Below are positions 1-64,000 of a stretch of DNA of 64,000 nt, one piece after another. Below the pieces are notes generated by a model. The model had not been told where the DNA came from, did not search any database, and saw only the letters and a program-made list of their open reading frames with translations. Positions within the stretch are counted from its first letter, which is position 1; each line of letters starts with the position of its first letter. The position numbers were made by a program, and so were the translations under genes. The DNA is taken from assembly GCF_026153515.1 (NCBI RefSeq), contig NZ_CP110644.1:2075501-2139500 (forward strand), read 5' to 3'. The DNA comes from Pseudomonas sp. KU26590. Lineage in GTDB: Bacteria; Pseudomonadota; Gammaproteobacteria; Pseudomonadales; Pseudomonadaceae.

Positions 1-70
1 AAGTCAGCCTCCTAGAAGCAATCCACTCAACCGCGAAAAGCCTCTAATGCGTGTCATCTTCAATAGATCG

Positions 71-304
71 TCATTCGACGTTGCAGGTGAGTTGGCAAAT
101 ATGGCGGTCATCAAAGAATTTTCTGCCAGCCAACGCCTCAATGGCAGAAGCCTGCTGAGGATTCAGGTCGTAACCTTCGTCGCCGCGTTGCGGATTCGCC
201 CATCCCATAATCTCGCTTAGCTGAGCGTCGCATCCCTCGGGCAGATTGATTTCAAGCTCCAGCTGTTCGCTTTCTTTGTCGAATATTTCAACGATGTATT
301 TCAA
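71..304 (-). CDS. Putative immunity protein for the adjacent E3-type RNase toxin
   Basis: A 77-aa acidic protein rich in Glu and Asp, with no signal peptide or membrane segment. Its TTG start overlaps the TGA stop of the upstream toxin gene by four bases (TTGA), so the two are almost certainly translationally coupled. In E3-type bacteriocin operons a small acidic protein encoded directly behind the toxin binds and blocks the RNase domain, and position, size and charge fit that role here. The sequence is not recognisably the classical ImmE3/ImmE6 family. The function is therefore inferred from context only; binding of the neighbouring toxin has not been shown. Confidence 0.6.
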   Translation of the reverse strand: MKYIVEIFDKESEQLELEINLPEGCDAQLSEIMGWANPQRGDEGYDLNPQQASAIEALAGRKFFDDRHICQLTCNVE

Positions 305-1392
305 GGTTCGACCTCGCGTGTGCTATCTGCATTTTTGGTTTGAGTGCCTGTTTCTGCGTCGAACTCTCCCAAGTGTTTTCCTCGCTTGTTGTATTTTTCA
401 ACTGTCCCGTGCTGGCTGTCCCATTCGAAAATCTCGCCTGCCCGGGTTTTCCACCGTTTGCGGAGACCTCCACCGCCCTTGACCGACGTCTTCCGAGGCG
501 CAACCTTTGCATCGGGAAATGCCGCGAGCTCTTTCGGAGGCGGATGATACCCATGATCCCCATTAAACGGCCGCGCATACACCACATACATCGACCTCAG
601 GCCCGAGTCAGCGGGGAAGACCAGGATGCAGTCTTCGGCGGTGATGTCGTCGCCGGGGAGGCCTTCGAGCTGGCTGTCGGTGTCGTCCGGGATCGGATGG
701 ACGAGGATCGTGCCTAAGCGCGCGTCGCTGTTTTCAGGGTAGACCAGCGGCTCCAGCGTCCCATATCGACCTCGGCGAGGCGTCATGAGAATGGTGACGC
801 CGTTGAGATGGGCTTCCATCGCGCTTTTGTCGGCATTCCAGCGGGCTTGCACGGTGCGCACGGAGTCGTCGCCGGATGCCTTGGAATGGATGCCGTAGAT
901 CTGCAACTCACCTTCGGCATCACGGCGCAGCTGGAAACGCACCCGTGTTGTCGCCTGAGTCAGCTTGCGCAATTCGTCATCGGTGTAGAGCGTGCCGTCG
1001 CCCATCTTCGCCGGGAGCATGCCCAGGATGAACAGACTCGCCGGGCCGCCGGCTCCGCGGAGCAGCCAGGTATGGCTGCGTTGCATGATGCCGCCGCCGG
1101 CCATGCGGCCCAATCCCATGTCTGCGCCAAGGGCGGCGGCAATGGCGTCGGAGGCGGAAGGCAGCAGCATGGCGCCCGCCATCATGATCGCGCCGAAGTT
1201 GGAGGCGGGTTCTACGGTGGTGCCTGCGTCAGTGCTGCACCATTCCCCTGTACAGGATTTGGCGAACACCTTGTCGGTACGCTCCTTCGGCTCGGGCCAT
1301 CGCTCTGGCATCGGAGTGGGTACCCGCATGGGCTCGGGCGGCGGACTCCACGCTATCCACGACGCGCCTCCGTTGGGAAGCCCTTTAAACAT
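301..1392 (-). CDS. S-type pyocin domain protein with colicin E3-type 16S rRNase domain
   Basis: A 363-aa toxin. Residues about 60-265 look like the S-type pyocin (translocation-associated) domain and include two hydrophobic stretches near residues 70-90 and 115-130. After a Pro/Lys linker, the last 75 residues match the cytotoxic domain of colicin E3: a Gly-rich KGGGGLRKRW segment, then FEWDSQHG, then GKHLGEFDAETG. The Asp, His and Glu used for catalysis in E3 are all present. The known activity of this family is a single cut in the decoding centre of 16S rRNA, which stops translation. No receptor-binding domain is present, so the protein is shorter than a complete S-type pyocin. Delivery by another route (for example type VI secretion) or loss of the N-terminus are both possible. 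The immunity gene overlaps its stop. Confidence 0.85.
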   Translation of the reverse strand: MFKGLPNGGASWIAWSPPPEPMRVPTPMPERWPEPKERTDKVFAKSCTGEWCSTDAGTTVEPASNFGAIMMAGAMLLPSASDAIAAALGADMGLGRMAGGGIMQRSHTWLLRGAGGPASLFILGMLPAKMGDGTLYTDDELRKLTQATTRVRFQLRRDAEGELQIYGIHSKASGDDSVRTVQARWNADKSAMEAHLNGVTILMTPRRGRYGTLEPLVYPENSDARLGTILVHPIPDDTDSQLEGLPGDDITAEDCILVFPADSGLRSMYVVYARPFNGDHGYHPPPKELAAFPDAKVAPRKTSVKGGGGLRKRWKTRAGEIFEWDSQHGTVEKYNKRGKHLGEFDAETGTQTKNADSTREVEP

Positions 1393-1433
1393 CGAGTGTT
1401 CTTCAAAGGGATCGTTTTGTCGTCCTTGAACAT
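1353..1433 (-). other. Short upstream reading frame, possible frameshifted toxin N-terminus
   Basis: A 26-codon ATG frame lies directly upstream of the toxin start and overlaps it in another frame. It begins MFKDDKTIPLKNT, and an AGGAAG-like ribosome site precedes the ATG. The toxin ATG has only a weak ribosome site. A one-base change near 1392 would join the two frames. It could be a translated leader that couples to the toxin, the remnant of a longer N-terminus disrupted by a frameshift, or chance. The sequence alone does not decide. Confidence 0.3.
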
Positions 1434-1527
1434 GACCTTCCTGATGTCCGCCAATTTAAGGCGGCGCAGGATGCAGGCGGTCCGACGAGTGGTCAACGCT
1501 AGGGCGGTTTCGGGATGTTGCTGTGCC

Positions 1528-2779
1528 GACAGGCTTTTGATGTCAGTGGGACCGGCTTCAGCCAGGAAGGCGTCAGATGGCACGCCACATAGTTGATGGC
1601 GCCTGAACTGGCCTATTCCCGGCTAAAGCCGGTCCCACATTAGTCCGCGTCGTCCGGGCTGGACCTACCGTTTGAACTTGAACAGGTAGACGCGTGGGGC
1701 TTATCTGGCACGTCGCTGACAGGCTTTTGATGTCAGTAGGACCGGCTTTAGCCGGGAAGGCGTCAGGTGCCACACCGCAAAATCGATGTCGCCCGGACTG
1801 GCCTATTCCCGGCTAAAGCCGGTCCCACATTTGTCCGCGTCGTCCGGGCTGGAGCTGCCGTCTGAACTTGAGCAGGTAGACGCTTGGGGCGTATCTGGCA
1901 CGCCGCCGACAGGCTTTTGATTTCAGTGGGACCGGCTTTAGCCGGGAAGGCGTCAGATGGCACGCCCCATAGTTGATGGCGCCTGAACTGGCCTATTCCC
2001 GGCTAAAGCCGGTCCCACATTAGTCCGCGTCGTCCGGGCTGGAGCTGCCGTCTGAACTTGAACAGGTAGACGCGTGGGGCTTATCTGGCACGTCGCTGAC
2101 AGGCTTTTGATGTCAGTAGGACCGGCTTTAGCCGGGAAGGCGTCAGGTGCCACACCGCAAAATCGATGTCGCCCGGACTGGCCTATTCCCGGCTAAAGCC
2201 GGTCCCACATTTGTCCGCGTCGTCCGGGCTGGAGCTGCCGTCTGAACTTGAGCAGGTAGACGCTTGGGGCGTATCTGGCACGCCGCCGACAGGCTTTTGA
2301 TTTCAGTGGGACCGGCTTTAGCCGGGAAGGCGTCAGATGGCACGCCCCATAGTTGATGGCGCCTGAACTGGCCTATTCCCGGCTAAAGCCGGTCCCACAT
2401 TAGTCCGCGTCGTCCGGGCTGGAGCTGCCGTCTGAACTTGAACAGGTAGACGCGTGGGGCTTATCTGGCACGCCGCCGACAGGCTTTTGATTTCAGTGGG
2501 ACCGGCTTTAGCCGGGAAGGCGTCAGATGGCACACCCCATAATTGATGTCGACTGAGCTGGCCTCTTCCCGGCTAAAGCCGGTCCCACATTAGTCCGCGT
2601 CGTCCGGGCTGGAGCTGCCGTCTGAACTTGAACAGGTAGACGCTTGGGGCTTACCTGGCACGCCGCCGACAGGCTTTTGATGTCAGTGGGACCGGCTTTA
2701 GCCGGGAAGGTGTCAGATGGCACGCCACATGTTTGATGGCGCCTGAACTGGCCTATTCCCGGCTAAAGCCGATCCTATA
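1528..2779. repeat. Tandem array of 190-bp units carrying inverted REP sequences
   Basis: About 6.6 copies of a unit with an exact 190-bp period. Each unit holds a REP core in one orientation (gtgggaccggctttagcc) and its inverse (ggctaaagccggtcccac), plus a unique spacer with tccgcgtcgtccgggctgga. REP cores in the two orientations recur near 1545/1619, 1737/1809, 1926/1999, 2116/2189, 2306/2379, 2496/2569 and 2686/2759; the last core is degenerate (ccgatcctat). Neighbouring units alternate between two variants, so a 380-bp dimer is itself repeated from about 1573 to 2332. REP pairs of this type (REPINs) are common in Pseudomonas and are mobilised by RayT transposases; no RayT gene is in the window. 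The overlapping 66-codon frames across it are a by-product of the periodicity. Confidence 0.9.
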
Positions 2780-2797
2780 GGACAAATCCACCTCAAC

Positions 2798-3565
2798 TCA
2801 ACCAAACCGATAAATGTCCATCCCCAACGCGCCCATGGTGAAACCCTGGTGCTCGATGCTGAACTGTCCGCCCGCCGCCCGCGCGTAATACAGTGGCAGC
2901 AGGTGTTCATCCGTCGGGTGGTTGCGCACGGCATGCGGCGCCTGATGACGGTAGTCGTGCAGCGCTTGCAGATCGTCGGCCGCCAGCTTTCCCACCATCC
3001 AGTCGCGGAACGCAAGCGCCCACGGGGTGATGCTTTCAGGTCCCGCCTGCCAGTCCAGCTCTCGCAGGTTGTGGGTGATGCTCCCGGAACCGATTAGCAG
3101 AACGTTCTCCTCGCGCAGGCGATTCAGCGCGTGCCCGACCTTTGTCTGCAGGGCAGGGCCCATGCGCGTGGGCAGTGAAACCTGAACGATGGGGATGTCG
3201 GCCTTCGGGTACATCAACGACAACGGCACCCAGACGCCATGGTCGAACGGCCGTTGGGTGGTCATGCGCGCGGGCAGGTCAGCCTCTGCCAGCAGTTCCA
3301 GCACGCGCTGCGTCAGCTCCGGCATGCCGGGCGCCGGGTACTGCACGGCGAAAAGCTCGGGCGGGAAGCCGCCGAAGTCATGCCAAGTCTCCGGCTGGGA
3401 ATTGCCATTGACCAGCAGTTCGTTGCTTTCCCAATGCGCCGAGACCATCACGATGGCCTTGGGGCGCGGCAGGGCGGCGGCCAGACGTGCGAGCGCCGGG
3501 CCGCTTTCACCCGGTTCGAGCGCGAGCATGGGCGAGCCGTGGGAAATGAACAGGCTAGGCAGCAT
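2798..3565 (-). CDS. LigB-family extradiol dioxygenase (4,5-DOPA dioxygenase-like)
   Basis: 255 aa. The N-terminus MLPSLFISHGSPML carries the metal-binding His of the LigB superfamily, followed by PKAIVMVSAHWES, which holds the second conserved His. Later come FDHGVWVPLSLMYP and a GSGSITHNLREL segment, both typical of the YgiD/4,5-DOPA extradiol dioxygenase group. These enzymes open catechol rings with Zn or Fe. The physiological substrate in Pseudomonas is not established. The start was placed at 3565 because an AGGA element precedes that ATG and homologues begin there; the frame extends upstream without family similarity. It is divergent from tpm, and the end of the REP array lies just beyond its stop. 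Confidence 0.85.
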   Translation of the reverse strand: MLPSLFISHGSPMLALEPGESGPALARLAAALPRPKAIVMVSAHWESNELLVNGNSQPETWHDFGGFPPELFAVQYPAPGMPELTQRVLELLAEADLPARMTTQRPFDHGVWVPLSLMYPKADIPIVQVSLPTRMGPALQTKVGHALNRLREENVLLIGSGSITHNLRELDWQAGPESITPWALAFRDWMVGKLAADDLQALHDYRHQAPHAVRNHPTDEHLLPLYYARAAGGQFSIEHQGFTMGALGMDIYRFG

Positions 3566-3670
3566 TTGCAGTGTCCTGAGCGTATAAGGTGATGGGCATG
3601 ATCGGGCAGTACATCCATCTAAATCCAATATAAGTTTTCGTCCGCTTTGATCGGGATATCAGGAGTGTCT

Positions 3671-4327
3671 ATGGAGCCGGGGTTTTGGCATGAGCGCTGG
3701 GCGATCAATCAGATCGGTTTCAATCAGGCGTCTGTGAATTCCCACCTGTTGCGCCTGTGGCCAGAGCTCACCGCCATGCCGGGGGAGCGCGTGCTGGTGC
3801 CGTTGTGCGGCAAAAGCATCGACATGATCTGGTTGCTCAACCAGGGTTTTCATGTGGTGGGCGCAGAATTGTCTGAAATAGCGGTGGCCGGATTCTTCAG
3901 CGAGAACGGCTTGCAGGCCACGATCGAGGAGCGTGGCGCGCTCAAGGTTTATCGTGCGGAGGGCTGCGAGATCTGGTGCGGCGACTTCTTCGCCCTTAAG
4001 CCCGAAGACGTTGGCGAGTGCACTGCTTTTTACGACCGCGCCGCCCTGATCGCGCTGCCACCTGACTTGCGCTGGCGCTACGTCAGACAGCTCAATCACT
4101 TGCTGTCTAACGATGCCTGTGGCTTGCTGGTGACGCTGGATTACGACCAGTCGCTGATTGCCGGCCCGCCGTTCTCGGTGGATGAGGATGAAGTGCTGCA
4201 GTTGTTGTCCCCCGATTGGCGGGTCAAACGCGTCGCTGATCTGGACGTGTTGGAGCAGGGCGTGAAGTTCAAGCAGGCGGGCGCGACGTCCCTGATGGAA
4301 TATGCGTATCGGCTGTATCGCCGATAG
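3671..4327 (+). CDS. tpm: Thiopurine S-methyltransferase
   Basis: 218 aa, the usual length for bacterial TPMT. It starts MEPGFWHERWAINQIGFNQ, the characteristic N-terminus, and has the SAM-binding segment VLVPLCGKSIDMIWL followed by VVGAELSEIA. AGGAG sits just before the ATG at 3671, which is why the upstream in-frame codon at 3647 was not used. Bacterial TPMT methylates thiopurines and also selenium and tellurium compounds; in Pseudomonas it is linked to tellurite tolerance. It converges on htpX across a shared terminator. Confidence 0.93.
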   Translation: MEPGFWHERWAINQIGFNQASVNSHLLRLWPELTAMPGERVLVPLCGKSIDMIWLLNQGFHVVGAELSEIAVAGFFSENGLQATIEERGALKVYRAEGCEIWCGDFFALKPEDVGECTAFYDRAALIALPPDLRWRYVRQLNHLLSNDACGLLVTLDYDQSLIAGPPFSVDEDEVLQLLSPDWRVKRVADLDVLEQGVKFKQAGATSLMEYAYRLYRR

Positions 4328-4353
4328 CGCAGCGCAAAGAAATGAGCACAAAA

Positions 4354-4383
4354 GAAAAGGGCGACTTCAAGTCGCCCTTTCTC
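4354..4383. terminator. Bidirectional rho-independent terminator between tpm and htpX
   Basis: An 11-bp perfect stem (aaagggcgact / agtcgcccttt) with a 3-base loop. A-rich sequence on one side and T-rich sequence on the other allow it to work for both convergent genes. Confidence 0.85.
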
Positions 4384-4401
4384 GTTGCAGCCTTTAAGCA
4401 A

Positions 4402-5289
4402 TCAACCGCGACGACGAAGCGCCTCGATGCGCTCTTCCAGCGGCGGGTGGCTCATGAACAGCCCGGCCAGGCCGTGCTTCAAACCACCGTTGATGCCGAA
4501 CGCCGTCATGCTCTCAGGCATTTGCACCGGAACGCCCTGTTCCGAACGCAGCCGCTGCAGCGCGCTGATCATCGCACCCGTACCGGCCAGGCGGGCACCG
4601 GCGTCATCGGCGCGGTATTCACGCTTGCGCGAGAACCACATAACGATGGCGCTGGCGAGGAAGCCGAGCACGATTTCGGCGAAGATGGTCGCGATGTAGA
4701 ACGCGATGCCACGGCCTTCTTCGTTCTTGAAGATCACCTTGTCGACGAAGTTGCCGATGATCCGCGCGAAGAACATGACGAAGGTGTTGACCACGCCCTG
4801 CACGAGCGCCAGCGTCACCATGTCGCCATTGGCAACGTGACCGATCTCGTGAGCCAGCACCGCCTTCACTTCATCGGGCGAAAAACGCTCCAGCAGGCCC
4901 TGACTGACCGCGACCAGCGCGTCGTTTTTGTTCCAGCCGGTGGCAAAGGCATTGGCCTCGTAGGCAGGGAAAATACCCACTTCCGGCATCTTGATGCCCG
5001 CGTCGCGGGACAGTTGTTCCACGGTCTGCAGCAGCCATTGCTCATGGCGGGTGCGGGGTTGGGTGATGATCTCGGTGCCCGTGCTCATCTTCGCCATCCA
5101 CTTGGAGATGAACAGCGAGAACAGCGAACCGGCGAAACCGAACACAGCGCAGAAGATCAGCAGCTGACTGAGGTTCAGATCAACCCCGTTGGCCGCCATG
5201 AACCCGTTGAAGCCAAAAAGGCTCAGGGTGATGCTGGCAATCAGCACGACCGCAAGGTTAGTGGCCAAAAACAGCAAAATGCGCATCAT
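4402..5289 (-). CDS. htpX: Membrane zinc metalloprotease HtpX
   Basis: 295 aa. Two N-terminal transmembrane segments (about 4-26 and 38-62) are followed by the M48 peptidase domain with the zinc motif HEIGH at 147-151 and two further hydrophobic segments (about 158-215). HtpX is an inner-membrane protease that degrades damaged or misfolded membrane proteins, working alongside FtsH. The start [15 protein letters not shown] matches the family, and a GAGGAG element lies upstream. It is convergent with tpm and followed by the shared terminator. Confidence 0.95.
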
Positions 5290-5457
5290 GGTTAAGAGTT
5301 TCTCCTCGTGAAGAATATGTAACGTACTGCGGGGGTATATAAGGTGATGTCAGTGCGTATTCAACCGGGCGATCATTTCAAACTGTGTCGTCTGGCGCCG
5401 GCACGGCAATAAAGGCCCTCAGCGAGAGGTCAGGGGCAAAGCGATGGGACTCAAAAC

Positions 5458-5547
5458 CGCAGGAGCCGGCTGGCTGGCGAACCCGGTGCGTCAGGTAACA
5501 TCGTCGTCACTGATCAACCACGTTCGCCAGCAAGCCGGCTCCTACAG
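5458..5547. repeat. REPIN-like inverted repeat (GGAGCCGGC family)
   Basis: Two arms, gcaggagccggctggctggcg near 5458-5478 and its near-complement cgccagcaagccggctcctac near 5525-5545, are separated by about 45 bp. This differs in core sequence from the REP family in the 1.5-2.8 kb array. It fills the gap between htpX and alaA. The rest of 5290-5457 holds upstream sequence of htpX and shows nothing else clear. Confidence 0.8.
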
Positions 5548-5556
5548 CAAGCAGCA

Positions 5557-6768
5557 TTACTGCTTGTAGGTCTTCAGGAAATTGCCGATCCGGCCAATGG
5601 CCTGTTCCAGGTCATCCACCCGCGGCAGCGTCACCACGCGGAAGTGGTCCGGCCACGGCCAGTTGAACGCTGTGCCCTGAACGATCAACAGCTTTTCCGA
5701 GAGCAGCAGGTCCAGCGCGAACTTCTCGTCGTTGTGGATCGAGCAGACCTTCGGGTCGATGCGCGGGAATGCATACAGTGCACCCATCGGCTTCACGCAG
5801 CTGACGCCCGGAATGTCGTTGAGCAATTCCCAGGTCCGGTTGCGCTGTTCCAGCAGACGGCCCGGCGGCAGGATCAGGTCATTGATGCTCTGATAGCCGC
5901 CCAGCGCGGTCTGGATCGCGTGCTGGCTCGGTACGTTGGCGCACAGGCGCATGTTTGCCAGGATGTCGATGCCTTCGATATAGCTGACCGCGTTGTGCTT
6001 GGGCCCGGAAATCGCGATCCAGCCTGAGCGGAAACCCGCCACACGGTAGGACTTGGACAGCCCGTTGAAGGTCAGGCACAGCAGGTCCGGTGCCAGCGAG
6101 GCGCTGCAGATGTGCACGGCGTCGTCGTAGAGGATCTTGTCGTAGATTTCGTCGGAGAACACCACCAGGTTGTGCTGGCGGGCAATCTCCAGCATCCCCA
6201 GCAGCACTTCGCGGGAATACACGGCGCCGGTCGGGTTGTTCGGGTTAATGATCACCATCGCCTTGGTGTTCGGCGTGATCTTGGCTTTCATGTCCTCCAG
6301 ATCAGGCCACCAGTTGGCCTGCTCGTCGCACAGATAATGCACCGGGTTGCCGCCGGACAACGCAACGGCGGCGGTCCAAAGCGGATAGTCCGGCGCCGGC
6401 ACCAGCACTTCGTCGCCGTTGTTGAGCAGGGCCTGCATGGACATCACGATGAGTTCCGAGACGCCATTGCCCAGGTAGATGTCTTCGATACCGACACCTT
6501 CGACCTGCTTCTGCTGGTAGTACTGCATCACTGCCTTGCGTGCACTGAACAGGCCTTTGGAATCGCTGTAGCCCTGGGCCATGGGCAGGTTGCGGATGAC
6601 GTCCTGCAGGATTTCGTCCGGCGCCTCGAAACCAAACGGCGCCGGGTTGCCGATGTTCAGCTTGAGGATGCGATGGCCTTCCTCTTCCAGGCGCTTGGCG
6701 TGCTTGAGCACCGGCCCGCGAATGTCGTAGCAGACGTTGGCGAGCTTGTTCGATTTGCTGAACTGCAT
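5557..6768 (-). CDS. alaA: Glutamate-pyruvate aminotransferase AlaA
   Basis: 403 aa, a fold-type I PLP aminotransferase. Seen: substrate-binding [11 protein letters not shown] near the N-terminus, [11 protein letters not shown] near residue 180, [11 protein letters not shown], and the PLP lysine in [16 protein letters not shown]. AlaA makes alanine from pyruvate and glutamate. Length and sequence match the AlaA/YfbQ group rather than AspC. The gene is divergent from msrB, with about 190 bp between them for both promoters. Confidence 0.92.
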
Positions 6769-6960
6769 GGTGATTGGTCCCGAAAAGAGACGGCCCGCTG
6801 TGTGAAGAAGCGCAGACCGTTGAGCATGACGCCATCAAAATGGGTTTGTACGCGAGAAACACGGGTGACAGACTGGCGTCCAACGAAGGCGCAATCATAC
6901 GTGCCACCCGATCCGTGGAAAAGACACAGATCGGGCTTTTTCATTTACGGAGGTCTACCC

Positions 6961-7359
6961 GTGGCTAAGCTGGATAAAACCCTTGAAGAATGGAAAGCGA
7001 TGCTCGATCCGGAGCAGTACAACGTCTGCCGGCTGAAGGGCACCGAACGTCCGTTCAGCGGTAAATACAACGAGACCAAGACCGACGGCGTTTACCACTG
7101 CATCTGCTGCAACGAACCGTTGTTCGATTCAACCACCAAGTTCGATTCGGGCTGCGGTTGGCCGAGCTTCTATGCGCCGCTGGAAGGCAGCGCAGTGGTC
7201 GAAGTGCGCGACGTCAGTCACGGCATGATCCGCACCGAAGTGGTGTGCAGCCAATGCGACGCTCACCTCGGCCACGTGTTCCCGGACGGCCCGGCGCCCA
7301 CCGGTCTGCGCTATTGCATCAACTCGGTGTGCCTGGACCTGGTGCCGCGTAACGCCTGA
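6961..7359 (+). CDS. msrB: Peptide methionine-R-sulfoxide reductase MsrB
   Basis: 132 aa, starting at a GTG ([11 protein letters not shown]) preceded by the strong ribosome site GGAGGT. The frame is open far upstream, but only this part resembles MsrB. Structural zinc cysteines sit at 47/50 and 96/99, and the catalytic Cys119 is in RYCINS. It reduces the R epimer of oxidised methionine in proteins, using thioredoxin. It lies upstream of gpx, so the pair forms an oxidative repair unit, but a hairpin terminator lies between them. Confidence 0.95.
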
Positions 7360-7387
7360 TGCAGGCCTATCACCGGCAACAATGGGA

Positions 7388-7417
7388 TAGCGCGCCACAC
7401 AATGGCGCGCTAGTTTT
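7388..7417 (+). terminator. Hairpin terminator after msrB
   Basis: A perfect 10-bp stem (tagcgcgcca / tggcgcgcta) with a 5-base loop is followed by gtttt. The short T-run suggests incomplete termination, so some read-through into gpx is plausible. Confidence 0.6.
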
Positions 7418-7443
7418 GCGGTTTACTATTTCGAGGCATCGCC

Positions 7444-7944
7444 ATGAGCGACGAACTGCTGAACATTCCGGTGCAAACGATCAAGGGCGAACAAAAGACC
7501 CTGGCTGATTTCGGCGGCAAGGCGGTGCTGGTGGTGAACACCGCCAGCAAGTGCGGTTTCACGCCGCAATACAAGGGCCTTGAGGAACTGTGGCAGGGCT
7601 ACAAGGACCGCGGGCTGGTGGTGCTGGGCTTTCCATGCAACCAGTTTGGCAAGCAGGAGCCTGGCAACGAAGGCTCGATCTCCGACTTTTGCGAACTGAA
7701 CTACGGCGTGACCTTTCCGCTGTTCAAGAAGATCGACGTCAACGGCAGCCATGCCCATCCGCTGTTTGTGCAGCTCAAGAAGCGCGCGCCGGGGCTGCTC
7801 GGTTCCGAAGGCATCAAGTGGAACTTCACCAAGTTCCTGGTGGGCCGCGACGGCAAGCTGGTCAAGCGTTATGCCCCATTGACCAAGCCGGAAGACATCA
7901 AGGCCGACATCGAAGCGCTGTTGAAAGAACAGGCAGTCGGCTGA
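7444..7944 (+). CDS. gpx: Glutathione/thioredoxin peroxidase
   Basis: 166 aa. The peroxidatic Cys37 lies in NTASKCGFTPQY; the partner residues of the family tetrad are visible in FPCNQFGKQEPG (Gln) and KWNFTKFLV (Trp, Asn). This is a non-selenium glutathione peroxidase of the BtuE type, which in bacteria commonly uses thioredoxin to reduce organic hydroperoxides. It is tail-to-tail with the sagS-like gene, with only 11 bases between the stops. In P. aeruginosa the thiol regulator gene ospR sits at this junction; it is absent here. Confidence 0.93.
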   Translation: MSDELLNIPVQTIKGEQKTLADFGGKAVLVVNTASKCGFTPQYKGLEELWQGYKDRGLVVLGFPCNQFGKQEPGNEGSISDFCELNYGVTFPLFKKIDVNGSHAHPLFVQLKKRAPGLLGSEGIKWNFTKFLVGRDGKLVKRYAPLTKPEDIKADIEALLKEQAVG

Positions 7945-7955
7945 TCGAAGCCGCT

Positions 7956-10274
7956 TTAATGCGGCTGTTCCAGAGGGATCCACTGATCCAGTAACGCTAT
8001 CAATTCCTCGCGACGAAACGGCTTGGCCAGGTAGTCGCTCATGCCCGCGGCCTTGCAGTGTTCACGCTCTTCCGGCATCGCATTGGCCGTCAGCGCGACG
8101 ATTGGAAGATCAGCCCAGCGGCCGCTCTCGCGGATTCGGCGCGTGGCGTCGTAGCCATTCATCACTGGCATGTTGCAGTCCATCAGCACCAGATCGAAGT
8201 GATCCTGCTCAAGCTGCTGCAGCGCTTCGGCACCGTTGCTGCTGACGACCACATCACAACCGAGCTTACTAAGCATACCTTTCGCCACCAGCTGATTAAC
8301 CGGGTTGTCCTCCACCAGCAGAATACGCGCCCGATGGGTGGGGGAAGGATCGCCCTGTTCGTGGCGGATACCTGCCTGACCGTCGGCGTCCAGAATGCGC
8401 GCCAGGCTCTGATGCAACACATTGCGCGACAACGGCCGCGCCTGCTGCTGCAGCGGTGCCAGGGCCGCAACCTGCTCGCCGGGCATGAAATTGCCGTATG
8501 CCGTCACTAGCAACACCGGCACCGTGCACGCCTCGCGGATGGCCACCAGGCATTGCGGGCAATCGGTGATCAGCAGGTCCGCATCGGCATCGGGTGTCGC
8601 GCTGTCGGGCAGGTGCTGACAGGTGACGCCCCATTCCGGCAGCAGTCGGCTGAGCATTTCCAGCAAGCCGCTGTTCGCGTCACTGCCCACCAGCACTTTG
8701 CCTTTGAGCAACGGCCATTGCAGTGCCGGCGTGTGTGCCGGCAGCGGCAGGTCCACGCGGAAGCGGCTGCCGACGCCAACGGCGGACTCGATACTCAATT
8801 GCCCGTTCATGGCATCGGTCAGGTTATGGGTCAGGGTCAGGCCCAGGCCGGTCCCGCCGTACTGTCGAGTGATTGCGGCTTCGGCCTGGGTGAACGGCTG
8901 GAAAATCTTCGCCTGAGCGTCCTGGGCGATACCGATGCCGGTGTCGCACACCTCGATGCGCACGTGGTCGCCGTGCTGACTGAGGCGCACGTCCACGCGC
9001 CCGGCGCGGGTGAACTTCAGCGCGTTCGATAAAAGGTTGCTGACGATCTGCCGCACCCGGGTCGGGTCACCCAGCACGGACGCCGGAAAGCGCGGGTCGA
9101 TCAGGCAGGTCAGCTCGACATTCGGCGCAGCGTTCTGCGACAGCAGACTGGCGGTGTCTTCGATCAAGGCCGCCAGATCGAACGGAATGCGCTCAAGCTC
9201 CACCTGGCCGGCGTCGAATTTCGACAGGTCGAGAATGTCATTCAGCAGTTCGACCAGCACCTTGCCCGAGTCATGGGCAATGGACAGCTGCTGGCGTTGT
9301 TCTGGACTGAGCGGGCCATCAAGGGACAACGCCAGCATGCCCAGTAAACCGTTGAGCGGCGTGCGGATCTCATGGCTCATGTGGGCCAGAAACGCCGAGC
9401 GCGCATGGGCCATGTCCAGCGCCGTGCTACGCGCGATCTGCAGTTCTTCGTTGGACTGGCTAAGCCGGGCATTGCTGGCTTCGAGCTGATTGGTGCGCGC
9501 CGAGACGATGTCTTCCAGCTCGTTAAGGTGGTCGGTGAGCCGGTTTTCCGCCTCCCGCCGCCGCGCGAACTCGCTGGCAACGCTCTCGAACTGGCGATTG
9601 GTGACCGCCACCAGCACGCCGATTTCGTCATTTTCGTGACCAGGCGGGCAAGGCACTGGCGGTTGAACGGGGCTGCGAGGGTTACGTTCCGACAGCGCAC
9701 GGATCATCCCCGTCAGCGGTTTGGTCAGGGTGAAGTAGAAGAGCGCCAGCAGCAGGCCGGCCAGTAACAGGCTGCGCACGAAGCCGTTGACCAGGGTGAT
9801 CACGGCCCGCTGGAGAAAATGGCTGCCGAAGGCGAAAGTGTCGACGTCCAGTTGCAAGGTGCCGATGGACTCATTGGGGATATGGTCCAGGTGCAGCACA
9901 TCTTCGAACTGCCGATTCCCGCCGAACAGGAAATCACTGACCATCCGGTAAGGGCTGTTCGTCAAGGGTCGAGACACGGCAGCGAGCTGAACGTTGTTGT
10001 TATCGGTCAGCCTCGCGCCGACCACGGCAGGGGAGTGCAGCAGGCCGAGAGTCAGTTCTTGCGCCAGTTCAGCGTCGAGGTTGTAAGCAATGCGCGAGGC
10101 AGGGTTGTGACTGATTTGCAGCAAGGAGCGAATTTCACGATCGATGGACGCGTCTTCGCTGGCATAATCGAGCGCAATTTGAAACAGACTGAGCAGCGTG
10201 CCCAATACAAAGCCGATCAGCACAGTCAAACGGGCCTGTTTGAATGACAGCCGGTGGGTGATCGCTATATCCAT
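7956..10274 (-). CDS. sagS: Hybrid sensor histidine kinase/response regulator, SagS-like
   Basis: 772 aa from the ATG at 10274 (an upstream ATG at 10316 would add 14 residues without family character). Order: transmembrane segment near 15-36, a periplasmic sensor region of about 120 residues, a second transmembrane segment near 160-185, HAMP-like linker and coiled coil, HisKA with phospho-His at about 301 (MSHEIRTPLNG), HATPase with GTGLGLTLT, a degenerate receiver-like stretch, and a C-terminal receiver with phospho-Asp at about 699 (LVLMDCNMPVMNG). Architecture, length and position beside gpx match SagS of P. aeruginosa, which steers surface attachment and biofilm entry through HptB and BfiS. 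Orthology is inferred from recalled synteny. Confidence 0.85.
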   Translation of the reverse strand: MDIAITHRLSFKQARLTVLIGFVLGTLLSLFQIALDYASEDASIDREIRSLLQISHNPASRIAYNLDAELAQELTLGLLHSPAVVGARLTDNNNVQLAAVSRPLTNSPYRMVSDFLFGGNRQFEDVLHLDHIPNESIGTLQLDVDTFAFGSHFLQRAVITLVNGFVRSLLLAGLLLALFYFTLTKPLTGMIRALSERNPRSPVQPPVPCPPGHENDEIGVLVAVTNRQFESVASEFARRREAENRLTDHLNELEDIVSARTNQLEASNARLSQSNEELQIARSTALDMAHARSAFLAHMSHEIRTPLNGLLGMLALSLDGPLSPEQRQQLSIAHDSGKVLVELLNDILDLSKFDAGQVELERIPFDLAALIEDTASLLSQNAAPNVELTCLIDPRFPASVLGDPTRVRQIVSNLLSNALKFTRAGRVDVRLSQHGDHVRIEVCDTGIGIAQDAQAKIFQPFTQAEAAITRQYGGTGLGLTLTHNLTDAMNGQLSIESAVGVGSRFRVDLPLPAHTPALQWPLLKGKVLVGSDANSGLLEMLSRLLPEWGVTCQHLPDSATPDADADLLITDCPQCLVAIREACTVPVLLVTAYGNFMPGEQVAALAPLQQQARPLSRNVLHQSLARILDADGQAGIRHEQGDPSPTHRARILLVEDNPVNQLVAKGMLSKLGCDVVVSSNGAEALQQLEQDHFDLVLMDCNMPVMNGYDATRRIRESGRWADLPIVALTANAMPEEREHCKAAGMSDYLAKPFRREELIALLDQWIPLEQPH

Positions 10275-10361
10275 AAAAGGCACTGTCACTTCTTGTGTCC
10301 GTCGCGTGGCAAGCATAGCTGATCGCGGCCGGGCGTTAACCCGTTAAATCAAGGAGAAACC

Positions 10362-11255
10362 GTGGATTCTCGATTGAACGCATTTCTGGAGCGCGCCGAG
10401 TCGGTACTGGCGCGTCTCGAGCCTCTGTTGCCTGCCGTGCGGCAGCCCGTGAGCTGGGAAACGACGCTGGCCGCGCGTTGGGCTCACGAAGGCCGCGGCG
10501 GCTACCTGATGCCGCTGGACGTCACCCTCGACATGCGCCTGTCCGACCTCATTGGCGTCGACCGCCAGTGTGAGCAGCTGGGCCGCAACACTCAGCAGTT
10601 CATCGACGGCCTGCCCGCCAACCACGCATTGCTCTGGGGCTCCCGTGGCACGGGCAAGTCGTCGCTGGTGCGCGCGTTGCTGGCCGAGCACGCCAAGGCC
10701 GGCCTGCGCCTGATCGAGATCGAACGGGATCATCTGGGCGATCTGCCGCGCGTGGTCGAGCAACTGCAGAAATTGCCCCAGCGCTTTGTGCTGTTCTGCG
10801 ATGACCTGTCGTTCGAATCCGGCGAAGGCGACTACCGGGTGCTCAAAAGCGTGCTCGACGGTTCGCTGGAACAGGCGCCGGACAACGTCCTGCTGTACGC
10901 CACGTCCAACCGCCGCCATCTGGTGCCGGAGAAAGAGAGCGACAACGCTCACTGGCAGCGTGGTGACGACGGCGAGATTCACCCGAGCGAAGCCGTTGAG
11001 GACAAGATCGCGCTGTCGGACCGCTTCGGCCTCTGGCTGTCGTTCTATCCGTTCACCCAGGAGCATTTTCTGGATGTGGTGGAGCACTGGATCGGCGAGC
11101 TGGCGACCAAGGCCGGCCTGCAATGGCAGCGTGACGAAGCGCTAGAGATCCACGCCGTGCGCTGGGCGACCGGCCGGGGCAACCGCAACGGTCGTTGCGC
11201 GTATCAGTTCGCCCGTTACTGGGTTGGTTTGAAAATGCTGGAGCAAGACGCATGA
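10362..11255 (+). CDS. DUF815-family AAA-type ATPase
   Basis: 297 aa, GTG start with AAGGAG nine bases upstream. Walker A is GSRGTGKS near residue 92 and the Walker B-like segment is RFVLFCDDLSF; a sensor-like ATSNRRHL follows. The C-terminus holds a helical region with WATGRGNRNGR. This matches the DUF815 ATP-binding family, whose cellular role is unknown. Its stop overlaps the start of the next gene (ATGA), indicating co-translation with the methionine sulfoxide reductase. Confidence 0.85.
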   Translation: MDSRLNAFLERAESVLARLEPLLPAVRQPVSWETTLAARWAHEGRGGYLMPLDVTLDMRLSDLIGVDRQCEQLGRNTQQFIDGLPANHALLWGSRGTGKSSLVRALLAEHAKAGLRLIEIERDHLGDLPRVVEQLQKLPQRFVLFCDDLSFESGEGDYRVLKSVLDGSLEQAPDNVLLYATSNRRHLVPEKESDNAHWQRGDDGEIHPSEAVEDKIALSDRFGLWLSFYPFTQEHFLDVVEHWIGELATKAGLQWQRDEALEIHAVRWATGRGNRNGRCAYQFARYWVGLKMLEQDA

Positions 11256-11734
11256 TCGATTTGAATTCCGCAGGCGAGGGCCTTGATGGCTACCGCCTGC
11301 TCGCTGCACAACTGGAATCCCTGCTGGCGGACGAGCGCGACTTCATCGCCAACGCTGCGCAGTTTTCGGCCTTCCTTTATACCCAGCTCCACGACTTGAA
11401 CTGGGCAGGCTTCTATCTCAATCGCAACGAAGAGCTGGTGCTGGGTCCGTTTCAGGGCCAGATCGCTTGCGTGCGCATTCCGTTCGGCAGGGGCGTGTGC
11501 GGCACGGCGGCACAAAACCGCGAAACCCAGCGCGTGCATGATGTCCATGAGTTTCCGGGACACATCGCCTGCGACAGCGCTTCCAACAGTGAATTGGTGG
11601 TGCCGCTGGTTAAGGATGGGCAGCTGATTGGCGTTCTGGATCTGGACAGCCCGAGTGTCGGGCGCTTCAGCGAGGAGGATCAGGCGGGGATTGAACGGCT
11701 GGCGGCGATCTTCTTGAAATCAACCGATTGCTGA
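11252..11734 (+). CDS. msrC: Free methionine-(R)-sulfoxide reductase (GAF domain)
   Basis: 160 aa, a single GAF domain. Cysteines at 73, 83 and 107 have the same spacing (10 and 24) as Cys84/94/118 of the characterised E. coli fRMsr, inside IACVRIPFGRGVCGTA and HIACDSASNSELVVP. The enzyme reduces free, not protein-bound, methionine-R-sulfoxide. With msrB nearby the region covers both free and peptide forms. It starts inside the stop of the ATPase gene (ATGA) and ends before a strong bidirectional hairpin. Confidence 0.92.
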   Translation: MIDLNSAGEGLDGYRLLAAQLESLLADERDFIANAAQFSAFLYTQLHDLNWAGFYLNRNEELVLGPFQGQIACVRIPFGRGVCGTAAQNRETQRVHDVHEFPGHIACDSASNSELVVPLVKDGQLIGVLDLDSPSVGRFSEEDQAGIERLAAIFLKSTDC

Positions 11735-11747
11735 GGGAAGCCCTGAC

Positions 11748-11775
11748 GCCTGACGCACCGCGCGGTGCGTCAGGC
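11748..11775. terminator. GC-rich hairpin between convergent genes
   Basis: A 13-bp perfect inverted repeat (gcctgacgcaccg / cggtgcgtcaggc) lies between the convergent msrC and the 257-aa gene. There is no clear T-run, so it may act as a barrier or partial terminator for both. Confidence 0.6.
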
Positions 11776-11783
11776 TTGAGCCA

Positions 11784-12557
11784 TCAGTCGTAGATGGCTT
11801 TCTTTTTCCACTCGGCATCCGCGTCCACGACTTTCAAGCCTTCGGTCAGCTCGTTGTTGTCGTCTTCGGTCGGTGCGATGGTGTCCAGCACCATGGAGTT
11901 GGACTTGGCCAGTTGCCGTTCCATGGCCTGCAAGTGGGCTTTCCACGGCGCGGGCTCAGGCTGATTTTTCAGGTATTGGACGCCGCGCTCGAAGGCCAGA
12001 CGGGCCTGGCCAGGCTGCTCCTGACTCATCGCGTGCTGGCCCAGGTTGTTGAAGAACTCGATGTGCAGCAGCACCAGCAGATTACGAATCTCGCGAATCC
12101 AGTGCTTGGCTTCAGCCGTTTGCAGAAAACCATCGTGGGCTGCGCGCGTCACCTGGCCGTGCATGGCTTCTAATAGAAAGCGAACGTCCTTGGCCTTGGC
12201 TTCGGTCTGGATCGGGCTGGCCGGGTTGCTGACCGTGATCGCGTCGCCCTGGGCCACCAGCGCTTCCAGTTCAGTCTGGCGTTCCTGAAGGTTTGGGTTG
12301 TTCTTTTTTTCCAGCGCGAGCAGACGCTTGAGCACGTTCAGTTCCAGGCGAACCAGCAACAGCTTCAGCGCCGGTGTCATCAACTGACCGGGAAAGGTTT
12401 CGGACAGCTCGCTGCAGCGGCGTAGCCGATCATTGAGCTCGACCAGACTTCGCGCGCGCTCGACCTTCTTGCCCTCTGCGACATGGTTCAGGTAGCCGAA
12501 GGCTATAAGGAGCACGATGCCTGCTACGACGAACAGGGTGATAATGAGTGGTGTCAC
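11784..12557 (-). CDS. Conserved membrane-anchored protein of unknown function
   Basis: 257 aa from a GTG at 12557. The reading frame continues upstream through the tRNA-Glu gene, which cannot be coding, so the start was set at VTPLIITLFVVAG. One N-terminal transmembrane segment (about 3-20) is followed by a long, mostly helical, charged cytoplasmic part with a basic VAEGKKVERARSL stretch and Leu-rich helices. No known enzyme motif is seen. The ribosome site is weak. It lies between the msrC terminator and the tRNA promoter. Function not recognised. Confidence 0.7.
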   Translation of the reverse strand: MTPLIITLFVVAGIVLLIAFGYLNHVAEGKKVERARSLVELNDRLRRCSELSETFPGQLMTPALKLLLVRLELNVLKRLLALEKKNNPNLQERQTELEALVAQGDAITVSNPASPIQTEAKAKDVRFLLEAMHGQVTRAAHDGFLQTAEAKHWIREIRNLLVLLHIEFFNNLGQHAMSQEQPGQARLAFERGVQYLKNQPEPAPWKAHLQAMERQLAKSNSMVLDTIAPTEDDNNELTEGLKVVDADAEWKKKAIYD

Positions 12558-12731
12558 CGCACAAGCCTCAATCAAGTAATTTGCGCGAGTGTAGTGGCTA
12601 TCCACTATCGCGGGAAGGTGGTCCTGTCGCTCCGCCTGATTTTGCCCATGGCGGCTGACACGTGTGTATCGGCCGTCCATTGCGTAAATAAAGGGCGAAG
12701 TCATTGATTTGAATATATTTTCACTCAGGGG

Positions 12732-12760
12732 TTGACGACCCCTATATCCATCCATAGAAT
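12732..12760 (+). promoter_or_regulatory. Sigma-70 promoter of the tRNA operon
   Basis: TTGACG and TAGAAT are spaced by exactly 17 bp and followed by GCGCGCC. That GC-rich discriminator is typical of stable-RNA promoters subject to stringent control. It sits about 60 bp before the first tRNA. Confidence 0.85.
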
Positions 12761-12821
12761 GCGCGCCACTTGCAGCGTAAAGCACACAGCAGAGCGTAGC
12801 AGGGAGTGAATGTTGTAGCGT

Positions 12822-12897
12822 GTCCCCTTCGTCTAGTGGCCTAGGACACCGCCCTTTCACGGCGGTAACAGGGGTTCGAGTCCCCTAGGGGACGCCA
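12822..12897 (+). tRNA. tRNA-Glu (anticodon TTC), copy 1
   Basis: 76 nt with encoded CCA. The acceptor arms gtcccct/aggggac pair, the anticodon loop ccTTTCAcg gives TTC, and the T arm has ggttcgag. It is the first of four tRNAs in the operon. Confidence 0.97.
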
Positions 12898-12899
12898 TT

Positions 12900-12975
<76 letters not shown>

Positions 12976-13078
12976 TTTTTAAGCAGCTTTGCTTTCGGGC
13001 GAAGTTGAGTGAAACCAGAAAGCATCTTCGGATGTGTTTCTGGAACTGGAACACAACACCATGGTGTTTCCAGGCTGT

Positions 13079-13154
13079 GTCCCCTTCGTCTAGTGGCCTA
13101 GGACACCGCCCTTTCACGGCGGTAACAGGGGTTCGAGTCCCCTAGGGGACGCCA
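13079..13154 (+). tRNA. tRNA-Glu (anticodon TTC), copy 2
   Basis: Reads identically to copy 1 over all 76 bases. A spacer of 103 bp after tRNA-Gly copy 1 precedes it, with no separate promoter seen. Confidence 0.97.
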
Positions 13155-13157
13155 TTT

Positions 13158-13233
<76 letters not shown>

Positions 13234-13240
13234 AATTCTC

Positions 13241-13270
13241 AAAAACGCCGCTCAACAGAGCGGCGTTTTT
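13241..13270 (+). terminator. Rho-independent terminator of the tRNA operon
   Basis: aacgccgctc / gagcggcgtt stem with a four-base loop, preceded by an A-run and followed by a T-run. This is a strong intrinsic terminator. Confidence 0.92.
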
Positions 13271-13354
13271 GTGTGTGCGGGATTTATAACTACCGCCCGC
13301 TGTTGATCGGTCTCGTCCTGCACATTCCGCATATTTCCAAATTAGCCCGCTGCC

Positions 13355-14377
13355 TCAGCGCCCAGCTTGTGGGTCGTTCTGATTGGCAGTTTTTTCCACC
13401 GATTGCTCGGCAGCGAGGCGGATTGCATTGAAATCCGGGTCGAAGCCGTGGGACACGTCGACGTGCTTGTTGAGGATGCCTTCGCGCTGATAGATGTCCG
13501 CCGTGTTCTGCAAGCCCCTGATGACGCCGTCATCGATGCTCACGCGTTCCATCTTCGTCTCTTGATTGACCGCCAGATGCACGGCCAATGGCAGACCGGT
13601 GACCCTGGTCTGGGCGGCGGCGTATTCGGCAGGGTGGGTGTTGGCCCAGCGGTAGGCACGGTCGAGGCGCACCACGAAGTCGTCCAGTTGCACGCGCTTG
13701 TCGGCGATGGCTGAGCGGGTCGCGGCGAGATAGGAATGGTTGGTCAGCAGGTCCGGCCCACTAGGCAGGATGCGCGCGCCGTTCTGGGTGGCGACGGTGG
13801 TGTAGGGCGCCCAGGTGGCCCACGCATCGACGTCGCCGTTGTCGAGGATCAGCCGCGACTCGCTGGGTAAGAGGTAAACGAAATTCACGTCGCTGGTCTT
13901 CAGGCCTGCTTCGCTCAACGCACGTATTGCCAGGTAATGGCCGATGGAGCCGCGCCCGGTGACGATGCGCTTGCCCTTGAGGTCGGCAACCGACTTGATC
14001 GACGAGTCGTTGCGCACAATCAGCGCAGTCGTGTAGCGCCCACCGACGTGGGTGATGCTGATGACTTTCAGCGCCGCACCGGCGCCCAGCGCAAACACAT
14101 ACGGCGCGTCGCCCAGTGCGCCCACGTCCACGGCCCCCGCGTTCAGGGCTTCGCCCAATGGCGATGCCGAGGGGAATTCGGAAAACTTGATCTGGTACGG
14201 CACGTCTTTCAGCTCGCCGGACACCTCCAGCAGCACCTTCAGCGCGGATTTCTGGTTGGCGACGAGCAGCGGCTGAAGCTGCTCGGCGGCCTGTGTGGCT
14301 TGGCCGAACGACAGCGCGAGCAATGCGCCGAGGATCACGTGTCGGGCGCGGAGCAGGGGAGTGAAGGGGGCGGACAT
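13355..14377 (-). CDS. Sulfonate/taurine-type ABC substrate-binding protein
   Basis: 340 aa with a signal peptide (charged start, hydrophobic core near 13-24, AQA-type cleavage site in TQAAEQ). The mature part is the SsuA/TauA-type periplasmic binding fold: NAGAVDVGALGDAPYVFALGAG, VADLKGKRIVTGRGSIGH, LDNGDVDAWATWAPY. Members bind aliphatic sulfonates or related organosulfur compounds. No ABC permease or ATPase gene is adjacent, so it must share a transporter encoded elsewhere or act as a sensor. The neighbouring rhodanese and thiol dioxygenase genes point to organosulfur use. The ligand is not readable from sequence. Confidence 0.85.
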   Translation of the reverse strand: MSAPFTPLLRARHVILGALLALSFGQATQAAEQLQPLLVANQKSALKVLLEVSGELKDVPYQIKFSEFPSASPLGEALNAGAVDVGALGDAPYVFALGAGAALKVISITHVGGRYTTALIVRNDSSIKSVADLKGKRIVTGRGSIGHYLAIRALSEAGLKTSDVNFVYLLPSESRLILDNGDVDAWATWAPYTTVATQNGARILPSGPDLLTNHSYLAATRSAIADKRVQLDDFVVRLDRAYRWANTHPAEYAAAQTRVTGLPLAVHLAVNQETKMERVSIDDGVIRGLQNTADIYQREGILNKHVDVSHGFDPDFNAIRLAAEQSVEKTANQNDPQAGR

Positions 14378-14452
14378 GGTGCGTGTCTCCAGGCGTAGAA
14401 GTGGATTCTCGGCCTCCGCCTGGAGAAGGGGTCGGCAAGGGAATTAACCTTA

Positions 14453-14502
14453 TGCCTATAAGAAGCGTAATAGTAGTATCTTTTGGTTATATGCTAATTA
14501 TG
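14453..14502. promoter_or_regulatory. Candidate operator upstream of the binding-protein gene
   Basis: An AT-rich patch with tataagaagcgtaat and atatgctaattatg (14489-14502). Near copies of both elements lie upstream of the dioxygenase-rhodanese operon at 16891-16928, in the same orientation relative to transcription. This suggests a shared regulator, perhaps the nearby LysR protein. It is inference from similarity only. Confidence 0.35.
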
Positions 14503-14571
14503 TATCTGTGTAATTATGTTTGCTTAATATATTAAATTAATGCATACAAATGTCCCCCACGATGCATTTTC

Positions 14572-14660
14572 TGTAGGAGCGCGCTTGCCCGCGAACGCAA
14601 CCTGCCCGCGCCATATCTGGTAACTGACACAACGCCATCGCGGGCAAGCGCGCTCCTACA
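14572..14660. repeat. REPIN, GGAGCGCGCTTGCCCGCG family
   Basis: Left arm tgtaggagcgcgcttgcccg and right arm cgggcaagcgcgctcctaca are separated by about 48 bp. The same family recurs at about 30900, 33972-34060 and 39426-39448. It lies between the binding-protein and rhodanese genes. Confidence 0.9.
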
Positions 14661-14675
14661 CGTATGGGCGTTGGC

Positions 14676-16256
14676 TCAGATCACATAAAACCCGTGGGTC
14701 CCGTCGCGGCCCAATTGCTCGACCAATCCATACTCCCAATCCAGATAGGCCTGCATCGCCTCACGCGGGGCATCGGTGCCTTCATAAGGCCGGCGATAGC
14801 GGTCAATGCGCGGGGAGGCCAGATGGCTTTCGCCGTGCTCAAGCTCGAACTCCGCCGCCACCCAGCTGGCGGTGCCGTCCTTCAGCACAAACACCGGCTT
14901 GCCGGTCAGCGCCTCGACCTCCGACACCGCAAGCCGCGCGAGTTTGCTGCTGCCACAGGTCAGCACGTAACGCTCAGCGACGGGGATGTTCTGCAGCGCG
15001 TTGGCAAGGTCGGCACGCAGCGTCCACCAGGCGCCTGGAATATGCTGCTTGACGTAGTGGGCGCTGGCGGTGAAATCCAGCACCGCCACGCCACTTTGCT
15101 CGCGCCACTCGCGCAGCGTTTCGGCGCTGATCTCCTCGACCTGCGGCGCGGGCGGACTGGGGGCGTTCCAGCCGCCGTTTTCGCTGAAATCCTCAAGGCC
15201 CAGGTCGTCCACCACGAACACTTCCCAGCCTAGCTGCGCGAGCCACGAAGCAGACATGTTCGCGCGCACGCCGTCGTCATCCAGCAACACGATTCGTGCG
15301 CCGCGCACGCTGGCGTAATGGTCAGTCTCCTGCACCAACTGGCCGCCCGGCGTCGAACGGGCACCCGGCACATGGCCGGCTTCGAATTCCTCCGGCGTGC
15401 GCACATCGAACAGGTACGTCGTGCGACTCGTTTCTGCCCGCCAGACCGGCAAGTCCCCGCGGCTGCCGCGTTTCACTCGCGCCTTATCCGCGACGTTGCG
15501 CGCATCCGCCCGAGCGACTTCCCGGGTCGCTTCACTGACCTGCGGGAAGCGCCGGGATTGCCCATGATCCAGCGTCTGCCCGGCCAACAGCCAGCCGATC
15601 GTGCCATTGCGCAGGGCGGAAATGGGGTTGGGCAGGCCGGCATTCACCAGCGACTGGGTGCCGATGATGCTGCGCGTACGGCCGGCGCAGTTGACGATGA
15701 TGCGGGTGTTGGGATCGGGCGCCAGCTCACGCGCGCGCAGCACCAGTTCGGCGCCGGGCACGCTGACGCCGCTGGGAATGCTCATGGTCTGGTATTCATC
15801 GAACCGCCGCGCATCCAGCACCACCACGTCAGCCTTGGCGTCGAGCAACTGCTTGACCTCTTCGGCGGCCAACGACGGCGTGTGGCGATGGTGCTCCACC
15901 AGTTCGCCGAACGCCTTGCTCGGCACGTTGACGTCTATGAACAGCTCGCCGCCGGCGTCGCGCCAGCCCTGCAGTCCGCCTTCAAGCAGCTTCACGTCGG
16001 TGTAACCCAAGTCCTGAAAACGCTTCAAGGCGCGTTCGGCCAGACCCTCACCGTTGTCATAAACGGTCACAGCGGTGTCGAGACGGGGGATGCGCGCGAG
16101 TACTTCCAGCTCCAGTTTCGACAACGGGATGTTGGCGGCGAACAGTGGATGAGCTTCGGCGAACGGGGCTTCTTCGCGGACATCGACCAGCGCGACTTCT
16201 TCATGGGCGAGCAGGGCGCGGCGGATGTCGGCACAGGAACGGGTGTGATGGCTCAT
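14676..16256 (-). CDS. Four-module rhodanese-family sulfurtransferase
   Basis: 526 aa built from four rhodanese modules. Module 1 (about 8-105) has Asp67 where the catalytic Cys would be (VYDNGEG). Module 2 (about 130-215) carries Cys190 in VNCAGRTRSIIG. Module 3 (about 270-355) again has Asp (LLDDDGVRANMS). Module 4 (about 375-460) has Cys434 in LTCGSSKLARLA. So active and inactive modules alternate. Rhodaneses move sulfane sulfur to thiol acceptors such as cyanide or glutathione. Its ATG overlaps the stop of the upstream thiol dioxygenase (TAATG), so the two are co-translated in a thiol catabolism operon. Confidence 0.9.
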   Translation of the reverse strand: MSHHTRSCADIRRALLAHEEVALVDVREEAPFAEAHPLFAANIPLSKLELEVLARIPRLDTAVTVYDNGEGLAERALKRFQDLGYTDVKLLEGGLQGWRDAGGELFIDVNVPSKAFGELVEHHRHTPSLAAEEVKQLLDAKADVVVLDARRFDEYQTMSIPSGVSVPGAELVLRARELAPDPNTRIIVNCAGRTRSIIGTQSLVNAGLPNPISALRNGTIGWLLAGQTLDHGQSRRFPQVSEATREVARADARNVADKARVKRGSRGDLPVWRAETSRTTYLFDVRTPEEFEAGHVPGARSTPGGQLVQETDHYASVRGARIVLLDDDGVRANMSASWLAQLGWEVFVVDDLGLEDFSENGGWNAPSPPAPQVEEISAETLREWREQSGVAVLDFTASAHYVKQHIPGAWWTLRADLANALQNIPVAERYVLTCGSSKLARLAVSEVEALTGKPVFVLKDGTASWVAAEFELEHGESHLASPRIDRYRRPYEGTDAPREAMQAYLDWEYGLVEQLGRDGTHGFYVI

Positions 16257-16861
16257 TAGGCTTGGTTCTCTTTTGACAGATCCCAGATGTTCGGGAGAAA
16301 GGCGTTGGAATAACCCGAGATGAACAGCTTTTCGCTGCCATCGGGCTGATAAACGGCGCGCTTCACGGCGCCAATGTTGGCACCGTAGACATGAATACTG
16401 ATCGACACCTGGTCGTCGAAGGCATTGCGGACCTGATGAATGTCGTTGCTGCGCGGCGACAAGGCCTCGACGTGGCCGGGCTCCAGGCGGATCGCCGGGC
16501 CTTCCTGTTCCAGTCGGCCATCGGCGCTGCGGGCGAACCCCTGCGAATACTCCGCCCCGCGCAGCATGCCGATCAAGCCCGAGACGCGGTGGTCATGAAT
16601 CGGCGTGCTCTGGCCCGGTCCCCACACAAAGCTGACGACCGAAAACCGCTGCCTTGAGTCGGCGTGCAACAGAAACTGTTGATAGCGCGTCGGATCGGGA
16701 ATCGCGAACTCATCCGGCAGCCAGTCGTCATGACTGACCAGTTGCCCCAGTAGCTTGCCACCCCGTGAAAGCAGGTCGCCTTCCCCCGGATTGCTATCGA
16801 TCAGCTCGGCCAGCTCGCCGATAAAAGCCCTGAGTCGTTCAGGGTGTCGGATGTGGGTCAT
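16256..16861 (-). CDS. Cupin thiol dioxygenase, 3-mercaptopropionate dioxygenase-like
   Basis: 201 aa from the ATG at 16861, which has GGAG eight bases upstream; an in-frame TTG five codons earlier is less likely. The iron-binding triad is His89, His91 (TPIHDHRVSG) and His142 (SNDIHQV), the spacing known for the Pseudomonas 3-mercaptopropionate/cysteine dioxygenases. These enzymes add O2 to the thiol to form a sulfinate. The operon partner is the rhodanese protein, and a LysR gene is divergent. Substrate preference (3-mercaptopropionate over cysteine) is inferred from family resemblance. Confidence 0.88.
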   Translation of the reverse strand: MTHIRHPERLRAFIGELAELIDSNPGEGDLLSRGGKLLGQLVSHDDWLPDEFAIPDPTRYQQFLLHADSRQRFSVVSFVWGPGQSTPIHDHRVSGLIGMLRGAEYSQGFARSADGRLEQEGPAIRLEPGHVEALSPRSNDIHQVRNAFDDQVSISIHVYGANIGAVKRAVYQPDGSEKLFISGYSNAFLPNIWDLSKENQA

Positions 16862-16890
16862 GTCGGCTCCGGGCAAAGAAGGATGCTCAA

Positions 16891-16928
16891 TATAAGCATA
16901 ATGCAGCAGCCTAATATGCTATTTATTG
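16891..16928. promoter_or_regulatory. Candidate operator upstream of the dioxygenase-rhodanese operon
   Basis: tataagcataat and atatgctatttattg (16914-16928) resemble the patch at 14453-14502. The site lies in the gap shared with the divergent LysR gene, the usual place for LysR-type operators. Confidence 0.35.
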
Positions 16929-17073
16929 ATGATTAGGTTATAACCAAAACGTAGCTGATAACCGATTCACGGGTTGCTGGCCGCTCTGTGGCTAACCAGA
17001 GGCTATCCAGAGCCTTTGATAGCCATTATGATTTTTTGCCTATCTTGTTTCCCTTATTCCATGTGCGATCCGA

Positions 17074-17979
17074 ATGAAAATTGATGACATCGATGCGTTC
17101 GTAGCGGTCATTCGCTGCCAGTCGATCAGCCATGCCGCTGAATCCCTGGACCTGACCCAGCCGGCCATCACGCGCCGCGTGCAGAATTTCGAGCAGGCGC
17201 TGGGCGTTGAATTGTTCGACCGTAATACCAAGCCGCTCAAGCCGACGCCAATGGGCACGCAGGTCTATCAGAAGTGCCTGGCGATCCTGCGGGAAATGGA
17301 CTCATTGCGCGAACTCGTCGCCAGCGACACGCCACCCAGCGGTTTGCTCCGGCTGGGCGTGCCGCAAACCATCGGCGACGTCGTGCTGCTGGATGCGCTC
17401 AAACACCTGCGCGGGCAATTTCCCGACCTGCGCGCGCAAGTCGTCACCGGCTGGGGCAGCCACCTGATCGGCAAAATCGAGAACGGCGAACTGGACGCGG
17501 CTGCGGCGCTGTTCCCGGCCGGGAAGATTTTTCCTGAAGGCATCGTCGGCGAGTCCATCGGCAAGATGGAGCTGGTGGTGGTGTGCGCCAAGAGCGCGCT
17601 GCCGAAAAAGCCGGTGAAACTGGCGGACTGCTACGCGCTGGGCTGGGTGCTCAACCCCGACGGCTGCGGTTTCCGTGCCGGGCTGCAACGCACGCTGGCT
17701 GATCAGGGGTTGAGCCTGAAGGTCAATCTGGAAACCTTCGGCACCGAGCTGCAACTGGGGCTGGTCGCCGACGGCATGGGTCTGGGTCTGGTGCCGCGTC
17801 CGCTGCTGGAGCGCAGCGTCCACCGCGATTCACTCGCGGTCATGCCGCTCAAGGATTTCAAGCCGGTGATGGACCTGTGGCTGATCTACCCGCGCTTCCT
17901 CGGCAATTTGCAGGCGCCGGTGGCGTCCTTCGGCAGTTTGGTGGCGCAATCGCTGAGACAGGAACGCGACGCTGCTTAA
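17074..17979 (+). CDS. LysR-type transcriptional regulator of the sulfur block
   Basis: 301 aa. The N-terminal winged helix-turn-helix (MKIDDIDAFVAVIRCQSISH, then LDLTQPAITRRVQNFE) is followed by a substrate-binding domain (about 90-295). Divergent placement against the thiol dioxygenase-rhodanese operon suggests it controls that operon and itself, as is usual for LysR regulators. The effector is unknown, probably an organosulfur compound. The gap to the neighbour (about 210 bp) is AT-rich and contains the candidate operator. Confidence 0.9.
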   Translation: MKIDDIDAFVAVIRCQSISHAAESLDLTQPAITRRVQNFEQALGVELFDRNTKPLKPTPMGTQVYQKCLAILREMDSLRELVASDTPPSGLLRLGVPQTIGDVVLLDALKHLRGQFPDLRAQVVTGWGSHLIGKIENGELDAAAALFPAGKIFPEGIVGESIGKMELVVVCAKSALPKKPVKLADCYALGWVLNPDGCGFRAGLQRTLADQGLSLKVNLETFGTELQLGLVADGMGLGLVPRPLLERSVHRDSLAVMPLKDFKPVMDLWLIYPRFLGNLQAPVASFGSLVAQSLRQERDAA

Positions 17980-18004
17980 GGGCTCTGCACTTGGGCGGTG
18001 GGCC

Positions 18005-18640
18005 TCAGGGAAGTTCGATCAGCCTATCCAGAAAGGCGCGCACCACAGGATGGGTGCGACGACTCTCTGGCCAAATAGCCGTGACATTGTGCCTCTGCAC
18101 CGCAAACTCCGAGAGAATCGGGATCAGCTCTTGCCGCTTCACCCTCGCTTGCATCAACGACGACAGGCGATGACGGCAGTATTTCGATTTCCTTATCTCC
18201 AATGCGAAATGGCCAGCGTAAGGTTTGACCGGTGGATTGATAGCGCAGATTCACCGTTTCGTGCGTGGCCAGCTCATCAGGATGCTGAGGCGTGCCGCGC
18301 CTGGCCAGATAGTCTGGAGAGGCATAACAACCAAGCGTTTACGGCGATAGCCTTCGGGACAAGAGCGATGAGTCGGGAAGGTCACCAATTCTTATCGCCA
18401 GATCAATACCTTCCTCGACCAGGTCGACGATCTGGTCGTTAACCCGCAGATCGATTAATACCTTCGGCTAGCGCTTACGAAACTCGGTGATGGCGGGCGC
18501 GATGATATTGAAGCCCGATGGGAAGTGATGTCGCGATCCGTAATGTGCCAGCAGGCTCGGAGCGTGCCGACTTGGCAAGATGTTCGATCTCTTCCGCCTG
18601 ACGCAACAGCCGCAATACACGCTCATGAATATCGCGTCCT
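18005..18640 (-). pseudogene. Degraded LysR-type regulator, 5' end deleted
   Basis: Reading the minus strand in pieces gives [20 protein letters not shown], then a frameshift near 18510, [13 protein letters not shown], an in-frame TAG near 18472, [20 protein letters not shown], a further stop near 18338, then [16 protein letters not shown] and finally, after another shift, a LysR-like C-terminus ([15 protein letters not shown]). These are the ordered parts of a LysR protein from the end of the DNA-binding domain onward. The helix-turn-helix region is missing: the sequence runs straight into a quinone reductase gene on the other strand at about 18635. The gene is certainly non-functional. Confidence 0.8.
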
Positions 18641-19443
18641 TAGGCACGGATTTGTCGGGGGAGGTAGTCGCGCTCGGCGACGGAGCCTCCAGATTCAGCG
18701 TCGGTGACAACGTCTATGCAATGGTGCGTTTTCCCAAAGATCTGAGGACGGGCAACAGCGCCTACGCCGAATACATACGCATCGATGAGAACGAGTTGGC
18801 GTTGAAACCCACCGGCGTAGACCACGTCCAGGCCGCAGGTGCGCCGATGTCGTTGCTCACTGTCTGGCAGTTTCTGATTGATCTGGGCCACGACGAGCCG
18901 AATCCCTTTCAGTCATTTCGACATGAGCCCGTACCGCTGCGCGGCAAGACCGTGCTGGTCAACGGTGCTGGAGGTGCAGTGGGGCACCTGGCGGTGCAGG
19001 TTGCCAAATGGAAGGGGGCGCGCGTCATCGCGGTCGCCTCCGGTAAGCATGAGAGCCTGCTTTGCGACTTGGGCGCAGAGGCATTTATCGATCACACCAT
19101 GACGGCCGCTGAAGACGTCGCAAAGCATGTGGATCTGGTGATTGACGCCGTCGATGGTGCGAATATGAAACGCTTTCTGAGCGTCATAAAACCGGGCGGC
19201 GCTCTCTTCCTGGTCAACCCCATGGGCTTCTGCGGGCATGAAGAAGCAGCTGATCTTGGCATCACCGTTTCCTCAACGCAGGTGCGCTCCAACGGCATGC
19301 AATTGGCAGAGGCTGGCCGCTTGTTGGAGGACGGAACGGTTCGCGTGGTAATCGACAGTACGTTTGCGCTGGCCCAGGCATCAGATGCGCACCACCGGGC
19401 TTCACGGGGAAGTATTCAAGGAAAGATCGTACTTATCGCCTGA
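18634..19443 (+). pseudogene. Zinc-type quinone/alcohol dehydrogenase, N-terminally truncated
   Basis: Similarity to medium-chain quinone oxidoreductases begins abruptly at [20 protein letters not shown] and continues to the end, including the Rossmann motif VLVNGAGGAVGHLAVQVAK. About 50 N-terminal residues of the GroES-like domain are missing. The frame remains open from an ATG at 18580, but those first 18 codons are antisense to the LysR relic and have no family character. If translated at all, the product would lack half of its catalytic domain. Together with the LysR relic this marks a deletion that removed the 5' halves and the shared promoter of a divergent pair. Confidence 0.7.
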
Positions 19444-20075
19444 GTCATCAACGCCTCGGATTTCAGAGCTCTGAAAAATCATTCTGATGGAACGCTGGGC
19501 TGATCAAACCGTGCTTAGCGCACATCTTGATGCCATAGACACCGTTCAGTTCGTAAACCGATGGCAAGGCTGATGCGAGGCGATATCAGAAAGTACGACG
19601 CTTTGAACGAGCGGGGTCTTATGGCTGCAGTAGCAGCGAAGCCAACCTTTCGGGCTGCCCCTCCTGGCGGGATTGAAAGGCCGCTATCGACCCTAGCGGC
19701 CCTTGGCTGAGGGTAGCAAACGGCCAATCGCGGTCATTCATTACGCGGCAGTTTCCCACGCCTGCGAAGAAGACCATGAAGAATCCGAACACAATATGCG
19801 CTGGCTTGCTGCGCATACCGCACACCGCATTGGCCATATGGTCGGCGGAATAAGTGTAGCGTTCCCTACGATCTGAAGCAGGATTGCGTTAACCGACTGA
19901 TAGAGGCTACCCAGCAGACTTCCAGACAATTAGCGCTAAACGGCAACGTAGCCGCAACCCAGCCGCAATCTTCACGTCCAATCCTTCAGCTGTTCAGTCG
20001 TCACGTGCCGAATGTGCACTGGACATTGGGTGATATGCTGAGGACTGTTTTTCGATGAAAAAAGGATTTCTCAAG
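19444..20075. other. Gap between the truncated reductase and the aminotransferase
   Basis: About 630 bp without a supported gene. A 49-codon plus-strand frame from 19561 (MARLMRGDIRKYDALNERG) could be a remnant, but no family is recognised. Composition shifts toward AT from about 19860, and the promoter of the aminotransferase gene should lie near 20000-20050. Confidence 0.5.
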
Positions 20076-21116
20076 ATGGATGCAGAGGTGCAAATGCAGG
20101 GTGTAGAAATAAATTGGGACAAGCTGGGTTTTGATTACATAAAGACAGCTTTTCGTTACCGAATGCTTTGGCGTGAGGGGGAGTGGCAGAAAGGAGCTCT
20201 GACCGCAGATAACCAAGTGCACCTGAGCGAAGGATCCACCGCGCTGCATTACGGACAGCAGTGTTTTGAGGGGCTGAAGGCATACCGTACACAAGCAGGA
20301 ATTGATCACATTTTTCGTCCGCTTGAAAATGCGCGAAGGATGGCCCGCAGCTGCAGGCGCCTTCTAATGCCGGAAGTGCCGGAAGATTTATTCGTGGAAG
20401 CCTGTCGCCAAGTCGTCTTGGCCAATAAAAAATTCATGCCTCCTTATTCGAGCGGCGGCGCACTTTACCTGCGCCCATATGTTATCGGGGTCGGGGACAA
20501 CGTGGGCATCCGTAGTGCACCGGAGTTTTTGTTCTCCGTGTTCTGCGTGCCGGTAGGGTCATATTTTAAAGGTGGGCTCAAACCGCATGATTTTCTAGTT
20601 ACCGATTACGATCGAGTAGCCGCGGCCGGCACTGGCTCCGTGAAAATTGGCGGAAATTATGCTGCGGGGCTGTTGCCTGCGGCGGAAGCGAGAGGACGGG
20701 GTTTTGCTGACTGCATATATTTGGACCCTGATACTCATAGCAACATTGAAGAGGTTGGAGCGGCGAACTTCTTTGGAATATCCCAAGACCGTCGTAAATT
20801 CATTACTCCTAGCTCGTCTTCGATACTGCCCGGCATCACACTTGATTCGCTGATCACCATTGCCGCACAGCGTTTAGGGCTGCAGGTGGAACAGCGCCAT
20901 ATCCGGATCGATGAGCTTAATCAGCTCTCTGAAGCTGGTGCATGCGGAACAGCTGCCGTGATCACGCCTATCCGTAGCATAGAACACCGCGGCGCTATAC
21001 ATGCATTTGATGCAGGCGATGAGGTCGGACCAGTCACACTACGTCTTTATCAGGAGCTGACGGGCATCCAGAAAGGAGACGTATCGCCATTCCCTAACTG
21101 GCTCGTGGATACATAA
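20076..21116 (+). CDS. Branched-chain amino acid aminotransferase
   Basis: 346 aa from the ATG at 20076, chosen because AAAGGA lies about nine bases upstream; an ATG at 20055 would add seven residues. This is a fold-type IV PLP enzyme of the long BCAT group: LHYGQQCFEGLKAYR, LYLRPYVIGVG, the PLP lysine in GTGSVKIGGNYAAG, and IEEVGAANFF. BCATs interconvert Leu, Ile or Val and their 2-oxo acids. Base composition is AT-richer than the flanking core genes. It is probably an additional, horizontally acquired copy serving the neighbouring cluster, but a 1.06-kb gap separates it from the operon starting at 22179. Confidence 0.88.
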   Translation: MDAEVQMQGVEINWDKLGFDYIKTAFRYRMLWREGEWQKGALTADNQVHLSEGSTALHYGQQCFEGLKAYRTQAGIDHIFRPLENARRMARSCRRLLMPEVPEDLFVEACRQVVLANKKFMPPYSSGGALYLRPYVIGVGDNVGIRSAPEFLFSVFCVPVGSYFKGGLKPHDFLVTDYDRVAAAGTGSVKIGGNYAAGLLPAAEARGRGFADCIYLDPDTHSNIEEVGAANFFGISQDRRKFITPSSSSILPGITLDSLITIAAQRLGLQVEQRHIRIDELNQLSEAGACGTAAVITPIRSIEHRGAIHAFDAGDEVGPVTLRLYQELTGIQKGDVSPFPNWLVDT

Positions 21117-22178
21117 AGTTGTAACTGTACGTCGATGCGGCGTAGCCGTCGGCAGCCTAACGGTTGTCGGCGTTACGCGAATTCATTAGATATCCAGGCA
21201 TGGGTACCACCGCAGCCCAGCCACAGTGGCGGAATTCCTCGACCTCCTCGTATTCCGCTCAAAAAGGTACACAACCGTCTGCTGCCAAACCGCCAACCCG
21301 TCCGGAAATCGAGCCAGATGACACTTATCCTCGTGCCGGTGCTCACCTACGTTGCAGCCATCCTAAAGATGGCGCTGCAGGTAGGCCTCTTCCGCCGTTA
21401 GCCTGATCTCAGCAAGCACGAACCGAATAAATTGAGCAGCCGGCATGAGCGCTTAATGCGTCGATTTCGCTGTACACGTCCGGCCGGCGCCAGCCTTGTA
21501 GACGCATAACATCTGTATTCAAGCATTGGGCATAAGGCCAGGAGGAGTGTTGAAGCGAGCGCTTGTCAGTAAAGGGACCGACGAAGACACCTGCGGGAGT
21601 TCTATTTTGGGGCACACTCCGACTGCAGAGCTAGGTGACTCGAATCACTTAAAATTCGAGTATTTGGTGTCAATTCAATGACTTAAATCCATAATTTTTT
21701 CCAGCGACATTTTTCTTTTACTGAATGTTCTGACACGGCGAAAGAAATGCGCTCTTACTGACACCTGCGCCCAGTTTCGGTGCAAAAGATTGTGTCAGTA
21801 TGTCTACAAAAAAATCGCGCGCTTGGCTTCCAATGGGGCGCTTGTTGTTTTAGATTGGGATCCACACATGGACGAAGGACTAGCGCAGTATGCGAAGTAT
21901 GAATAAAATCTCAAGAACTCAACTCCCCATACCTGGATTGCAACCTCTTGAGTTAAGTGGCTGCAAGTCCTGTCGCCAGCTTGACGTATTGCTACATAAT
22001 CGAAGCTGATAACCCCCATTTTATCATATAGTTCTCACACCTCGTTAACGCTGAGTGGATAACGCTGCTTGAAGTGCAGCCACTTATTTTCGCTAGTTTA
22101 TTGCACCGTGCGTAAAATGCCAGTGCGAGAAATGGGCCGCAAATGGAATTACTGTTCTAGGAATAGAGGGATCGTGTG
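21117..22178. other. AT-rich gap inside the island
   Basis: About 1.06 kb with no supported gene; short frames here lack ribosome sites and family similarity. A 10-bp perfect inverted repeat (aagtggctgc at 21955 and gcagccactt at 22076) brackets about 110 bp. The operon promoter is likely in the last 150 bp, but no convincing -35/-10 pair stands out. Confidence 0.5.
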
Positions 22179-23348
22179 ATGTTCGTCGAAATTGATTCAA
22201 AGACAAGTCGTGCCATTTTGAAATCCATATCCTATGGACTACCCTACGACCCAGTCGGGCTGCATCGTGACTCTAACGCGATCTCTAACAGGCTTTCAGA
22301 ATTGCGTCACCGGTACAACGGAATGCGGATCGGACGGGGTAAAATTGACGCTCCGGTTAGCAACTACCTATTCTATCTAATGTTGAAAGAAAAGTACTCC
22401 GAATTCAGCTTTGAGCTTCGCCACTCCAAGAAGCAAGTATTGACCAACCTTCACAAATTCAAAACAGGCGGTCGAATACCCTCATTGGCTGCCCTATTAC
22501 TTTCAGACTCAATAGGGACCAAAACGGATATAGAGCTAAAGTATGAAAGCGTTCTAAACAGCTCATTTAAAGCGCAGATAGCTACTTTGTTGTCAGATAG
22601 CGATATCATGGCGCCGGCTCCGAACTCAATGAAGAAACTCATAGAAACGCTCGATCACTGCAAAGACCGTAATGAACAGCTGACTCTCGTCAGCGCTATC
22701 TGCCCCGACTACGCATATATTAGAGACGCTACCGGACGACCTCACTATACTTTTAACAGCGTTGGTCATGGAACTGGGCTAGCAGGGGACAAGCTTATCA
22801 AAGCCGGTTACGCTATTAAAACCTTCGCGAGTGAATCAAGCTTACGCGTTAATCACATGCTCTATGGCGGAGAATTCGAATACAATTCATTTTACAAAGG
22901 TCAGTGCACCGAGGTGGAAAGGGCTGACTTTCTGTCCAAGGTAGAAACGCAACTTGTAACAGTTGGGGCGAAACTTCAAACTGATTTTCAAACGGTTTCA
23001 TTTTTTCAAAGATGCGGTGGTGAGGAAGAGTGGGTTAATCAGCATGCCGTCATTAGTGCTCGAATACGTGCAGGTGACTACGGCGAAACCGGGCTGGACA
23101 AATTTTCAATGCAAGAGATCTACGAATCCAGACTCCCGCTGTATTCGAAGTGGTTTCCGAATGCTCCAGAAGAGAAGATCTGGAATAACTTCACTTCACA
23201 AGCAGCAGAATACGCATTGATGGGCAAGCTCTTTCACGAGCATCATGGACGCCATGTGGTAGTCGCGGTAGACCATTACAGGATGGAACCTTTCTATTCT
23301 TATTTCCACCCGTCATCAGTGCTGTATATCAAGACCGATTATGTGTGA
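22179..23348 (+). CDS. Unrecognised 389-aa protein, first gene of the island operon
   Basis: 389 aa from the ATG at 22179, with AGAGGG eight bases upstream. Soluble, with no signal peptide or transmembrane segment. I do not recognise the family. Conspicuous stretches likely to be functional are LVSAICPDYAYIRD (about 185-200), YTFNSVGHGTGLAGDKL (about 205-220), an HEHHGRH cluster (about 355-361) and a C-terminus ending VDHYRMEPFYSYFHPSSVL. Repeated Tyr and His in the last third hint at a metal or nucleotide site, but that is a guess. It is separated by 13 bases from the desaturase-like gene, so it belongs to that operon and probably supplies or modifies its substrate. Codon use is AT-rich like its neighbours. 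Confidence 0.75.
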   Translation: MFVEIDSKTSRAILKSISYGLPYDPVGLHRDSNAISNRLSELRHRYNGMRIGRGKIDAPVSNYLFYLMLKEKYSEFSFELRHSKKQVLTNLHKFKTGGRIPSLAALLLSDSIGTKTDIELKYESVLNSSFKAQIATLLSDSDIMAPAPNSMKKLIETLDHCKDRNEQLTLVSAICPDYAYIRDATGRPHYTFNSVGHGTGLAGDKLIKAGYAIKTFASESSLRVNHMLYGGEFEYNSFYKGQCTEVERADFLSKVETQLVTVGAKLQTDFQTVSFFQRCGGEEEWVNQHAVISARIRAGDYGETGLDKFSMQEIYESRLPLYSKWFPNAPEEKIWNNFTSQAAEYALMGKLFHEHHGRHVVVAVDHYRMEPFYSYFHPSSVLYIKTDYV

Positions 23349-23361
23349 CCCAGAGGATGTT

Positions 23362-24639
23362 ATGGAAAACAATTTTGAAACCCGCTACACAAAATACGGT
23401 TACGGTGTAAATGTTAGAAAAAGTTACGAACACCTGCCCTTTCAGGGCTTCTGGACATGGGTAACAGGGAAATCACTGAATTCCGCCGCGCCAAAGCATG
23501 CAAGAGAGACCCTCTTAACCCAACCCCAGCTGATCTTGCAAATAAGTTGGGGGTATGCTGTATTTTTTGCCTCCGTGATAATTGGCAAAATTATCTTGGA
23601 TGCTGATATTTCGTGGATGCTTAAAGTTCTGTACTCACTACCTATATTTTGTATGATTGTAAATCGTTCGCGGGGGCTTTTACATACAAGCCATTACGTC
23701 ATTCATGGGGCGGTATTACGAAGCAAAACCTTATCGAGATTTTATTACAAGTGGTTACTTTCAATTCCAGTTCTGCATACGCCCTGGGATGAGTACATGA
23801 AGATACACGTGGTGAAGCACCACGGGCTAGGCACCTTTAGTACCGAGCATGACGTCGACCAAGTTTTTATGACTAAACACGGCTTCTACAACGGGATGCG
23901 TGAGCCGGAGTTTTGGTTGAAAATCTTCCTCGCACCGTTTCATCCTCTAAGAATCTACGAGCATATTCGCTTTCGGATACTGGTTAATTTTATCGTCTGT
24001 AATTGGAATGAGAGGTTATGTCGCGCTACGTATTGGTTCATATTGATAACGGTGGCCTACGCCTCGGGGTACTTCGAAAGCTTTCTGATTTATTATGTAG
24101 GCTCGATTCTCGTCGTGACTCAATTCTCTTCTTGGATTCAACATATTACTGAGCATCAGTGGTTTGGCGTGAATCGTCTGAATTGGCCAAAGCACGTTTT
24201 CTATGGATCGTTAACATGGGGACGCTTCTTTGGCAGCCCTTACCCTGTCAAAGCCGAAGGCTGGCGGTTCGCTTTTATGTTTTGTAAATGGGTTTTAAAA
24301 GTGACATTCATTGATATTCCGCTCCGGCTTTTTGCTTACATGCAAGACCTGCCCAGTCACGACTTCCATCATCGCTTCCCGGCTGTAGGTTTTTGGAGTA
24401 TTGCCCCCGAACGAGCTGCTCATGAGAACAAACCTTCCCGATACGGCCCGATGACAGAGACGTGGAGCATGAAAGAAGGAATACTAATCGCGCGGGACCA
24501 TCTTTGCCGCGGGCAAAGCGACCCGTTCGATATAGAAGGCTGGTATCAAGCAAATAAACACACATATGCCGCCTTCTTTGACAACAAGCAGCGAGGCGCG
24601 CTGTCCACTCAATCACTAAAGGAGGAATGCAGAGTATGA
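23362..24639 (+). CDS. Membrane di-iron fatty-acid desaturase/hydroxylase family protein
   Basis: 425 aa from the ATG at 23362 (AGAGG five bases before; an ATG at 23341 overlapping the previous stop is an alternative). Histidine clusters typical of the superfamily are seen: HTSHYVIHG (about 110), HVVKHHG (about 150), QHITEHQW (about 265) and HDFHHR (about 335). Four or more hydrophobic segments separate them (about 60-75, 85-100, 225-255). Such enzymes use two irons and O2 to desaturate or hydroxylate lipids, alkanes or smaller acyl or amino-acid substrates. In this context a small amino-acid-derived substrate is plausible but not shown. Its stop overlaps the next start (ATGA). Confidence 0.85.
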   Translation: MENNFETRYTKYGYGVNVRKSYEHLPFQGFWTWVTGKSLNSAAPKHARETLLTQPQLILQISWGYAVFFASVIIGKIILDADISWMLKVLYSLPIFCMIVNRSRGLLHTSHYVIHGAVLRSKTLSRFYYKWLLSIPVLHTPWDEYMKIHVVKHHGLGTFSTEHDVDQVFMTKHGFYNGMREPEFWLKIFLAPFHPLRIYEHIRFRILVNFIVCNWNERLCRATYWFILITVAYASGYFESFLIYYVGSILVVTQFSSWIQHITEHQWFGVNRLNWPKHVFYGSLTWGRFFGSPYPVKAEGWRFAFMFCKWVLKVTFIDIPLRLFAYMQDLPSHDFHHRFPAVGFWSIAPERAAHENKPSRYGPMTETWSMKEGILIARDHLCRGQSDPFDIEGWYQANKHTYAAFFDNKQRGALSTQSLKEECRV

Positions 24640-25283
24640 AACTTACTACAGAAGGAATAGCGCATGAGCTCAGGTCGTTTGGAGTGGCGTACCTTCCGCC
24701 GAGTAGTGGAATATATGATGAGATCGTCTGGCAAGAAATCGATTTATTAATTAAATCACCTGATTTGCCGTGGGAGAAGATTCTCATCGGGGATGCGGAT
24801 GAGAAAAATGATTTGCATGTTGCCAGGTTCATGACCGATATAGATATACCGAAGTATGTAAATCTTCCGCACTCACTCAAGATGAAAGATCTGGTCTGCC
24901 AGCCCGAACTCATGAACATATTTACTAGCCTCTTTGACGCTGAAGAATTCTTCATACGCCGTATGCAGGTAAATAAAATGCAAACGAATTCATATATTGG
25001 GAAACATCTGGACATCGATAGCAACCCTGATTATTCATATTCTATTGTTCTGCAGCTCGGCGACGGGTTTTCGGGAGGAGAGTTTACAGTCTACGACCAG
25101 GCGGGATCTGTATCGCGGTCGATAAAGCCAGCACTGGCATCTGTCGTAATCAGCGACTGTACTTTCGCGCACGAGGTCGAAACAGTGACCGCAGGTAACC
25201 GGATCTCGCTGGTTTTTTTTGTAAGTAAATACGCAGATCACAACAGGCGGAGTCGTCCTCCCCAAACACCGGCTATGGCGTAA
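24636..25283 (+). CDS. 2-Oxoglutarate/Fe(II)-dependent oxygenase (prolyl-hydroxylase type)
   Basis: 215 aa from the ATG at 24636, which overlaps the upstream stop and has AAAGGAGG ten bases before it. The iron triad is His124, Asp126 (GKHLDID) and His179 (CTFAHEVETV); Arg189 (AGNRISLVFF) would hold 2-oxoglutarate. The FSGGEFTVYD strand is typical of the P4Hc/PiuC-like group. These enzymes hydroxylate, desaturate, cyclise or halogenate small molecules or side chains; the Asp in the triad argues against a halogenase. It is the third gene of the operon. Confidence 0.88.
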   Translation: MKLTTEGIAHELRSFGVAYLPPSSGIYDEIVWQEIDLLIKSPDLPWEKILIGDADEKNDLHVARFMTDIDIPKYVNLPHSLKMKDLVCQPELMNIFTSLFDAEEFFIRRMQVNKMQTNSYIGKHLDIDSNPDYSYSIVLQLGDGFSGGEFTVYDQAGSVSRSIKPALASVVISDCTFAHEVETVTAGNRISLVFFVSKYADHNRRSRPPQTPAMA

Positions 25284-25351
25284 CCTTTCAAAACGCAAGG
25301 TTGGCAGTCCATTACTTATCCATCAGCGCTCCACGGAGCCGAATCCAAAAT

Positions 25352-25380
25352 GATCCCACGGCGAGTGGGATCTCTCCTCT
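25352..25380 (+). terminator. Hairpin in front of the LysE gene
   Basis: An 8-bp perfect stem (gatcccac / gtgggatc) with a 5-base loop is followed by a pyrimidine-rich tctcctctt. It could attenuate transcription into the exporter gene; the tail is not a clean T-run. Confidence 0.35.
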
Positions 25381-25397
25381 TAAGGGGATTTATTTAT

Positions 25398-26012
25398 ATG
25401 CATCTTACTATCGAATTACTTTACAGCTTTGCGATTTTTGCATTTGTGTCATCAATTACACCTGGCCCTAACAATACTATGCTCTTAGCATCTGGCGTAA
25501 ATTTTGGTTTTTTCCAGACCATTCCTCACGCCTTAGGCGTCAGTTTAGGGTTCATGGCGATGGTTTTAGCAGTGGGGTTAGGGCTAGGGGCTGTATTGGA
25601 AGCCTTCCCTTCCATCTATAGCTTTTTGCGCTACGCGGGTGCCGCGTATCTGATCTATTTAGCATGGAAAATAGCTACCTCAGGCCCATTAGAGAGCGGA
25701 TCCCACGTGAATAGCCGGCCGCTAAGTTTCCTGGGCGCGGCAGCATTTCAATGGATTAATCCAAAGTCATGGGTCATGGCGATTGGGGCAATCACGACCT
25801 ACACACCCTCTGAGGGATATATTTACAACGTCGTTGTCGTCGCTGCTTGCTTTGCTGTGGTTAACATTCCATGTGTTTTGTCATGGGCGGGATTTGGCTC
25901 AGCGTTACGACGTTTTTTAACGAAACGGTCGTACCTGCATGCCTTCAACATCACGATGGCGATTCTTCTAATAATGTCACTTTATCCATTGCTCGAAAGC
26001 AGTGGCGTTTAG
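25398..26012 (+). CDS. LysE/RhtB-family amino acid exporter
   Basis: 204 aa from the ATG at 25398, with AAGGGG ten bases upstream. The N-terminal SSITPGPNNTMLLASGVNFG is the family signature, followed by about six hydrophobic segments and the central FQWINPKSWVMA. LysE/RhtB carriers export amino acids and analogues by proton antiport. Placed at the end of the modifying-enzyme operon, it probably exports the product or protects the producer. AmbA of the P. aeruginosa AMB antimetabolite cluster is a known precedent for this arrangement. Confidence 0.92.
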   Translation: MHLTIELLYSFAIFAFVSSITPGPNNTMLLASGVNFGFFQTIPHALGVSLGFMAMVLAVGLGLGAVLEAFPSIYSFLRYAGAAYLIYLAWKIATSGPLESGSHVNSRPLSFLGAAAFQWINPKSWVMAIGAITTYTPSEGYIYNVVVVAACFAVVNIPCVLSWAGFGSALRRFLTKRSYLHAFNITMAILLIMSLYPLLESSGV

Positions 26013-26353
26013 ACGGAAGGCACTTATCACCACATGACGCCGCGTGCTTTTTAAGGCAGCGGCTATCAACGTCGATACCTAGTCAGCACTGCGAGGATGG
26101 ATTCTCGCAGATTGGAACTCTGCTGACTCATGTCGCTTCTATCCATGCCGGCATAGGCTCAGTGCATACACCAATTGCCGAGCGTCGTTACGCGGAGTCC
26201 GAGAGAGTCAGCTATTGACCCAAAGCGGCCCCTCAGCACGTGGCTAAAACCGAACAGAAGCATCCGCTCGCCACCCACACAACCATGGACACCTCGAACA
26301 AAAAATGAACACGCCCGGCGGGCATTCAATACCACGCACCGGGCGACTCCCAT
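26013..26353. other. Gap at the right edge of the island
   Basis: About 340 bp between convergent genes. Composition changes back toward GC. A weak inverted repeat (cgcccgg / ccgggcg, about 26310-26344) precedes the quinone reductase stop. No gene or insertion-sequence end is recognisable. Confidence 0.5.
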
Positions 26354-27352
26354 TTACACCACCTTCAGCACGATTTTGCCGACATGGTCGCCTTGTTCCA
26401 TTCGCTGATGCGCTTGTACTGCGTCGGCGAGAGGAAAAACACGGTCAATGATCGGCAGGCATTCGCCTTGACTGAGCAACGGCCAGACATTGGCTAGTAC
26501 GGCGCGAGCAATCTCGGCTTTTTCCTCCGCGCTGCGCGAACGCATCATCGACCCTGTCACCGAGCCTTGCTTTTCCATCAGCGCCAGCAGATTGAAGTCC
26601 TTGACGGAGCTGCCGCCCAGAAAACCGATAATGACCAGTCGACCGCGTCGTGCAAGTGACGCCACGTTGCTCTCGAAATAGCTCCCGCCCATGATGTCGA
26701 GAATTACGTCCACACCCTTCTCGTGGGTTTGCCGGGCGATCTCCTGAGCGAAGTCCACCTCGCGGTAATTGATCGCTTCGCCACCCAGCGCGCGGATCCG
26801 GTCGCACTTTTCCTGGCTGCCGGCCGTTGCAAAAGCCTTGATCCCCAAGGCCTTGCACAGCATCAGCGCGGTCGTGCCGATGCCGCTGGTGCCGCCATGG
26901 ATCAATACGGTGCAGCCCTTTCGGGCACGGCCCAGTTCGAAAAGATTGGCCCACACGGTAAAGAATGTTTCCGGAATAGCCGCGGCCTGAATCATGTCCA
27001 CGCCGTCAGGGACCGGTAATGATTGGGTGGCCGCCACAACGCAGTATTCGGCGTAACCACCGCCATTGGTCAGCGCACAGACCTTGTCGCCCAGCTTGAA
27101 ATCGGCCACGTTTGCGCCAACCCCAACAACCTCACCGGCCACTTCCAGCCCGGGCACAGGGGTCATGCCGGGTTTCATCGGGTATTTGCCCGAACGCTGT
27201 ATGACATCAGGACGATTGATGCCGGCGGCGTGAACCCGGATCAGCAACTCGTGATCACCCGGCGTTGGCACATCGGCCTGCATTATCTTTAACACTTCGG
27301 GGCCACCGGGTTCGGTGATCTCGATGTAGTTCATACGGTTTGGCACATTCAT
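26354..27352 (-). CDS. NADPH:quinone oxidoreductase (PIG3-like)
   Basis: 332 aa, a medium-chain dehydrogenase without the catalytic-zinc ligands. Seen: MNYIEITEPGGPEVL, AGINRPDVIQRSGKYP, the cofactor motif VLIHGGTSGIGTTALMLCKA and a C-terminal DHVGKIVLKV. This is typical of the PIG3/TP53I3 group of one-electron quinone reductases. AAAGGT precedes the first ATG. It lies upstream of nothing on its own strand except the island boundary. Confidence 0.9.
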   Translation of the reverse strand: MNVPNRMNYIEITEPGGPEVLKIMQADVPTPGDHELLIRVHAAGINRPDVIQRSGKYPMKPGMTPVPGLEVAGEVVGVGANVADFKLGDKVCALTNGGGYAEYCVVAATQSLPVPDGVDMIQAAAIPETFFTVWANLFELGRARKGCTVLIHGGTSGIGTTALMLCKALGIKAFATAGSQEKCDRIRALGGEAINYREVDFAQEIARQTHEKGVDVILDIMGGSYFESNVASLARRGRLVIIGFLGGSSVKDFNLLALMEKQGSVTGSMMRSRSAEEKAEIARAVLANVWPLLSQGECLPIIDRVFPLADAVQAHQRMEQGDHVGKIVLKVV

Positions 27353-27448
27353 GGGACACCTTTTGTTGAGTGGGCTAATTGTTGAGAGGGCTAAAGACTC
27401 TGAAAGCTGAACGTCAAAGACATTCAGCCTGTTTAGCTGCCCGTCGAA

Positions 27449-28624
27449 TTAGCCCTCGACTGTAAACCTCAGTCCGGCTTTTTCAGTCAGGCGGTTGAGC
27501 AACGCCTCATTCAACGCCGCCGCGGGCGTCCAGCAACCGCCCGGGGTCTCCTCACGTGTCACATCGAACGCCAACGCCATCGCTGACTCGGCCAACATCT
27601 TGGATGTCGACAGGTAGCCCGGATCCTCGTCGCAACTCACGGATGCCTTGAGCACCTGACCATCGGCCAGTTCAGCGATGAACAGCACATCATAAAAGCC
27701 TGCCTCAAGCTCCTTCTGTGTCGGCCCTTGCCCCGGTTGCGGATGACCGCCCTCATTAAAGGAGAAGCCCGCCAGGCCAGGCTCATCGTCTTCGCTCGGT
27801 TGTGCCTTGAGCATCAGCATTTCGTCGTACTGAAACGACGTGCCCCACAGGTGCCCTTCCAGCAAGTTTGTGCGATGCACCGCCTTGGAATTGATGCCCG
27901 ACATGATGAAAGGCCCGACCCAGGTCTGAGCCAGTTCATCCTGGTAGGGGGTCTGATCATCAGGTTGCTCGACACCTTTGAATCCCGGTGTGTAGGCAAA
28001 TGGATCGGCGACCAGTGCGCCCAACGCAGGATCCTGCGCTGCCGCTGCAACCACCGCATCGACACTCAGGAACGTGCCACCGGACAGCACGCCTTGCATC
28101 TTGCGCACGCGGCCCCTGATCCGAGGCGCGTAGCGAGCGAACTTCTTCATGACCTGCTGCTGGGTGAACCATACGCCGAGGTCGAACGGCACCGAATCGA
28201 AACCACAGGAGAACACCAGTCGCGCGCCCGATGCCTGGGCTTGGGCCTGATAGCTGCCGATCATTTGGGCAATCCAGGGGATCTCCCCCGAGAGGTCGAC
28301 GTAGTCCGTCCCCGACTCGGCGCAGGCTGCCACCAGGTCCGAGCCATAGACCGAAAACGGCCCTGCGGTGGTAATCACCACCCGGGTCGCGGCAACCATG
28401 TCGCGCACGGACGCCCGGTCCTGGGCATCGGCCACGATCAGCGGCAGCGCTGCGGCGTTTGCCCAACTGTCCCGAATGGCTTCCAGCTTGCTCAAGCTGC
28501 GACCGGCAATGGCCCACTTAACAGGGCCGTCGACGCCGTATTGAGTGAAGAAGTATTCAGCGACCAGCCGACCGGTGTAACCCGTGGCGCCGAAAATGAT
28601 CACATCGAATGTTTGTTTACTCAT
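27449..28624 (-). CDS. Saccharopine dehydrogenase-family NAD(P) oxidoreductase
   Basis: 391 aa. An N-terminal Rossmann fold with DVIIFGATGYTGRLVAEYF, then WAIAGRSLSKLEAI and a YVDLSGEIPW segment. This matches the saccharopine dehydrogenase-like group that includes the trans-acting enoyl reductases of mycobacterial lipid synthesis. The substrate is unknown. It is divergent from a LysR gene across 113 bp, so that regulator is its likely controller. It may be co-transcribed with the quinone reductase, 96 bp downstream. Confidence 0.88.
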   Translation of the reverse strand: MSKQTFDVIIFGATGYTGRLVAEYFFTQYGVDGPVKWAIAGRSLSKLEAIRDSWANAAALPLIVADAQDRASVRDMVAATRVVITTAGPFSVYGSDLVAACAESGTDYVDLSGEIPWIAQMIGSYQAQAQASGARLVFSCGFDSVPFDLGVWFTQQQVMKKFARYAPRIRGRVRKMQGVLSGGTFLSVDAVVAAAAQDPALGALVADPFAYTPGFKGVEQPDDQTPYQDELAQTWVGPFIMSGINSKAVHRTNLLEGHLWGTSFQYDEMLMLKAQPSEDDEPGLAGFSFNEGGHPQPGQGPTQKELEAGFYDVLFIAELADGQVLKASVSCDEDPGYLSTSKMLAESAMALAFDVTREETPGGCWTPAAALNEALLNRLTEKAGLRFTVEG

Positions 28625-28737
28625 GGAGGAGATGATTCCTGAAAGGGCCGCGAAGCAAAGGCGACACTCTAGCCATCCTGCCTACAAATGATTAGATGGT
28701 ATGGTTGGAATAGACCTATAACCCCAGAGCATCAATC

Positions 28738-29634
28738 GTGCGCGACACCGTCACCGACCTCTTGGCCCTCCTTCGAGTGGCCCGTGAAGGCAGTTTTACC
28801 AAAGCGGCGGCCCAGCTTGGCGTTTCCCAGCCTGCGCTGAGCCGCACCATCACCAAGCTGGAATCGCGCCTGGGTGTGCAATTGCTGACCCGCAGTACCC
28901 GCAGCGTCGCGCCGACCGAAGCCGGAGCGCGCCTGATCGAGAGCATCGGGCCGCATTTTGACGGGATCGAGTCAGGGCTCAACGAGCTGAGCGAACTCAG
29001 CGGCATGCCCGCTGGTAGCCTGCGCATCACCTCCATGGAGCACGCAACCCATCTAGTCCTTGCCCCGGCTGCGCTGCAATTGATGACCGACTATCCGGGC
29101 ATCAAGGTTGAAATCAACGACAGCTACGCATTGGTCGACATCGTTGCAGAGCGCTTCGATGCCGGTATCCGCCTGGGGGCGCAGCTGGCTCAGGACATGA
29201 TCAGCATGCCCATCGGCCGGGATTTTCGCATGGCATTGGTGGCCGCCCCCGCCTATCTGGAACACCGTGCTAAACCCCTGACGCCACAGGATCTGACCGA
29301 GCACGCCTGTATCAACCTGCGCCAGCCCACCTCGGGAGGATTGTGGGCTTGGCCTTTCGCAAAAAACGGGAGAGAAATCAAAGTACGCGCCGACGGGCAT
29401 CTGGTGAGTAACAACATCTGGCTCATGCGTGATTTTGTCAGGGCGGGTGCCGGACTGGGGTACTTCCCGGAGCATCTGGTCGAGCAAGATCTGGCACAAG
29501 GTCGCCTGGTGCGGCTGCTTGAGGACTGGACTGGCACCGTCACCGGGTATCACCTCTACTACCCAAGCCGGCGCCAACACAAACCGGCTTTTCGTCTGCT
29601 TCTGGATGCCCTGCGTGATCAGTCAGGTCGCTGA
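28738..29634 (+). CDS. LysR-type transcriptional regulator
   Basis: 298 aa, GTG start. The helix-turn-helix reads FTKAAAQLGVSQPALSRTIT and the substrate-binding domain follows (RLGAQLAQDMISMPIG). It belongs by look to the CrgA/DmlR-like subgroup. It is divergent from the saccharopine dehydrogenase-like gene; the short AT-rich gap (attagatggtatgg at about 28690) should hold both promoters and the operator. Confidence 0.9.
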   Translation: MRDTVTDLLALLRVAREGSFTKAAAQLGVSQPALSRTITKLESRLGVQLLTRSTRSVAPTEAGARLIESIGPHFDGIESGLNELSELSGMPAGSLRITSMEHATHLVLAPAALQLMTDYPGIKVEINDSYALVDIVAERFDAGIRLGAQLAQDMISMPIGRDFRMALVAAPAYLEHRAKPLTPQDLTEHACINLRQPTSGGLWAWPFAKNGREIKVRADGHLVSNNIWLMRDFVRAGAGLGYFPEHLVEQDLAQGRLVRLLEDWTGTVTGYHLYYPSRRQHKPAFRLLLDALRDQSGR

Positions 29635-29993
29635 CTGTCTCCCTCTGGCCGATCGCTGCCTCTCGACTCAGGCGGTATTGAGCGACAGACATGCGTTTGA
29701 GAGAAGGGCGGATAACTGTCAGTGCATATCACGTTAGGCAGTCTGAATTTCGCTAACGGACTCGGTAGGTCTAACCATCAGCTGCCGCCTATCCTCTGGC
29801 GGTCGTGCAGGAATCGCTCAGTGGTCTGATGGCGCAATCGCTGGGCAGGAACGGGATACCGCTTAAGGCCCATTCCGGTTCGATAATAAAAAATATTGAT
29901 AATTAGCTTAGAAGAAAATGTGATTTTTAATCGTTTTCGACAACGCATAGGCTGCCCTGATCAAGTCTGAACCAGACCCTCAGGGAGTCATGC
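29635..29993. other. Gap with a LysR 3'-end relic and an AT-rich promoter region
   Basis: About 360 bp. The first part shows nothing clear; 29818-29870 is a gene relic listed separately. From 29880 to 29950 the sequence is strongly AT-rich and likely holds the promoter of the aldolase gene. Confidence 0.5.
29818..29870 (+). pseudogene. Relic of the 3' end of a LysR gene
   Basis: ggcgcaatcgctgggcagga and the following acggg...gcttaagg closely match the last 45 bases of the LysR gene at 17074-17979 (ggcgcaatcgctgagacagg ... gcttaagg), including the stop codon. A frameshift is visible. A paralogue of that regulator once stood here, probably next to the aldolase gene. Confidence 0.6.
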
Positions 29994-30812
29994 ATGAGCA
30001 ACGTCAGTGCTTTACCCGTTCAGTCCAGCGTCAGCACCATCGCTAATGCCAGCAGCGTACGCGATCGGGTCAGCCCGCAAGAGTGGGAGGTGCGGGTGAA
30101 ACTGGCGGCGGCTTACCGGTTCGCCGCCCTGAAACGCTGGACCGATCACATCTACACGCACTTTTCCGCGCGCGTGCCGGGTCCTGACGAGCACTTCCTG
30201 ATCAACGCCTTTGGCTTGCTGTTCGACGAGATCACGGCCTCCAATCTGGTCAAAGTCGATATCGACGGCACCATCGTCGATGACCCGACCGGCCTGGGCA
30301 TCAACAACGCCGGCTATGTGATCCACAGCGCCATCCATGCAGCGCGCCCTGATTTGCAGGCGGTGCTGCACACCCACACCCGCGACGGGATTGCCGTCTC
30401 TGCGCAGAAAAACGGGCTATTGCTGATCTCCCAGCATTCCCTCGGTTTCTCCGGGCGCTTGGCGTACCACGGTTACGAAGGCATCGCGCAGGACCTCGGC
30501 GAGCGCGAACGACTGGTGGCGGACCTGGGCGACAAGAGCGTGATGATCCTGCGCAACCACGGTCTGCTCACGGCAGGGCTGAGTGTCGAGCATGCGTTTC
30601 AACAGCTGCACAACCTCGAATACGCCTGCAACATCCAGATTGCCGCGCAGGCGGCGGGCAATGCCGAACTGATCTTCCCGCCTGAGGAAGTGGTGAATAG
30701 GGTGGAAGAACAGGCCAAGGTGCTCAAAAGCGGCACGGGGCCTGGCGTGACACGGCACTGGAATGCGCTGATTCGCGAACTGGATCGGCACGGGACGGAT
30801 TATCAGGCGTGA
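29994..30812 (+). CDS. Class II aldolase/adducin-domain protein
   Basis: 272 aa. The zinc-site region HTHTRDGIAVSAQ and ILRNHGLLTAG are the hallmarks of the aldolase II/adducin fold; KRWTDHIYTHFSARVPG is also typical. Relatives cleave sugar phosphates such as fuculose phosphate, but many, like this one, are uncharacterised. Its start MSNVSALPVQSS has a poorly conserved leader of about 25 residues. A fragment of a second copy lies at 32572-32727. Confidence 0.88.
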   Translation: MSNVSALPVQSSVSTIANASSVRDRVSPQEWEVRVKLAAAYRFAALKRWTDHIYTHFSARVPGPDEHFLINAFGLLFDEITASNLVKVDIDGTIVDDPTGLGINNAGYVIHSAIHAARPDLQAVLHTHTRDGIAVSAQKNGLLLISQHSLGFSGRLAYHGYEGIAQDLGERERLVADLGDKSVMILRNHGLLTAGLSVEHAFQQLHNLEYACNIQIAAQAAGNAELIFPPEEVVNRVEEQAKVLKSGTGPGVTRHWNALIRELDRHGTDYQA

Positions 30813-30849
30813 TCACATTGATTCAGCAACGCGAAACGTTGTTGGAGCG

Positions 30850-30905
30850 CGCGAAGAGGCAGGTACATCCGATACAAACGCGTCGGATGTACCTGCCTCT
30901 TCGCG
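30850..30905. repeat. Perfect 23-bp inverted repeat fused to a REP half-site
   Basis: Arms of 23 bp (cgcgaagaggcaggtacatc... and its exact complement) with a 10-base loop. The right side runs into gcgggcaagcgcgctcctac, the half-site of the 14572 REP family, and the left flank ttggagcgcgc is the other half. So a REPIN has an unusually long, perfect stem in its interior. There is no T-run. Confidence 0.85.
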
Positions 30906-31064
30906 GGCAAGCGCGCTCCTACAGGATGCTGCAAGCTTATGAAGACCAGCACAGCATTTGTTCACGGAAAGTCGATACTGGCCACTGCTGCCCGCGAACC
31001 AACTGCCGTTTTGCCTATCACAGCTATCGCCGCCCACTCTGGCGGCAGCTCAGGGAGCGTTCCA

Positions 31065-32522
31065 ATGGCAGATAAACAAAAGGTTTTTTGGTACGGCACC
31101 GCGGGTAAGGATGAATTTTTCAGTTCCTTCGATCTCAATGTTATCTACGGCGGTGCTGGCGACGATTACATTGAGGGTCGAGGTGACAGCGTGCTGATCG
31201 GCGGGGCCGGTTCGGACAGTTTCTACGCCTATGGAAACGCCGTACTGCGCTATGCGTCCATCAGCGACAGTAGCGGCTCGCACGTCGACTACATCGATTA
31301 TTTCGATAAGGCTGATCGCCTTGACCTGACCGCGCTGGGCATTTCCGGCATTGGTGACGGCACACACGGAACCGTTCAGATCGTCAGCAATACAGATGAC
31401 GGCTATTATCGGACGATTCTCAGAAGCTACGATGTCGATGAAAGCGGCAACCGGTTCGAGCTACTCCTGAGTGGCGATTACACCCTGACCAACGCCAACT
31501 TCCAGCGCCTGATTGCAGGCAGCGATTCGGGCGACAGCGTTGTCGGCACCTCGGCGGGCGCAGAGACCCTGATGGGCTACGGGGGTCGCGATACCTTGTC
31601 TGGCCTGGCCGGCGATGATCGTCTGGCGGGCGGCCTGGGCGGCGATACCCTGACCGGGGGCACCGGCGCCGACGAGTTCGTATTCAGTTCCGTGTCCGAC
31701 AGCATCCGCACTTCGACAGGTTCTGCCCACACTGCCGGTCGGGATCTGATCACTGATTTCAATGCAGCTGAGGGCGATCTCGTGGATCTGTCCAGTCTGG
31801 GGTTCAGCGGCCTGGGCAATGGCTTCAATGGCACTCTGAAGGTCGTGGTCAATGGCGCAGGTACGCAGACAGCCTTGAAGTCGCTGGAAGCCGATGCTGA
31901 CGGCAATCAGTTTGAAATCCTGTTCAGCGGTAATCTCAAGGCCGACCTGAATCGCGACACGGTGGATTTCGGTAACACCACCGGGCCCAAGATCGTCAAT
32001 ACGATGACCCGCGATAACATGGATGTGCTCGGCACCGGCGGCAATGACATCCTGGTCGGCGGCGTGGGCAATGATCAGATGGTGGGTTTTCAGGGCAACG
32101 ACATCATAAACGGGGGCGCTGGTAACGACGTCATGGCCGGTGGCATGGGCAAGGACACACTCACCGGTGGCAGCGGCCTTGATGACTTCGTTTATTACCG
32201 CATGACCGACAGCTATCGCACGGCGGACGCCAGTCATTCGGACCTTATCACCGACTTTGAAAGCGGAGACCGTCTGTTCATTCTCGATCTGGGGTTCGAC
32301 CGCACGGGCGATGGACGAAATGGCACCTTGAAGCTCGACTACAACGAAGACCAGGACAGGACCTACCTGCGCTCCTTTGAAGCCGATGCAGACGGGCGTT
32401 TCTTCCAGATTGCACTGAGCGGCAACCACACAAGCGTTCCGGTCCTTTATGACGGCCTTTATCTGGATGAACCGCTGATTTCTATTGTCGGCATCAATCC
32501 AGCCGAGCCTGCGCCTGTGTAA
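31065..32522 (+). CDS. Calcium-binding RTX protein of three alginate-epimerase-like R-modules
   Basis: 485 aa from the ATG at 31065, chosen for AGGGAG eight bases upstream; an ATG at 30939 would add 42 non-conserved residues. Three modules (about 1-148, 150-310, 320-475) each pair RTX nonapeptides (GGAGNDVMAG, GGLGGDTLTG) with a conserved unit: DSYRTADASHSDLITDF, a D.LGF.G.GDG..GTL stretch, then RSFEADADGRFFQIALSGN. This matches the R-modules of AlgE-type mannuronan C5-epimerases. No catalytic epimerase domain is present. R-modules bind calcium and alginate and are secreted by type I systems. No type I secretion genes are adjacent. It may be an alginate-binding matrix protein; that is inference. 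Confidence 0.82.
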   Translation: MADKQKVFWYGTAGKDEFFSSFDLNVIYGGAGDDYIEGRGDSVLIGGAGSDSFYAYGNAVLRYASISDSSGSHVDYIDYFDKADRLDLTALGISGIGDGTHGTVQIVSNTDDGYYRTILRSYDVDESGNRFELLLSGDYTLTNANFQRLIAGSDSGDSVVGTSAGAETLMGYGGRDTLSGLAGDDRLAGGLGGDTLTGGTGADEFVFSSVSDSIRTSTGSAHTAGRDLITDFNAAEGDLVDLSSLGFSGLGNGFNGTLKVVVNGAGTQTALKSLEADADGNQFEILFSGNLKADLNRDTVDFGNTTGPKIVNTMTRDNMDVLGTGGNDILVGGVGNDQMVGFQGNDIINGGAGNDVMAGGMGKDTLTGGSGLDDFVYYRMTDSYRTADASHSDLITDFESGDRLFILDLGFDRTGDGRNGTLKLDYNEDQDRTYLRSFEADADGRFFQIALSGNHTSVPVLYDGLYLDEPLISIVGINPAEPAPV

Positions 32523-32571
32523 CCTGTCTGCCCGACGACATTTGCCATCGCGCAGCCTCACGAGCTGCCGA

Positions 32572-32727
32572 AGTCTCGGTTTTTCCGGGCCCGTGACGTA
32601 TCTCGGTGACGAAGGTACTGCGCAGGGCCTCGGCGGGCGCGAGCGGCGGGTGGCGGACCTGGGCGACAAGAACGTGATGATCCTGAGCAACCACGGCCTG
32701 CTCACGGTAGGGCTGAGTGCAGAGTGA
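32572..32727 (+). pseudogene. Fragment of a second class II aldolase gene
   Basis: Translates as SLGFSGPVTYLGDEGTAQGL then VADLKGDK-like VADLGDKNVMILSNHGLL, ending in a stop after VGLSAE. It matches residues about 148-200 of the aldolase at 29994-30812 (SLGFSGRLAYHGYEGIAQDL, VADLGDKSVMILRNHGLL). It is not an intact gene. Confidence 0.85.
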
Positions 32728-32798
32728 CGCGGAGGGTCCTGAGCTGCATTCCCACGCAGAGCGCGGGGACGATCGATTCGCGGCGCTCGCACTGGCCT

Positions 32799-32867
32799 CT
32801 TCCCGGCTAAAGCCGGTCCCACGAAGAGCAGCGCGCATATTCTGTGGGACCGGCTTTAGCCGGGAAG
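32799..32867. repeat. REPIN of the same family as the 1.5-2.8 kb array
   Basis: cttcccggctaaagccggtc and gaccggctttagccgggaag in inverted order with 21 bp between the 24-bp arms. The core is identical to the REP cores in the tandem array. Confidence 0.92.
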
Positions 32868-32880
32868 CCGTTGGTCTGTT

Positions 32881-33187
32881 GTTGATCTTGATTTTGATCT
32901 TTAAACGCAGAAGGTCCAGGCACCGCCGAACGCGACTTGGGTGCAGGCTGAACGCAGGTCTCGCGGAGTGGGCCGAGCCGCATGGATGCGGCGAGAGCGC
33001 CGTCAGGACATGGATGTCCGTTCGGCGCGTGCCCACGGAGCGGGACCGGAGTGAAGGAACCCCGACGGAGGAGGGGCCAAACCGAGAGCAGGCACTTTTG
33101 GTTACTTTTGGTGCTTTTCAAAAGTAACTCGCCGAAGGCGAAACAGAGGCCGTTAGGCCGACGCCTTTGATCTTGATCTGGATCGTA
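32881..33187. repeat. Dispersed Pseudomonas intergenic element
   Basis: About 300 bp containing ggcacttttggttacttttg and cttttcaaaagtaactcgcc, a sequence I recognise as recurring between genes in many Pseudomonas genomes. It is bounded by similar direct repeats, ttgatcttgattttgatc (32882) and ttgatcttgatctggatc (33168). No function is known to me. Confidence 0.6.
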
Positions 33188-33201
33188 ATGCCGACCTCAG
33201 A

Positions 33202-33612
33202 TCAATGCTTGAACTCAGACTGCGACATCGCCAACAACTGCTTCTCCTGATTCCAGTCAAACGGCTCCTCGTTCTCCATCGCCTCAAACCGACGCTCCTC
33301 CAGCGCCGTATACAAATCAATCTCGTCGTCCGGCATGAAATGCAGACAATCGCCCGCGAAAAACCACAGCAAATCCCGCGGCACCAAATGCGCAATCTGC
33401 GGGTAACGCTGAATCACCTGACACAACAAATCCTGCCCCAGATACTGACTCTCGATCGGATCAGCCGGCAACAGCGTCAGCAACTCATCGTAACGCTCCA
33501 GAAACAGCGCATGGCTTTCCTCGGGGACCTGCTCGGCTTCTCCCAGCGCGACCAGGATGCCGCGCAAATGCAACAGCTGATTCATGATGTGGTCGAGATT
33601 GGCGTCGGCCAT
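33202..33612 (-). CDS. Conserved small acidic Pseudomonas protein, function unknown
   Basis: 136 aa from the ATG at 33612 with GAGGG upstream; the open frame further upstream is not conserved in look. Acidic and mostly helical: MADANLDHIMNQLLHLRGIL, later RDLLWFFAGDCLHFMPDDEI. No signal or membrane segment. It has been labelled a putative dehydrogenase in Pseudomonas annotations, but I see no cofactor motif to support that. It lies next to the small 67-aa gene and the fadE block, a neighbourhood conserved in Pseudomonas. Confidence 0.75.
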   Translation of the reverse strand: MADANLDHIMNQLLHLRGILVALGEAEQVPEESHALFLERYDELLTLLPADPIESQYLGQDLLCQVIQRYPQIAHLVPRDLLWFFAGDCLHFMPDDEIDLYTALEERRFEAMENEEPFDWNQEKQLLAMSQSEFKH

Positions 33613-33676
33613 GATGAAGCCCTCAGAGACAAAAACAGGCGCGGGAGTATAGATCCCCCCGCCGCCTGCGGCTATC

Positions 33677-33880
33677 TCAATGCCACAACCCGGCCAGATA
33701 ACGGTGGCCTGCCTCAGTGAGGGCAAGGTGCGCAAAGGTGCGGTCGGGACTGGGCAGACGGGTGACGAAGCCCATCATCAGAAGGGTTTGCAGGGTTTGG
33801 GTCGGCTTGCCGCTGTAAAGATCCTCCCCCGAGGCAATTTCAGAGAGCAGGCAGCGATGAGTCAGGCGTTGGTCAATCAT
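33677..33880 (-). CDS. Small conserved protein, winged-helix-like, unknown function
   Basis: 67 aa from the ATG at 33880, preceded by AAGGGGA. MIDQRLTHRCLLSEIASGED followed by LQTLLMMGFVTRL and a C-terminal LTEAGHRYLAGL looks like a compact winged-helix fold, because the LTEAG(H/R) ending is common in MarR/PadR-type wings. No DNA-binding role has been shown. It lies just upstream of the 136-aa gene on the same strand. Confidence 0.65.
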   Translation of the reverse strand: MIDQRLTHRCLLSEIASGEDLYSGKPTQTLQTLLMMGFVTRLPSPDRTFAHLALTEAGHRYLAGLWH

Positions 33881-33971
33881 GGTGCGTCCCCTTGGGTTTT
33901 TCTTGTTGTTCCAAGGAGTGTAGGACAATTCGCCAGAGCGGTGTATGTAGACGTAAGTCGTGGGCAGCACC

Positions 33972-34060
33972 TGTAGAAGCGCGCTGCCCGCGAATGAGGT
34001 CGTGTCAGCTAACGTTCATGTTGCTGACCTACCGCAATCGCGGGCAAGCGCGCTCCTACA
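33972..34060. repeat. REPIN, GGAGCGCGCTTGCCCGCG family
   Basis: Left arm tgtagaagcgcgctgcccgc (two differences from the family) and right arm cgcgggcaagcgcgctccta, about 50 bp apart. It ends 18 bp before the fadE stop. Confidence 0.88.
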
Positions 34061-34077
34061 GGGTTTGCCTCAATTAA

Positions 34078-36522
34078 TCAGCGGATTTTGCCTGCAGTGG
34101 CGACCAGCTCTTCCTTGTCGAAATCATCCACATCGATCACCTTGCGTCGCGCCGCTTCTGCCGCGCGCAAGGTTTCCGCCTCGGCCGCCTGCAACACGCC
34201 TGCGTTGAGCGCGGCATCGATCAGAGGCTCCCCACCCGCCGGCTTGACCTGACCGCTTTTCACCGCCTGATGAAGCTTGCTGCGAATAGCCTTGGCGCCG
34301 ATGAGCAAGTCGCTGGCGTGCTGCAACGCGCCGACCGGATCCTCGGCGTCGGTCGGGCGATAACAACCGGCAAGCACCGATTCCAGCGCCGGGTCGCCTT
34401 TGGCACGGCCGAGGATTTCCGCGACCTGCGCATCGAGCCTGTCCGATGGCCCTTTGTGGCGACGGCCGAACGGGAACACGATCACCCGCAGCAGCCCGCC
34501 AAGAATGCGGTTAGGGAAATTGCTCAGCAGCTCATCCAGCGCACGCTCCGACTCACCCAGCGCTTCTTCCATGGACCAGCAGAACAGAGGGGCCAGCGCT
34601 TCGGGATAATCCAGATCGTGGTAACGCTTGAGCGCGGCGGACGCCAGGTACATGTGGCTCAGCACATCGCCCAAGCGCGCCGACAGACGCTCGCGACGTT
34701 TCAGCTCGCCGCCCAGCAGCATCATGCTCAGGTCAGCCAGCATCGCAAACGCTGCGGCCTGCCGGTTCAGCGCGCGGAAATAACCCTGACTCAGGCGATC
34801 ACCCGGCACGCTTTCGAAATGCCCAAGGCCCAGGTTCAACACCAGCGTACTGGCCGCGTTACGCACGGCGAAACCAATGTGCTGCATCAGCAGGTCGTCG
34901 AATTCCACCACTGCGCGGTCATGATCCTTACGACCGGCGAGGGCCATTTCCTTCAGCACGAACGGATGGCAGCGAATGGCGCCCTGACCGAAGATCATCA
35001 GGTTGCGCGACAGAATGTTTGCGCCTTCGACGGTGATGAAGATCGGCGCGCCTTGCCACGAGCGACCCAGATAGTTGTTCGGGCCCATGATGATGCCCTT
35101 GCCGCCATGCACATCCATCGCGTGGGTGATGCACTCGCGGCCGCGCTCGGTCAGGTGGTATTTCAGAATCGCCGACAGCACCGAAGGCTTCTCGCCCAGA
35201 TCCACTGCGTTTGCGGTGAGGATGCGCGCACTGTCCATCAACCAGGCGTTGCCGCCGATTCGTGCCAGGGACTCCTGAATTCCTTCGAACGCCGCCAGGG
35301 GTACGTTGAACTGCTCGCGAACCTGGGTGTACTGGCCGGTGACCAGGCTGGTGAATTTGGCTGCACCAGTACCGACGGCCGGGAGCGAGATCGAACGCCC
35401 GACCGACAGGCAATTCATCAACATCATCCAGCCTTTGCCGAGCATGTCCTGCCCGCCGATCAGGTACTCCAGCGGAATGAACACGTCCTTGCCCGAGTTC
35501 GGGCCGTTCATGAACGCCGCGCCCAGTGGCACATGACGACGGCCGATCTCTACACCTGCCGTGTCGGTCGGAATCAGCGCCAGAGTGATACCCAGGTCTG
35601 TTTCGTCACCCAGCAAATGCTCAGGGTCGTAGGCCTTGAAGGCGAGGCCGAGCAGAGTGGCGACCGGGCCGAGGGTGATGTAGCGCTTTTCCCAATTCAG
35701 GCGCAGACCGATGACTTCCTCACCTTCCCACTGGCCCTTGCAGATGATCCCGGTGTCGGGCATCGCCCCTGCGTCGGAGCCAGCCAGCGGGCCGGTCAAT
35801 GCGAAGCACGGGATCTCGTCGCCACGGGCCAGGCGTGGCAAGTAGTGATTGCGCTGCTCGTCGGTGCCGTAATGCAGCAGCAGCTCTGCCGGGCCCAGTG
35901 AGTTGGGCACCATCACCGTCGAGGCCAGATCGCCGCTGCGGGTCGCCAGTTTCATCGCCACTTGGGAGTGGGCGTAGGCCGAGAACCCTTTGCCGCCGTA
36001 TTCCTTGGGAATGATCAGCGCGAAGAAACCATGTTCCTTTATATGCGCCCACGCTTGCGGCGGCAGGTCCATGGCCTGGCCGATTTCCCAGTCGCTGACC
36101 ATGGCGCAGAGTTCTTCGGTCGGGCCATCAAGGAAAGCCTGCTCTTCATCGGTCAGTTTGCTCTTCGGGTAGCTGAGCAGGGTGTTCCAGTCCGGACGGC
36201 CGCTGAACAGCTCGCCATCCCACCACACCGTGCCGGCGTCGATGGCGTCACGCTCGGTGGCGGACATCGGCGGCAGCACTTTCTGAAACCACGAGAACAT
36301 CGGCGCACTGAAGTGTTTGCGTCGCAGGTCCGGCAGCGCCAGCAGCAACGCGACGCCCAGCCACAGCACCCACGGAATGATCATCCAGGCATGGGCATGG
36401 CTGAACGCGCCCATCGCCAACAGGTATACCGCGACGATGCCCAGGGCGGGGAAGGGCGCAACTCGCCGATGGGCCAGCCAGGCCACGCCAACCACCAACA
36501 CTACGATCCACAGCAACAACAT
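34078..36522 (-). CDS. fadE: Acyl-CoA dehydrogenase FadE
   Basis: 814 aa from the ATG at 36522, which has GGAGGG upstream and starts a membrane segment (MLLLWIVVLVVGVAWLAHR); about 60 upstream codons are not conserved. Two to three hydrophobic segments (1-70) anchor the protein; then the acyl-CoA dehydrogenase domains with FFALIIPKEYGGKGFSAY, ALTGPLAGSDAGAMPD and DVHGGKGIIMGPNNYLGR, and a C-terminal DUF1974 region. This is the FadE type that performs the first oxidation step of fatty-acid beta-oxidation at the membrane. It is divergent from the GST gene. Confidence 0.93.
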   Translation of the reverse strand: MLLLWIVVLVVGVAWLAHRRVAPFPALGIVAVYLLAMGAFSHAHAWMIIPWVLWLGVALLLALPDLRRKHFSAPMFSWFQKVLPPMSATERDAIDAGTVWWDGELFSGRPDWNTLLSYPKSKLTDEEQAFLDGPTEELCAMVSDWEIGQAMDLPPQAWAHIKEHGFFALIIPKEYGGKGFSAYAHSQVAMKLATRSGDLASTVMVPNSLGPAELLLHYGTDEQRNHYLPRLARGDEIPCFALTGPLAGSDAGAMPDTGIICKGQWEGEEVIGLRLNWEKRYITLGPVATLLGLAFKAYDPEHLLGDETDLGITLALIPTDTAGVEIGRRHVPLGAAFMNGPNSGKDVFIPLEYLIGGQDMLGKGWMMLMNCLSVGRSISLPAVGTGAAKFTSLVTGQYTQVREQFNVPLAAFEGIQESLARIGGNAWLMDSARILTANAVDLGEKPSVLSAILKYHLTERGRECITHAMDVHGGKGIIMGPNNYLGRSWQGAPIFITVEGANILSRNLMIFGQGAIRCHPFVLKEMALAGRKDHDRAVVEFDDLLMQHIGFAVRNAASTLVLNLGLGHFESVPGDRLSQGYFRALNRQAAAFAMLADLSMMLLGGELKRRERLSARLGDVLSHMYLASAALKRYHDLDYPEALAPLFCWSMEEALGESERALDELLSNFPNRILGGLLRVIVFPFGRRHKGPSDRLDAQVAEILGRAKGDPALESVLAGCYRPTDAEDPVGALQHASDLLIGAKAIRSKLHQAVKSGQVKPAGGEPLIDAALNAGVLQAAEAETLRAAEAARRKVIDVDDFDKEELVATAGKIR

Positions 36523-36735
36523 AAACAGCCCTCCATGATGACGGTGCGATGAGCGCGACCGGCTGCGCAGTCGACCGCTCTGGCCCGCGCATCGATAGTG
36601 ACCCCGTGCTACCAAGGGAGTTCGGGGGGTGGCCGATGCACAGGAAGTTGTGGCTCGAACACCCGCATCCCGGAGTAGACTGTGGCCCGCCGCAAACGCC
36701 ACTCACCGCTCGTTGACCACACGGAGAATGCCAAC

Positions 36736-37359
36736 ATGTTGAAGATCTGGGGCCGCAAGAACTCGTCCAATGTGCGCAAGGCGCTGTGGATCGCCGAGGA
36801 ACTGGGGCTCGATTATGAGTCGCTGAATGCCGGCGGCGCCTTCGGTGTCAACGATCAGCCCGAATACCTGGCGAAGAACCCCAACGGTGTGGTGCCGATG
36901 ATCGAAGACGGCGAGTTCGTGCTGTGGGAGTCCAACACCATCGTTCGCTACCTGGCCGCGCAATACGCGCCGGACTCGGCTCTCTATCCGGCCAGCCCCA
37001 AGGCGCGTGCCCAGGCCGAGAAGTGGATGGACTGGACCACGTCGACGCTGGCCGGCCCATTCCGCCCGGTGTTCTGGGGCGTGTTGCGCACCCCTGCCGA
37101 GCAGCAGGACTGGACGCAGATCAATGCGGCTAAAGCTGAAGTCGAGCGCCTGCTGGTCATCGTCGACGCAGCACTGGCCCGTCAGCCGTACCTATCGGGC
37201 GATGAATTCGGCATGGGCGACATTCCCCTCGGCTGCTTCGCTTACCCCTGGTTCGAAATGCCGATTGAACGCCTTGAGCTGCCCCACCTCAAAGCCTGGT
37301 ACGAACGTTTGCAGCAGCGTCCGGCGTATCAGAAGGCCGTGATGACCGCGCTGACCTGA
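36736..37359 (+). CDS. Glutathione S-transferase family protein
   Basis: 207 aa from the ATG at 36736. The N-terminal thioredoxin-like domain starts MLKIWGRKNSSNVRKALWIA, with the Ser/Asn pair in the glutathione-activating position, and has NPNGVVPMIEDG and LWESNTIVRYLA for glutathione binding. The C-terminal helical domain has YLSGDEFGMGDIPLGC. It probably conjugates or reduces electrophiles with glutathione; substrate unknown. The divergent gap to fadE is about 210 bp. Confidence 0.9.
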   Translation: MLKIWGRKNSSNVRKALWIAEELGLDYESLNAGGAFGVNDQPEYLAKNPNGVVPMIEDGEFVLWESNTIVRYLAAQYAPDSALYPASPKARAQAEKWMDWTTSTLAGPFRPVFWGVLRTPAEQQDWTQINAAKAEVERLLVIVDAALARQPYLSGDEFGMGDIPLGCFAYPWFEMPIERLELPHLKAWYERLQQRPAYQKAVMTALT

Positions 37360-37578
37360 GTTTAGCCCGTGTCGAGTTAATACTGACTATCAATCGATGT
37401 CGCTGTACTTGGGCGGCATCGGCACGCAACATTGCTGCCGCTGCATTTGTAGGCATGTGTTGCGCCTGATATTCCAGGTGCGCAGCACGGTAAATGTCAG
37501 CGCGCCGCTGAGCCCGGCAACTGCACGTTCGTATTCGTTTATCTTCCCTTTTTCATTTTTATTGGTGTGTGTTCAGTC

Positions 37579-38511
37579 ATGAGTTCAGCTCTGTCCATCC
37601 GGCAGCTAACCAAGACCTACGGCAACGGTTTCCAGGCCCTCAAGGGCATTGATCTGGACGTCGCCGAGGGTGATTTCTTCGCATTGCTCGGCCCCAACGG
37701 CGCCGGCAAATCCACCACCATCGGGATCATCTCGACCCTGGTCAACAAGACCAGCGGCACGGTGAACATTTTCGGCCACGACCTTGATCGCAACCCGGCG
37801 CAGCTCAAGCGCTCGATCGGCGTGGTACCGCAGGAATTCAATTTCAATCAGTTCGAGAAGACCTTCGACATCGTCGTGACCCAGGCGGGTTATTACGGCA
37901 TTCCGCCGAAGATCGCCAAAGAGCGCGCTGAGCAGTACCTGACTCAATTGGGGCTGTGGGACAAGCGCGATGTGCCTTCGCGCTCGTTGTCCGGCGGCAT
38001 GAAGCGCCGCTTGATGATCGCCCGCGCGCTTATTCACGAGCCGCGTCTGTTGATCCTTGACGAGCCCACCGCGGGCGTTGATATCGAGCTGCGTCGTTCG
38101 ATGTGGACCTTTCTCACCGAGCTGAACGAAAAAGGCATCACCATCATCCTCACCACCCATTACCTGGAGGAGGCTGAGCAGCTGTGCCGCAACATCGGCA
38201 TCATCGATCACGGCACGATCATCGAAAACACCGGCATGAAGACGCTGCTCAACAAACTGACCGTTGAGACCTTCCTGCTGGACCTGCGCGATCCGCTGCA
38301 AGCCGCGCCTCAGCTCAACGACTATCCGGTGCGACTGGTGGACAACCAGACGCTTGAGGTGCAGGTCGACAAAACCATCGGCATCACGTCGCTGTTCAGT
38401 CAGTTGTCGCTGCAGAACATTCAGGTGTTGAGCCTGCGCAATAAAACCAATCGCCTTGAGGAGCTGTTTGTGGGTCTGGTCGAGAAGAATCTGGCGAAGG
38501 TGGCGATATGA
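37579..38511 (+). CDS. ABC-2 type transporter, ATP-binding subunit
   Basis: 310 aa from the ATG at 37579 (MSSALSIRQLTKTYG); an upstream ATG at 37567 would add four residues. Walker A GPNGAGKST, signature LSGGMKRRLM, Walker B RLLILDEPTAGVD and the switch histidine in TTHYLEEAEQLC are complete. The C-terminal 80 residues are the extension typical of YadG/DrrA-like exporters. It pairs with the overlapping permease gene. Substrate unknown. Confidence 0.93.
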   Translation: MSSALSIRQLTKTYGNGFQALKGIDLDVAEGDFFALLGPNGAGKSTTIGIISTLVNKTSGTVNIFGHDLDRNPAQLKRSIGVVPQEFNFNQFEKTFDIVVTQAGYYGIPPKIAKERAEQYLTQLGLWDKRDVPSRSLSGGMKRRLMIARALIHEPRLLILDEPTAGVDIELRRSMWTFLTELNEKGITIILTTHYLEEAEQLCRNIGIIDHGTIIENTGMKTLLNKLTVETFLLDLRDPLQAAPQLNDYPVRLVDNQTLEVQVDKTIGITSLFSQLSLQNIQVLSLRNKTNRLEELFVGLVEKNLAKVAI

Positions 38512-39287
38512 GCTCGGAGCTGCGCCCCAATCTGATTGCCCTGAACACCATCGTTTATCGTGAGGTAAGGCGTTTCATGCGGATCTGGCCGCAGACCCTG
38601 CTGCCGCCGGCGATCACCATGGTTCTGTACTTCGTGATCTTCGGCAACCTGATCGGTCGGCAGATCGGCGACATGGGTGGCTTCACCTACATGCAGTACA
38701 TCGTGCCCGGCCTGATCATGATGTCGGTGATCACCAACTCCTACGGCAACGTGGTGTCGAGCTTCTTCGGCGCCAAGTTCCAGCGTTCGGTCGAAGAGCT
38801 GATGGTCTCGCCGGTATCGCCGCACACCATTCTGATCGGCTACACCATCGGCGGCGTGCTGCGCGGGCTGGCGGTGGGGGTGATCGTCACGATGCTGTCG
38901 ATGTTCTTCACCGACCTGCAGGTGCATCACTTGGGCATCACCATCATTGTGGTGCTGCTGACCGCGACGATTTTCTCGCTGTTGGGCTTTATCAACGCTG
39001 TGTTTGCGCGCAATTTCGATGATATTTCGATCATCCCGACGTTCGTGCTGACGCCGCTGACCTACCTGGGCGGGGTGTTCTACTCGATCAACCTGCTGCC
39101 GCCCTTCTGGCAGACCGTGTCGCTGGCCAACCCGGTGCTGCATATGGTCAACGCCTTCCGCTTCGGCATTCTCGGCGTGTCGGACATCAAGATCAGCATT
39201 GCCTTGGCCTTCATGGTCGTCGCGACCATCGTGCTGTACCTGGGCTGCGCTCGGCTGCTGGTGAGCGGACGCGGGATGCGTCAGTAA
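38508..39287 (+). CDS. ABC-2 type transporter, permease subunit
   Basis: 259 aa, overlapping the ATPase stop by ATGA. Six hydrophobic segments and the ABC-2 signature region around FQRSVEELMVSPVSPHTILI, plus TPLTYLGGVFYSINLLPPFW. It resembles E. coli YadH. Together the two genes form a half-size export system in the inner membrane. Confidence 0.92.
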   Translation: MSSELRPNLIALNTIVYREVRRFMRIWPQTLLPPAITMVLYFVIFGNLIGRQIGDMGGFTYMQYIVPGLIMMSVITNSYGNVVSSFFGAKFQRSVEELMVSPVSPHTILIGYTIGGVLRGLAVGVIVTMLSMFFTDLQVHHLGITIIVVLLTATIFSLLGFINAVFARNFDDISIIPTFVLTPLTYLGGVFYSINLLPPFWQTVSLANPVLHMVNAFRFGILGVSDIKISIALAFMVVATIVLYLGCARLLVSGRGMRQ

Positions 39288-39300
39288 CGGATTTCAGAAC

Positions 39301-39404
39301 GATCGTTCCCACGCTCCGCGTGGTAATGCCGCCCCAAACGCTCTGCGTTGACTGTGACGCCGAGCGTCAAACGGGCCGTTACCACGCGGAGCGTGGGAAC
39401 GATC
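39301..39404. repeat. Long inverted repeat with 26-bp perfect arms
   Basis: gatcgttcccacgctccgcg(tggtaa) at 39301-39326 and its exact complement at 39379-39404, with a partly self-complementary interior. This is a third repeat family, known from Pseudomonas intergenic regions by the cgttcccacgctccgcgtgg core. It may also serve as a transcription barrier between the convergent permease and DUF2062 genes. Confidence 0.88.
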
Positions 39405-39425
39405 ATGTCTTCTGGCTTGGCGCGT

Positions 39426-39448
39426 TCGCGGGCAAGCGCGCTCCTACA
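39426..39448. repeat. Solo REP half-site
   Basis: tcgcgggcaagcgcgctcct matches one arm of the 14572 family; no partner arm is nearby. It runs into the stop of the DUF2062 gene, whose last codons overlap it. Confidence 0.8.
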
Positions 39449-39965
39449 CTGACTTACGCCGCACCTGACGCGCCTTCCACTGCCTTCCGACCCACCAGCG
39501 CCAGTACGCCATCGTCCCGAAATACCCCGCCACACCCAGCACAATCCCCGCCACCACCGATCCCAGCAAAAACGGCTGCCACAAGGTGGACAGCTGTCCG
39601 CTGATCCAGTCCCAGCTCAGTTCGTCCGGGAAATGCCGCGGCGGCAAGCCCATCAGCAACGCGCCGATTTTGTAGGTGCAATAAAACACCGGCGGCATCG
39701 TCAGCGGGTTGGTCAGCCAGCACAGACTCACCGCGATCGGCATATTGGCCCGCACCCAGATCGCCAGCACGGCGGCCAGCAGCATCTGCAACGGCATGGG
39801 CATCAAGGCGGCGAACAGCCCGATCCCCATCGCGCGCGCCACGGAGTGTCGATTGAGGTGCCAGAGGTTGGGGGCGTGCAGAAGAGAGCCAAGAAAGCGT
39901 AAGGACTTATGTTCCCGGATGCTGTTCGGATCGGGCAGGTACCGCTTGATCAGGTGGCGTGGCAT
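39444..39965 (-). CDS. DUF2062 membrane protein
   Basis: 173 aa from the ATG at 39965. It has about three hydrophobic segments and the DUF2062 features RHSVARAMGIGLFAALMPMP and SLCWLTNPLTMPPVFY. The family is widespread and uncharacterised. Position before comEC is conserved in Pseudomonas. The C-terminal residues VRRKSV come from sequence next to a REP half-site, so the tail may be variable between strains. Confidence 0.85.
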   Translation of the reverse strand: MPRHLIKRYLPDPNSIREHKSLRFLGSLLHAPNLWHLNRHSVARAMGIGLFAALMPMPLQMLLAAVLAIWVRANMPIAVSLCWLTNPLTMPPVFYCTYKIGALLMGLPPRHFPDELSWDWISGQLSTLWQPFLLGSVVAGIVLGVAGYFGTMAYWRWWVGRQWKARQVRRKSV

Positions 39966-40118
39966 ACGGGAATCCGGCGAGGTGGGCGGGAAATTCGGGG
40001 AAGTATGCACGGATAGTCGCAGACGCAAATTCAGACTTTGTGACAATTAATAAGTGCGCAGGCCGGGGCATCAGCTAAGCCATTGGAGTCGAATTCGCCC
40101 GCTAACAAGGAAAGCCTA

Positions 40119-42335
40119 ATGCGCACAGGGATGCTCGCGCTTGCACTCGGATTGCTGACGTTGCGTTTTCTGCCGGCATTACCGCCGGTCTGGTTGCTGC
40201 TGATGATGCCCGTGGTCGCGCTGATGCTGCTGCCGTTTCGTACCTACCCGCTGGCGTTTTACCTGTTCGGCCTGGCCTGGGCCTGTGTGTCCGCGTCGTC
40301 GGCGCTGGACGATCGACTGGCCGAGCGCCTCGATGGGCAAACGCTCTGGCTGGAAGGGCGCGTCATCGGGCTACCGCAGACGATCGACGGCGTGGTGCGT
40401 TTTCAGCTGGAGGATCCTGTTTCACGACGGGCGCGGCTGCCGGAGCAGATCCGCATTGGCTGGTATGGCGGCCCGCCCATCAGCAGCGGCGAACGCTGGC
40501 GTGTGGCGGTCAAGCTCAAGCGACCCGGTGGGCTGGTCAACCCCGGCGCCTTCGATTACCAGGCATGGCTGCTGGCCCAGCGCATTGGCGCCACCGGCAC
40601 GGTGGTGGACGGCCAGTTGCTTGAACCGGCTCTGGGCAATTGGCGCGACGGCATTCGCCAGCGCCTGCTCAGTGTGGATGCCCAAGGCCGACAGGGCGGG
40701 CTGGCCGCCTTGGTGCTGGGGGACGATTCCGGGCTGAGTGCCGCCGATTGGCAAGTCCTGCAGGACACCGGGACTGTTCACTTGCTGGTCATTTCCGGGA
40801 CGCACATCGGCTTGCTCGCGGGTTTGCTCTACGGCCTTGTCGCCGGCCTGGCCCGCTGGGGTGCGTGGCCGCCGTTTTTGCCCTGGCTGCACTCGGCGTG
40901 CCTCGCGGCGTTCGCGGGCGCGCTGGCCTATGGCGTGCTGGCAGGCTTTGAAGTGCCGGTGCAGCGGGCCGTCATCATGCTGGGGCTGGTGCTGCTCTGG
41001 CGTCTGCGTTTTCGCCAGCTGGGCACCACGTGGCCACTGTTGCTGGCGCTGAATCTGGTGCTGATCGCCGAGCCGCTGGTCACGTTGCGGCCGGGTTTCT
41101 GGCTGTCGTTTCTGGCCGTCGGCATCTTAATGCTGATCTTCAGCGGGCGACTCGGGTCTTGGAGCTGGCTGCAAAGCTGGACCCGCGCACAGTGGCTCAT
41201 CGCGCTGGGGCTGTTGCCGGTGCTGCTGGCGCTGAACTTGCCAGTGAGCGTGAGCGGTCCGGCCGTCAATCTGCTGGCCGTACCGTGGTTGAGTCTGTTG
41301 ATTTTGCCCCTGGCGTTGCTCGGCACGCTGCTGCTGGCGATCCCGCCCCTGGGCGAAAGCCTGCTGTGGCTGGCGGGCGGCTCGATGGACGGTTTGTTTC
41401 GCTGGCTCACGTTCATGGCCGATCTCGCTCCCGCCTGGACCGGCCCGCATGTGCCGCTGTGGGTCTGGCCATTAAGCCTGCTCGGCGCGCTGCTGCTGTT
41501 GCTGCCCAAAGGCCTGCCCATGCGCCCGCTGGGTTGGCCCTTGCTATTGCTGTGCATCTTCCCACCGCAGAAAGCCGTGCCCGTCGGGCAAGTCGAAGTG
41601 CTGCAACTGGACGTGGGGCAGGGCCTCGCCATTTTGCTGCGCACCCGGGACCACGCACTGCTCTATGACGCGGGGCCGCGCTTTGGTGATTTTGATATCG
41701 GCGAGCGCGTAGTGTTGCCGGCCATTCGCCGCGCCGGGGTCAAACGGCTGGACACGCTGCTGCTCAGTCATGCCGATTCCGACCACGCCGGTGGCGCCGC
41801 TGCCGTTCTCAAAGGCGTGCCCGTTGCGCGGGTGCTGGCGGGCGACACAGGGCGTATGCCCGCCGAACTGTCGGCCGAGTCCTGCCGTAACGGGGAAACA
41901 TGGACGTGGGATGAGGTCACTTTCTCCACCTGGATCTGGGAGCATGCCGCCGAAGGCAATCAGGCCTCTTGCGTGCTCAGCGTCGAGGCCAACGGCGAGC
42001 GGCTGTTGCTCACCGGTGATATCGATGTAGAGGCAGAGCGCGCGATGCTCGACGACGGCTTCGACGTCAGCGCTCACTGGCTGCAATCCCCCCACCACGG
42101 CAGCCGCAGCTCGTCGTCCCGGGCTTTTTTGCGCGCTGTCGGTGCGCATGGCGTGCTGATTTCCCGAGGCCGCAATAATGCGTTCGGCCACCCGCATCCG
42201 CTGGTGCTGTCGCGCTACGCGTGGTCCGGCATGGAGATTCACGACAGCGCCGAACAGGGTGCCATCACCTTGCAAGTGGGCGCCTACGAAGAAGCCCGGG
42301 CTGAACGTAGGACTCGACGCTTCTGGCGTGACTGA
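40119..42335 (+). CDS. comEC: DNA internalisation competence protein ComEC/Rec2
   Basis: 738 aa from the ATG at 40119, with AAGGAA upstream. N-terminal hydrophobic segments and OB-like domain (DUF4131), central competence domain with many transmembrane helices (LLVISGTHIGLLAGLLYG is the family signature), and a C-terminal metallo-beta-lactamase-like domain with LLSHADSDHAGGAAAV and SPHHGSRSSSS. ComEC forms the inner-membrane channel for single-stranded DNA; the C-terminal domain is proposed to degrade the other strand. Complete, with no frameshift. Confidence 0.93.
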   Translation: MRTGMLALALGLLTLRFLPALPPVWLLLMMPVVALMLLPFRTYPLAFYLFGLAWACVSASSALDDRLAERLDGQTLWLEGRVIGLPQTIDGVVRFQLEDPVSRRARLPEQIRIGWYGGPPISSGERWRVAVKLKRPGGLVNPGAFDYQAWLLAQRIGATGTVVDGQLLEPALGNWRDGIRQRLLSVDAQGRQGGLAALVLGDDSGLSAADWQVLQDTGTVHLLVISGTHIGLLAGLLYGLVAGLARWGAWPPFLPWLHSACLAAFAGALAYGVLAGFEVPVQRAVIMLGLVLLWRLRFRQLGTTWPLLLALNLVLIAEPLVTLRPGFWLSFLAVGILMLIFSGRLGSWSWLQSWTRAQWLIALGLLPVLLALNLPVSVSGPAVNLLAVPWLSLLILPLALLGTLLLAIPPLGESLLWLAGGSMDGLFRWLTFMADLAPAWTGPHVPLWVWPLSLLGALLLLLPKGLPMRPLGWPLLLLCIFPPQKAVPVGQVEVLQLDVGQGLAILLRTRDHALLYDAGPRFGDFDIGERVVLPAIRRAGVKRLDTLLLSHADSDHAGGAAAVLKGVPVARVLAGDTGRMPAELSAESCRNGETWTWDEVTFSTWIWEHAAEGNQASCVLSVEANGERLLLTGDIDVEAERAMLDDGFDVSAHWLQSPHHGSRSSSSRAFLRAVGAHGVLISRGRNNAFGHPHPLVLSRYAWSGMEIHDSAEQGAITLQVGAYEEARAERRTRRFWRD

Positions 42336-42419
42336 AAGGGAGGGTTATTCATCGACACGTTCGGCGAGGCGCCGACGCTATGTTAGAGTGGCGCCACTTT
42401 TTTTGAGGGGGTGGTCGCT

Positions 42420-43094
42420 GTGTGGGAGCTGGTCAAATCAGGTGGCTGGATGATGCTGCCGATCATTTTGAGTTCCATTGCCGCCGTCGGAATCATCATC
42501 GAACGCCTCTGGACCCTGCGCGCCAGCCGTATCACGCCGCCGCATTTGCTCGGTCAGGTGTGGCGCTGGATTCAGGACAAACAGCTGAGCGCCGAGAAGC
42601 TCAAGGAGCTGCGCGCCGACTCGCCGCTGGGTGAAATCCTCGCCGCCGGTCTGGCCAATTCCCGCCATGGTCGCGAGATAATGAAAGAGTGCATCGAGGA
42701 AGCCGCGGCCCGGGTCATTCACGAGCTCGAACGCTATCTCGCGACCCTTGGCACCATCGCCGCCATGGCGCCGCTGCTGGGTCTGCTGGGCACCGTGCTC
42801 GGCATGATCGACATCTTCAGCTCGTTCACCAGCAGCGGCATGACCGGCAACGCCGGCATGCTCGCGGGCGGCATCGGCAAGGCGCTGATCTGCACCGCCT
42901 CGGGCCTGACCGTTGCCATCCCCGCGATCTTCTTCCATCGCTATCTGCAAAGCCGCGTCGACGAGCTGGTGGTCGGCATGGAACAGGAAGCCATCAAACT
43001 GGTGGAAGTCGTGCAGGGCGATCGTGACGTCGACCTCACCGACGCCAAGCCCGACATCAAGGCTGCCGCGCGTGGCGAGGGCAAGAAGAAGTGA
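42420..43094 (+). CDS. exbB: ExbB/TolQ-family proton channel protein
   Basis: 224 aa from the GTG at 42420 (MWELVKSGGWMMLPIILSS), with GAGGGGG eight bases upstream. Three transmembrane segments (about 10-30, 110-130, 155-175) and the channel motif APLLGLLGTVLGMIDIF followed by GGIGKALICTASGL. With ExbD it converts proton motive force for a TonB-type transporter or a related process. No tonB gene adjoins; the location upstream of lpxK is conserved in pseudomonads. It overlaps exbD by GTGA. Confidence 0.9.
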   Translation: MWELVKSGGWMMLPIILSSIAAVGIIIERLWTLRASRITPPHLLGQVWRWIQDKQLSAEKLKELRADSPLGEILAAGLANSRHGREIMKECIEEAAARVIHELERYLATLGTIAAMAPLLGLLGTVLGMIDIFSSFTSSGMTGNAGMLAGGIGKALICTASGLTVAIPAIFFHRYLQSRVDELVVGMEQEAIKLVEVVQGDRDVDLTDAKPDIKAAARGEGKKK

Positions 43095-43522
43095 AATTCC
43101 GCCGTCGCAAGCCCAGGGAGACCATCGACATCAATCTGGTGTCGCTGATCGACGTGGTGTTCATCCTGCTGCTGTTCTTCGTCGTGACCACCACGTTCAC
43201 CCGGGAAACCCAGCTGCGCGTCGACCTGCCCCAGGCGGTGACCGGCGCTTCGGCCGATGACGTCGACAAAAAACACCTCGACATCACTATCAATGCCGAC
43301 GGCGTTTATTCGGTGAACAACACCCTGCTGGGCGACAGCAAGCTGGAAACCCTCATCGATGCCTTGCAGAAGGAATCCGAGGGCGACACCAGTCTGCCCC
43401 TGTCGATCAGCGCTGACGGCAAGACCCCCCATCAGGCGGTGATCACCGCCATGGACGCCGCCGGCAAACTCGGTTTCGCCCATTTGCGCATGACCACCGT
43501 CGAGGCCGCATCGGCTAACTGA
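43091..43522 (+). CDS. exbD: ExbD/TolR-family protein
   Basis: 143 aa, GTG start overlapping the exbB stop. One N-terminal transmembrane helix with the essential Asp in [17 protein letters not shown] and a periplasmic domain. Partner of the preceding ExbB. Its stop overlaps the lpxK start (TGATG). Confidence 0.92.
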
Positions 43523-44517
43523 TGGCATTCACTGACCGACTGCTCGACGCCTGGTACCAAGGCCATCCGGCGCTGGCGCTGCTGCGCCCGCTCGAATGCC
43601 TGTACCGGCGCGTGGTGAACCGCAAGCGCGCGCGTTTTCTCGCCGGGCAGGGCGACATTTACACAGCGCCCGTTCCGGTCGTGGTGGTCGGCAATATCAC
43701 CATCGGTGGCACCGGCAAGACGCCGCTGATTCTCTGGATGATCGATCATTGCCGCGCGCGCGGGCTGCGCGTCGGTGTGGTCAGCCGGGGTTACGGCGCC
43801 AAGCCGCCGAGCCTGCCCTGGCGTGTACTGCCGCAACAGGCTGCCGAACACGCGGGCGATGAACCGCTGTTGATCGTCAATCGCACCGGCGTGCCGCTGA
43901 TGATCGACCCGGACCGCTCGCAAGCCGTGCGCGCCTTGCTGGCCGAGGAGCCCCTGGACCTCATTCTTTCAGACGACGGCCTGCAGCACTATCGCCTGAA
44001 TCGCGACCTCGAACTGGTGCTGATCGATGCCGTTCGCGGGCTTGGCAATCGCCGCTGCCTGCCGGCGGGCCCGTTGCGCGAACCGGTCGAGCGGCTGCAG
44101 AGCGTTGATGCGCTGCTGTACAACGGCGCGAGCGCAGATCGCGAAGACGGTTTTGCGTTTCAGCTCAAGCCCTCGGCACTGGTCAACCTGCTCAGCGGTG
44201 AACGCCGGCCGGTCGATCATTTCCCGCCCGGCACACAGATCCACGCGGTGGCCGGCATCGGTAATCCGCAACGTTTCTTCAACACCCTCGAAGGACTACA
44301 CTGGCGGCCTGTTCCACATGCGTTCGCCGACCACGCCGTGTTCAGCGCCCAGGCCCTCTTGTTTACACCGGCATTGCCCGTGGTCATGACCGAGAAGGAC
44401 GCCGTCAAATGCGTGTCCTTCGCAGCGTCCGACTGGTGGTACCTGGCCGTGGAAGCCGTGCCTTCTCCGGCGTTCGTCAGTTGGTTCGATTCGCAGTTAA
44501 CCCGTCTTTTGCCATGA
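43522..44517 (+). CDS. lpxK: Tetraacyldisaccharide 4'-kinase LpxK
   Basis: 331 aa. A membrane-associated N-terminus ([19 protein letters not shown]), the P-loop [15 protein letters not shown] and the conserved [16 protein letters not shown] segment. LpxK phosphorylates the lipid A disaccharide to give lipid IVA and is essential. It is coupled to exbD and followed by the Trm112-like gene. Confidence 0.95.
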
Positions 44518-44534
44518 CTCGCTCAGGATCTCTT

Positions 44535-44720
44535 ATGGACACCAAATTGCTCGACATTCTTGCCTGCCCGATCTGCAAGGGTCCGCTCAAGCTCAGCGCC
44601 GACAAAACCGAGCTGATCAGCAAAGGCGCCGGCCTTGCCTACCCGATCCGCGACGGCATTCCGGTGATGCTGGAAAGCGAAGCGCGCACCCTCACCACCG
44701 ACGAGCGTCTGGACAAATGA
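44535..44720 (+). CDS. Trm112/YcaR-family small protein
   Basis: 61 aa. [20 protein letters not shown] has the Cys pair of the family, and the rest ([16 protein letters not shown]) is highly typical. Known as UPF0434/YcaR; eukaryotic Trm112 activates methyltransferases, while the bacterial role is unclear. ATGA overlap with kdsB. Confidence 0.93.
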
Positions 44721-45481
44721 CCGCAGCGTTTACCGTTGTCATTCCTGCGCGCTATGGGTCGAGTCGCTTTCCGGGCAAGCCGCTGAAAACCATCGCCGGC
44801 AAGCCGATGATCCAGCACGTCTGGGAACAGGCGCGCAAAAGCAGCGCAGAGCGTGTGGTGGTTGCCACTGACGATCAGCGCATCGTCGAGGCTTGCCAGG
44901 CGTTCGGCGCCGAAGTACTGATGACCCGCGATGATCACAATTCCGGCACTGACCGTCTGGCCGAAGTCGCCGCCAAGCTGGGTCTGGCCGACGACGCCAT
45001 CGTGGTCAACGTCCAGGGCGACGAGCCGATGATCCCGCCGGCTGTGATCGATCAGGTTGCCGACAACCTCGCGGCGCACCCTGAGGCGCGCATGTCGACC
45101 CTCGCCGAGCCGATCGAGGACGTGGCATCGCTGTTCAATCCCAACGTGGTCAAGGTCTGTTCCGACCTCAATGGCCTGGCCCTGACCTTCAGCCGCGCGC
45201 CGCTGCCCTGGGCTCGCGATGCGCTGGCGAAGACCCGCGAAGAGTTGCCGGAAGGCGTGCCGTACCGCCGCCACATCGGCATCTATGCCTACCGCGCCGG
45301 GTTCCTCCACGACTTTGTCAGCTGGGGGCCTTGCTGGCTGGAAAACACCGAGAACCTTGAGCAGTTGCGTGCGCTCTGGCACGGCGTGCGTATCCACGTG
45401 GCCGATGCCCTTGAAGCGCCACCGGCCGGTGTCGACACCGCCGAAGACCTGGAACGCGTCCGTCGTCTGCTGGAGGTTTGA
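44717..45481 (+). CDS. kdsB: 3-Deoxy-manno-octulosonate cytidylyltransferase KdsB
   Basis: 254 aa. The nucleotidyltransferase start [17 protein letters not shown], then [28 protein letters not shown] and [14 protein letters not shown]. It activates Kdo as CMP-Kdo for lipopolysaccharide core. Only 46 bp separate it from murB; the phosphotyrosine phosphatase gene ptpA found between these two genes in P. aeruginosa and P. putida is missing. Confidence 0.95.
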
Positions 45482-45527
45482 TGAGCCTGGGTCTGGTCGT
45501 TCTTCCACAGTTTTCACGGATGCACCC

Positions 45528-46547
45528 ATGACGCTGAACGTGCAGCACGACGTGTCTCTCAAGCCCTACAACACGTTCGGCGTGGCTGTGCGCGCCCGGC
45601 GTTTTGCCGAGGCGTTCAGCGACGACGACGTGCGCGAGGCCCTCGCGTATTCATCCAGCCACGACGTGCCACTGATGGTCATTGGCGGTGGCAGTAACCT
45701 GCTGCTGACCCGTGATGTCGACGCCCTCGTGTTGCGCATGGCCAACCGAGGCATCCGCATCACCTATGAAGATTGCGGCGGTGCCATTGTCGAAGCGGAG
45801 GCGGGCGAGCCCTGGCATCCTTTCGTGCTGGACACGCTCGCCCAGGGACTGGCCGGGTTGGAAAACCTCAGCCTCATCCCCGGCACCGTCGGCGCTGCAC
45901 CGATGCAAAACATCGGCGCTTACGGCGTTGAGCTCAAGGATGTTTTCCACAGCCTGACCGCGATGGATCGACACAGCGGCGAGCTGCGGGAATTTGCCCT
46001 GGCCGACTGCGAATTCGGCTACCGCGACAGCCTGTTCAAGCATCAGCCGAACCGCTGGCTGATCCTGCGGGTTCGGTTCAAGCTCAGCTACTCGGCGACC
46101 CTGCATCTCGATTACGGTCCGGTGCGTCAGCGCCTGGAAGAGCAGGGCATCAAAGAACCTTCGCCGATCCACGTGAGCCGTGCGATCTGCGCCATCCGCA
46201 GCGAAAAACTGCCGGACCCCGCGACGCTGGGCAATGCGGGGAGCTTCTTCAAGAACCCGCTGGTGTCCGCCGAGCAGTTTGCCGTGATCAAGCTCACGCA
46301 TCCTGGCGTGGTCGGCTACCCTCAGGCCGATGGCCAGGTCAAGCTGGCGGCGGGCTGGTTGATCGAGCAGGCGGGCTGGAAGGGCTTTCGTGAGGGCGAC
46401 GCCGGCGTTCATGCGCTGCAGTCGCTGGTGCTGGTCAACTATGGCCAGGCGTCGGGCAAGCAACTGCTCGGTCTGGCGCAGCGGATTCAGGCGGACATCC
46501 TCGAGCGCTTTGGTGTTGCGCTGGAAATGGAACCTAACCTGTATTGA
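45528..46547 (+). CDS. murB: UDP-N-acetylenolpyruvoylglucosamine reductase MurB
   Basis: 339 aa from the ATG at 45528 (MTLNVQHDVSLKPYNTFGV). The frame is open upstream inside kdsB but unrelated. FAD-binding segments VIGGGSNLLLT and GLENLSLIPGTVGAAPMQNI, and the catalytic region GNAGSFFKNPLV, are complete; this is the type I MurB seen in gamma-proteobacteria. It makes UDP-MurNAc for peptidoglycan. Confidence 0.95.
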   Translation: MTLNVQHDVSLKPYNTFGVAVRARRFAEAFSDDDVREALAYSSSHDVPLMVIGGGSNLLLTRDVDALVLRMANRGIRITYEDCGGAIVEAEAGEPWHPFVLDTLAQGLAGLENLSLIPGTVGAAPMQNIGAYGVELKDVFHSLTAMDRHSGELREFALADCEFGYRDSLFKHQPNRWLILRVRFKLSYSATLHLDYGPVRQRLEEQGIKEPSPIHVSRAICAIRSEKLPDPATLGNAGSFFKNPLVSAEQFAVIKLTHPGVVGYPQADGQVKLAAGWLIEQAGWKGFREGDAGVHALQSLVLVNYGQASGKQLLGLAQRIQADILERFGVALEMEPNLY

Positions 46548-46603
46548 CCGTGGGATCCGTCCTCTCCCGGTTTGAGTCAGCGTCTATCCAGTGAGGGTTG
46601 AAC

Positions 46604-47200
46604 ATGAGTGAAACCCTGTGTGCCATCGTGCTGGCTGCCGGCCTCGGCAGCCGTTACCGGGCGGTCGCCGGTCACCACCGCAACAAGCTCCTGGCGCAAT
46701 GCCTCGGGCGCGATGGCACGGAGCGATCGGTGCTGGAGCAGGTGCTCGCCAGCGTCAGACCCCTCGCCGATAAAACCGTCCTGCTGACCCGAGCCGATTA
46801 CTGCAGCGTTGCTGAACTGGGCCTGCGCCACGGCTGTGAAGTGGTGGTGCTGGATTCCCCCGGCATGGGCGACAGCATCGCCGCGGCCGTTTCGGCCGAG
46901 CCTGCCCATCGCGGCTGGTTGATTGCATTGGGCGACATGCCCTTCATCCACGCTGACACCCTTGAGCGCGTAGCTCGTTCGGTAGAAGACGACGCCATCA
47001 GCGTACCGGTGCATGGCGGACAGTATGGGCATCCCGTCGCCTTTGGCCGCACCTTCGGGTCGGCGCTCATGGCGCTTGGCGGGGAGAAGGGCGCCAAACG
47101 GCTGTTCCTGGGCGCGCGGATCAAGGAGATCGAGGTCGACGACCCAGGCGTGTTATGGGACGTGGACGTGCCCGCTGCGCTGATCTTTCAACCGCGCTGA
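46604..47200 (+). CDS. MobA/MocA-like nucleotidyltransferase
   Basis: 198 aa. The N-terminal signature CAIVLAAGLGSRYRAVAG, then NKLLAQCLG, GMGDSIAAAV, ALGDMPFIHADTL and GHPVAFGRTFG place it in the NTP-transferase group with MobA and MocA, which attach GMP or CMP to molybdopterin. Unlike MobA, it has a divergent GSRYRAVAGHHRNK loop. The exact substrate is uncertain. No molybdoenzyme gene is nearby. Terminated by a strong hairpin shared with rne. Confidence 0.8.
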   Translation: MSETLCAIVLAAGLGSRYRAVAGHHRNKLLAQCLGRDGTERSVLEQVLASVRPLADKTVLLTRADYCSVAELGLRHGCEVVVLDSPGMGDSIAAAVSAEPAHRGWLIALGDMPFIHADTLERVARSVEDDAISVPVHGGQYGHPVAFGRTFGSALMALGGEKGAKRLFLGARIKEIEVDDPGVLWDVDVPAALIFQPR

Positions 47201-47252
47201 TCTCATCACCAAGCCAACCTGCGCAGATGCCGCATTCCTAAAACCCAGGCAT

Positions 47253-47290
47253 AAAAAAGCCCCACCTGCTTACACAGGTGGGGCTTTTTA
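47253..47290. terminator. Bidirectional terminator between the MocA-like gene and rne
   Basis: A 15-bp stem (aaaaagccccacctg / caggtggggcttttt) with a six-base loop, an A-run on one side and a T-run on the other. Confidence 0.93.
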
Positions 47291-47301
47291 GTTACAGCCG
47301 A

Positions 47302-50300
47302 TTAAACGAGCGGTTTAGGCTCATCCGAGGCTTGCGCCTCTTTCTGCTGACGCTCAGCTTCCAGGCGACGGCGGCGCACTTCACGAGGATCGTTCGGTGC
47401 ACGGCCATTGCTGGCAACCGGCAGCGCAGGCGCCTCTTCGGCGACAGGTTCTGCAACCGGTGCCTGAGGAGGTTCGACCGCCACTGGCGCAGCGACGATT
47501 TCCGCCGCTGCAGTCTGGGCTGGCGCTTCGATAGCCGGCGCGATGACCGGTTCAGCGGCCACCGGCTGCTGAACAACCGGTTCTACAACGGTCGGCGCGT
47601 CGATTTCCGACGCCTTGGCATGCACAGGCTCGGCAGCTTGAGCAGGTTCAGTAATCTGAACGAGTTCAGCGGCTTCGGCAGGCTCGGCAGCTTGAACAGG
47701 CTCAGCCGCTTTGACAGGCTCAACGACGTGAACCGGCTCAGCGACGGCCACTTCAACCACTTCGTGAACGGCTGCAGAAGCCGGAGCTTCCATGAACGCG
47801 GGCACGTCAACAGCGACCGGCATCTCGGCACTGGCTGGCGCGTCGGTCGATTCGGCTTCAGCGGCTGCTTTCACCTGACGTTCGAACGGGCTCAACGAGG
47901 CGTCGAATGTCGCCACTTCCACTTCCGGCATCACCGAGCGCTTGGCTTCAGGCGCAGGGGCTTCGACGACCGGCGCTTCAGGCGCTGCTTCGTAAGCCTG
48001 AGCGACGGGTGCTGCTTCAGTCGAGCTGGCTTCAACGGACGTGTTCGCACGTTCAGCCTGGCGGTGAGCATCGGCTTCGGCGGTGGCGCTGATGACGCGC
48101 TCCGCTACAGCCGCGACGCTTGCACCGGTGGCGACATCGCCACGGTCAGCATTTGCGTGCACTTCGTCATGGGAATCATGACCGTGCTCGCTGCCTTCGC
48201 CGTCATGGGCTTCAGAACCTTCCGAACCCTCAACGCCTTCGCTGCCTTCGATTTCATTGCCGTTGGCATCACGCTGACGCTCGCGACGGTTGCTGCGACG
48301 ACGCTGGCCGCGTGAACGACGACGAGGGCGGTCGCCTTCGGCGTGCTCCTGGTTGTCATCCTGTTGCTCTTCGCTGGTCAGCAGGGTTTCGTCTTCGGCA
48401 GCAACGGCAGCCTGTTCAACGCGTGGTTGACGCTCTTCACGCGGCGCACGAGGCTGGCGCTCTTCACGCGGGGCGCGCTCAGGGCGTTCTTCGCGGGGCA
48501 GGTTGACAGCGGGTGCGGCGTCGATCGGATCACGCAGTTCACGCACGCGCTCTTCGCGCGGCTTGCGGTCTTCACGCCCAGCACGTGGCTGACGCTCTTC
48601 CCGTGGCGCACGGGCCGGACGCTCTTCGCGCGGTGCTGTTGTTTCCTCACGGGCTTCACGCGGCTCGCGCGGTGCACGCTCTTCACGAGGCGCGCGCTCC
48701 TCACGTGGGGCACGCTCTTCGCGCGGTGCGCGTTCTTCGCGATCGGCACGCGGCGCACGTTCTTCACGCGGCTTGCGTTCTTCGTCACGGCGACCGTTAC
48801 GGCTGCGGCTCTGCTGACGGCCGTTACGGCGTTCGTCGTTGCGCGCAGGGCGCTCGGCAGCCGGTTTCTCGACCACAGCGGCAGGCGCAGCGGCTGGCTC
48901 TTCCTTGGAAGCGAACAGGCTGACCAGCGATTTCACCAGACCCTTGAACAGGCTTGGCTCGTGGGCGACCGGTGCAGGCGCAACGGCAACCGGCGCAGCG
49001 GCTTCAACCGGAACCGGTGCGTTGGCGCGGGCCGGGGCGGTCTTGACTGCCGCTTCCTGGCGAACCAGGGTGCGGGTCGCGGCGGCAGGCGGTGCCACTT
49101 CTTCCACTTCAGCAGCGGCTGCAGCGATTTCGTAGCTGGTCTGCAGGTTGTGCGCTTCCGGGCTGTCATCACGCAGACGCTGCACTTCGAAGTGCGGCGT
49201 TTCGAGATGGTCGTTCGGCAGAATGATAATGCGAGCGCGGGTGCGCAGTTCGATCTTGGTGATCGAGTTGCGTTTTTCGTTGAGCAGGAACGCTGCGACC
49301 GGGATCGGCACTTGAGCGCGCACTTCGGCCGTGCGGTCTTTCAGCGCTTCTTCTTCGATCAGGCGCAGGATCGCCAGCGACAGCGACTCAACGTCACGGA
49401 TGATGCCGGTGCCGTTGCAACGCGGGCAGACAATGCCGCTGCTCTCGCCCAGGGATGGACGCAGACGCTGACGGGACATTTCCAGCAGGCCGAAGCGCGA
49501 GATGCGACCTACCTGGACGCGGGCACGGTCAGCCTCGAGGCTTTCACGGACCTTTTCTTCCACGGCGCGCTGGTTCTTGGCCGGGGTCATGTCGATGAAG
49601 TCGATGACGATCAGGCCGCCGATGTCGCGCAGACGCAGTTGACGGGCGATTTCCTCAGCCGCTTCAAGGTTGGTCTGCAGGGCGGTCTCTTCGATGTCGC
49701 TGCCTTTGGTGGCGCGCGCCGAGTTGATGTCGATGGACACCAGTGCTTCGGTCGGATCGATGACGATGGAGCCACCGGAAGGCAGTTCGACGACGCGCTG
49801 GAAGGCGGTTTCGATCTGGCTTTCGATCTGGAAGCGGTTGAACAGCGGAACGCTGTCTTCGTAGAGCTTGATCTTGCTGGCGTACTGCGGCATCACCTGA
49901 CGGATAAACGTCAGCGCTTCTTCCTGGGCTTCAACGCTGTCGATCAGCACTTCGCCGATGTCCTGACGCAGGTAGTCGCGGATGGCGCGGATGATGACGT
50001 TGCTTTCCTGATAGATCAGGAACGGCGCGGAGCGGTCGAGGGAGGCCTCTTTGATCGCAGTCCACAGTTGCAGCAGGTAATCGAGGTCCCATTGCATTTC
50101 TTCGCTGCTGCGGCCGAGGCCGGCAGTACGAACGATCAGACCCATGTCGGCAGGGGCGATCAGGCCGTTCAGCGCTTCACGCAGTTCGTTGCGCTCTTCG
50201 CCTTCGATGCGACGCGAAATGCCACCGGCACGCGGGTTGTTCGGCATCAGGACCAGGTAGCGGCCTGCGAGGCTGATGAACGTGGTCAGGGCAGCGCCCT

Positions 50301-50628
50301 TGTTGCCACGCTCTTCTTTCTCGACCTGAACGATGACTTCCTGGCCTTCGCTCAGGACGTCCTTGATGTTGACGCGGCCTTCTGGCGACTTCTTGAAGTA
50401 TTCGCGGGAGATTTCTTTCAGCGGCAGAAAGCCGTGACGCTCGGAGCCGAAGTCGACAAACGCGGCTTCAAGGCTGGGCTCGATACGCGTGATCCGGCCT
50501 TTATAGATGTTGGCCTTCTTCTGTTCGCGGGCCCCGGATTCGATGTCCAGGTCGTAGAGGCGCTGGCCGTCTACCAGCGCAACACGCAACTCTTCGGGTT
50601 GAGTTGCGTTAATCAGCATTCTTTTCAT
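47302..50628 (-). CDS. rne: Ribonuclease E
   Basis: 1108 aa from the ATG at 50628 ([20 protein letters not shown]). The N-terminal half is the catalytic part: S1 domain (about 35-120), 5'-sensor, DNase I-like region with the metal-binding Asp residues in [13 protein letters not shown] and [11 protein letters not shown], and the zinc-link CPRCNGTG. The C-terminal half (about 530-1108) is disordered: an Arg/Glu-rich block with repeated [11 protein letters not shown] units (RNA binding) followed by an Ala/Pro/Val/Glu-rich tail that would scaffold the degradosome. RNase E starts mRNA decay and matures rRNA and tRNA. The ribosome site is weak and lies next to a hairpin, which fits feedback control of its own mRNA. 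Confidence 0.95.
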
Positions 50629-51277
50629 GTAGTACCGTCGGTTTCCGGGCTGCCGGAAACGGCGTTCGGCACACACGACTTCTCACGGTCGGTGTCAGGG
50701 CACGTCAGGAGTGCTTGAACACTCCAGTGTCTAACGAGGTTCGGCCAGCGGGGCCGAGTCGCGACGACGTTCCTGCTTGCTGTGGTGACAAATGACACCC
50801 TGTCAGCAAAAGCTTTGTCAGGAGGAGGAATCAACCATCGGTAGCGGACGATATTAAGCGTCTTGAATAAAGCCTTGTGCTACACAGTCCGACGGTTGTG
50901 CGTCTCCACCCCACACGTATCCCTGATAATTCGGGTGCTGCCGCGCGCTGAATCCGCAGCGGGTTGCATTTATCGCAATCTTCCATGGGAAGTTCGCGCG
51001 TCATGGCTCAAATAAGGCATGGTTTCCGAAGCATTCGCCCGGTGCGACTGCCAGCGACTGCACTTTGTGAACTGGCCTTGAACGTGGGCCTCGATGGCGA
51101 GTGACTCACTCTGCGATCGGGCTTGTTTCAGGCCTCATGTCACCTGCGCTCGTTACGCTTGCATATCTTCCGTTGTCACCGAAAGCCCCGTAGGACGGCC
51201 TCGCGCCCTCGTGAATTGCGTTGGGCAGGGCCGGTTGTCATACCGTTTGTCCGCTGTCCAGGCCGCTTTTGGCGGCG
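50629..51277 (-). promoter_or_regulatory. Long 5' untranslated region of rne
   Basis: About 650 nt between the promoter at 51284-51312 and the rne start, with no supported gene. A GC-rich hairpin (gtttccgg / ccggaaac, 50641-50660) lies 12 bases before the ATG, and another (ggagtg / cactcc, 50708-50725) precedes it. RNase E leaders in gamma-proteobacteria are the site of autoregulation by cleavage, and a structured Pseudomonas rne leader motif has been described. The remainder up to 51277 shows no clear structure to me. Confidence 0.6.
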
Positions 51278-51283
51278 TTCGCG

Positions 51284-51312
51284 ACTATAGCAGCAATCAT
51301 TAAGTGCTTCAA
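51284..51312 (-). promoter_or_regulatory. Sigma-70 promoter of rne
   Basis: On the minus strand TTGAAG and TATAGT are exactly 17 bp apart. The predicted transcript start near 51277 gives the long rne leader. A plus-strand TATGAT at 51329-51334 sits back-to-back for rluC. Confidence 0.7.
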
Positions 51313-51341
51313 ATCCATAAAAAATTGTTATGATTTGCGCC

Positions 51342-52301
51342 ATGACAAATATCACCCCCCCAACCCCCGGCGTCCGGCTGGTAGAGGTTGCGCCGGAATT
51401 TGCCGGTCAACGCATCGATAACTTTCTGATCACGTACCTCAAGGGCGTTCCCAAGACCTTGATTTACCGCATTTTGCGCAAGGGCGAAGTGCGTGTGAAC
51501 AAGGGCCGGATCAAGCCCGAGTACAAGCTTCAGGCGGGCGATGTCGTGCGCGTCCCACCCGTTCGCGTGCCTGAGCGCGACGAGCCTGTGCCGGTTGCCC
51601 AGGGTTTGCTGCAGCGTCTCGAAGCCGCCATCGTCCATGAAGACAAAGGCCTGATCGTCCTCAACAAGCCTGCTGGCATCGCGGTTCACGGCGGCAGCGG
51701 CTTGAGCTTTGGCGTCATCGAAGCCTTTCGTCAGCTGCGGCCCGACGCCAAGGAGCTGGAACTGGTCCACCGTCTGGACCGTGACACCTCCGGGCTGCTG
51801 ATGATCGCCAAGAAGCGCAGCATGTTGCGCCACCTGCACGAGCAGTTGCGCGGCGACGGCGTGGACAAGCGTTACATGGCGCTGGTCCGTGGCAGCTGGC
51901 CGACCGCTCAGAAGCAGGTTCGCGCGCCGTTGCTCAAGAGCAATCTTCGCTCCGGCGAGCGCATGGTCGAGGTCAACGAAGAGGGCAAGGAGGCGCTGAC
52001 GCTGTTCAAGGTCCTGCGCCGCTTCGGAGACTTCGCCACGATGGTCGAAGCCCGGCCCATCACCGGTCGTACTCACCAGATTCGCGTACACGCCCTGCAT
52101 GCCGGCCACTGCATTGCCGGTGACCCGAAGTACGGCGATGAGGATTTCAGTCGCGAAATCCGTGATCTCGGCGGCAAGCGTCTGTTTCTGCACGCCTACG
52201 CCCTGACCGTGCCGCTGCCGGACGGCGGCGAGCTTAAAGTTGAAGCGCCCGTCGACGAGATGTGGGCCAAGACCGTGGAGCGACTGCTGCTTGCGCCCTG
52301 A
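51342..52301 (+). CDS. rluC: 23S rRNA pseudouridine synthase RluC
   Basis: 319 aa from the ATG at 51342. An N-terminal S4 RNA-binding domain ([20 protein letters not shown], about 25-85) precedes the synthase domain with the catalytic Asp in [13 protein letters not shown] and the [14 protein letters not shown] motif. RluC converts U955, U2504 and U2580 of 23S rRNA to pseudouridine in E. coli. It is divergent from rne and overlapped at its end by the phosphatase gene. Confidence 0.95.
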
Positions 52302-52971
52302 TTACGAGCTGCTGATCTTCGATTGGGACGGCACGCTGTCCGATTCCATCGGTCGTATCGTCGATGCGATGCAGGCCGCCGCACACCCTGCCGGTCGCCC
52401 GGTGCGTGATGATGAAACCATCAAGGGCATTATTGGCCTGGGATTGCCGGAGGCGATTCGCACGCTGTACCCGGACATCACTGACAACGACCTGATCGTT
52501 TTCCGGCAGCACTATGCCGACCGTTACATGGCCATGGACGTTGAGCCTTCGAAGCTGTTCGACGGGGTGCACGAGTCACTTGAGGCGTTTCGTGCCGACG
52601 GCTATCGTTTAGCGGTCGCCACCGGCAAGGCCCGGCGTGGTCTGGATCGCGTCCTCAAGGCCCATGGGTGGCTGGACTTCTTCGACGCCACGCGCGCAGC
52701 GGACGAAACGGCCAGCAAGCCCGATCCGCTGATGCTCAATGAAATCCTGCAGCATTGCGGCGTCAGGCCTGAAAAGGCGCTGATGGTTGGCGATGCTTCG
52801 TTCGATCTGCTGATGGCGCGCAATGCCGGAATGGATTCAGTGGCTGTCGGGTACGGCGCGCAAGCGCTAGGCTCTCTGCTGCAATACCAGCCGCGTCTGG
52901 CGATCGAGCACTTTTCCGAATTGCGCACCTGGTTGGGTGCGCGGACTGCTGAAACTTCGTTGTTGGGGTAA
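52291..52971 (+). CDS. HAD-superfamily phosphatase (phosphoglycolate phosphatase-like)
   Basis: 226 aa from a TTG at 52291 that overlaps the rluC stop; GGAG lies ten bases upstream and no closer ATG precedes the motif. HAD motif I is [11 protein letters not shown], motif II VATGKA, motif III in [12 protein letters not shown] and motif [19 protein letters not shown] helical cap lies between motifs I and II, as in Gph-type phosphatases. Substrate not assignable. Confidence 0.9.
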
Positions 52972-52978
52972 CTGATCT

Positions 52979-53971
52979 ATGTCGGACGAATGGAAATCTC
53001 CGTCTTCGCCAGAGCGCGACGACGCAGGCGATGCAAAAAGCTGGAAACTACTGGAAAAGACCCTGCTCGCCAGCGTGCAGGAGCAGCGTCGGTCGCGGCG
53101 CTGGGGGATCTTCTTCAAATCCCTGACCTTTCTTTATCTGTTCGGCGCACTGGCGCTGTTCTCGCCGCTGATGGATTTTGGCAAGGGCGCCTCCCGCAGC
53201 ACCAGCCACACGGCGCTGATTGAAGTGAAGGGCATGATCGCCGACACCGAGGCGGCCAGTGCCGACAACATCGTTGGCAGCTTGCGGGCAGCGTTCGAAG
53301 ACGAAAAAACCAAGGGGGTGATTCTGCGCATCAACAGCCCGGGCGGCAGTCCGGTGCAATCGGGCTACATCTACGATGAAATCCGCCGGCTGCGCGCGCA
53401 GAAGCCGAACATCAAGGTGTACGCGGTGATCACTGATCTCGGCGCGTCCGGTGCGTATTACATCGCCAGCGCCGCCGACCAGATCTACGCCGACAAGGCC
53501 AGTCTGGTGGGGTCGATCGGTGTCACGGCGGCCGGTTTCGGTTTCGTCGGCACGATGGAGAAACTGGGTGTTGACCGTCGTACCTACACGTCGGGCGAGC
53601 ACAAGGCGTTCCTTGACCCGTTCCAGCCGCCAAAGCCTGACGAGACTGCGTTCTGGCAGGGTGTTCTGGACACCACCCACAACCAGTTCATCGCCAGCGT
53701 GAAAGCGGGTCGCGGTGATCGCCTGAAAGACAAGGACCATCCGGAGCTGTTCTCGGGTCTGGTCTGGACAGGCGAACAGGCGGTGGGTCTGGGTCTGATC
53801 GATGGGCTTGGCAGTGCCAGCTACGTGGCGCGCGACATCATTGGCGAGAAAGACATGGTCGATTACACGGTTAAAGAGTCGCCGTTCGATCGTTTCTCCA
53901 AAAAGATGGGCGCCAGCGTCGCCGAGCAGATCGCGATGTGGGCAGGCTTCAACGGGCCGTCCCTGCGCTGA
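52979..53971 (+). CDS. sppA: Signal peptide peptidase SppA, short form
   Basis: 330 aa, S49 family with a single protease domain. One N-terminal transmembrane anchor (FFKSLTFLYLFGALALF, about 43-60), then RINSPGGSPVQSGYIYDEI, the nucleophile Ser in LGASGAYYIASAAD and the catalytic Lys region DKASLVGSIGVTAAG. SppA degrades leftover signal peptides in the membrane. It is half the length of E. coli SppA and relies on oligomerisation to complete its active sites. Confidence 0.92.
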   Translation: MSDEWKSPSSPERDDAGDAKSWKLLEKTLLASVQEQRRSRRWGIFFKSLTFLYLFGALALFSPLMDFGKGASRSTSHTALIEVKGMIADTEAASADNIVGSLRAAFEDEKTKGVILRINSPGGSPVQSGYIYDEIRRLRAQKPNIKVYAVITDLGASGAYYIASAADQIYADKASLVGSIGVTAAGFGFVGTMEKLGVDRRTYTSGEHKAFLDPFQPPKPDETAFWQGVLDTTHNQFIASVKAGRGDRLKDKDHPELFSGLVWTGEQAVGLGLIDGLGSASYVARDIIGEKDMVDYTVKESPFDRFSKKMGASVAEQIAMWAGFNGPSLR

Positions 53972-53994
53972 TCGCTTCAGCTTCATGCGTGATG

Positions 53995-54021
53995 AAAAAC
54001 CCGGCCATTGGTCGGGTTTTT
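53995..54021. terminator. Bidirectional terminator between sppA and maf
   Basis: aaaaacccggcc / gtcgggttttt stem with a four-base loop and one G-T pair, A-run before and T-run after; it serves both convergent genes. Confidence 0.88.
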
Positions 54022-54043
54022 CGCATCTGTTTCTTTATCGAGA

Positions 54044-54622
54044 TCAGGGCAGCTCGATGCCTTCGTTCATCAGCATGTCCACCAGCCTTATTAAAGGAAG
54101 GCCGATCAGGCTGGTCGCATCCGGGCCTTCGGTGCTGCGGAACAGGCTGACGCCCAGTCCCTCAGCCTTGAAGCTGCCCGCGCAGTCATAGGGTTGCTCG
54201 GCGTGCAGGTAGCGGCTGATGCGGGCGTCGTCCAGCTGACGCATGTGCACGGTGAAAGGCACGCAATCAACCTGGCACTCGCCTGTACGGCTGTTGAAGA
54301 GCGCAAGGCCGGTCAGGAAGCTGACGCTGTTGCCGCTGCTTGCCTTGAGCTGTTCGAGGGCGCGCTCGAAGCTGTGCGGCTTGCCGAGGATCTGCTCGCC
54401 CAGCACTGCCACCTGGTCTGAACCGATAATCAGGTGGTCGGGGAATTGTTCAGCCAATGCCATGGCTTTCTCGCGCGCCAGGCGGGTCACAAGATCGATT
54501 GCCGGCTCGTTTGGCCGACGGCTTTCATCGATGTCGGGGGACGCGCAGACGAATGGCAAGCGCAGGCGATCGAGCAATTGGCGGCGGTAGGGCGAGCTGG
54601 AAGCAAGCAGTAGAGGCAGCAT
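54044..54622 (-). CDS. Maf-family nucleotide pyrophosphatase (YceF type)
   Basis: 192 aa. LLASSSPYRRQLLDRLRLPF at the N-terminus and IIGSDQVAVLGEQILGKP are the family signatures; the catalytic Asp lies in GSDQV. The YceF subfamily hydrolyses 7-methyl-GTP and related modified nucleotides to keep them out of nucleic acids. Position upstream of and divergent from yceD is conserved. Confidence 0.92.
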   Translation of the reverse strand: MLPLLLASSSPYRRQLLDRLRLPFVCASPDIDESRRPNEPAIDLVTRLAREKAMALAEQFPDHLIIGSDQVAVLGEQILGKPHSFERALEQLKASSGNSVSFLTGLALFNSRTGECQVDCVPFTVHMRQLDDARISRYLHAEQPYDCAGSFKAEGLGVSLFRSTEGPDATSLIGLPLIRLVDMLMNEGIELP

Positions 54623-54690
54623 GGGTGGCTCCGAAACATGAAAATCGAGTGTAATCAGCGGCTCAGGTTACGAACAGGCCTGAATTTCCT

Positions 54691-54719
54691 TTGACAGTCG
54701 CAAGGGTCGTCCCTAGAAT
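54691..54719 (+). promoter_or_regulatory. Consensus sigma-70 promoter of the yceD-rpmF operon
   Basis: TTGACA and TAGAAT with 17 bp between them. The -10 ends only nine bases before the yceD ATG, so the transcript should begin at or within about four bases of the start codon. Confidence 0.85.
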
Positions 54720-54728
54720 GCTGCGCCT

Positions 54729-55256
54729 ATGTTGAATGACCCGATTCCACCTCACGTTGACCCGCGCAAATTAGCTGATCGTGGCACTACTCTTCAGGGA
54801 GAGATGCTGCTGGCTGATTTGGAGAGACTCTGCGACCCGCTTGCTGACAATCTCGGTACGGTGCAGGCGAAATTCGTTTTTGAGCGAGACGAGCAACGGG
54901 CTGTGGTTATCCACAGCGAAATTGACGTCGAAGTCAAAATGGTTTGCCAGCGTTGTCTTGAGCTGGTCACCTTTCCGATCCACAGCGAATGCAGTTATGC
55001 CGTGGTGAAGGAGGGTGCAAACACCCAGTCGATGCCGAAAGGCTATGACGTGCTGGAACTCGGCGAAGATCCCATGGATCTGCTGGCTTTGATCGAGGAT
55101 GAGCTTCTGCTCGCCTTGCCCATTGTTCCAACTCATGATCCGAAAGAATGCCAGCCGCCGGCGGACCTTAATGAGTCCGAACCGAGCGAGGACGAGGTAA
55201 CGCGGTCCAACCCGTTCAGTGTATTGGCGCAGTTAAAGCGTGACCCAAACGTTTAG
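54729..55256 (+). CDS. yceD: YceD/DUF177 family, 23S rRNA accumulation protein
   Basis: 175 aa. VDPRKLADRGTTLQGEM, the Cys pair in VKMVCQRCLELV and DLLALIEDELLLALP are typical of the DUF177 family. YceD has been linked to 23S rRNA accumulation in E. coli and maize chloroplasts and is nearly always encoded before rpmF, as here (13 bp apart). The ATG at 54729 is fixed by family similarity. No Shine-Dalgarno can precede it if the predicted transcript start is correct. Confidence 0.92.
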   Translation: MLNDPIPPHVDPRKLADRGTTLQGEMLLADLERLCDPLADNLGTVQAKFVFERDEQRAVVIHSEIDVEVKMVCQRCLELVTFPIHSECSYAVVKEGANTQSMPKGYDVLELGEDPMDLLALIEDELLLALPIVPTHDPKECQPPADLNESEPSEDEVTRSNPFSVLAQLKRDPNV

Positions 55257-55269
55257 GAGTTAATCAATT

Positions 55270-55452
55270 ATGGCTGTTCAGCAGAACAAAAAATCCCGCT
55301 CTGCCCGTGACATGCGTCGTTCGCACGACGCTCTCGAGGCTAGCACTCTGTCTGTAGAAAAAACCACCGGTGAAGTTCACCTGCGTCACCACGTATCGCC
55401 AGAAGGCGTATACCGTGGCCGTAAAGTGATCGACAAGGGCGCTGACGAGTAA
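55270..55452 (+). CDS. rpmF: 50S ribosomal protein L32
   Basis: 60 aa: [20 protein letters not shown] and a C-terminal [15 protein letters not shown]. Preceded by AGGAG. It has no zinc cysteines, so this is the zinc-free form. Cotranscribed with yceD and plsX. Confidence 0.97.
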
Positions 55453-55456
55453 TTTC

Positions 55457-56464
55457 TTGTCTGCTCCGGTCATCGCGATCGACGCAATGGGCGGGGACTT
55501 CGGTCCCCGCAACATTGTTCAGGCCAGCATTGCCTGCCTGCTTGCTACTCCCTCGTTACACCTGACCCTCGTCGGTCAAGCCTCCCTTCTTGAAGAACTC
55601 ATCGCACGCCACTCTGGTGTCGATCGCTCGCGCCTGCACGTTGTGCACGCCAGTGAAATCATCACCATGGATGAGCGTCCGTCCCAGGCGCTGCGTGGCA
55701 AGCCTGATTCGTCGATGCGCGTCGCGTTGGGGCTTCTCTCCGAAGGAAAGGCCCACGCCTGTGTCAGCGCAGGCAATACCGGTGCCTTGATGGCGCTGTC
55801 CCGATTTGTGCTGAAAACCCTGCCGGGCATCGACCGCCCGGCTATGGTGGCAGCGATTCCCACGCAGCGCGGTTATTGCCAGTTGCTGGATCTGGGTGCG
55901 AACGTGGATTGCACCGCCGGGCAGCTGTACCAGTTCGCCGTGATGGGTTCGGTGGCGGCGGAGACGCTGGGGGTGGTGCGACCCAGAGTCGCACTGTTGA
56001 ACGTCGGCACCGAAGACATCAAGGGCAATCAGCAGGTCAAGCTGGCGGCCAGTCTGTTGCAGGCTGCGCCGGGGCTGAACTACATCGGTTTTGTCGAAGG
56101 CGATGGGCTGTATCGGGGTGAGGCGGATGTCGTGGTCTGCGACGGCTTCGTCGGTAATGTGCTGCTGAAGTCCAGCGAAGGCCTGGCATTGATGATTGGC
56201 GAGCGCATCGAGCGACTGTTTCGCCGCAATGTGCTGTCGCGAGTGGTGGGTTTGATGGCAAGGCCCGTGCTCGGCAGGCTCAAGGCCGATCTGGCGCCCG
56301 CGCGGCACAACGGCGCCAGCTTTCTCGGTCTGCAGGGCATCGTGGTGAAGAGCCATGGTTCGGCCGATGCGCAGGGTTTCCAGAGCGCGATACAGCGGGC
56401 GCTGATCGAGATACAGGAAAACCTGCCGCAGCGCCTGCGCGGTCGTCTTGAGGATCTGCTGTAG
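55457..56464 (+). CDS. plsX: Phosphate acyltransferase PlsX
   Basis: 335 aa from a TTG at 55457, four bases after rpmF; the protein begins [17 protein letters not shown], the family N-terminus, so the TTG is likely the true start. Later [12 protein letters not shown] and [16 protein letters not shown]. PlsX converts acyl-ACP to acyl phosphate for phospholipid synthesis. It links ribosome and fatty-acid genes in this operon. Confidence 0.94.
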
Positions 56465-56602
56465 GGCTTCAATGCGCGTCTTGGGCTAGAATGTGACGCC
56501 TGTGACCGCATGGTCATCCAATTGTCCATCGCAACACATTGAATTACCTCGCGTTCGGCCCGCCGGACGCTCATTTTGACGAGAATAATCAGGGGCTTGT
56601 TA

Positions 56603-57541
56603 ATGTCTGCTTCCGTCGCATTTGTCTTTCCGGGCCAAGGCTCGCAGTCCCTCGGCATGCTGGCCGAGCTGGGCGCGCAGAACCCGCTGGTGCTGGAGAC
56701 GTTCAAAGAAGCTTCCGCTGCTCTGGGCTACGACCTCTGGGCGCTGACTCAGCAGGGACCGGAAGAGCGCCTCAATCAGACCGATAAAACCCAGCCTGCC
56801 ATCCTCACCGCATCGATTGCCTTGTGGCGTCTGTGGCTGGCGGAAGGCGGCGCGCGCCCGGCGTATGTCGCCGGTCACAGTCTGGGTGAGTACAGCGCGC
56901 TGGTTGCGGCCGGCAGCCTGACCCTCACAGACGCGGTGAAGCTGGTCGAGCGCCGTGGTCAGTTGATGCAGGACGCCGTGCCTGCGGGGCAGGGCGGCAT
57001 GGCGGCCATTCTGGGTCTGGACGATGCGGTGGTCATTGCTGCCTGTGCCGAAGCGGCTCAGGGCGAGGTGGTCAGCGCGGTGAATTTCAATTCGCCCGGC
57101 CAGGTCGTGATTGCAGGTGCCAGGGCCGCCGTGGAGCGCGCCATCGAAGTCTGTAAAGCCAAGGGCGCCAAGCGTGCCTTGCCGTTGCCGGTGAGCGTGC
57201 CTTCCCATTGCGAGCTGATGCGGCCGGCGGCCGAACGCTTCGCCGAGTCGATCGCTGCCATTGACTGGCAGGTGCCGCAGATCCCGCTGGTGCAGAACGT
57301 CACCGCGAGTGTCGTGTCCGACCTCGAGACGCTGAAAGCCGACCTGCTGCAGCAGCTCTACAAGCCGGTGCGTTGGGTCGAATCGATCCAGACCCTGGCG
57401 GCCCAGGGCGCCCTGCAACTGGTCGAGTGCGGCCCGGGCAAGGTGCTCGCCGGATTGAACAAGCGTTGCGCCGATGGCGTGGCCACCCACAACCTCAATA
57501 CCCCAGACGCCTTCGCCGCCGCTCGTGCGGCGCTGGCCTGA
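56603..57541 (+). CDS. fabD: Malonyl-CoA:ACP transacylase FabD
   Basis: 312 aa from the ATG at 56603 with AGGGG upstream. FVFPGQGSQSLGM at the start, the nucleophile Ser in GHSLGEYSALVA, and the His in VSVPSHCELM. It loads malonate onto ACP for chain elongation. No fabH gene lies between plsX and fabD, as is usual for Pseudomonas. Confidence 0.96.
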   Translation: MSASVAFVFPGQGSQSLGMLAELGAQNPLVLETFKEASAALGYDLWALTQQGPEERLNQTDKTQPAILTASIALWRLWLAEGGARPAYVAGHSLGEYSALVAAGSLTLTDAVKLVERRGQLMQDAVPAGQGGMAAILGLDDAVVIAACAEAAQGEVVSAVNFNSPGQVVIAGARAAVERAIEVCKAKGAKRALPLPVSVPSHCELMRPAAERFAESIAAIDWQVPQIPLVQNVTASVVSDLETLKADLLQQLYKPVRWVESIQTLAAQGALQLVECGPGKVLAGLNKRCADGVATHNLNTPDAFAAARAALA

Positions 57542-57556
57542 TTAGGAGACGCCTGC

Positions 57557-58294
57557 ATGAGTCAGGGTAAAGTTGCACTTGTCACCGGCGCGAGCCGCGG
57601 CATTGGCCGGGCGATCGCCCTTGAACTGGGTCGTAACGGCGCCATCGTCGTGGGCACGGCGACGTCCGAGGCCGGCGCCGAGAAGATCACCGCTTATTTC
57701 AAGGAAAACGGCATCGAAGGCTTCGGCCTGGCGCTGGACGTAGGCAGTAACGAGTCCGTTGCCAGTGTGCTGGCGCAGATTACCGAACGCGTCGGCGCGC
57801 CGTTGATCCTGGTCAACAACGCCGGTATCACCCGTGACAACCTGATCATGCGGATGAAGGATGACGAGTGGCATGACGTCATCAACACCAACCTGAACAG
57901 TCTGTTTCGCCTGTCCAAGGGCGTTCTGCGCGGGATGACCAAGGCGCGTTGGGGCCGGATCATCAGCATTGGTTCGGTGGTGGGTGCCATGGGCAACGCA
58001 GGTCAAGTAAACTACGCAGCCGCCAAGGCGGGTCTGGAAGGCTTCAGCCGTGCCCTGGCACGTGAAGTCGGGTCGCGCGCAGTGACGGTCAACTCGGTAA
58101 CGCCGGGTTTCATCGACACCGACATGACGCGCGAGCTGCCGGAAGCGCAACGTGACTCCCTGACGGCACAGATTCCTCTGGGCCGACTGGGGCAGGCAGA
58201 AGAGATCGCGCACGTTGTCGCTTTTCTTGCCTCAGAAGGTGCAGGCTACGTTACCGGGGCTACAATCCCCGTTAACGGCGGCATGTACATGTGA
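57557..58294 (+). CDS. fabG: 3-Oxoacyl-ACP reductase FabG
   Basis: 245 aa, short-chain dehydrogenase. NADPH motif VTGASRGIGRAIA, then the NNAG motif and the catalytic triad Ser140 (SIGSVVG), Tyr153 and Lys157 (VNYAAAKAG). C-terminal GFIDTDMTRELPEAQRD. It reduces the beta-keto group during fatty-acid elongation. 15 bases behind fabD, then a 186-bp gap to acpP. Confidence 0.96.
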   Translation: MSQGKVALVTGASRGIGRAIALELGRNGAIVVGTATSEAGAEKITAYFKENGIEGFGLALDVGSNESVASVLAQITERVGAPLILVNNAGITRDNLIMRMKDDEWHDVINTNLNSLFRLSKGVLRGMTKARWGRIISIGSVVGAMGNAGQVNYAAAKAGLEGFSRALAREVGSRAVTVNSVTPGFIDTDMTRELPEAQRDSLTAQIPLGRLGQAEEIAHVVAFLASEGAGYVTGATIPVNGGMYM

Positions 58295-58400
58295 CCGGTC
58301 GTATCGAAAAAATGTCATACGGGCTGTCTAAAATCCGTTATAAAGCTGAAATCTTTTAAGGGGCAGAGGGGCGTTGGGCGTAGCGGGAATTGCGTTTAGC

Positions 58401-58428
58401 TTGAAATGCGCAAAACCTCTTCTATACA
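58401..58428 (+). promoter_or_regulatory. Likely separate promoter of acpP
   Basis: TTGAAA and TATACA spaced by 16 bp lie about 50 bp before acpP, in the 186-bp gap after fabG. A dedicated promoter fits the need for abundant acyl carrier protein. Confidence 0.6.
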
Positions 58429-58480
58429 CTTACCCATCGGCCAGCTGCCTGAATTTGTCCACTAGGAGTTAAAACACGGT

Positions 58481-58717
58481 ATGAGCACCATCGAAGAGCG
58501 CGTCAAGAAAATCGTTGCCGAACAACTTGGCGTCAAGGAAGAGGAAGTCACCAACAGTGCTTCCTTCGTTGAAGACCTGGGTGCCGACTCCCTTGATACC
58601 GTTGAGCTGGTAATGGCTCTGGAAGAGGAATTCGAGACCGAAATCCCTGACGAAGAAGCCGAGAAGATCACCACTGTTCAAGCGGCTATCGATTACGTTA
58701 CTGCCCACCAGGCGTAA
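58481..58717 (+). CDS. acpP: Acyl carrier protein
   Basis: 78 aa, very acidic. Ser37 in [15 protein letters not shown] receives the 4'-phosphopantetheine arm. TAGGAGTT precedes the start. Carrier for all fatty-acid intermediates. Confidence 0.98.
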
Positions 58718-58748
58718 GATTTTGTAATCGTAGTTTGCTGTCCTGGAG

Positions 58749-58780
58749 AAACCGCACTGCCCCTGGCGTGCGGTTTTTTC
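58749..58780 (+). terminator. Hairpin between acpP and fabF
   Basis: An 8-bp stem (aaccgcac / gtgcggtt) followed by tttttt. It looks like a complete intrinsic terminator inside the fab cluster and would lower fabF expression relative to acpP. Confidence 0.85.
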
Positions 58781-58824
58781 TTTGAATAGGGCAGCGTTTC
58801 ATTAATAGAAGAAAGGAGAGTCCT

Positions 58825-60069
58825 GTGTCGCGTAGACGCGTCGTGGTCACCGGTATGGGTATGCTGACGCCTTTGGGCACGGATGTCCCGAGCACCTGGC
58901 AAGGCATTCTGGCTGGCCAGAGTGGCATTGGGCCTATCGAACACACGGACCTGTCCCAATACACGACCCGCTTTGGCGGTTCGGTGAAGGGATTCAACGT
59001 CGAGGAATACCTGTCGGCCAAAGAGGCCCGCAGACTCGATCTGTTCATCCAGTACGGGCTGGCTGCCAGCTTTCAGGCCGTGCGCAACTCCGGTATCAAG
59101 ATCGACGACACCAATCGCGAGCGCGTTGGCGTGGCGATGGGATCGGGCATCGGGGGCCTCACCAATATCGAAAACACCAGCCGGCTGATGCATGAGCAGG
59201 GGCCAGGCAAGATCTCCCCGTTCTTCGTGCCGGGGTCGATCATCAACATGATTTCCGGGTTCCTGTCTATCCACCTCGGCGCACAGGGCCCCAACTACGC
59301 GATCGCCACCGCTTGCACCACGAGCACGCATTGCATCGGCATGGCCGCGCGCAACATCGCCTACGACGAAGCCGACGTAATGATTGCCGGCGGCGCTGAA
59401 ATGGCCGCCTGCGGCCTGGGCATGGGCGGTTTTGGCGCCTCGCGCGCGCTGTCTACCCGCAACGATGAGCCGGCGCGTGCCAGCCGTCCGTGGGACAAGG
59501 GCCGCGACGGCTTCGTGCTGTCCAACGGTGCCGGCGCCATGGTCCTCGAAGAACTCGAGCACGCCAAAGCGCGGGGCGCGACCATTTACGCCGAACTGAT
59601 CGGCTTCGGCATGAGCGGCGATGCGTTTCACATGACCTCGCCGCCGGATGATGGCGCCGGTGCCGCGCGCTGTATCACCAATGCCCTGCGCGACGCCAAG
59701 ATCCGTCCGGACGAGGTGCAGTACATCAACGCCCACGGCACCTCCACGCCTGCGGGCGATCTGGCTGAAGTCAGCGCCATCAAGAAGGTGTTCGGCGAGC
59801 ACGCCTACAAGCTGGCCGTCAGTTCGACCAAGTCGATGACGGGCCACCTGCTGGGCGCTGCCGGGGCGATCGAAGCGATTTTCAGTGTGCTGGCGATCAA
59901 GGATCAGGTCGCGCCACCGACGATCAACCTCGACGAGCCGGACGAAGGCTGCGACCTGGACTTCGTTCCCCATGAGCCGCGCAAAATGCCGATCGACGTG
60001 GTGATCTCCAACTCCTTCGGTTTTGGTGGCACCAACGGTTCGTTGGTCTTCCGCCGGTACGCCGAATGA
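58825..60069 (+). CDS. fabF: 3-Oxoacyl-ACP synthase II FabF
   Basis: 414 aa from a GTG ([18 protein letters not shown]) with AAGGAG upstream. The condensing triad is Cys164 (TACTTSTHC), the His in [11 protein letters not shown] and the His in [14 protein letters not shown]. Elongates acyl-ACP with malonyl-ACP. ATGA overlap with pabC. Confidence 0.97.
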
Positions 60070-60884
60070 TCGTGAGCTGGATCGATGGCCTTGCAGCTGA
60101 CTCCCTTGCCGTCAAGGATCGGGGGTTGGCGTACGGCGATGGTCTGTTCGAGACCGTCCTCGTCAAGGCCGGGCAGCCAGTGCTCTTCCCGCGTCATGTG
60201 CAGCGTCTGGTGTTGGGTGCGCAGCGCTTGGCGTTGAACCTCGATCTGGCGCTGGTCGAGGAGGAATGCCGCCGCTTCGCCGCTCAGTTGGGTGAAGGTG
60301 TGATGAAACTCATCGTCACCCGTGGCGACGGCGTGCGTGGCTATGCGCCCGCGACTGATGCGCTACCGCGACGCATCCTCCAGGCGGGTCCGCTGCCGGC
60401 TTATCCCGAAGGTCATGCAGAGCAGGGCGTCAAACTGTTCGCCTGTCAGACCCGCCTCGCCGAGCAGCCGCTGTTGGCCGGGCTCAAGCACCTCAATCGC
60501 CTTGAGCAAGTGCTGGCCCGTGGGGAATGGCAAAGTGCCGAATATGCCGAAGGGCTGATGCGAGACGTGTCGGGGCGCATCGTCGAAGGGGTCTACAGCA
60601 ATCTGTTTATGGTCAAGGGCGGGGTGTTGCTGACGCCGGACCTGCGCCGCTGTGGCGTGGCCGGTGTGATGCGGGCCGAGATCCTGGCGCTGGCCGAGCG
60701 CGAGAACATGCCGGCCCGCGAGCTGGATCTGCAGATGTCCGACTTGCAAAAGGCCGATGAGGTGTTTGTCTGCAACAGCGTGTACGGCATCTGGCCGGTG
60801 CGCGGCGTCGAGCATCTGAACTGGCCGGTTGGGCCGCTGACCCGTAAACTCCAACACCTTGTTCGCGGGCTTCTGGATATCTGA
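60066..60884 (+). CDS. pabC: Aminodeoxychorismate lyase PabC
   Basis: 272 aa, fold-type IV PLP enzyme. [20 protein letters not shown] at the N-terminus, the PLP lysine in [15 protein letters not shown], and [16 protein letters not shown]. It releases pyruvate from aminodeoxychorismate to make p-aminobenzoate for folate. Located between fabF and mltG, as in other gamma-proteobacteria. Confidence 0.95.
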
Positions 60885-60887
60885 TTT

Positions 60888-63808
<2,921 letters not shown>

Positions 63809-63851
63809 ACTGGCCATCTGCATGACATCATGCATTGCCTGAGGAAACGAG

Positions 63852-64000
63852 ATGAGCGTGCCACTGAGTCCAGGTCCACGTAACGGCATCCTGTCCCTGA
63901 CCATCAAGGACAAGTCCGTCCTGTACGCCGCGTACATGCCGTTCATTAAAAACGGCGGCCTGTTCATTCCCACCAGCAAAAGCTACAAGCTGGGCGATGA
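63852..64000 (+). CDS. pilZ: PilZ-domain protein, type IV pilus assembly (partial)
   Basis: The first 49 residues (MSVPLSPGPRNGILSLTIKD, then AAYMPFIKNGGLFIPT) match PilZ of Pseudomonas, a roughly 118-aa protein needed for type IV pili. The gene runs off the window end. A GAGGAAACGAG ribosome site precedes the ATG. Following holB is its usual place. Confidence 0.93.
   Translation, partial: MSVPLSPGPRNGILSLTIKDKSVLYAAYMPFIKNGGLFIPTSKSYKLGD

Follow-up and report, generated by a model that had tools for sequence, protein, structure and literature searches.

An AT-rich island in the genome of Pseudomonas sp. KU26590 raises the question of what its five genes make together. An earlier note had read them as a pathway for a modified, exported amino acid built from a branched-chain precursor. 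Our analysis, in which 'the window' denotes the whole 64,000-nucleotide stretch of DNA analyzed, leans somewhat toward placing the island, as the LysE-type form, in a rare biosynthetic cluster family with UNK, DES and OXY as the family's core and an amino-acid product that is oxidized and exported. An open reading frame listing with checked start codons confirms that all five genes are present where they had been reported, on the forward strand, and they lie within a stretch that appears foreign to its site:

17984-26230, no strand: stretch foreign to the site (apparent insertion or rearrangement), with limits set by comparison with genome G020
18580-19443, + strand: zinc dehydrogenase remnant, N-terminally truncated, at the left edge
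20055 or 20076-21116, + strand: BCAT, an ilvE_II branched-chain aminotransferase of 346 aa; extra copy and type-specific partner
22176 or 22179-23348, + strand: UNK, 389 aa, core gene 1; no described family, predicted TyrRS-like fold
23341 or, more likely, 23362-24639, + strand: DES, core gene 2; membrane histidine-box (di-iron type) oxygenase
24627-25283, + strand: OXY, core gene 3; Fe(II)/2-oxoglutarate oxygenase
25350 or, more likely, 25398-26012, + strand: LysE, a LysE-type amino-acid exporter of ~204 aa

The low GC content reported for the island is borne out. The six 1-kb bins spanning 20001-26000 (GC 0.447-0.519) are the lowest of the window's 64, with the next lowest at 0.546, and all five genes (GC/GC3 of 0.524/0.513 for BCAT, 0.457/0.490 for UNK, 0.457/0.506 for DES, 0.458/0.493 for OXY and 0.470/0.488 for LysE) fall below the six flanking genes measured (GC 0.583-0.632, GC3 0.681-0.808) in both values. 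Similarly, genes in two other LysE-type loci have a GC of ~0.46-0.51, and most of their flanking ORFs have 0.54-0.64. The proposed four-gene operon with BCAT upstream holds in that UNK through LysE are tightly spaced, as evident by a 13-bp gap between UNK and DES (with the DES start at 23362), a 13-bp overlap of DES with OXY, and a 114-bp gap between OXY and LysE (with the LysE start at 25398). BCAT is indeed upstream, but 1.06 kb separates it from UNK, and it therefore lies outside the tight operon here. Promoter-like matches are rarer than in shuffled sequence (6 versus a mean of 8.5), and terminator-like sites are more numerous (15 versus 7.0).

The relative used for the site comparison, G020, has flanks that are 89-96% identical to those of the window. 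Its homology stops at window position 17983 on the left side, the counterparts of 13782-17983 and 29882-36484 are only ~4.5 kb apart, and the counterpart of 26231-29637, a block also present in G026, is placed ~165 kb away. Because these pieces are displaced and G020 has no UNK, the island appears to occupy a rearranged spot at which ~18.0-26.2 kb is foreign. Within that span, 18016-18497 matches a further Pseudomonas genome, G018, at 72-78%. The only repeats found are short and imperfect. Decayed genes had been claimed at the flanks, in agreement with the left-edge zinc dehydrogenase frame, which joins the ADH_N profile only at position 34. A role in defense was considered and set aside, as the sole PADLOC match among six proteins is that of OXY to a generic 2-oxoglutarate model listed as CRISPR-associated. 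A viral origin was likewise rejected: UNK has no relative encoded in any of 227 candidate stretches from viral contigs, and fold matches to viral proteins all fall short of an E value of 0.001.

Whether the genes travel together was the check that the earlier note had called for, and a survey of locus layouts by tblastn reveals that they do so to differing degrees. UNK, DES and OXY occur together in all 23 loci, which may include several from one species, and in a single gene order in 22; L023, which shares a contig with L013, and short loci of genomes already counted are excluded from this number. The full five-gene set is present in three (the window and two other Pseudomonas loci, L005 and L006), which make up type A, with the trio joined by a LysE exporter and an extra BCAT; Pseudomonas sp. 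H3(2019) is among the type A strains. Type B (7 loci), which includes P. kilonensis DSM 13647, combines the trio with an acylase of the penicillin acylase family and, in six cases, a LuxI-like acyltransferase (Autoind_synth). Type C (12 loci) adds an SDR, an EamA exporter and a methyltransferase, and type D, a single locus on a Massilia plasmid, adds an acyl-ligase/NRPS and an acylase. The acylase, present in 8/8 type B and D loci, falls well short of the cut-offs of all named NCBIfam models (56 bits versus 950 for PvdQ). Types B and D also carry a fatty-acid-hydroxylase relative, and their chemistry may therefore partly target acyl chains; in type B the only NCBIfam match of this protein is the ornithine lipid hydroxylase OlsE (54 bits versus 475). 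The description of the pathway as free of NRPS genes thus applies to the island and fails for the Massilia relative. A limited literature search matched the whole gene set to no characterized pathway, in keeping with the earlier statement that it resembles no described cluster.

The most unusual member of the core is UNK, which has no match in Pfam or NCBIfam up to an E value of 0.1 and no relative in a PDB sequence search (best E 0.8, chance-like). Models of two UNK proteins that are 25% identical to each other both adopt a TyrRS-like fold, common to isonitrile synthases (PvcA/IsnA) and cyclodipeptide synthases (CDPS), although the two are not fully independent because both were built with the same 20 sequences. 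The best Foldseek match of each is an isonitrile synthase, the TM-scores of the isonitrile-synthase rows are modest (0.32-0.41 by query length), and CDPS structures are among the matches of both. Among the VIA-align matches listed for the first model, one PvcA appears and the others are TyrRS rows, with PvcA aligning 229 residues, more than any TyrRS row listed; the best 50 rows for the second model contain TyrRS-type chains only, with neither PvcA nor CDPS among the matches listed. UNK is thus predicted to be an enzyme of no described family with a TyrRS/PvcA/CDPS-like fold. Because this is the fold of TyrRS, isonitrile synthases and CDPS, it is plausible that UNK handles an amino acid, much as had been suggested when the 389-aa protein was said to build or activate a scaffold from a branched-chain amino or keto acid. 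A tblastn search at E values up to 1 found no convincing UNK next to two distant DES relatives (best E 0.063).

DES and OXY are more readily placed. DES has no Pfam match up to an E value of 0.1 and no PDB sequence relative (best E 0.085, chance-like), and the only NCBIfam model matched by the DES proteins tested is GntB_guanitoxin (NF041365), the guanitoxin L-arginine gamma-hydroxylase and thus an amino-acid hydroxylase by name. The island protein matches it at an E value of 4.1e-13, and the scores of four DES proteins (49.4, 65.8, 52.8 and 54.7 bits, the island protein's being the 49.4) are all far below the cut-off of 380; moreover, the model has 308 positions whereas DES proteins have 403-426 residues. 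Ten histidines (112, 116, 150, 154, 155, 266, 334, 337, 338 and 381, numbered on window 23359-24636) are invariant in 17 DES sequences, and H127, D129, H182 and R192 are invariant in 15 OXY sequences, the sets A4 (17 loci) and A5 (15 loci) being subsets of the 23. As judged from its sequence, DES is probably an amino-acid hydroxylase, which favors the hydroxylation half of the earlier proposal that the oxygenases desaturate or hydroxylate the scaffold and leaves desaturation weaker. OXY matches PF13640 (2OG-FeII_Oxy_3) with an E value of 3.7e-10. LysE matches PF01810 (E 4.8e-17). Among NCBIfam models it comes closest to PRK10323, a cysteine/O-acetylserine exporter, yet at 91 bits it stays far under the cut-off of 193, and the LysE proteins of L005 and L006 are 73-74% identical to the island's.

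BCAT is a clear family member, exceeding the cut-offs of TIGR01123 (ilvE_II; 417.8 bits versus 250.05) and NF009897 (427 bits). However, it was not found in 20 of the 23 locus stretches, and the genome keeps a second copy elsewhere that is 63% identical. For these reasons, the proposed origin of the product from a branched-chain amino or keto acid is unsupported. Since BCAT accompanies the LysE type only and is altered beside its lysine, a self-protective or type-specific role is more likely than a core one.

On these grounds we propose a pathway in which UNK, which lacks the ATP-binding signatures of synthetases, would bind an amino acid and perform the first committed step, after which DES, as a membrane GntB-like hydroxylase, and OXY would oxidize it. 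The product would be a small amino acid that retains its amino group, and is perhaps an antimetabolite. LysE would export it in type A, and in the other types EamA would do so, or the compound would be N-acylated within the cell and then released by the penicillin-acylase-family enzyme. The extra, altered BCAT of type A may protect the cell as a version of the target with lower sensitivity, or may finish the product. Whereas gene content, conservation, co-occurrence and the invariant residues of DES and OXY are observed and the fold of UNK is predicted, we infer this order of steps, the amino-acid nature of the product and these roles for BCAT. An exporter or acylase is present in every cluster type, and so a secreted product, as had been claimed, fits the data.

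The predicted fold also invites two other readings of UNK, each of which we regard as improbable. One is that UNK is a far-diverged isonitrile synthase that joins the amino nitrogen to a sugar-phosphate carbon, with OXY acting like PvcB/IsnB to yield a vinyl isonitrile. The Foldseek rankings and the 229 aligned PvcA residues described above point this way, as does the 2-oxoglutarate oxygenase near UNK, given that isnB adjoins isnA. However, the motifs PAFPxKS and RLSIH, derived here from 18 PvcA family members, occur in 18/18 of those proteins and in 0/21 UNKs, UNK has an extra N-terminal part of ~130 residues, and hhalign detects no similarity to the PvcA family (PF05141; probability 0.3-0.4%, where shallow alignments make this weak evidence of absence). 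Furthermore, PvcB is a TauD-type oxygenase whereas OXY belongs to PF13640, and in types B and D the amine would have to be free for acylation. The other reading is that UNK resembles a CDPS and uses aminoacyl-tRNA to make a dipeptide or aminoacyl amide that is tailored by DES, OXY and, in type C, the methyltransferase. Consistent with this are the CDPS structures among the fold matches, an invariant S172 close to the end of strand 168-173 that could match the CDPS serine (a topological reading, without a computed alignment), the presence of that methyltransferase, and the basic character of helix 243-267 in types C (+2 to +4) and D (+2). In types A and B, however, the same helix is close to neutral (-1 to +1), so that no basic patch is common to all types, and region 130-389 is net negative in 21/21 UNKs. 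UNK also lacks a match to the CDPS family (PF16715), and a CDPS-like pattern, used without a CDPS control, occurs in 1/21 UNKs; hhalign gives a probability of 0.2% with only three closely related CDPS-like sequences, again weak evidence of absence. The HIGH and KMSKS-like motifs of class I aminoacyl-tRNA synthetases, as patterns used without a positive control, are found in 0/21 UNKs.

That the genes act on a lipid, either of the membrane or of the N-acyl amino-acid kind, and do not make a secreted small molecule seems similarly remote. The acyltransferase and the OlsE-like hydroxylase relative of type B, along with the resemblance of DES to a membrane enzyme, would suit it, but relatives of these two type B proteins were not found in the stretches searched of types A and C (15/23 loci), which instead carry LysE or EamA exporters, and an acylase accompanies every type B and D locus. 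Slightly less improbable, yet still unlikely, is that BCAT and LysE are unrelated neighbors and that the biology lies in the trio alone. BCAT is 1.06 kb upstream in the window, whereas in L005 and L006 it lies beside the trio, downstream of LysE. It also has a higher GC than the trio, and only 42% of bootstraps group the three cluster copies together, although a constraint to that effect is not rejected either (p-AU 0.42). However, the cluster BCATs share eight identical changes at columns that are invariant in 22 ordinary copies, and BCAT and LysE accompany the trio in 3/3 type A loci, in two arrangements.

The reading that we favor, a LysE-type amino-acid cluster, can be set against two known Pseudomonas systems. 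The amb cluster of P. aeruginosa (PMC4357302) is also small and combines a LysE-type exporter with Fe/2-oxoglutarate oxygenases. It differs in having two NRPSs, where the island has none (no ORF that overlaps 15-31 kb exceeds 527 aa), and two such oxygenases, where Pfam finds one among nine proteins scanned; the island adds UNK and a GntB-like membrane oxygenase, DES. Furanomycin of P. fluorescens SBW25 (PMC3662646) is a secreted amino acid that antagonizes branched-chain amino acids. Secretion of an amino acid is also what we propose for the island, but SBW25 is not among the names of the 17 loci listed.

The product of the cluster is probably an unusual amino acid that the cell exports. More tentatively, and with the balance tilted against it, UNK may found a new family in which the aminoacyl-tRNA synthetase fold, without ATP or tRNA, forms a bond on an amino acid in a manner never assigned to that fold. 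Together with DES and OXY, it might then constitute a portable module that yields non-protein amino acids of a new class and that evolution has combined with four means of export and protection: LysE alongside a resistant aminotransferase, EamA, LuxI-like acylation paired with an acylase, and NRPS acylation likewise paired with one. UNK would represent an undescribed natural-product enzyme family on a fold that links tRNA charging, cyclodipeptide synthesis and isonitrile synthesis, with two oxygenases beside it in every locus. Because the four types share a core and swap their export and protection genes, comparing them can reveal what is made and how the producer protects itself. Should the product prove to inhibit branched-chain aminotransferases, the few amino-acid antimetabolites of Pseudomonas would gain a further member.

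The trio of UNK (the 389-aa unnamed protein), DES (a GntB-like membrane oxygenase) and OXY (an Fe(II)/2-oxoglutarate oxygenase) belongs to a real, conserved, biosynthetic cluster family, uncharacterised as far as our search reached. When 23 loci from the compared genomes were mapped by tblastn, all three genes were present in 23/23, and they were contiguous and in that order in 22. The loci fall into four types:

Type A (the window, L005 and L006): trio, LysE exporter and branched-chain aminotransferase (BCAT).
Type B (L007-L011, L022 and L101): FA_hydroxylase relative, trio, penicillin acylase, GNAT-like protein and LuxR-type regulator, in 7/7.
Type C (12 loci): SDR, trio, EamA exporter, methyltransferase and small protein, with a MocR-type regulator encoded on the other strand; two of the 12 also have a cupin protein.
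Type D (Massilia): OXY, GNAT-like protein, DES and UNK, followed by an AMP-ligase-carrier protein and an NRPS of C-A-carrier-TE architecture; genes for a penicillin acylase and a sterol desaturase family protein lie close by.

The type B GNAT-like protein was read by eye and has no Pfam match. Six of the seven type B loci also carry a LuxI-like acyltransferase (Autoind_synth, 84.5 bits against a cut-off of 24), which was not found in the PA7 stretch (L011).

These varying partner genes may tell what the product of the trio requires, which would be either an amino-acid exporter (LysE in 3 loci and EamA in 12) or else acylation inside the cell followed by later removal of the acyl group. The acyl group would be supplied by the LuxI-like enzyme in type B, and by the acyl-ligase and NRPS in type D. 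All eight loci of types B and D have a penicillin-acylase-family enzyme, probably periplasmic; among NCBIfam models PvdQ comes closest to it, with 56 bits versus a cut-off of 950. Because two unrelated acylating devices are paired with the same kind of acylase, we argue from these gene sets that the product carries an amine and hence is an amino acid. Isonitrile formation offers a rival reading; IsnA enzymes draw on ribulose-5-phosphate together with the Trp or Tyr nitrogen (PMC7949033). An amine that is acylated and then released speaks against an isonitrile built from that same amine. For an amino acid product, UNK would perform the first step with an amino acid held in its predicted TyrRS-like pocket, and DES and OXY would carry out subsequent oxidation.

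BCAT is not part of the core, because none was found in 20/23 loci; relatives of BCAT and LysE were found in type A only. A second BCAT in the genome is 63% identical to the cluster copy. Among 38 related genomes, 21 have a BCAT match at E <=1e-60, of which 19 are single-copy and two (our genome and the relative G018) carry two copies. The three cluster copies retain 155 of the 208 columns that are invariant in 22 ordinary BCATs, and all three differ at 16, with eight identical changes that include R256L. Both residues flanking what we take to be the catalytic lysine are also changed, and together these differences suggest an altered active site. A single origin of the three copies is neither shown nor rejected by the BCAT tree. 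Rather than a type-specific last step, which is the alternative, we prefer to read the cluster BCAT as a protected copy of the target. Furanomycin is a branched-chain antagonist secreted by a pseudomonad (PMC3662646).

In the window's genome (Pseudomonas, a single 6.18 Mb contig), the five open reading frames are present where the earlier note had placed them, and the low GC it described is borne out by the bins at 20-26 kb, the six lowest among 64. GC3 is 0.49-0.51 in the five genes versus 0.68-0.81 in six neighbours. UNK and DES are separated by 13 bp (provided DES starts at 23362), DES and OXY overlap by 13 bp, LysE starts 114 bp beyond OXY, and BCAT lies 1.06 kb upstream of UNK. In the relative G020, which lacks UNK and whose flanks are 89-96% identical, pieces from the two sides of the site are ~4.5 kb apart and the right-hand block (26231-29637) is located ~165 kb off. 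The stretch foreign to the site spans about 18.0-26.2 kb and adjoins a block that has moved; in G018, a match of 72-78% covers 18016-18497, and the left edge carries a truncated dehydrogenase. Elsewhere in the window are a tRNA-Glu/tRNA-Gly pair duplicated in tandem (12822-13233) and a 527-aa ORF (30939-32522) whose translation has repeated GGxGxD-like motifs resembling RTX calcium-binding repeats.

UNK occurs in 13/398 sampled Pseudomonas (our genome counted) and in 2/398 of a phylum sample, namely our genome and G704, a genome with a 116,582-base contig that corresponds to the Massilia plasmid. A pattern search, which gives a lower bound, returned at least 17 loci among 84,980 species genomes; one record among 72,556 plasmids (Massilia forsythiae) carries UNK, and none was found in the viral contigs searched. 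The Massilia locus (L025/L110) belongs to a plasmid of 116.6 kb classed as mobilizable and has an IS3 family transposase close by, so this module may travel between genera. A type C locus (L015) is in a MAG labelled Paucimonas; its UNK shares 92% identity with one from Pseudomonas, and it probably represents a recent transfer or a mis-binned contig.

In a phylum sample, 4/299 genomes have a DES match, and two of these matches are remote (E 4.7e-33 and 1.7e-32). No convincing UNK was found in the 19-20 kb around either remote match, so DES does not depend strictly on the presence of UNK. At one of these sites (L107:1716-11954, Pseudomonas G157), the GntB-like membrane oxygenase adjoins two glutamate/methylaspartate-mutase-like genes that score below their cut-offs. 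A dehydrogenase (read by eye), a LysE exporter and relatives of the type C EamA and MocR genes are nearby, and the locus looks like a different small cluster for another amino-acid pathway.

The amb cluster has LysE and oxygenases in common with this cluster but differs in being NRPS-based (PMC4357302). In the titles and abstract openings covered by a limited search, mostly of papers outside subscription journals, nothing matched this gene set. Separately, a CDPS-like gene lies directly downstream of an ORF resembling a 2-oxoglutarate oxygenase (read by eye) at L065:471-2181; such genes (PF16715, barely above cut-off) occur in 3/149 Pseudomonas genomes, with L066 and L067 also carrying one. 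UNK, the core enzyme, appears to belong to no described family and is predicted to adopt a well-known fold. The probable kind of system, in which a small amino acid is secreted and the producer protects itself, has precedents; the core chemistry may be new.
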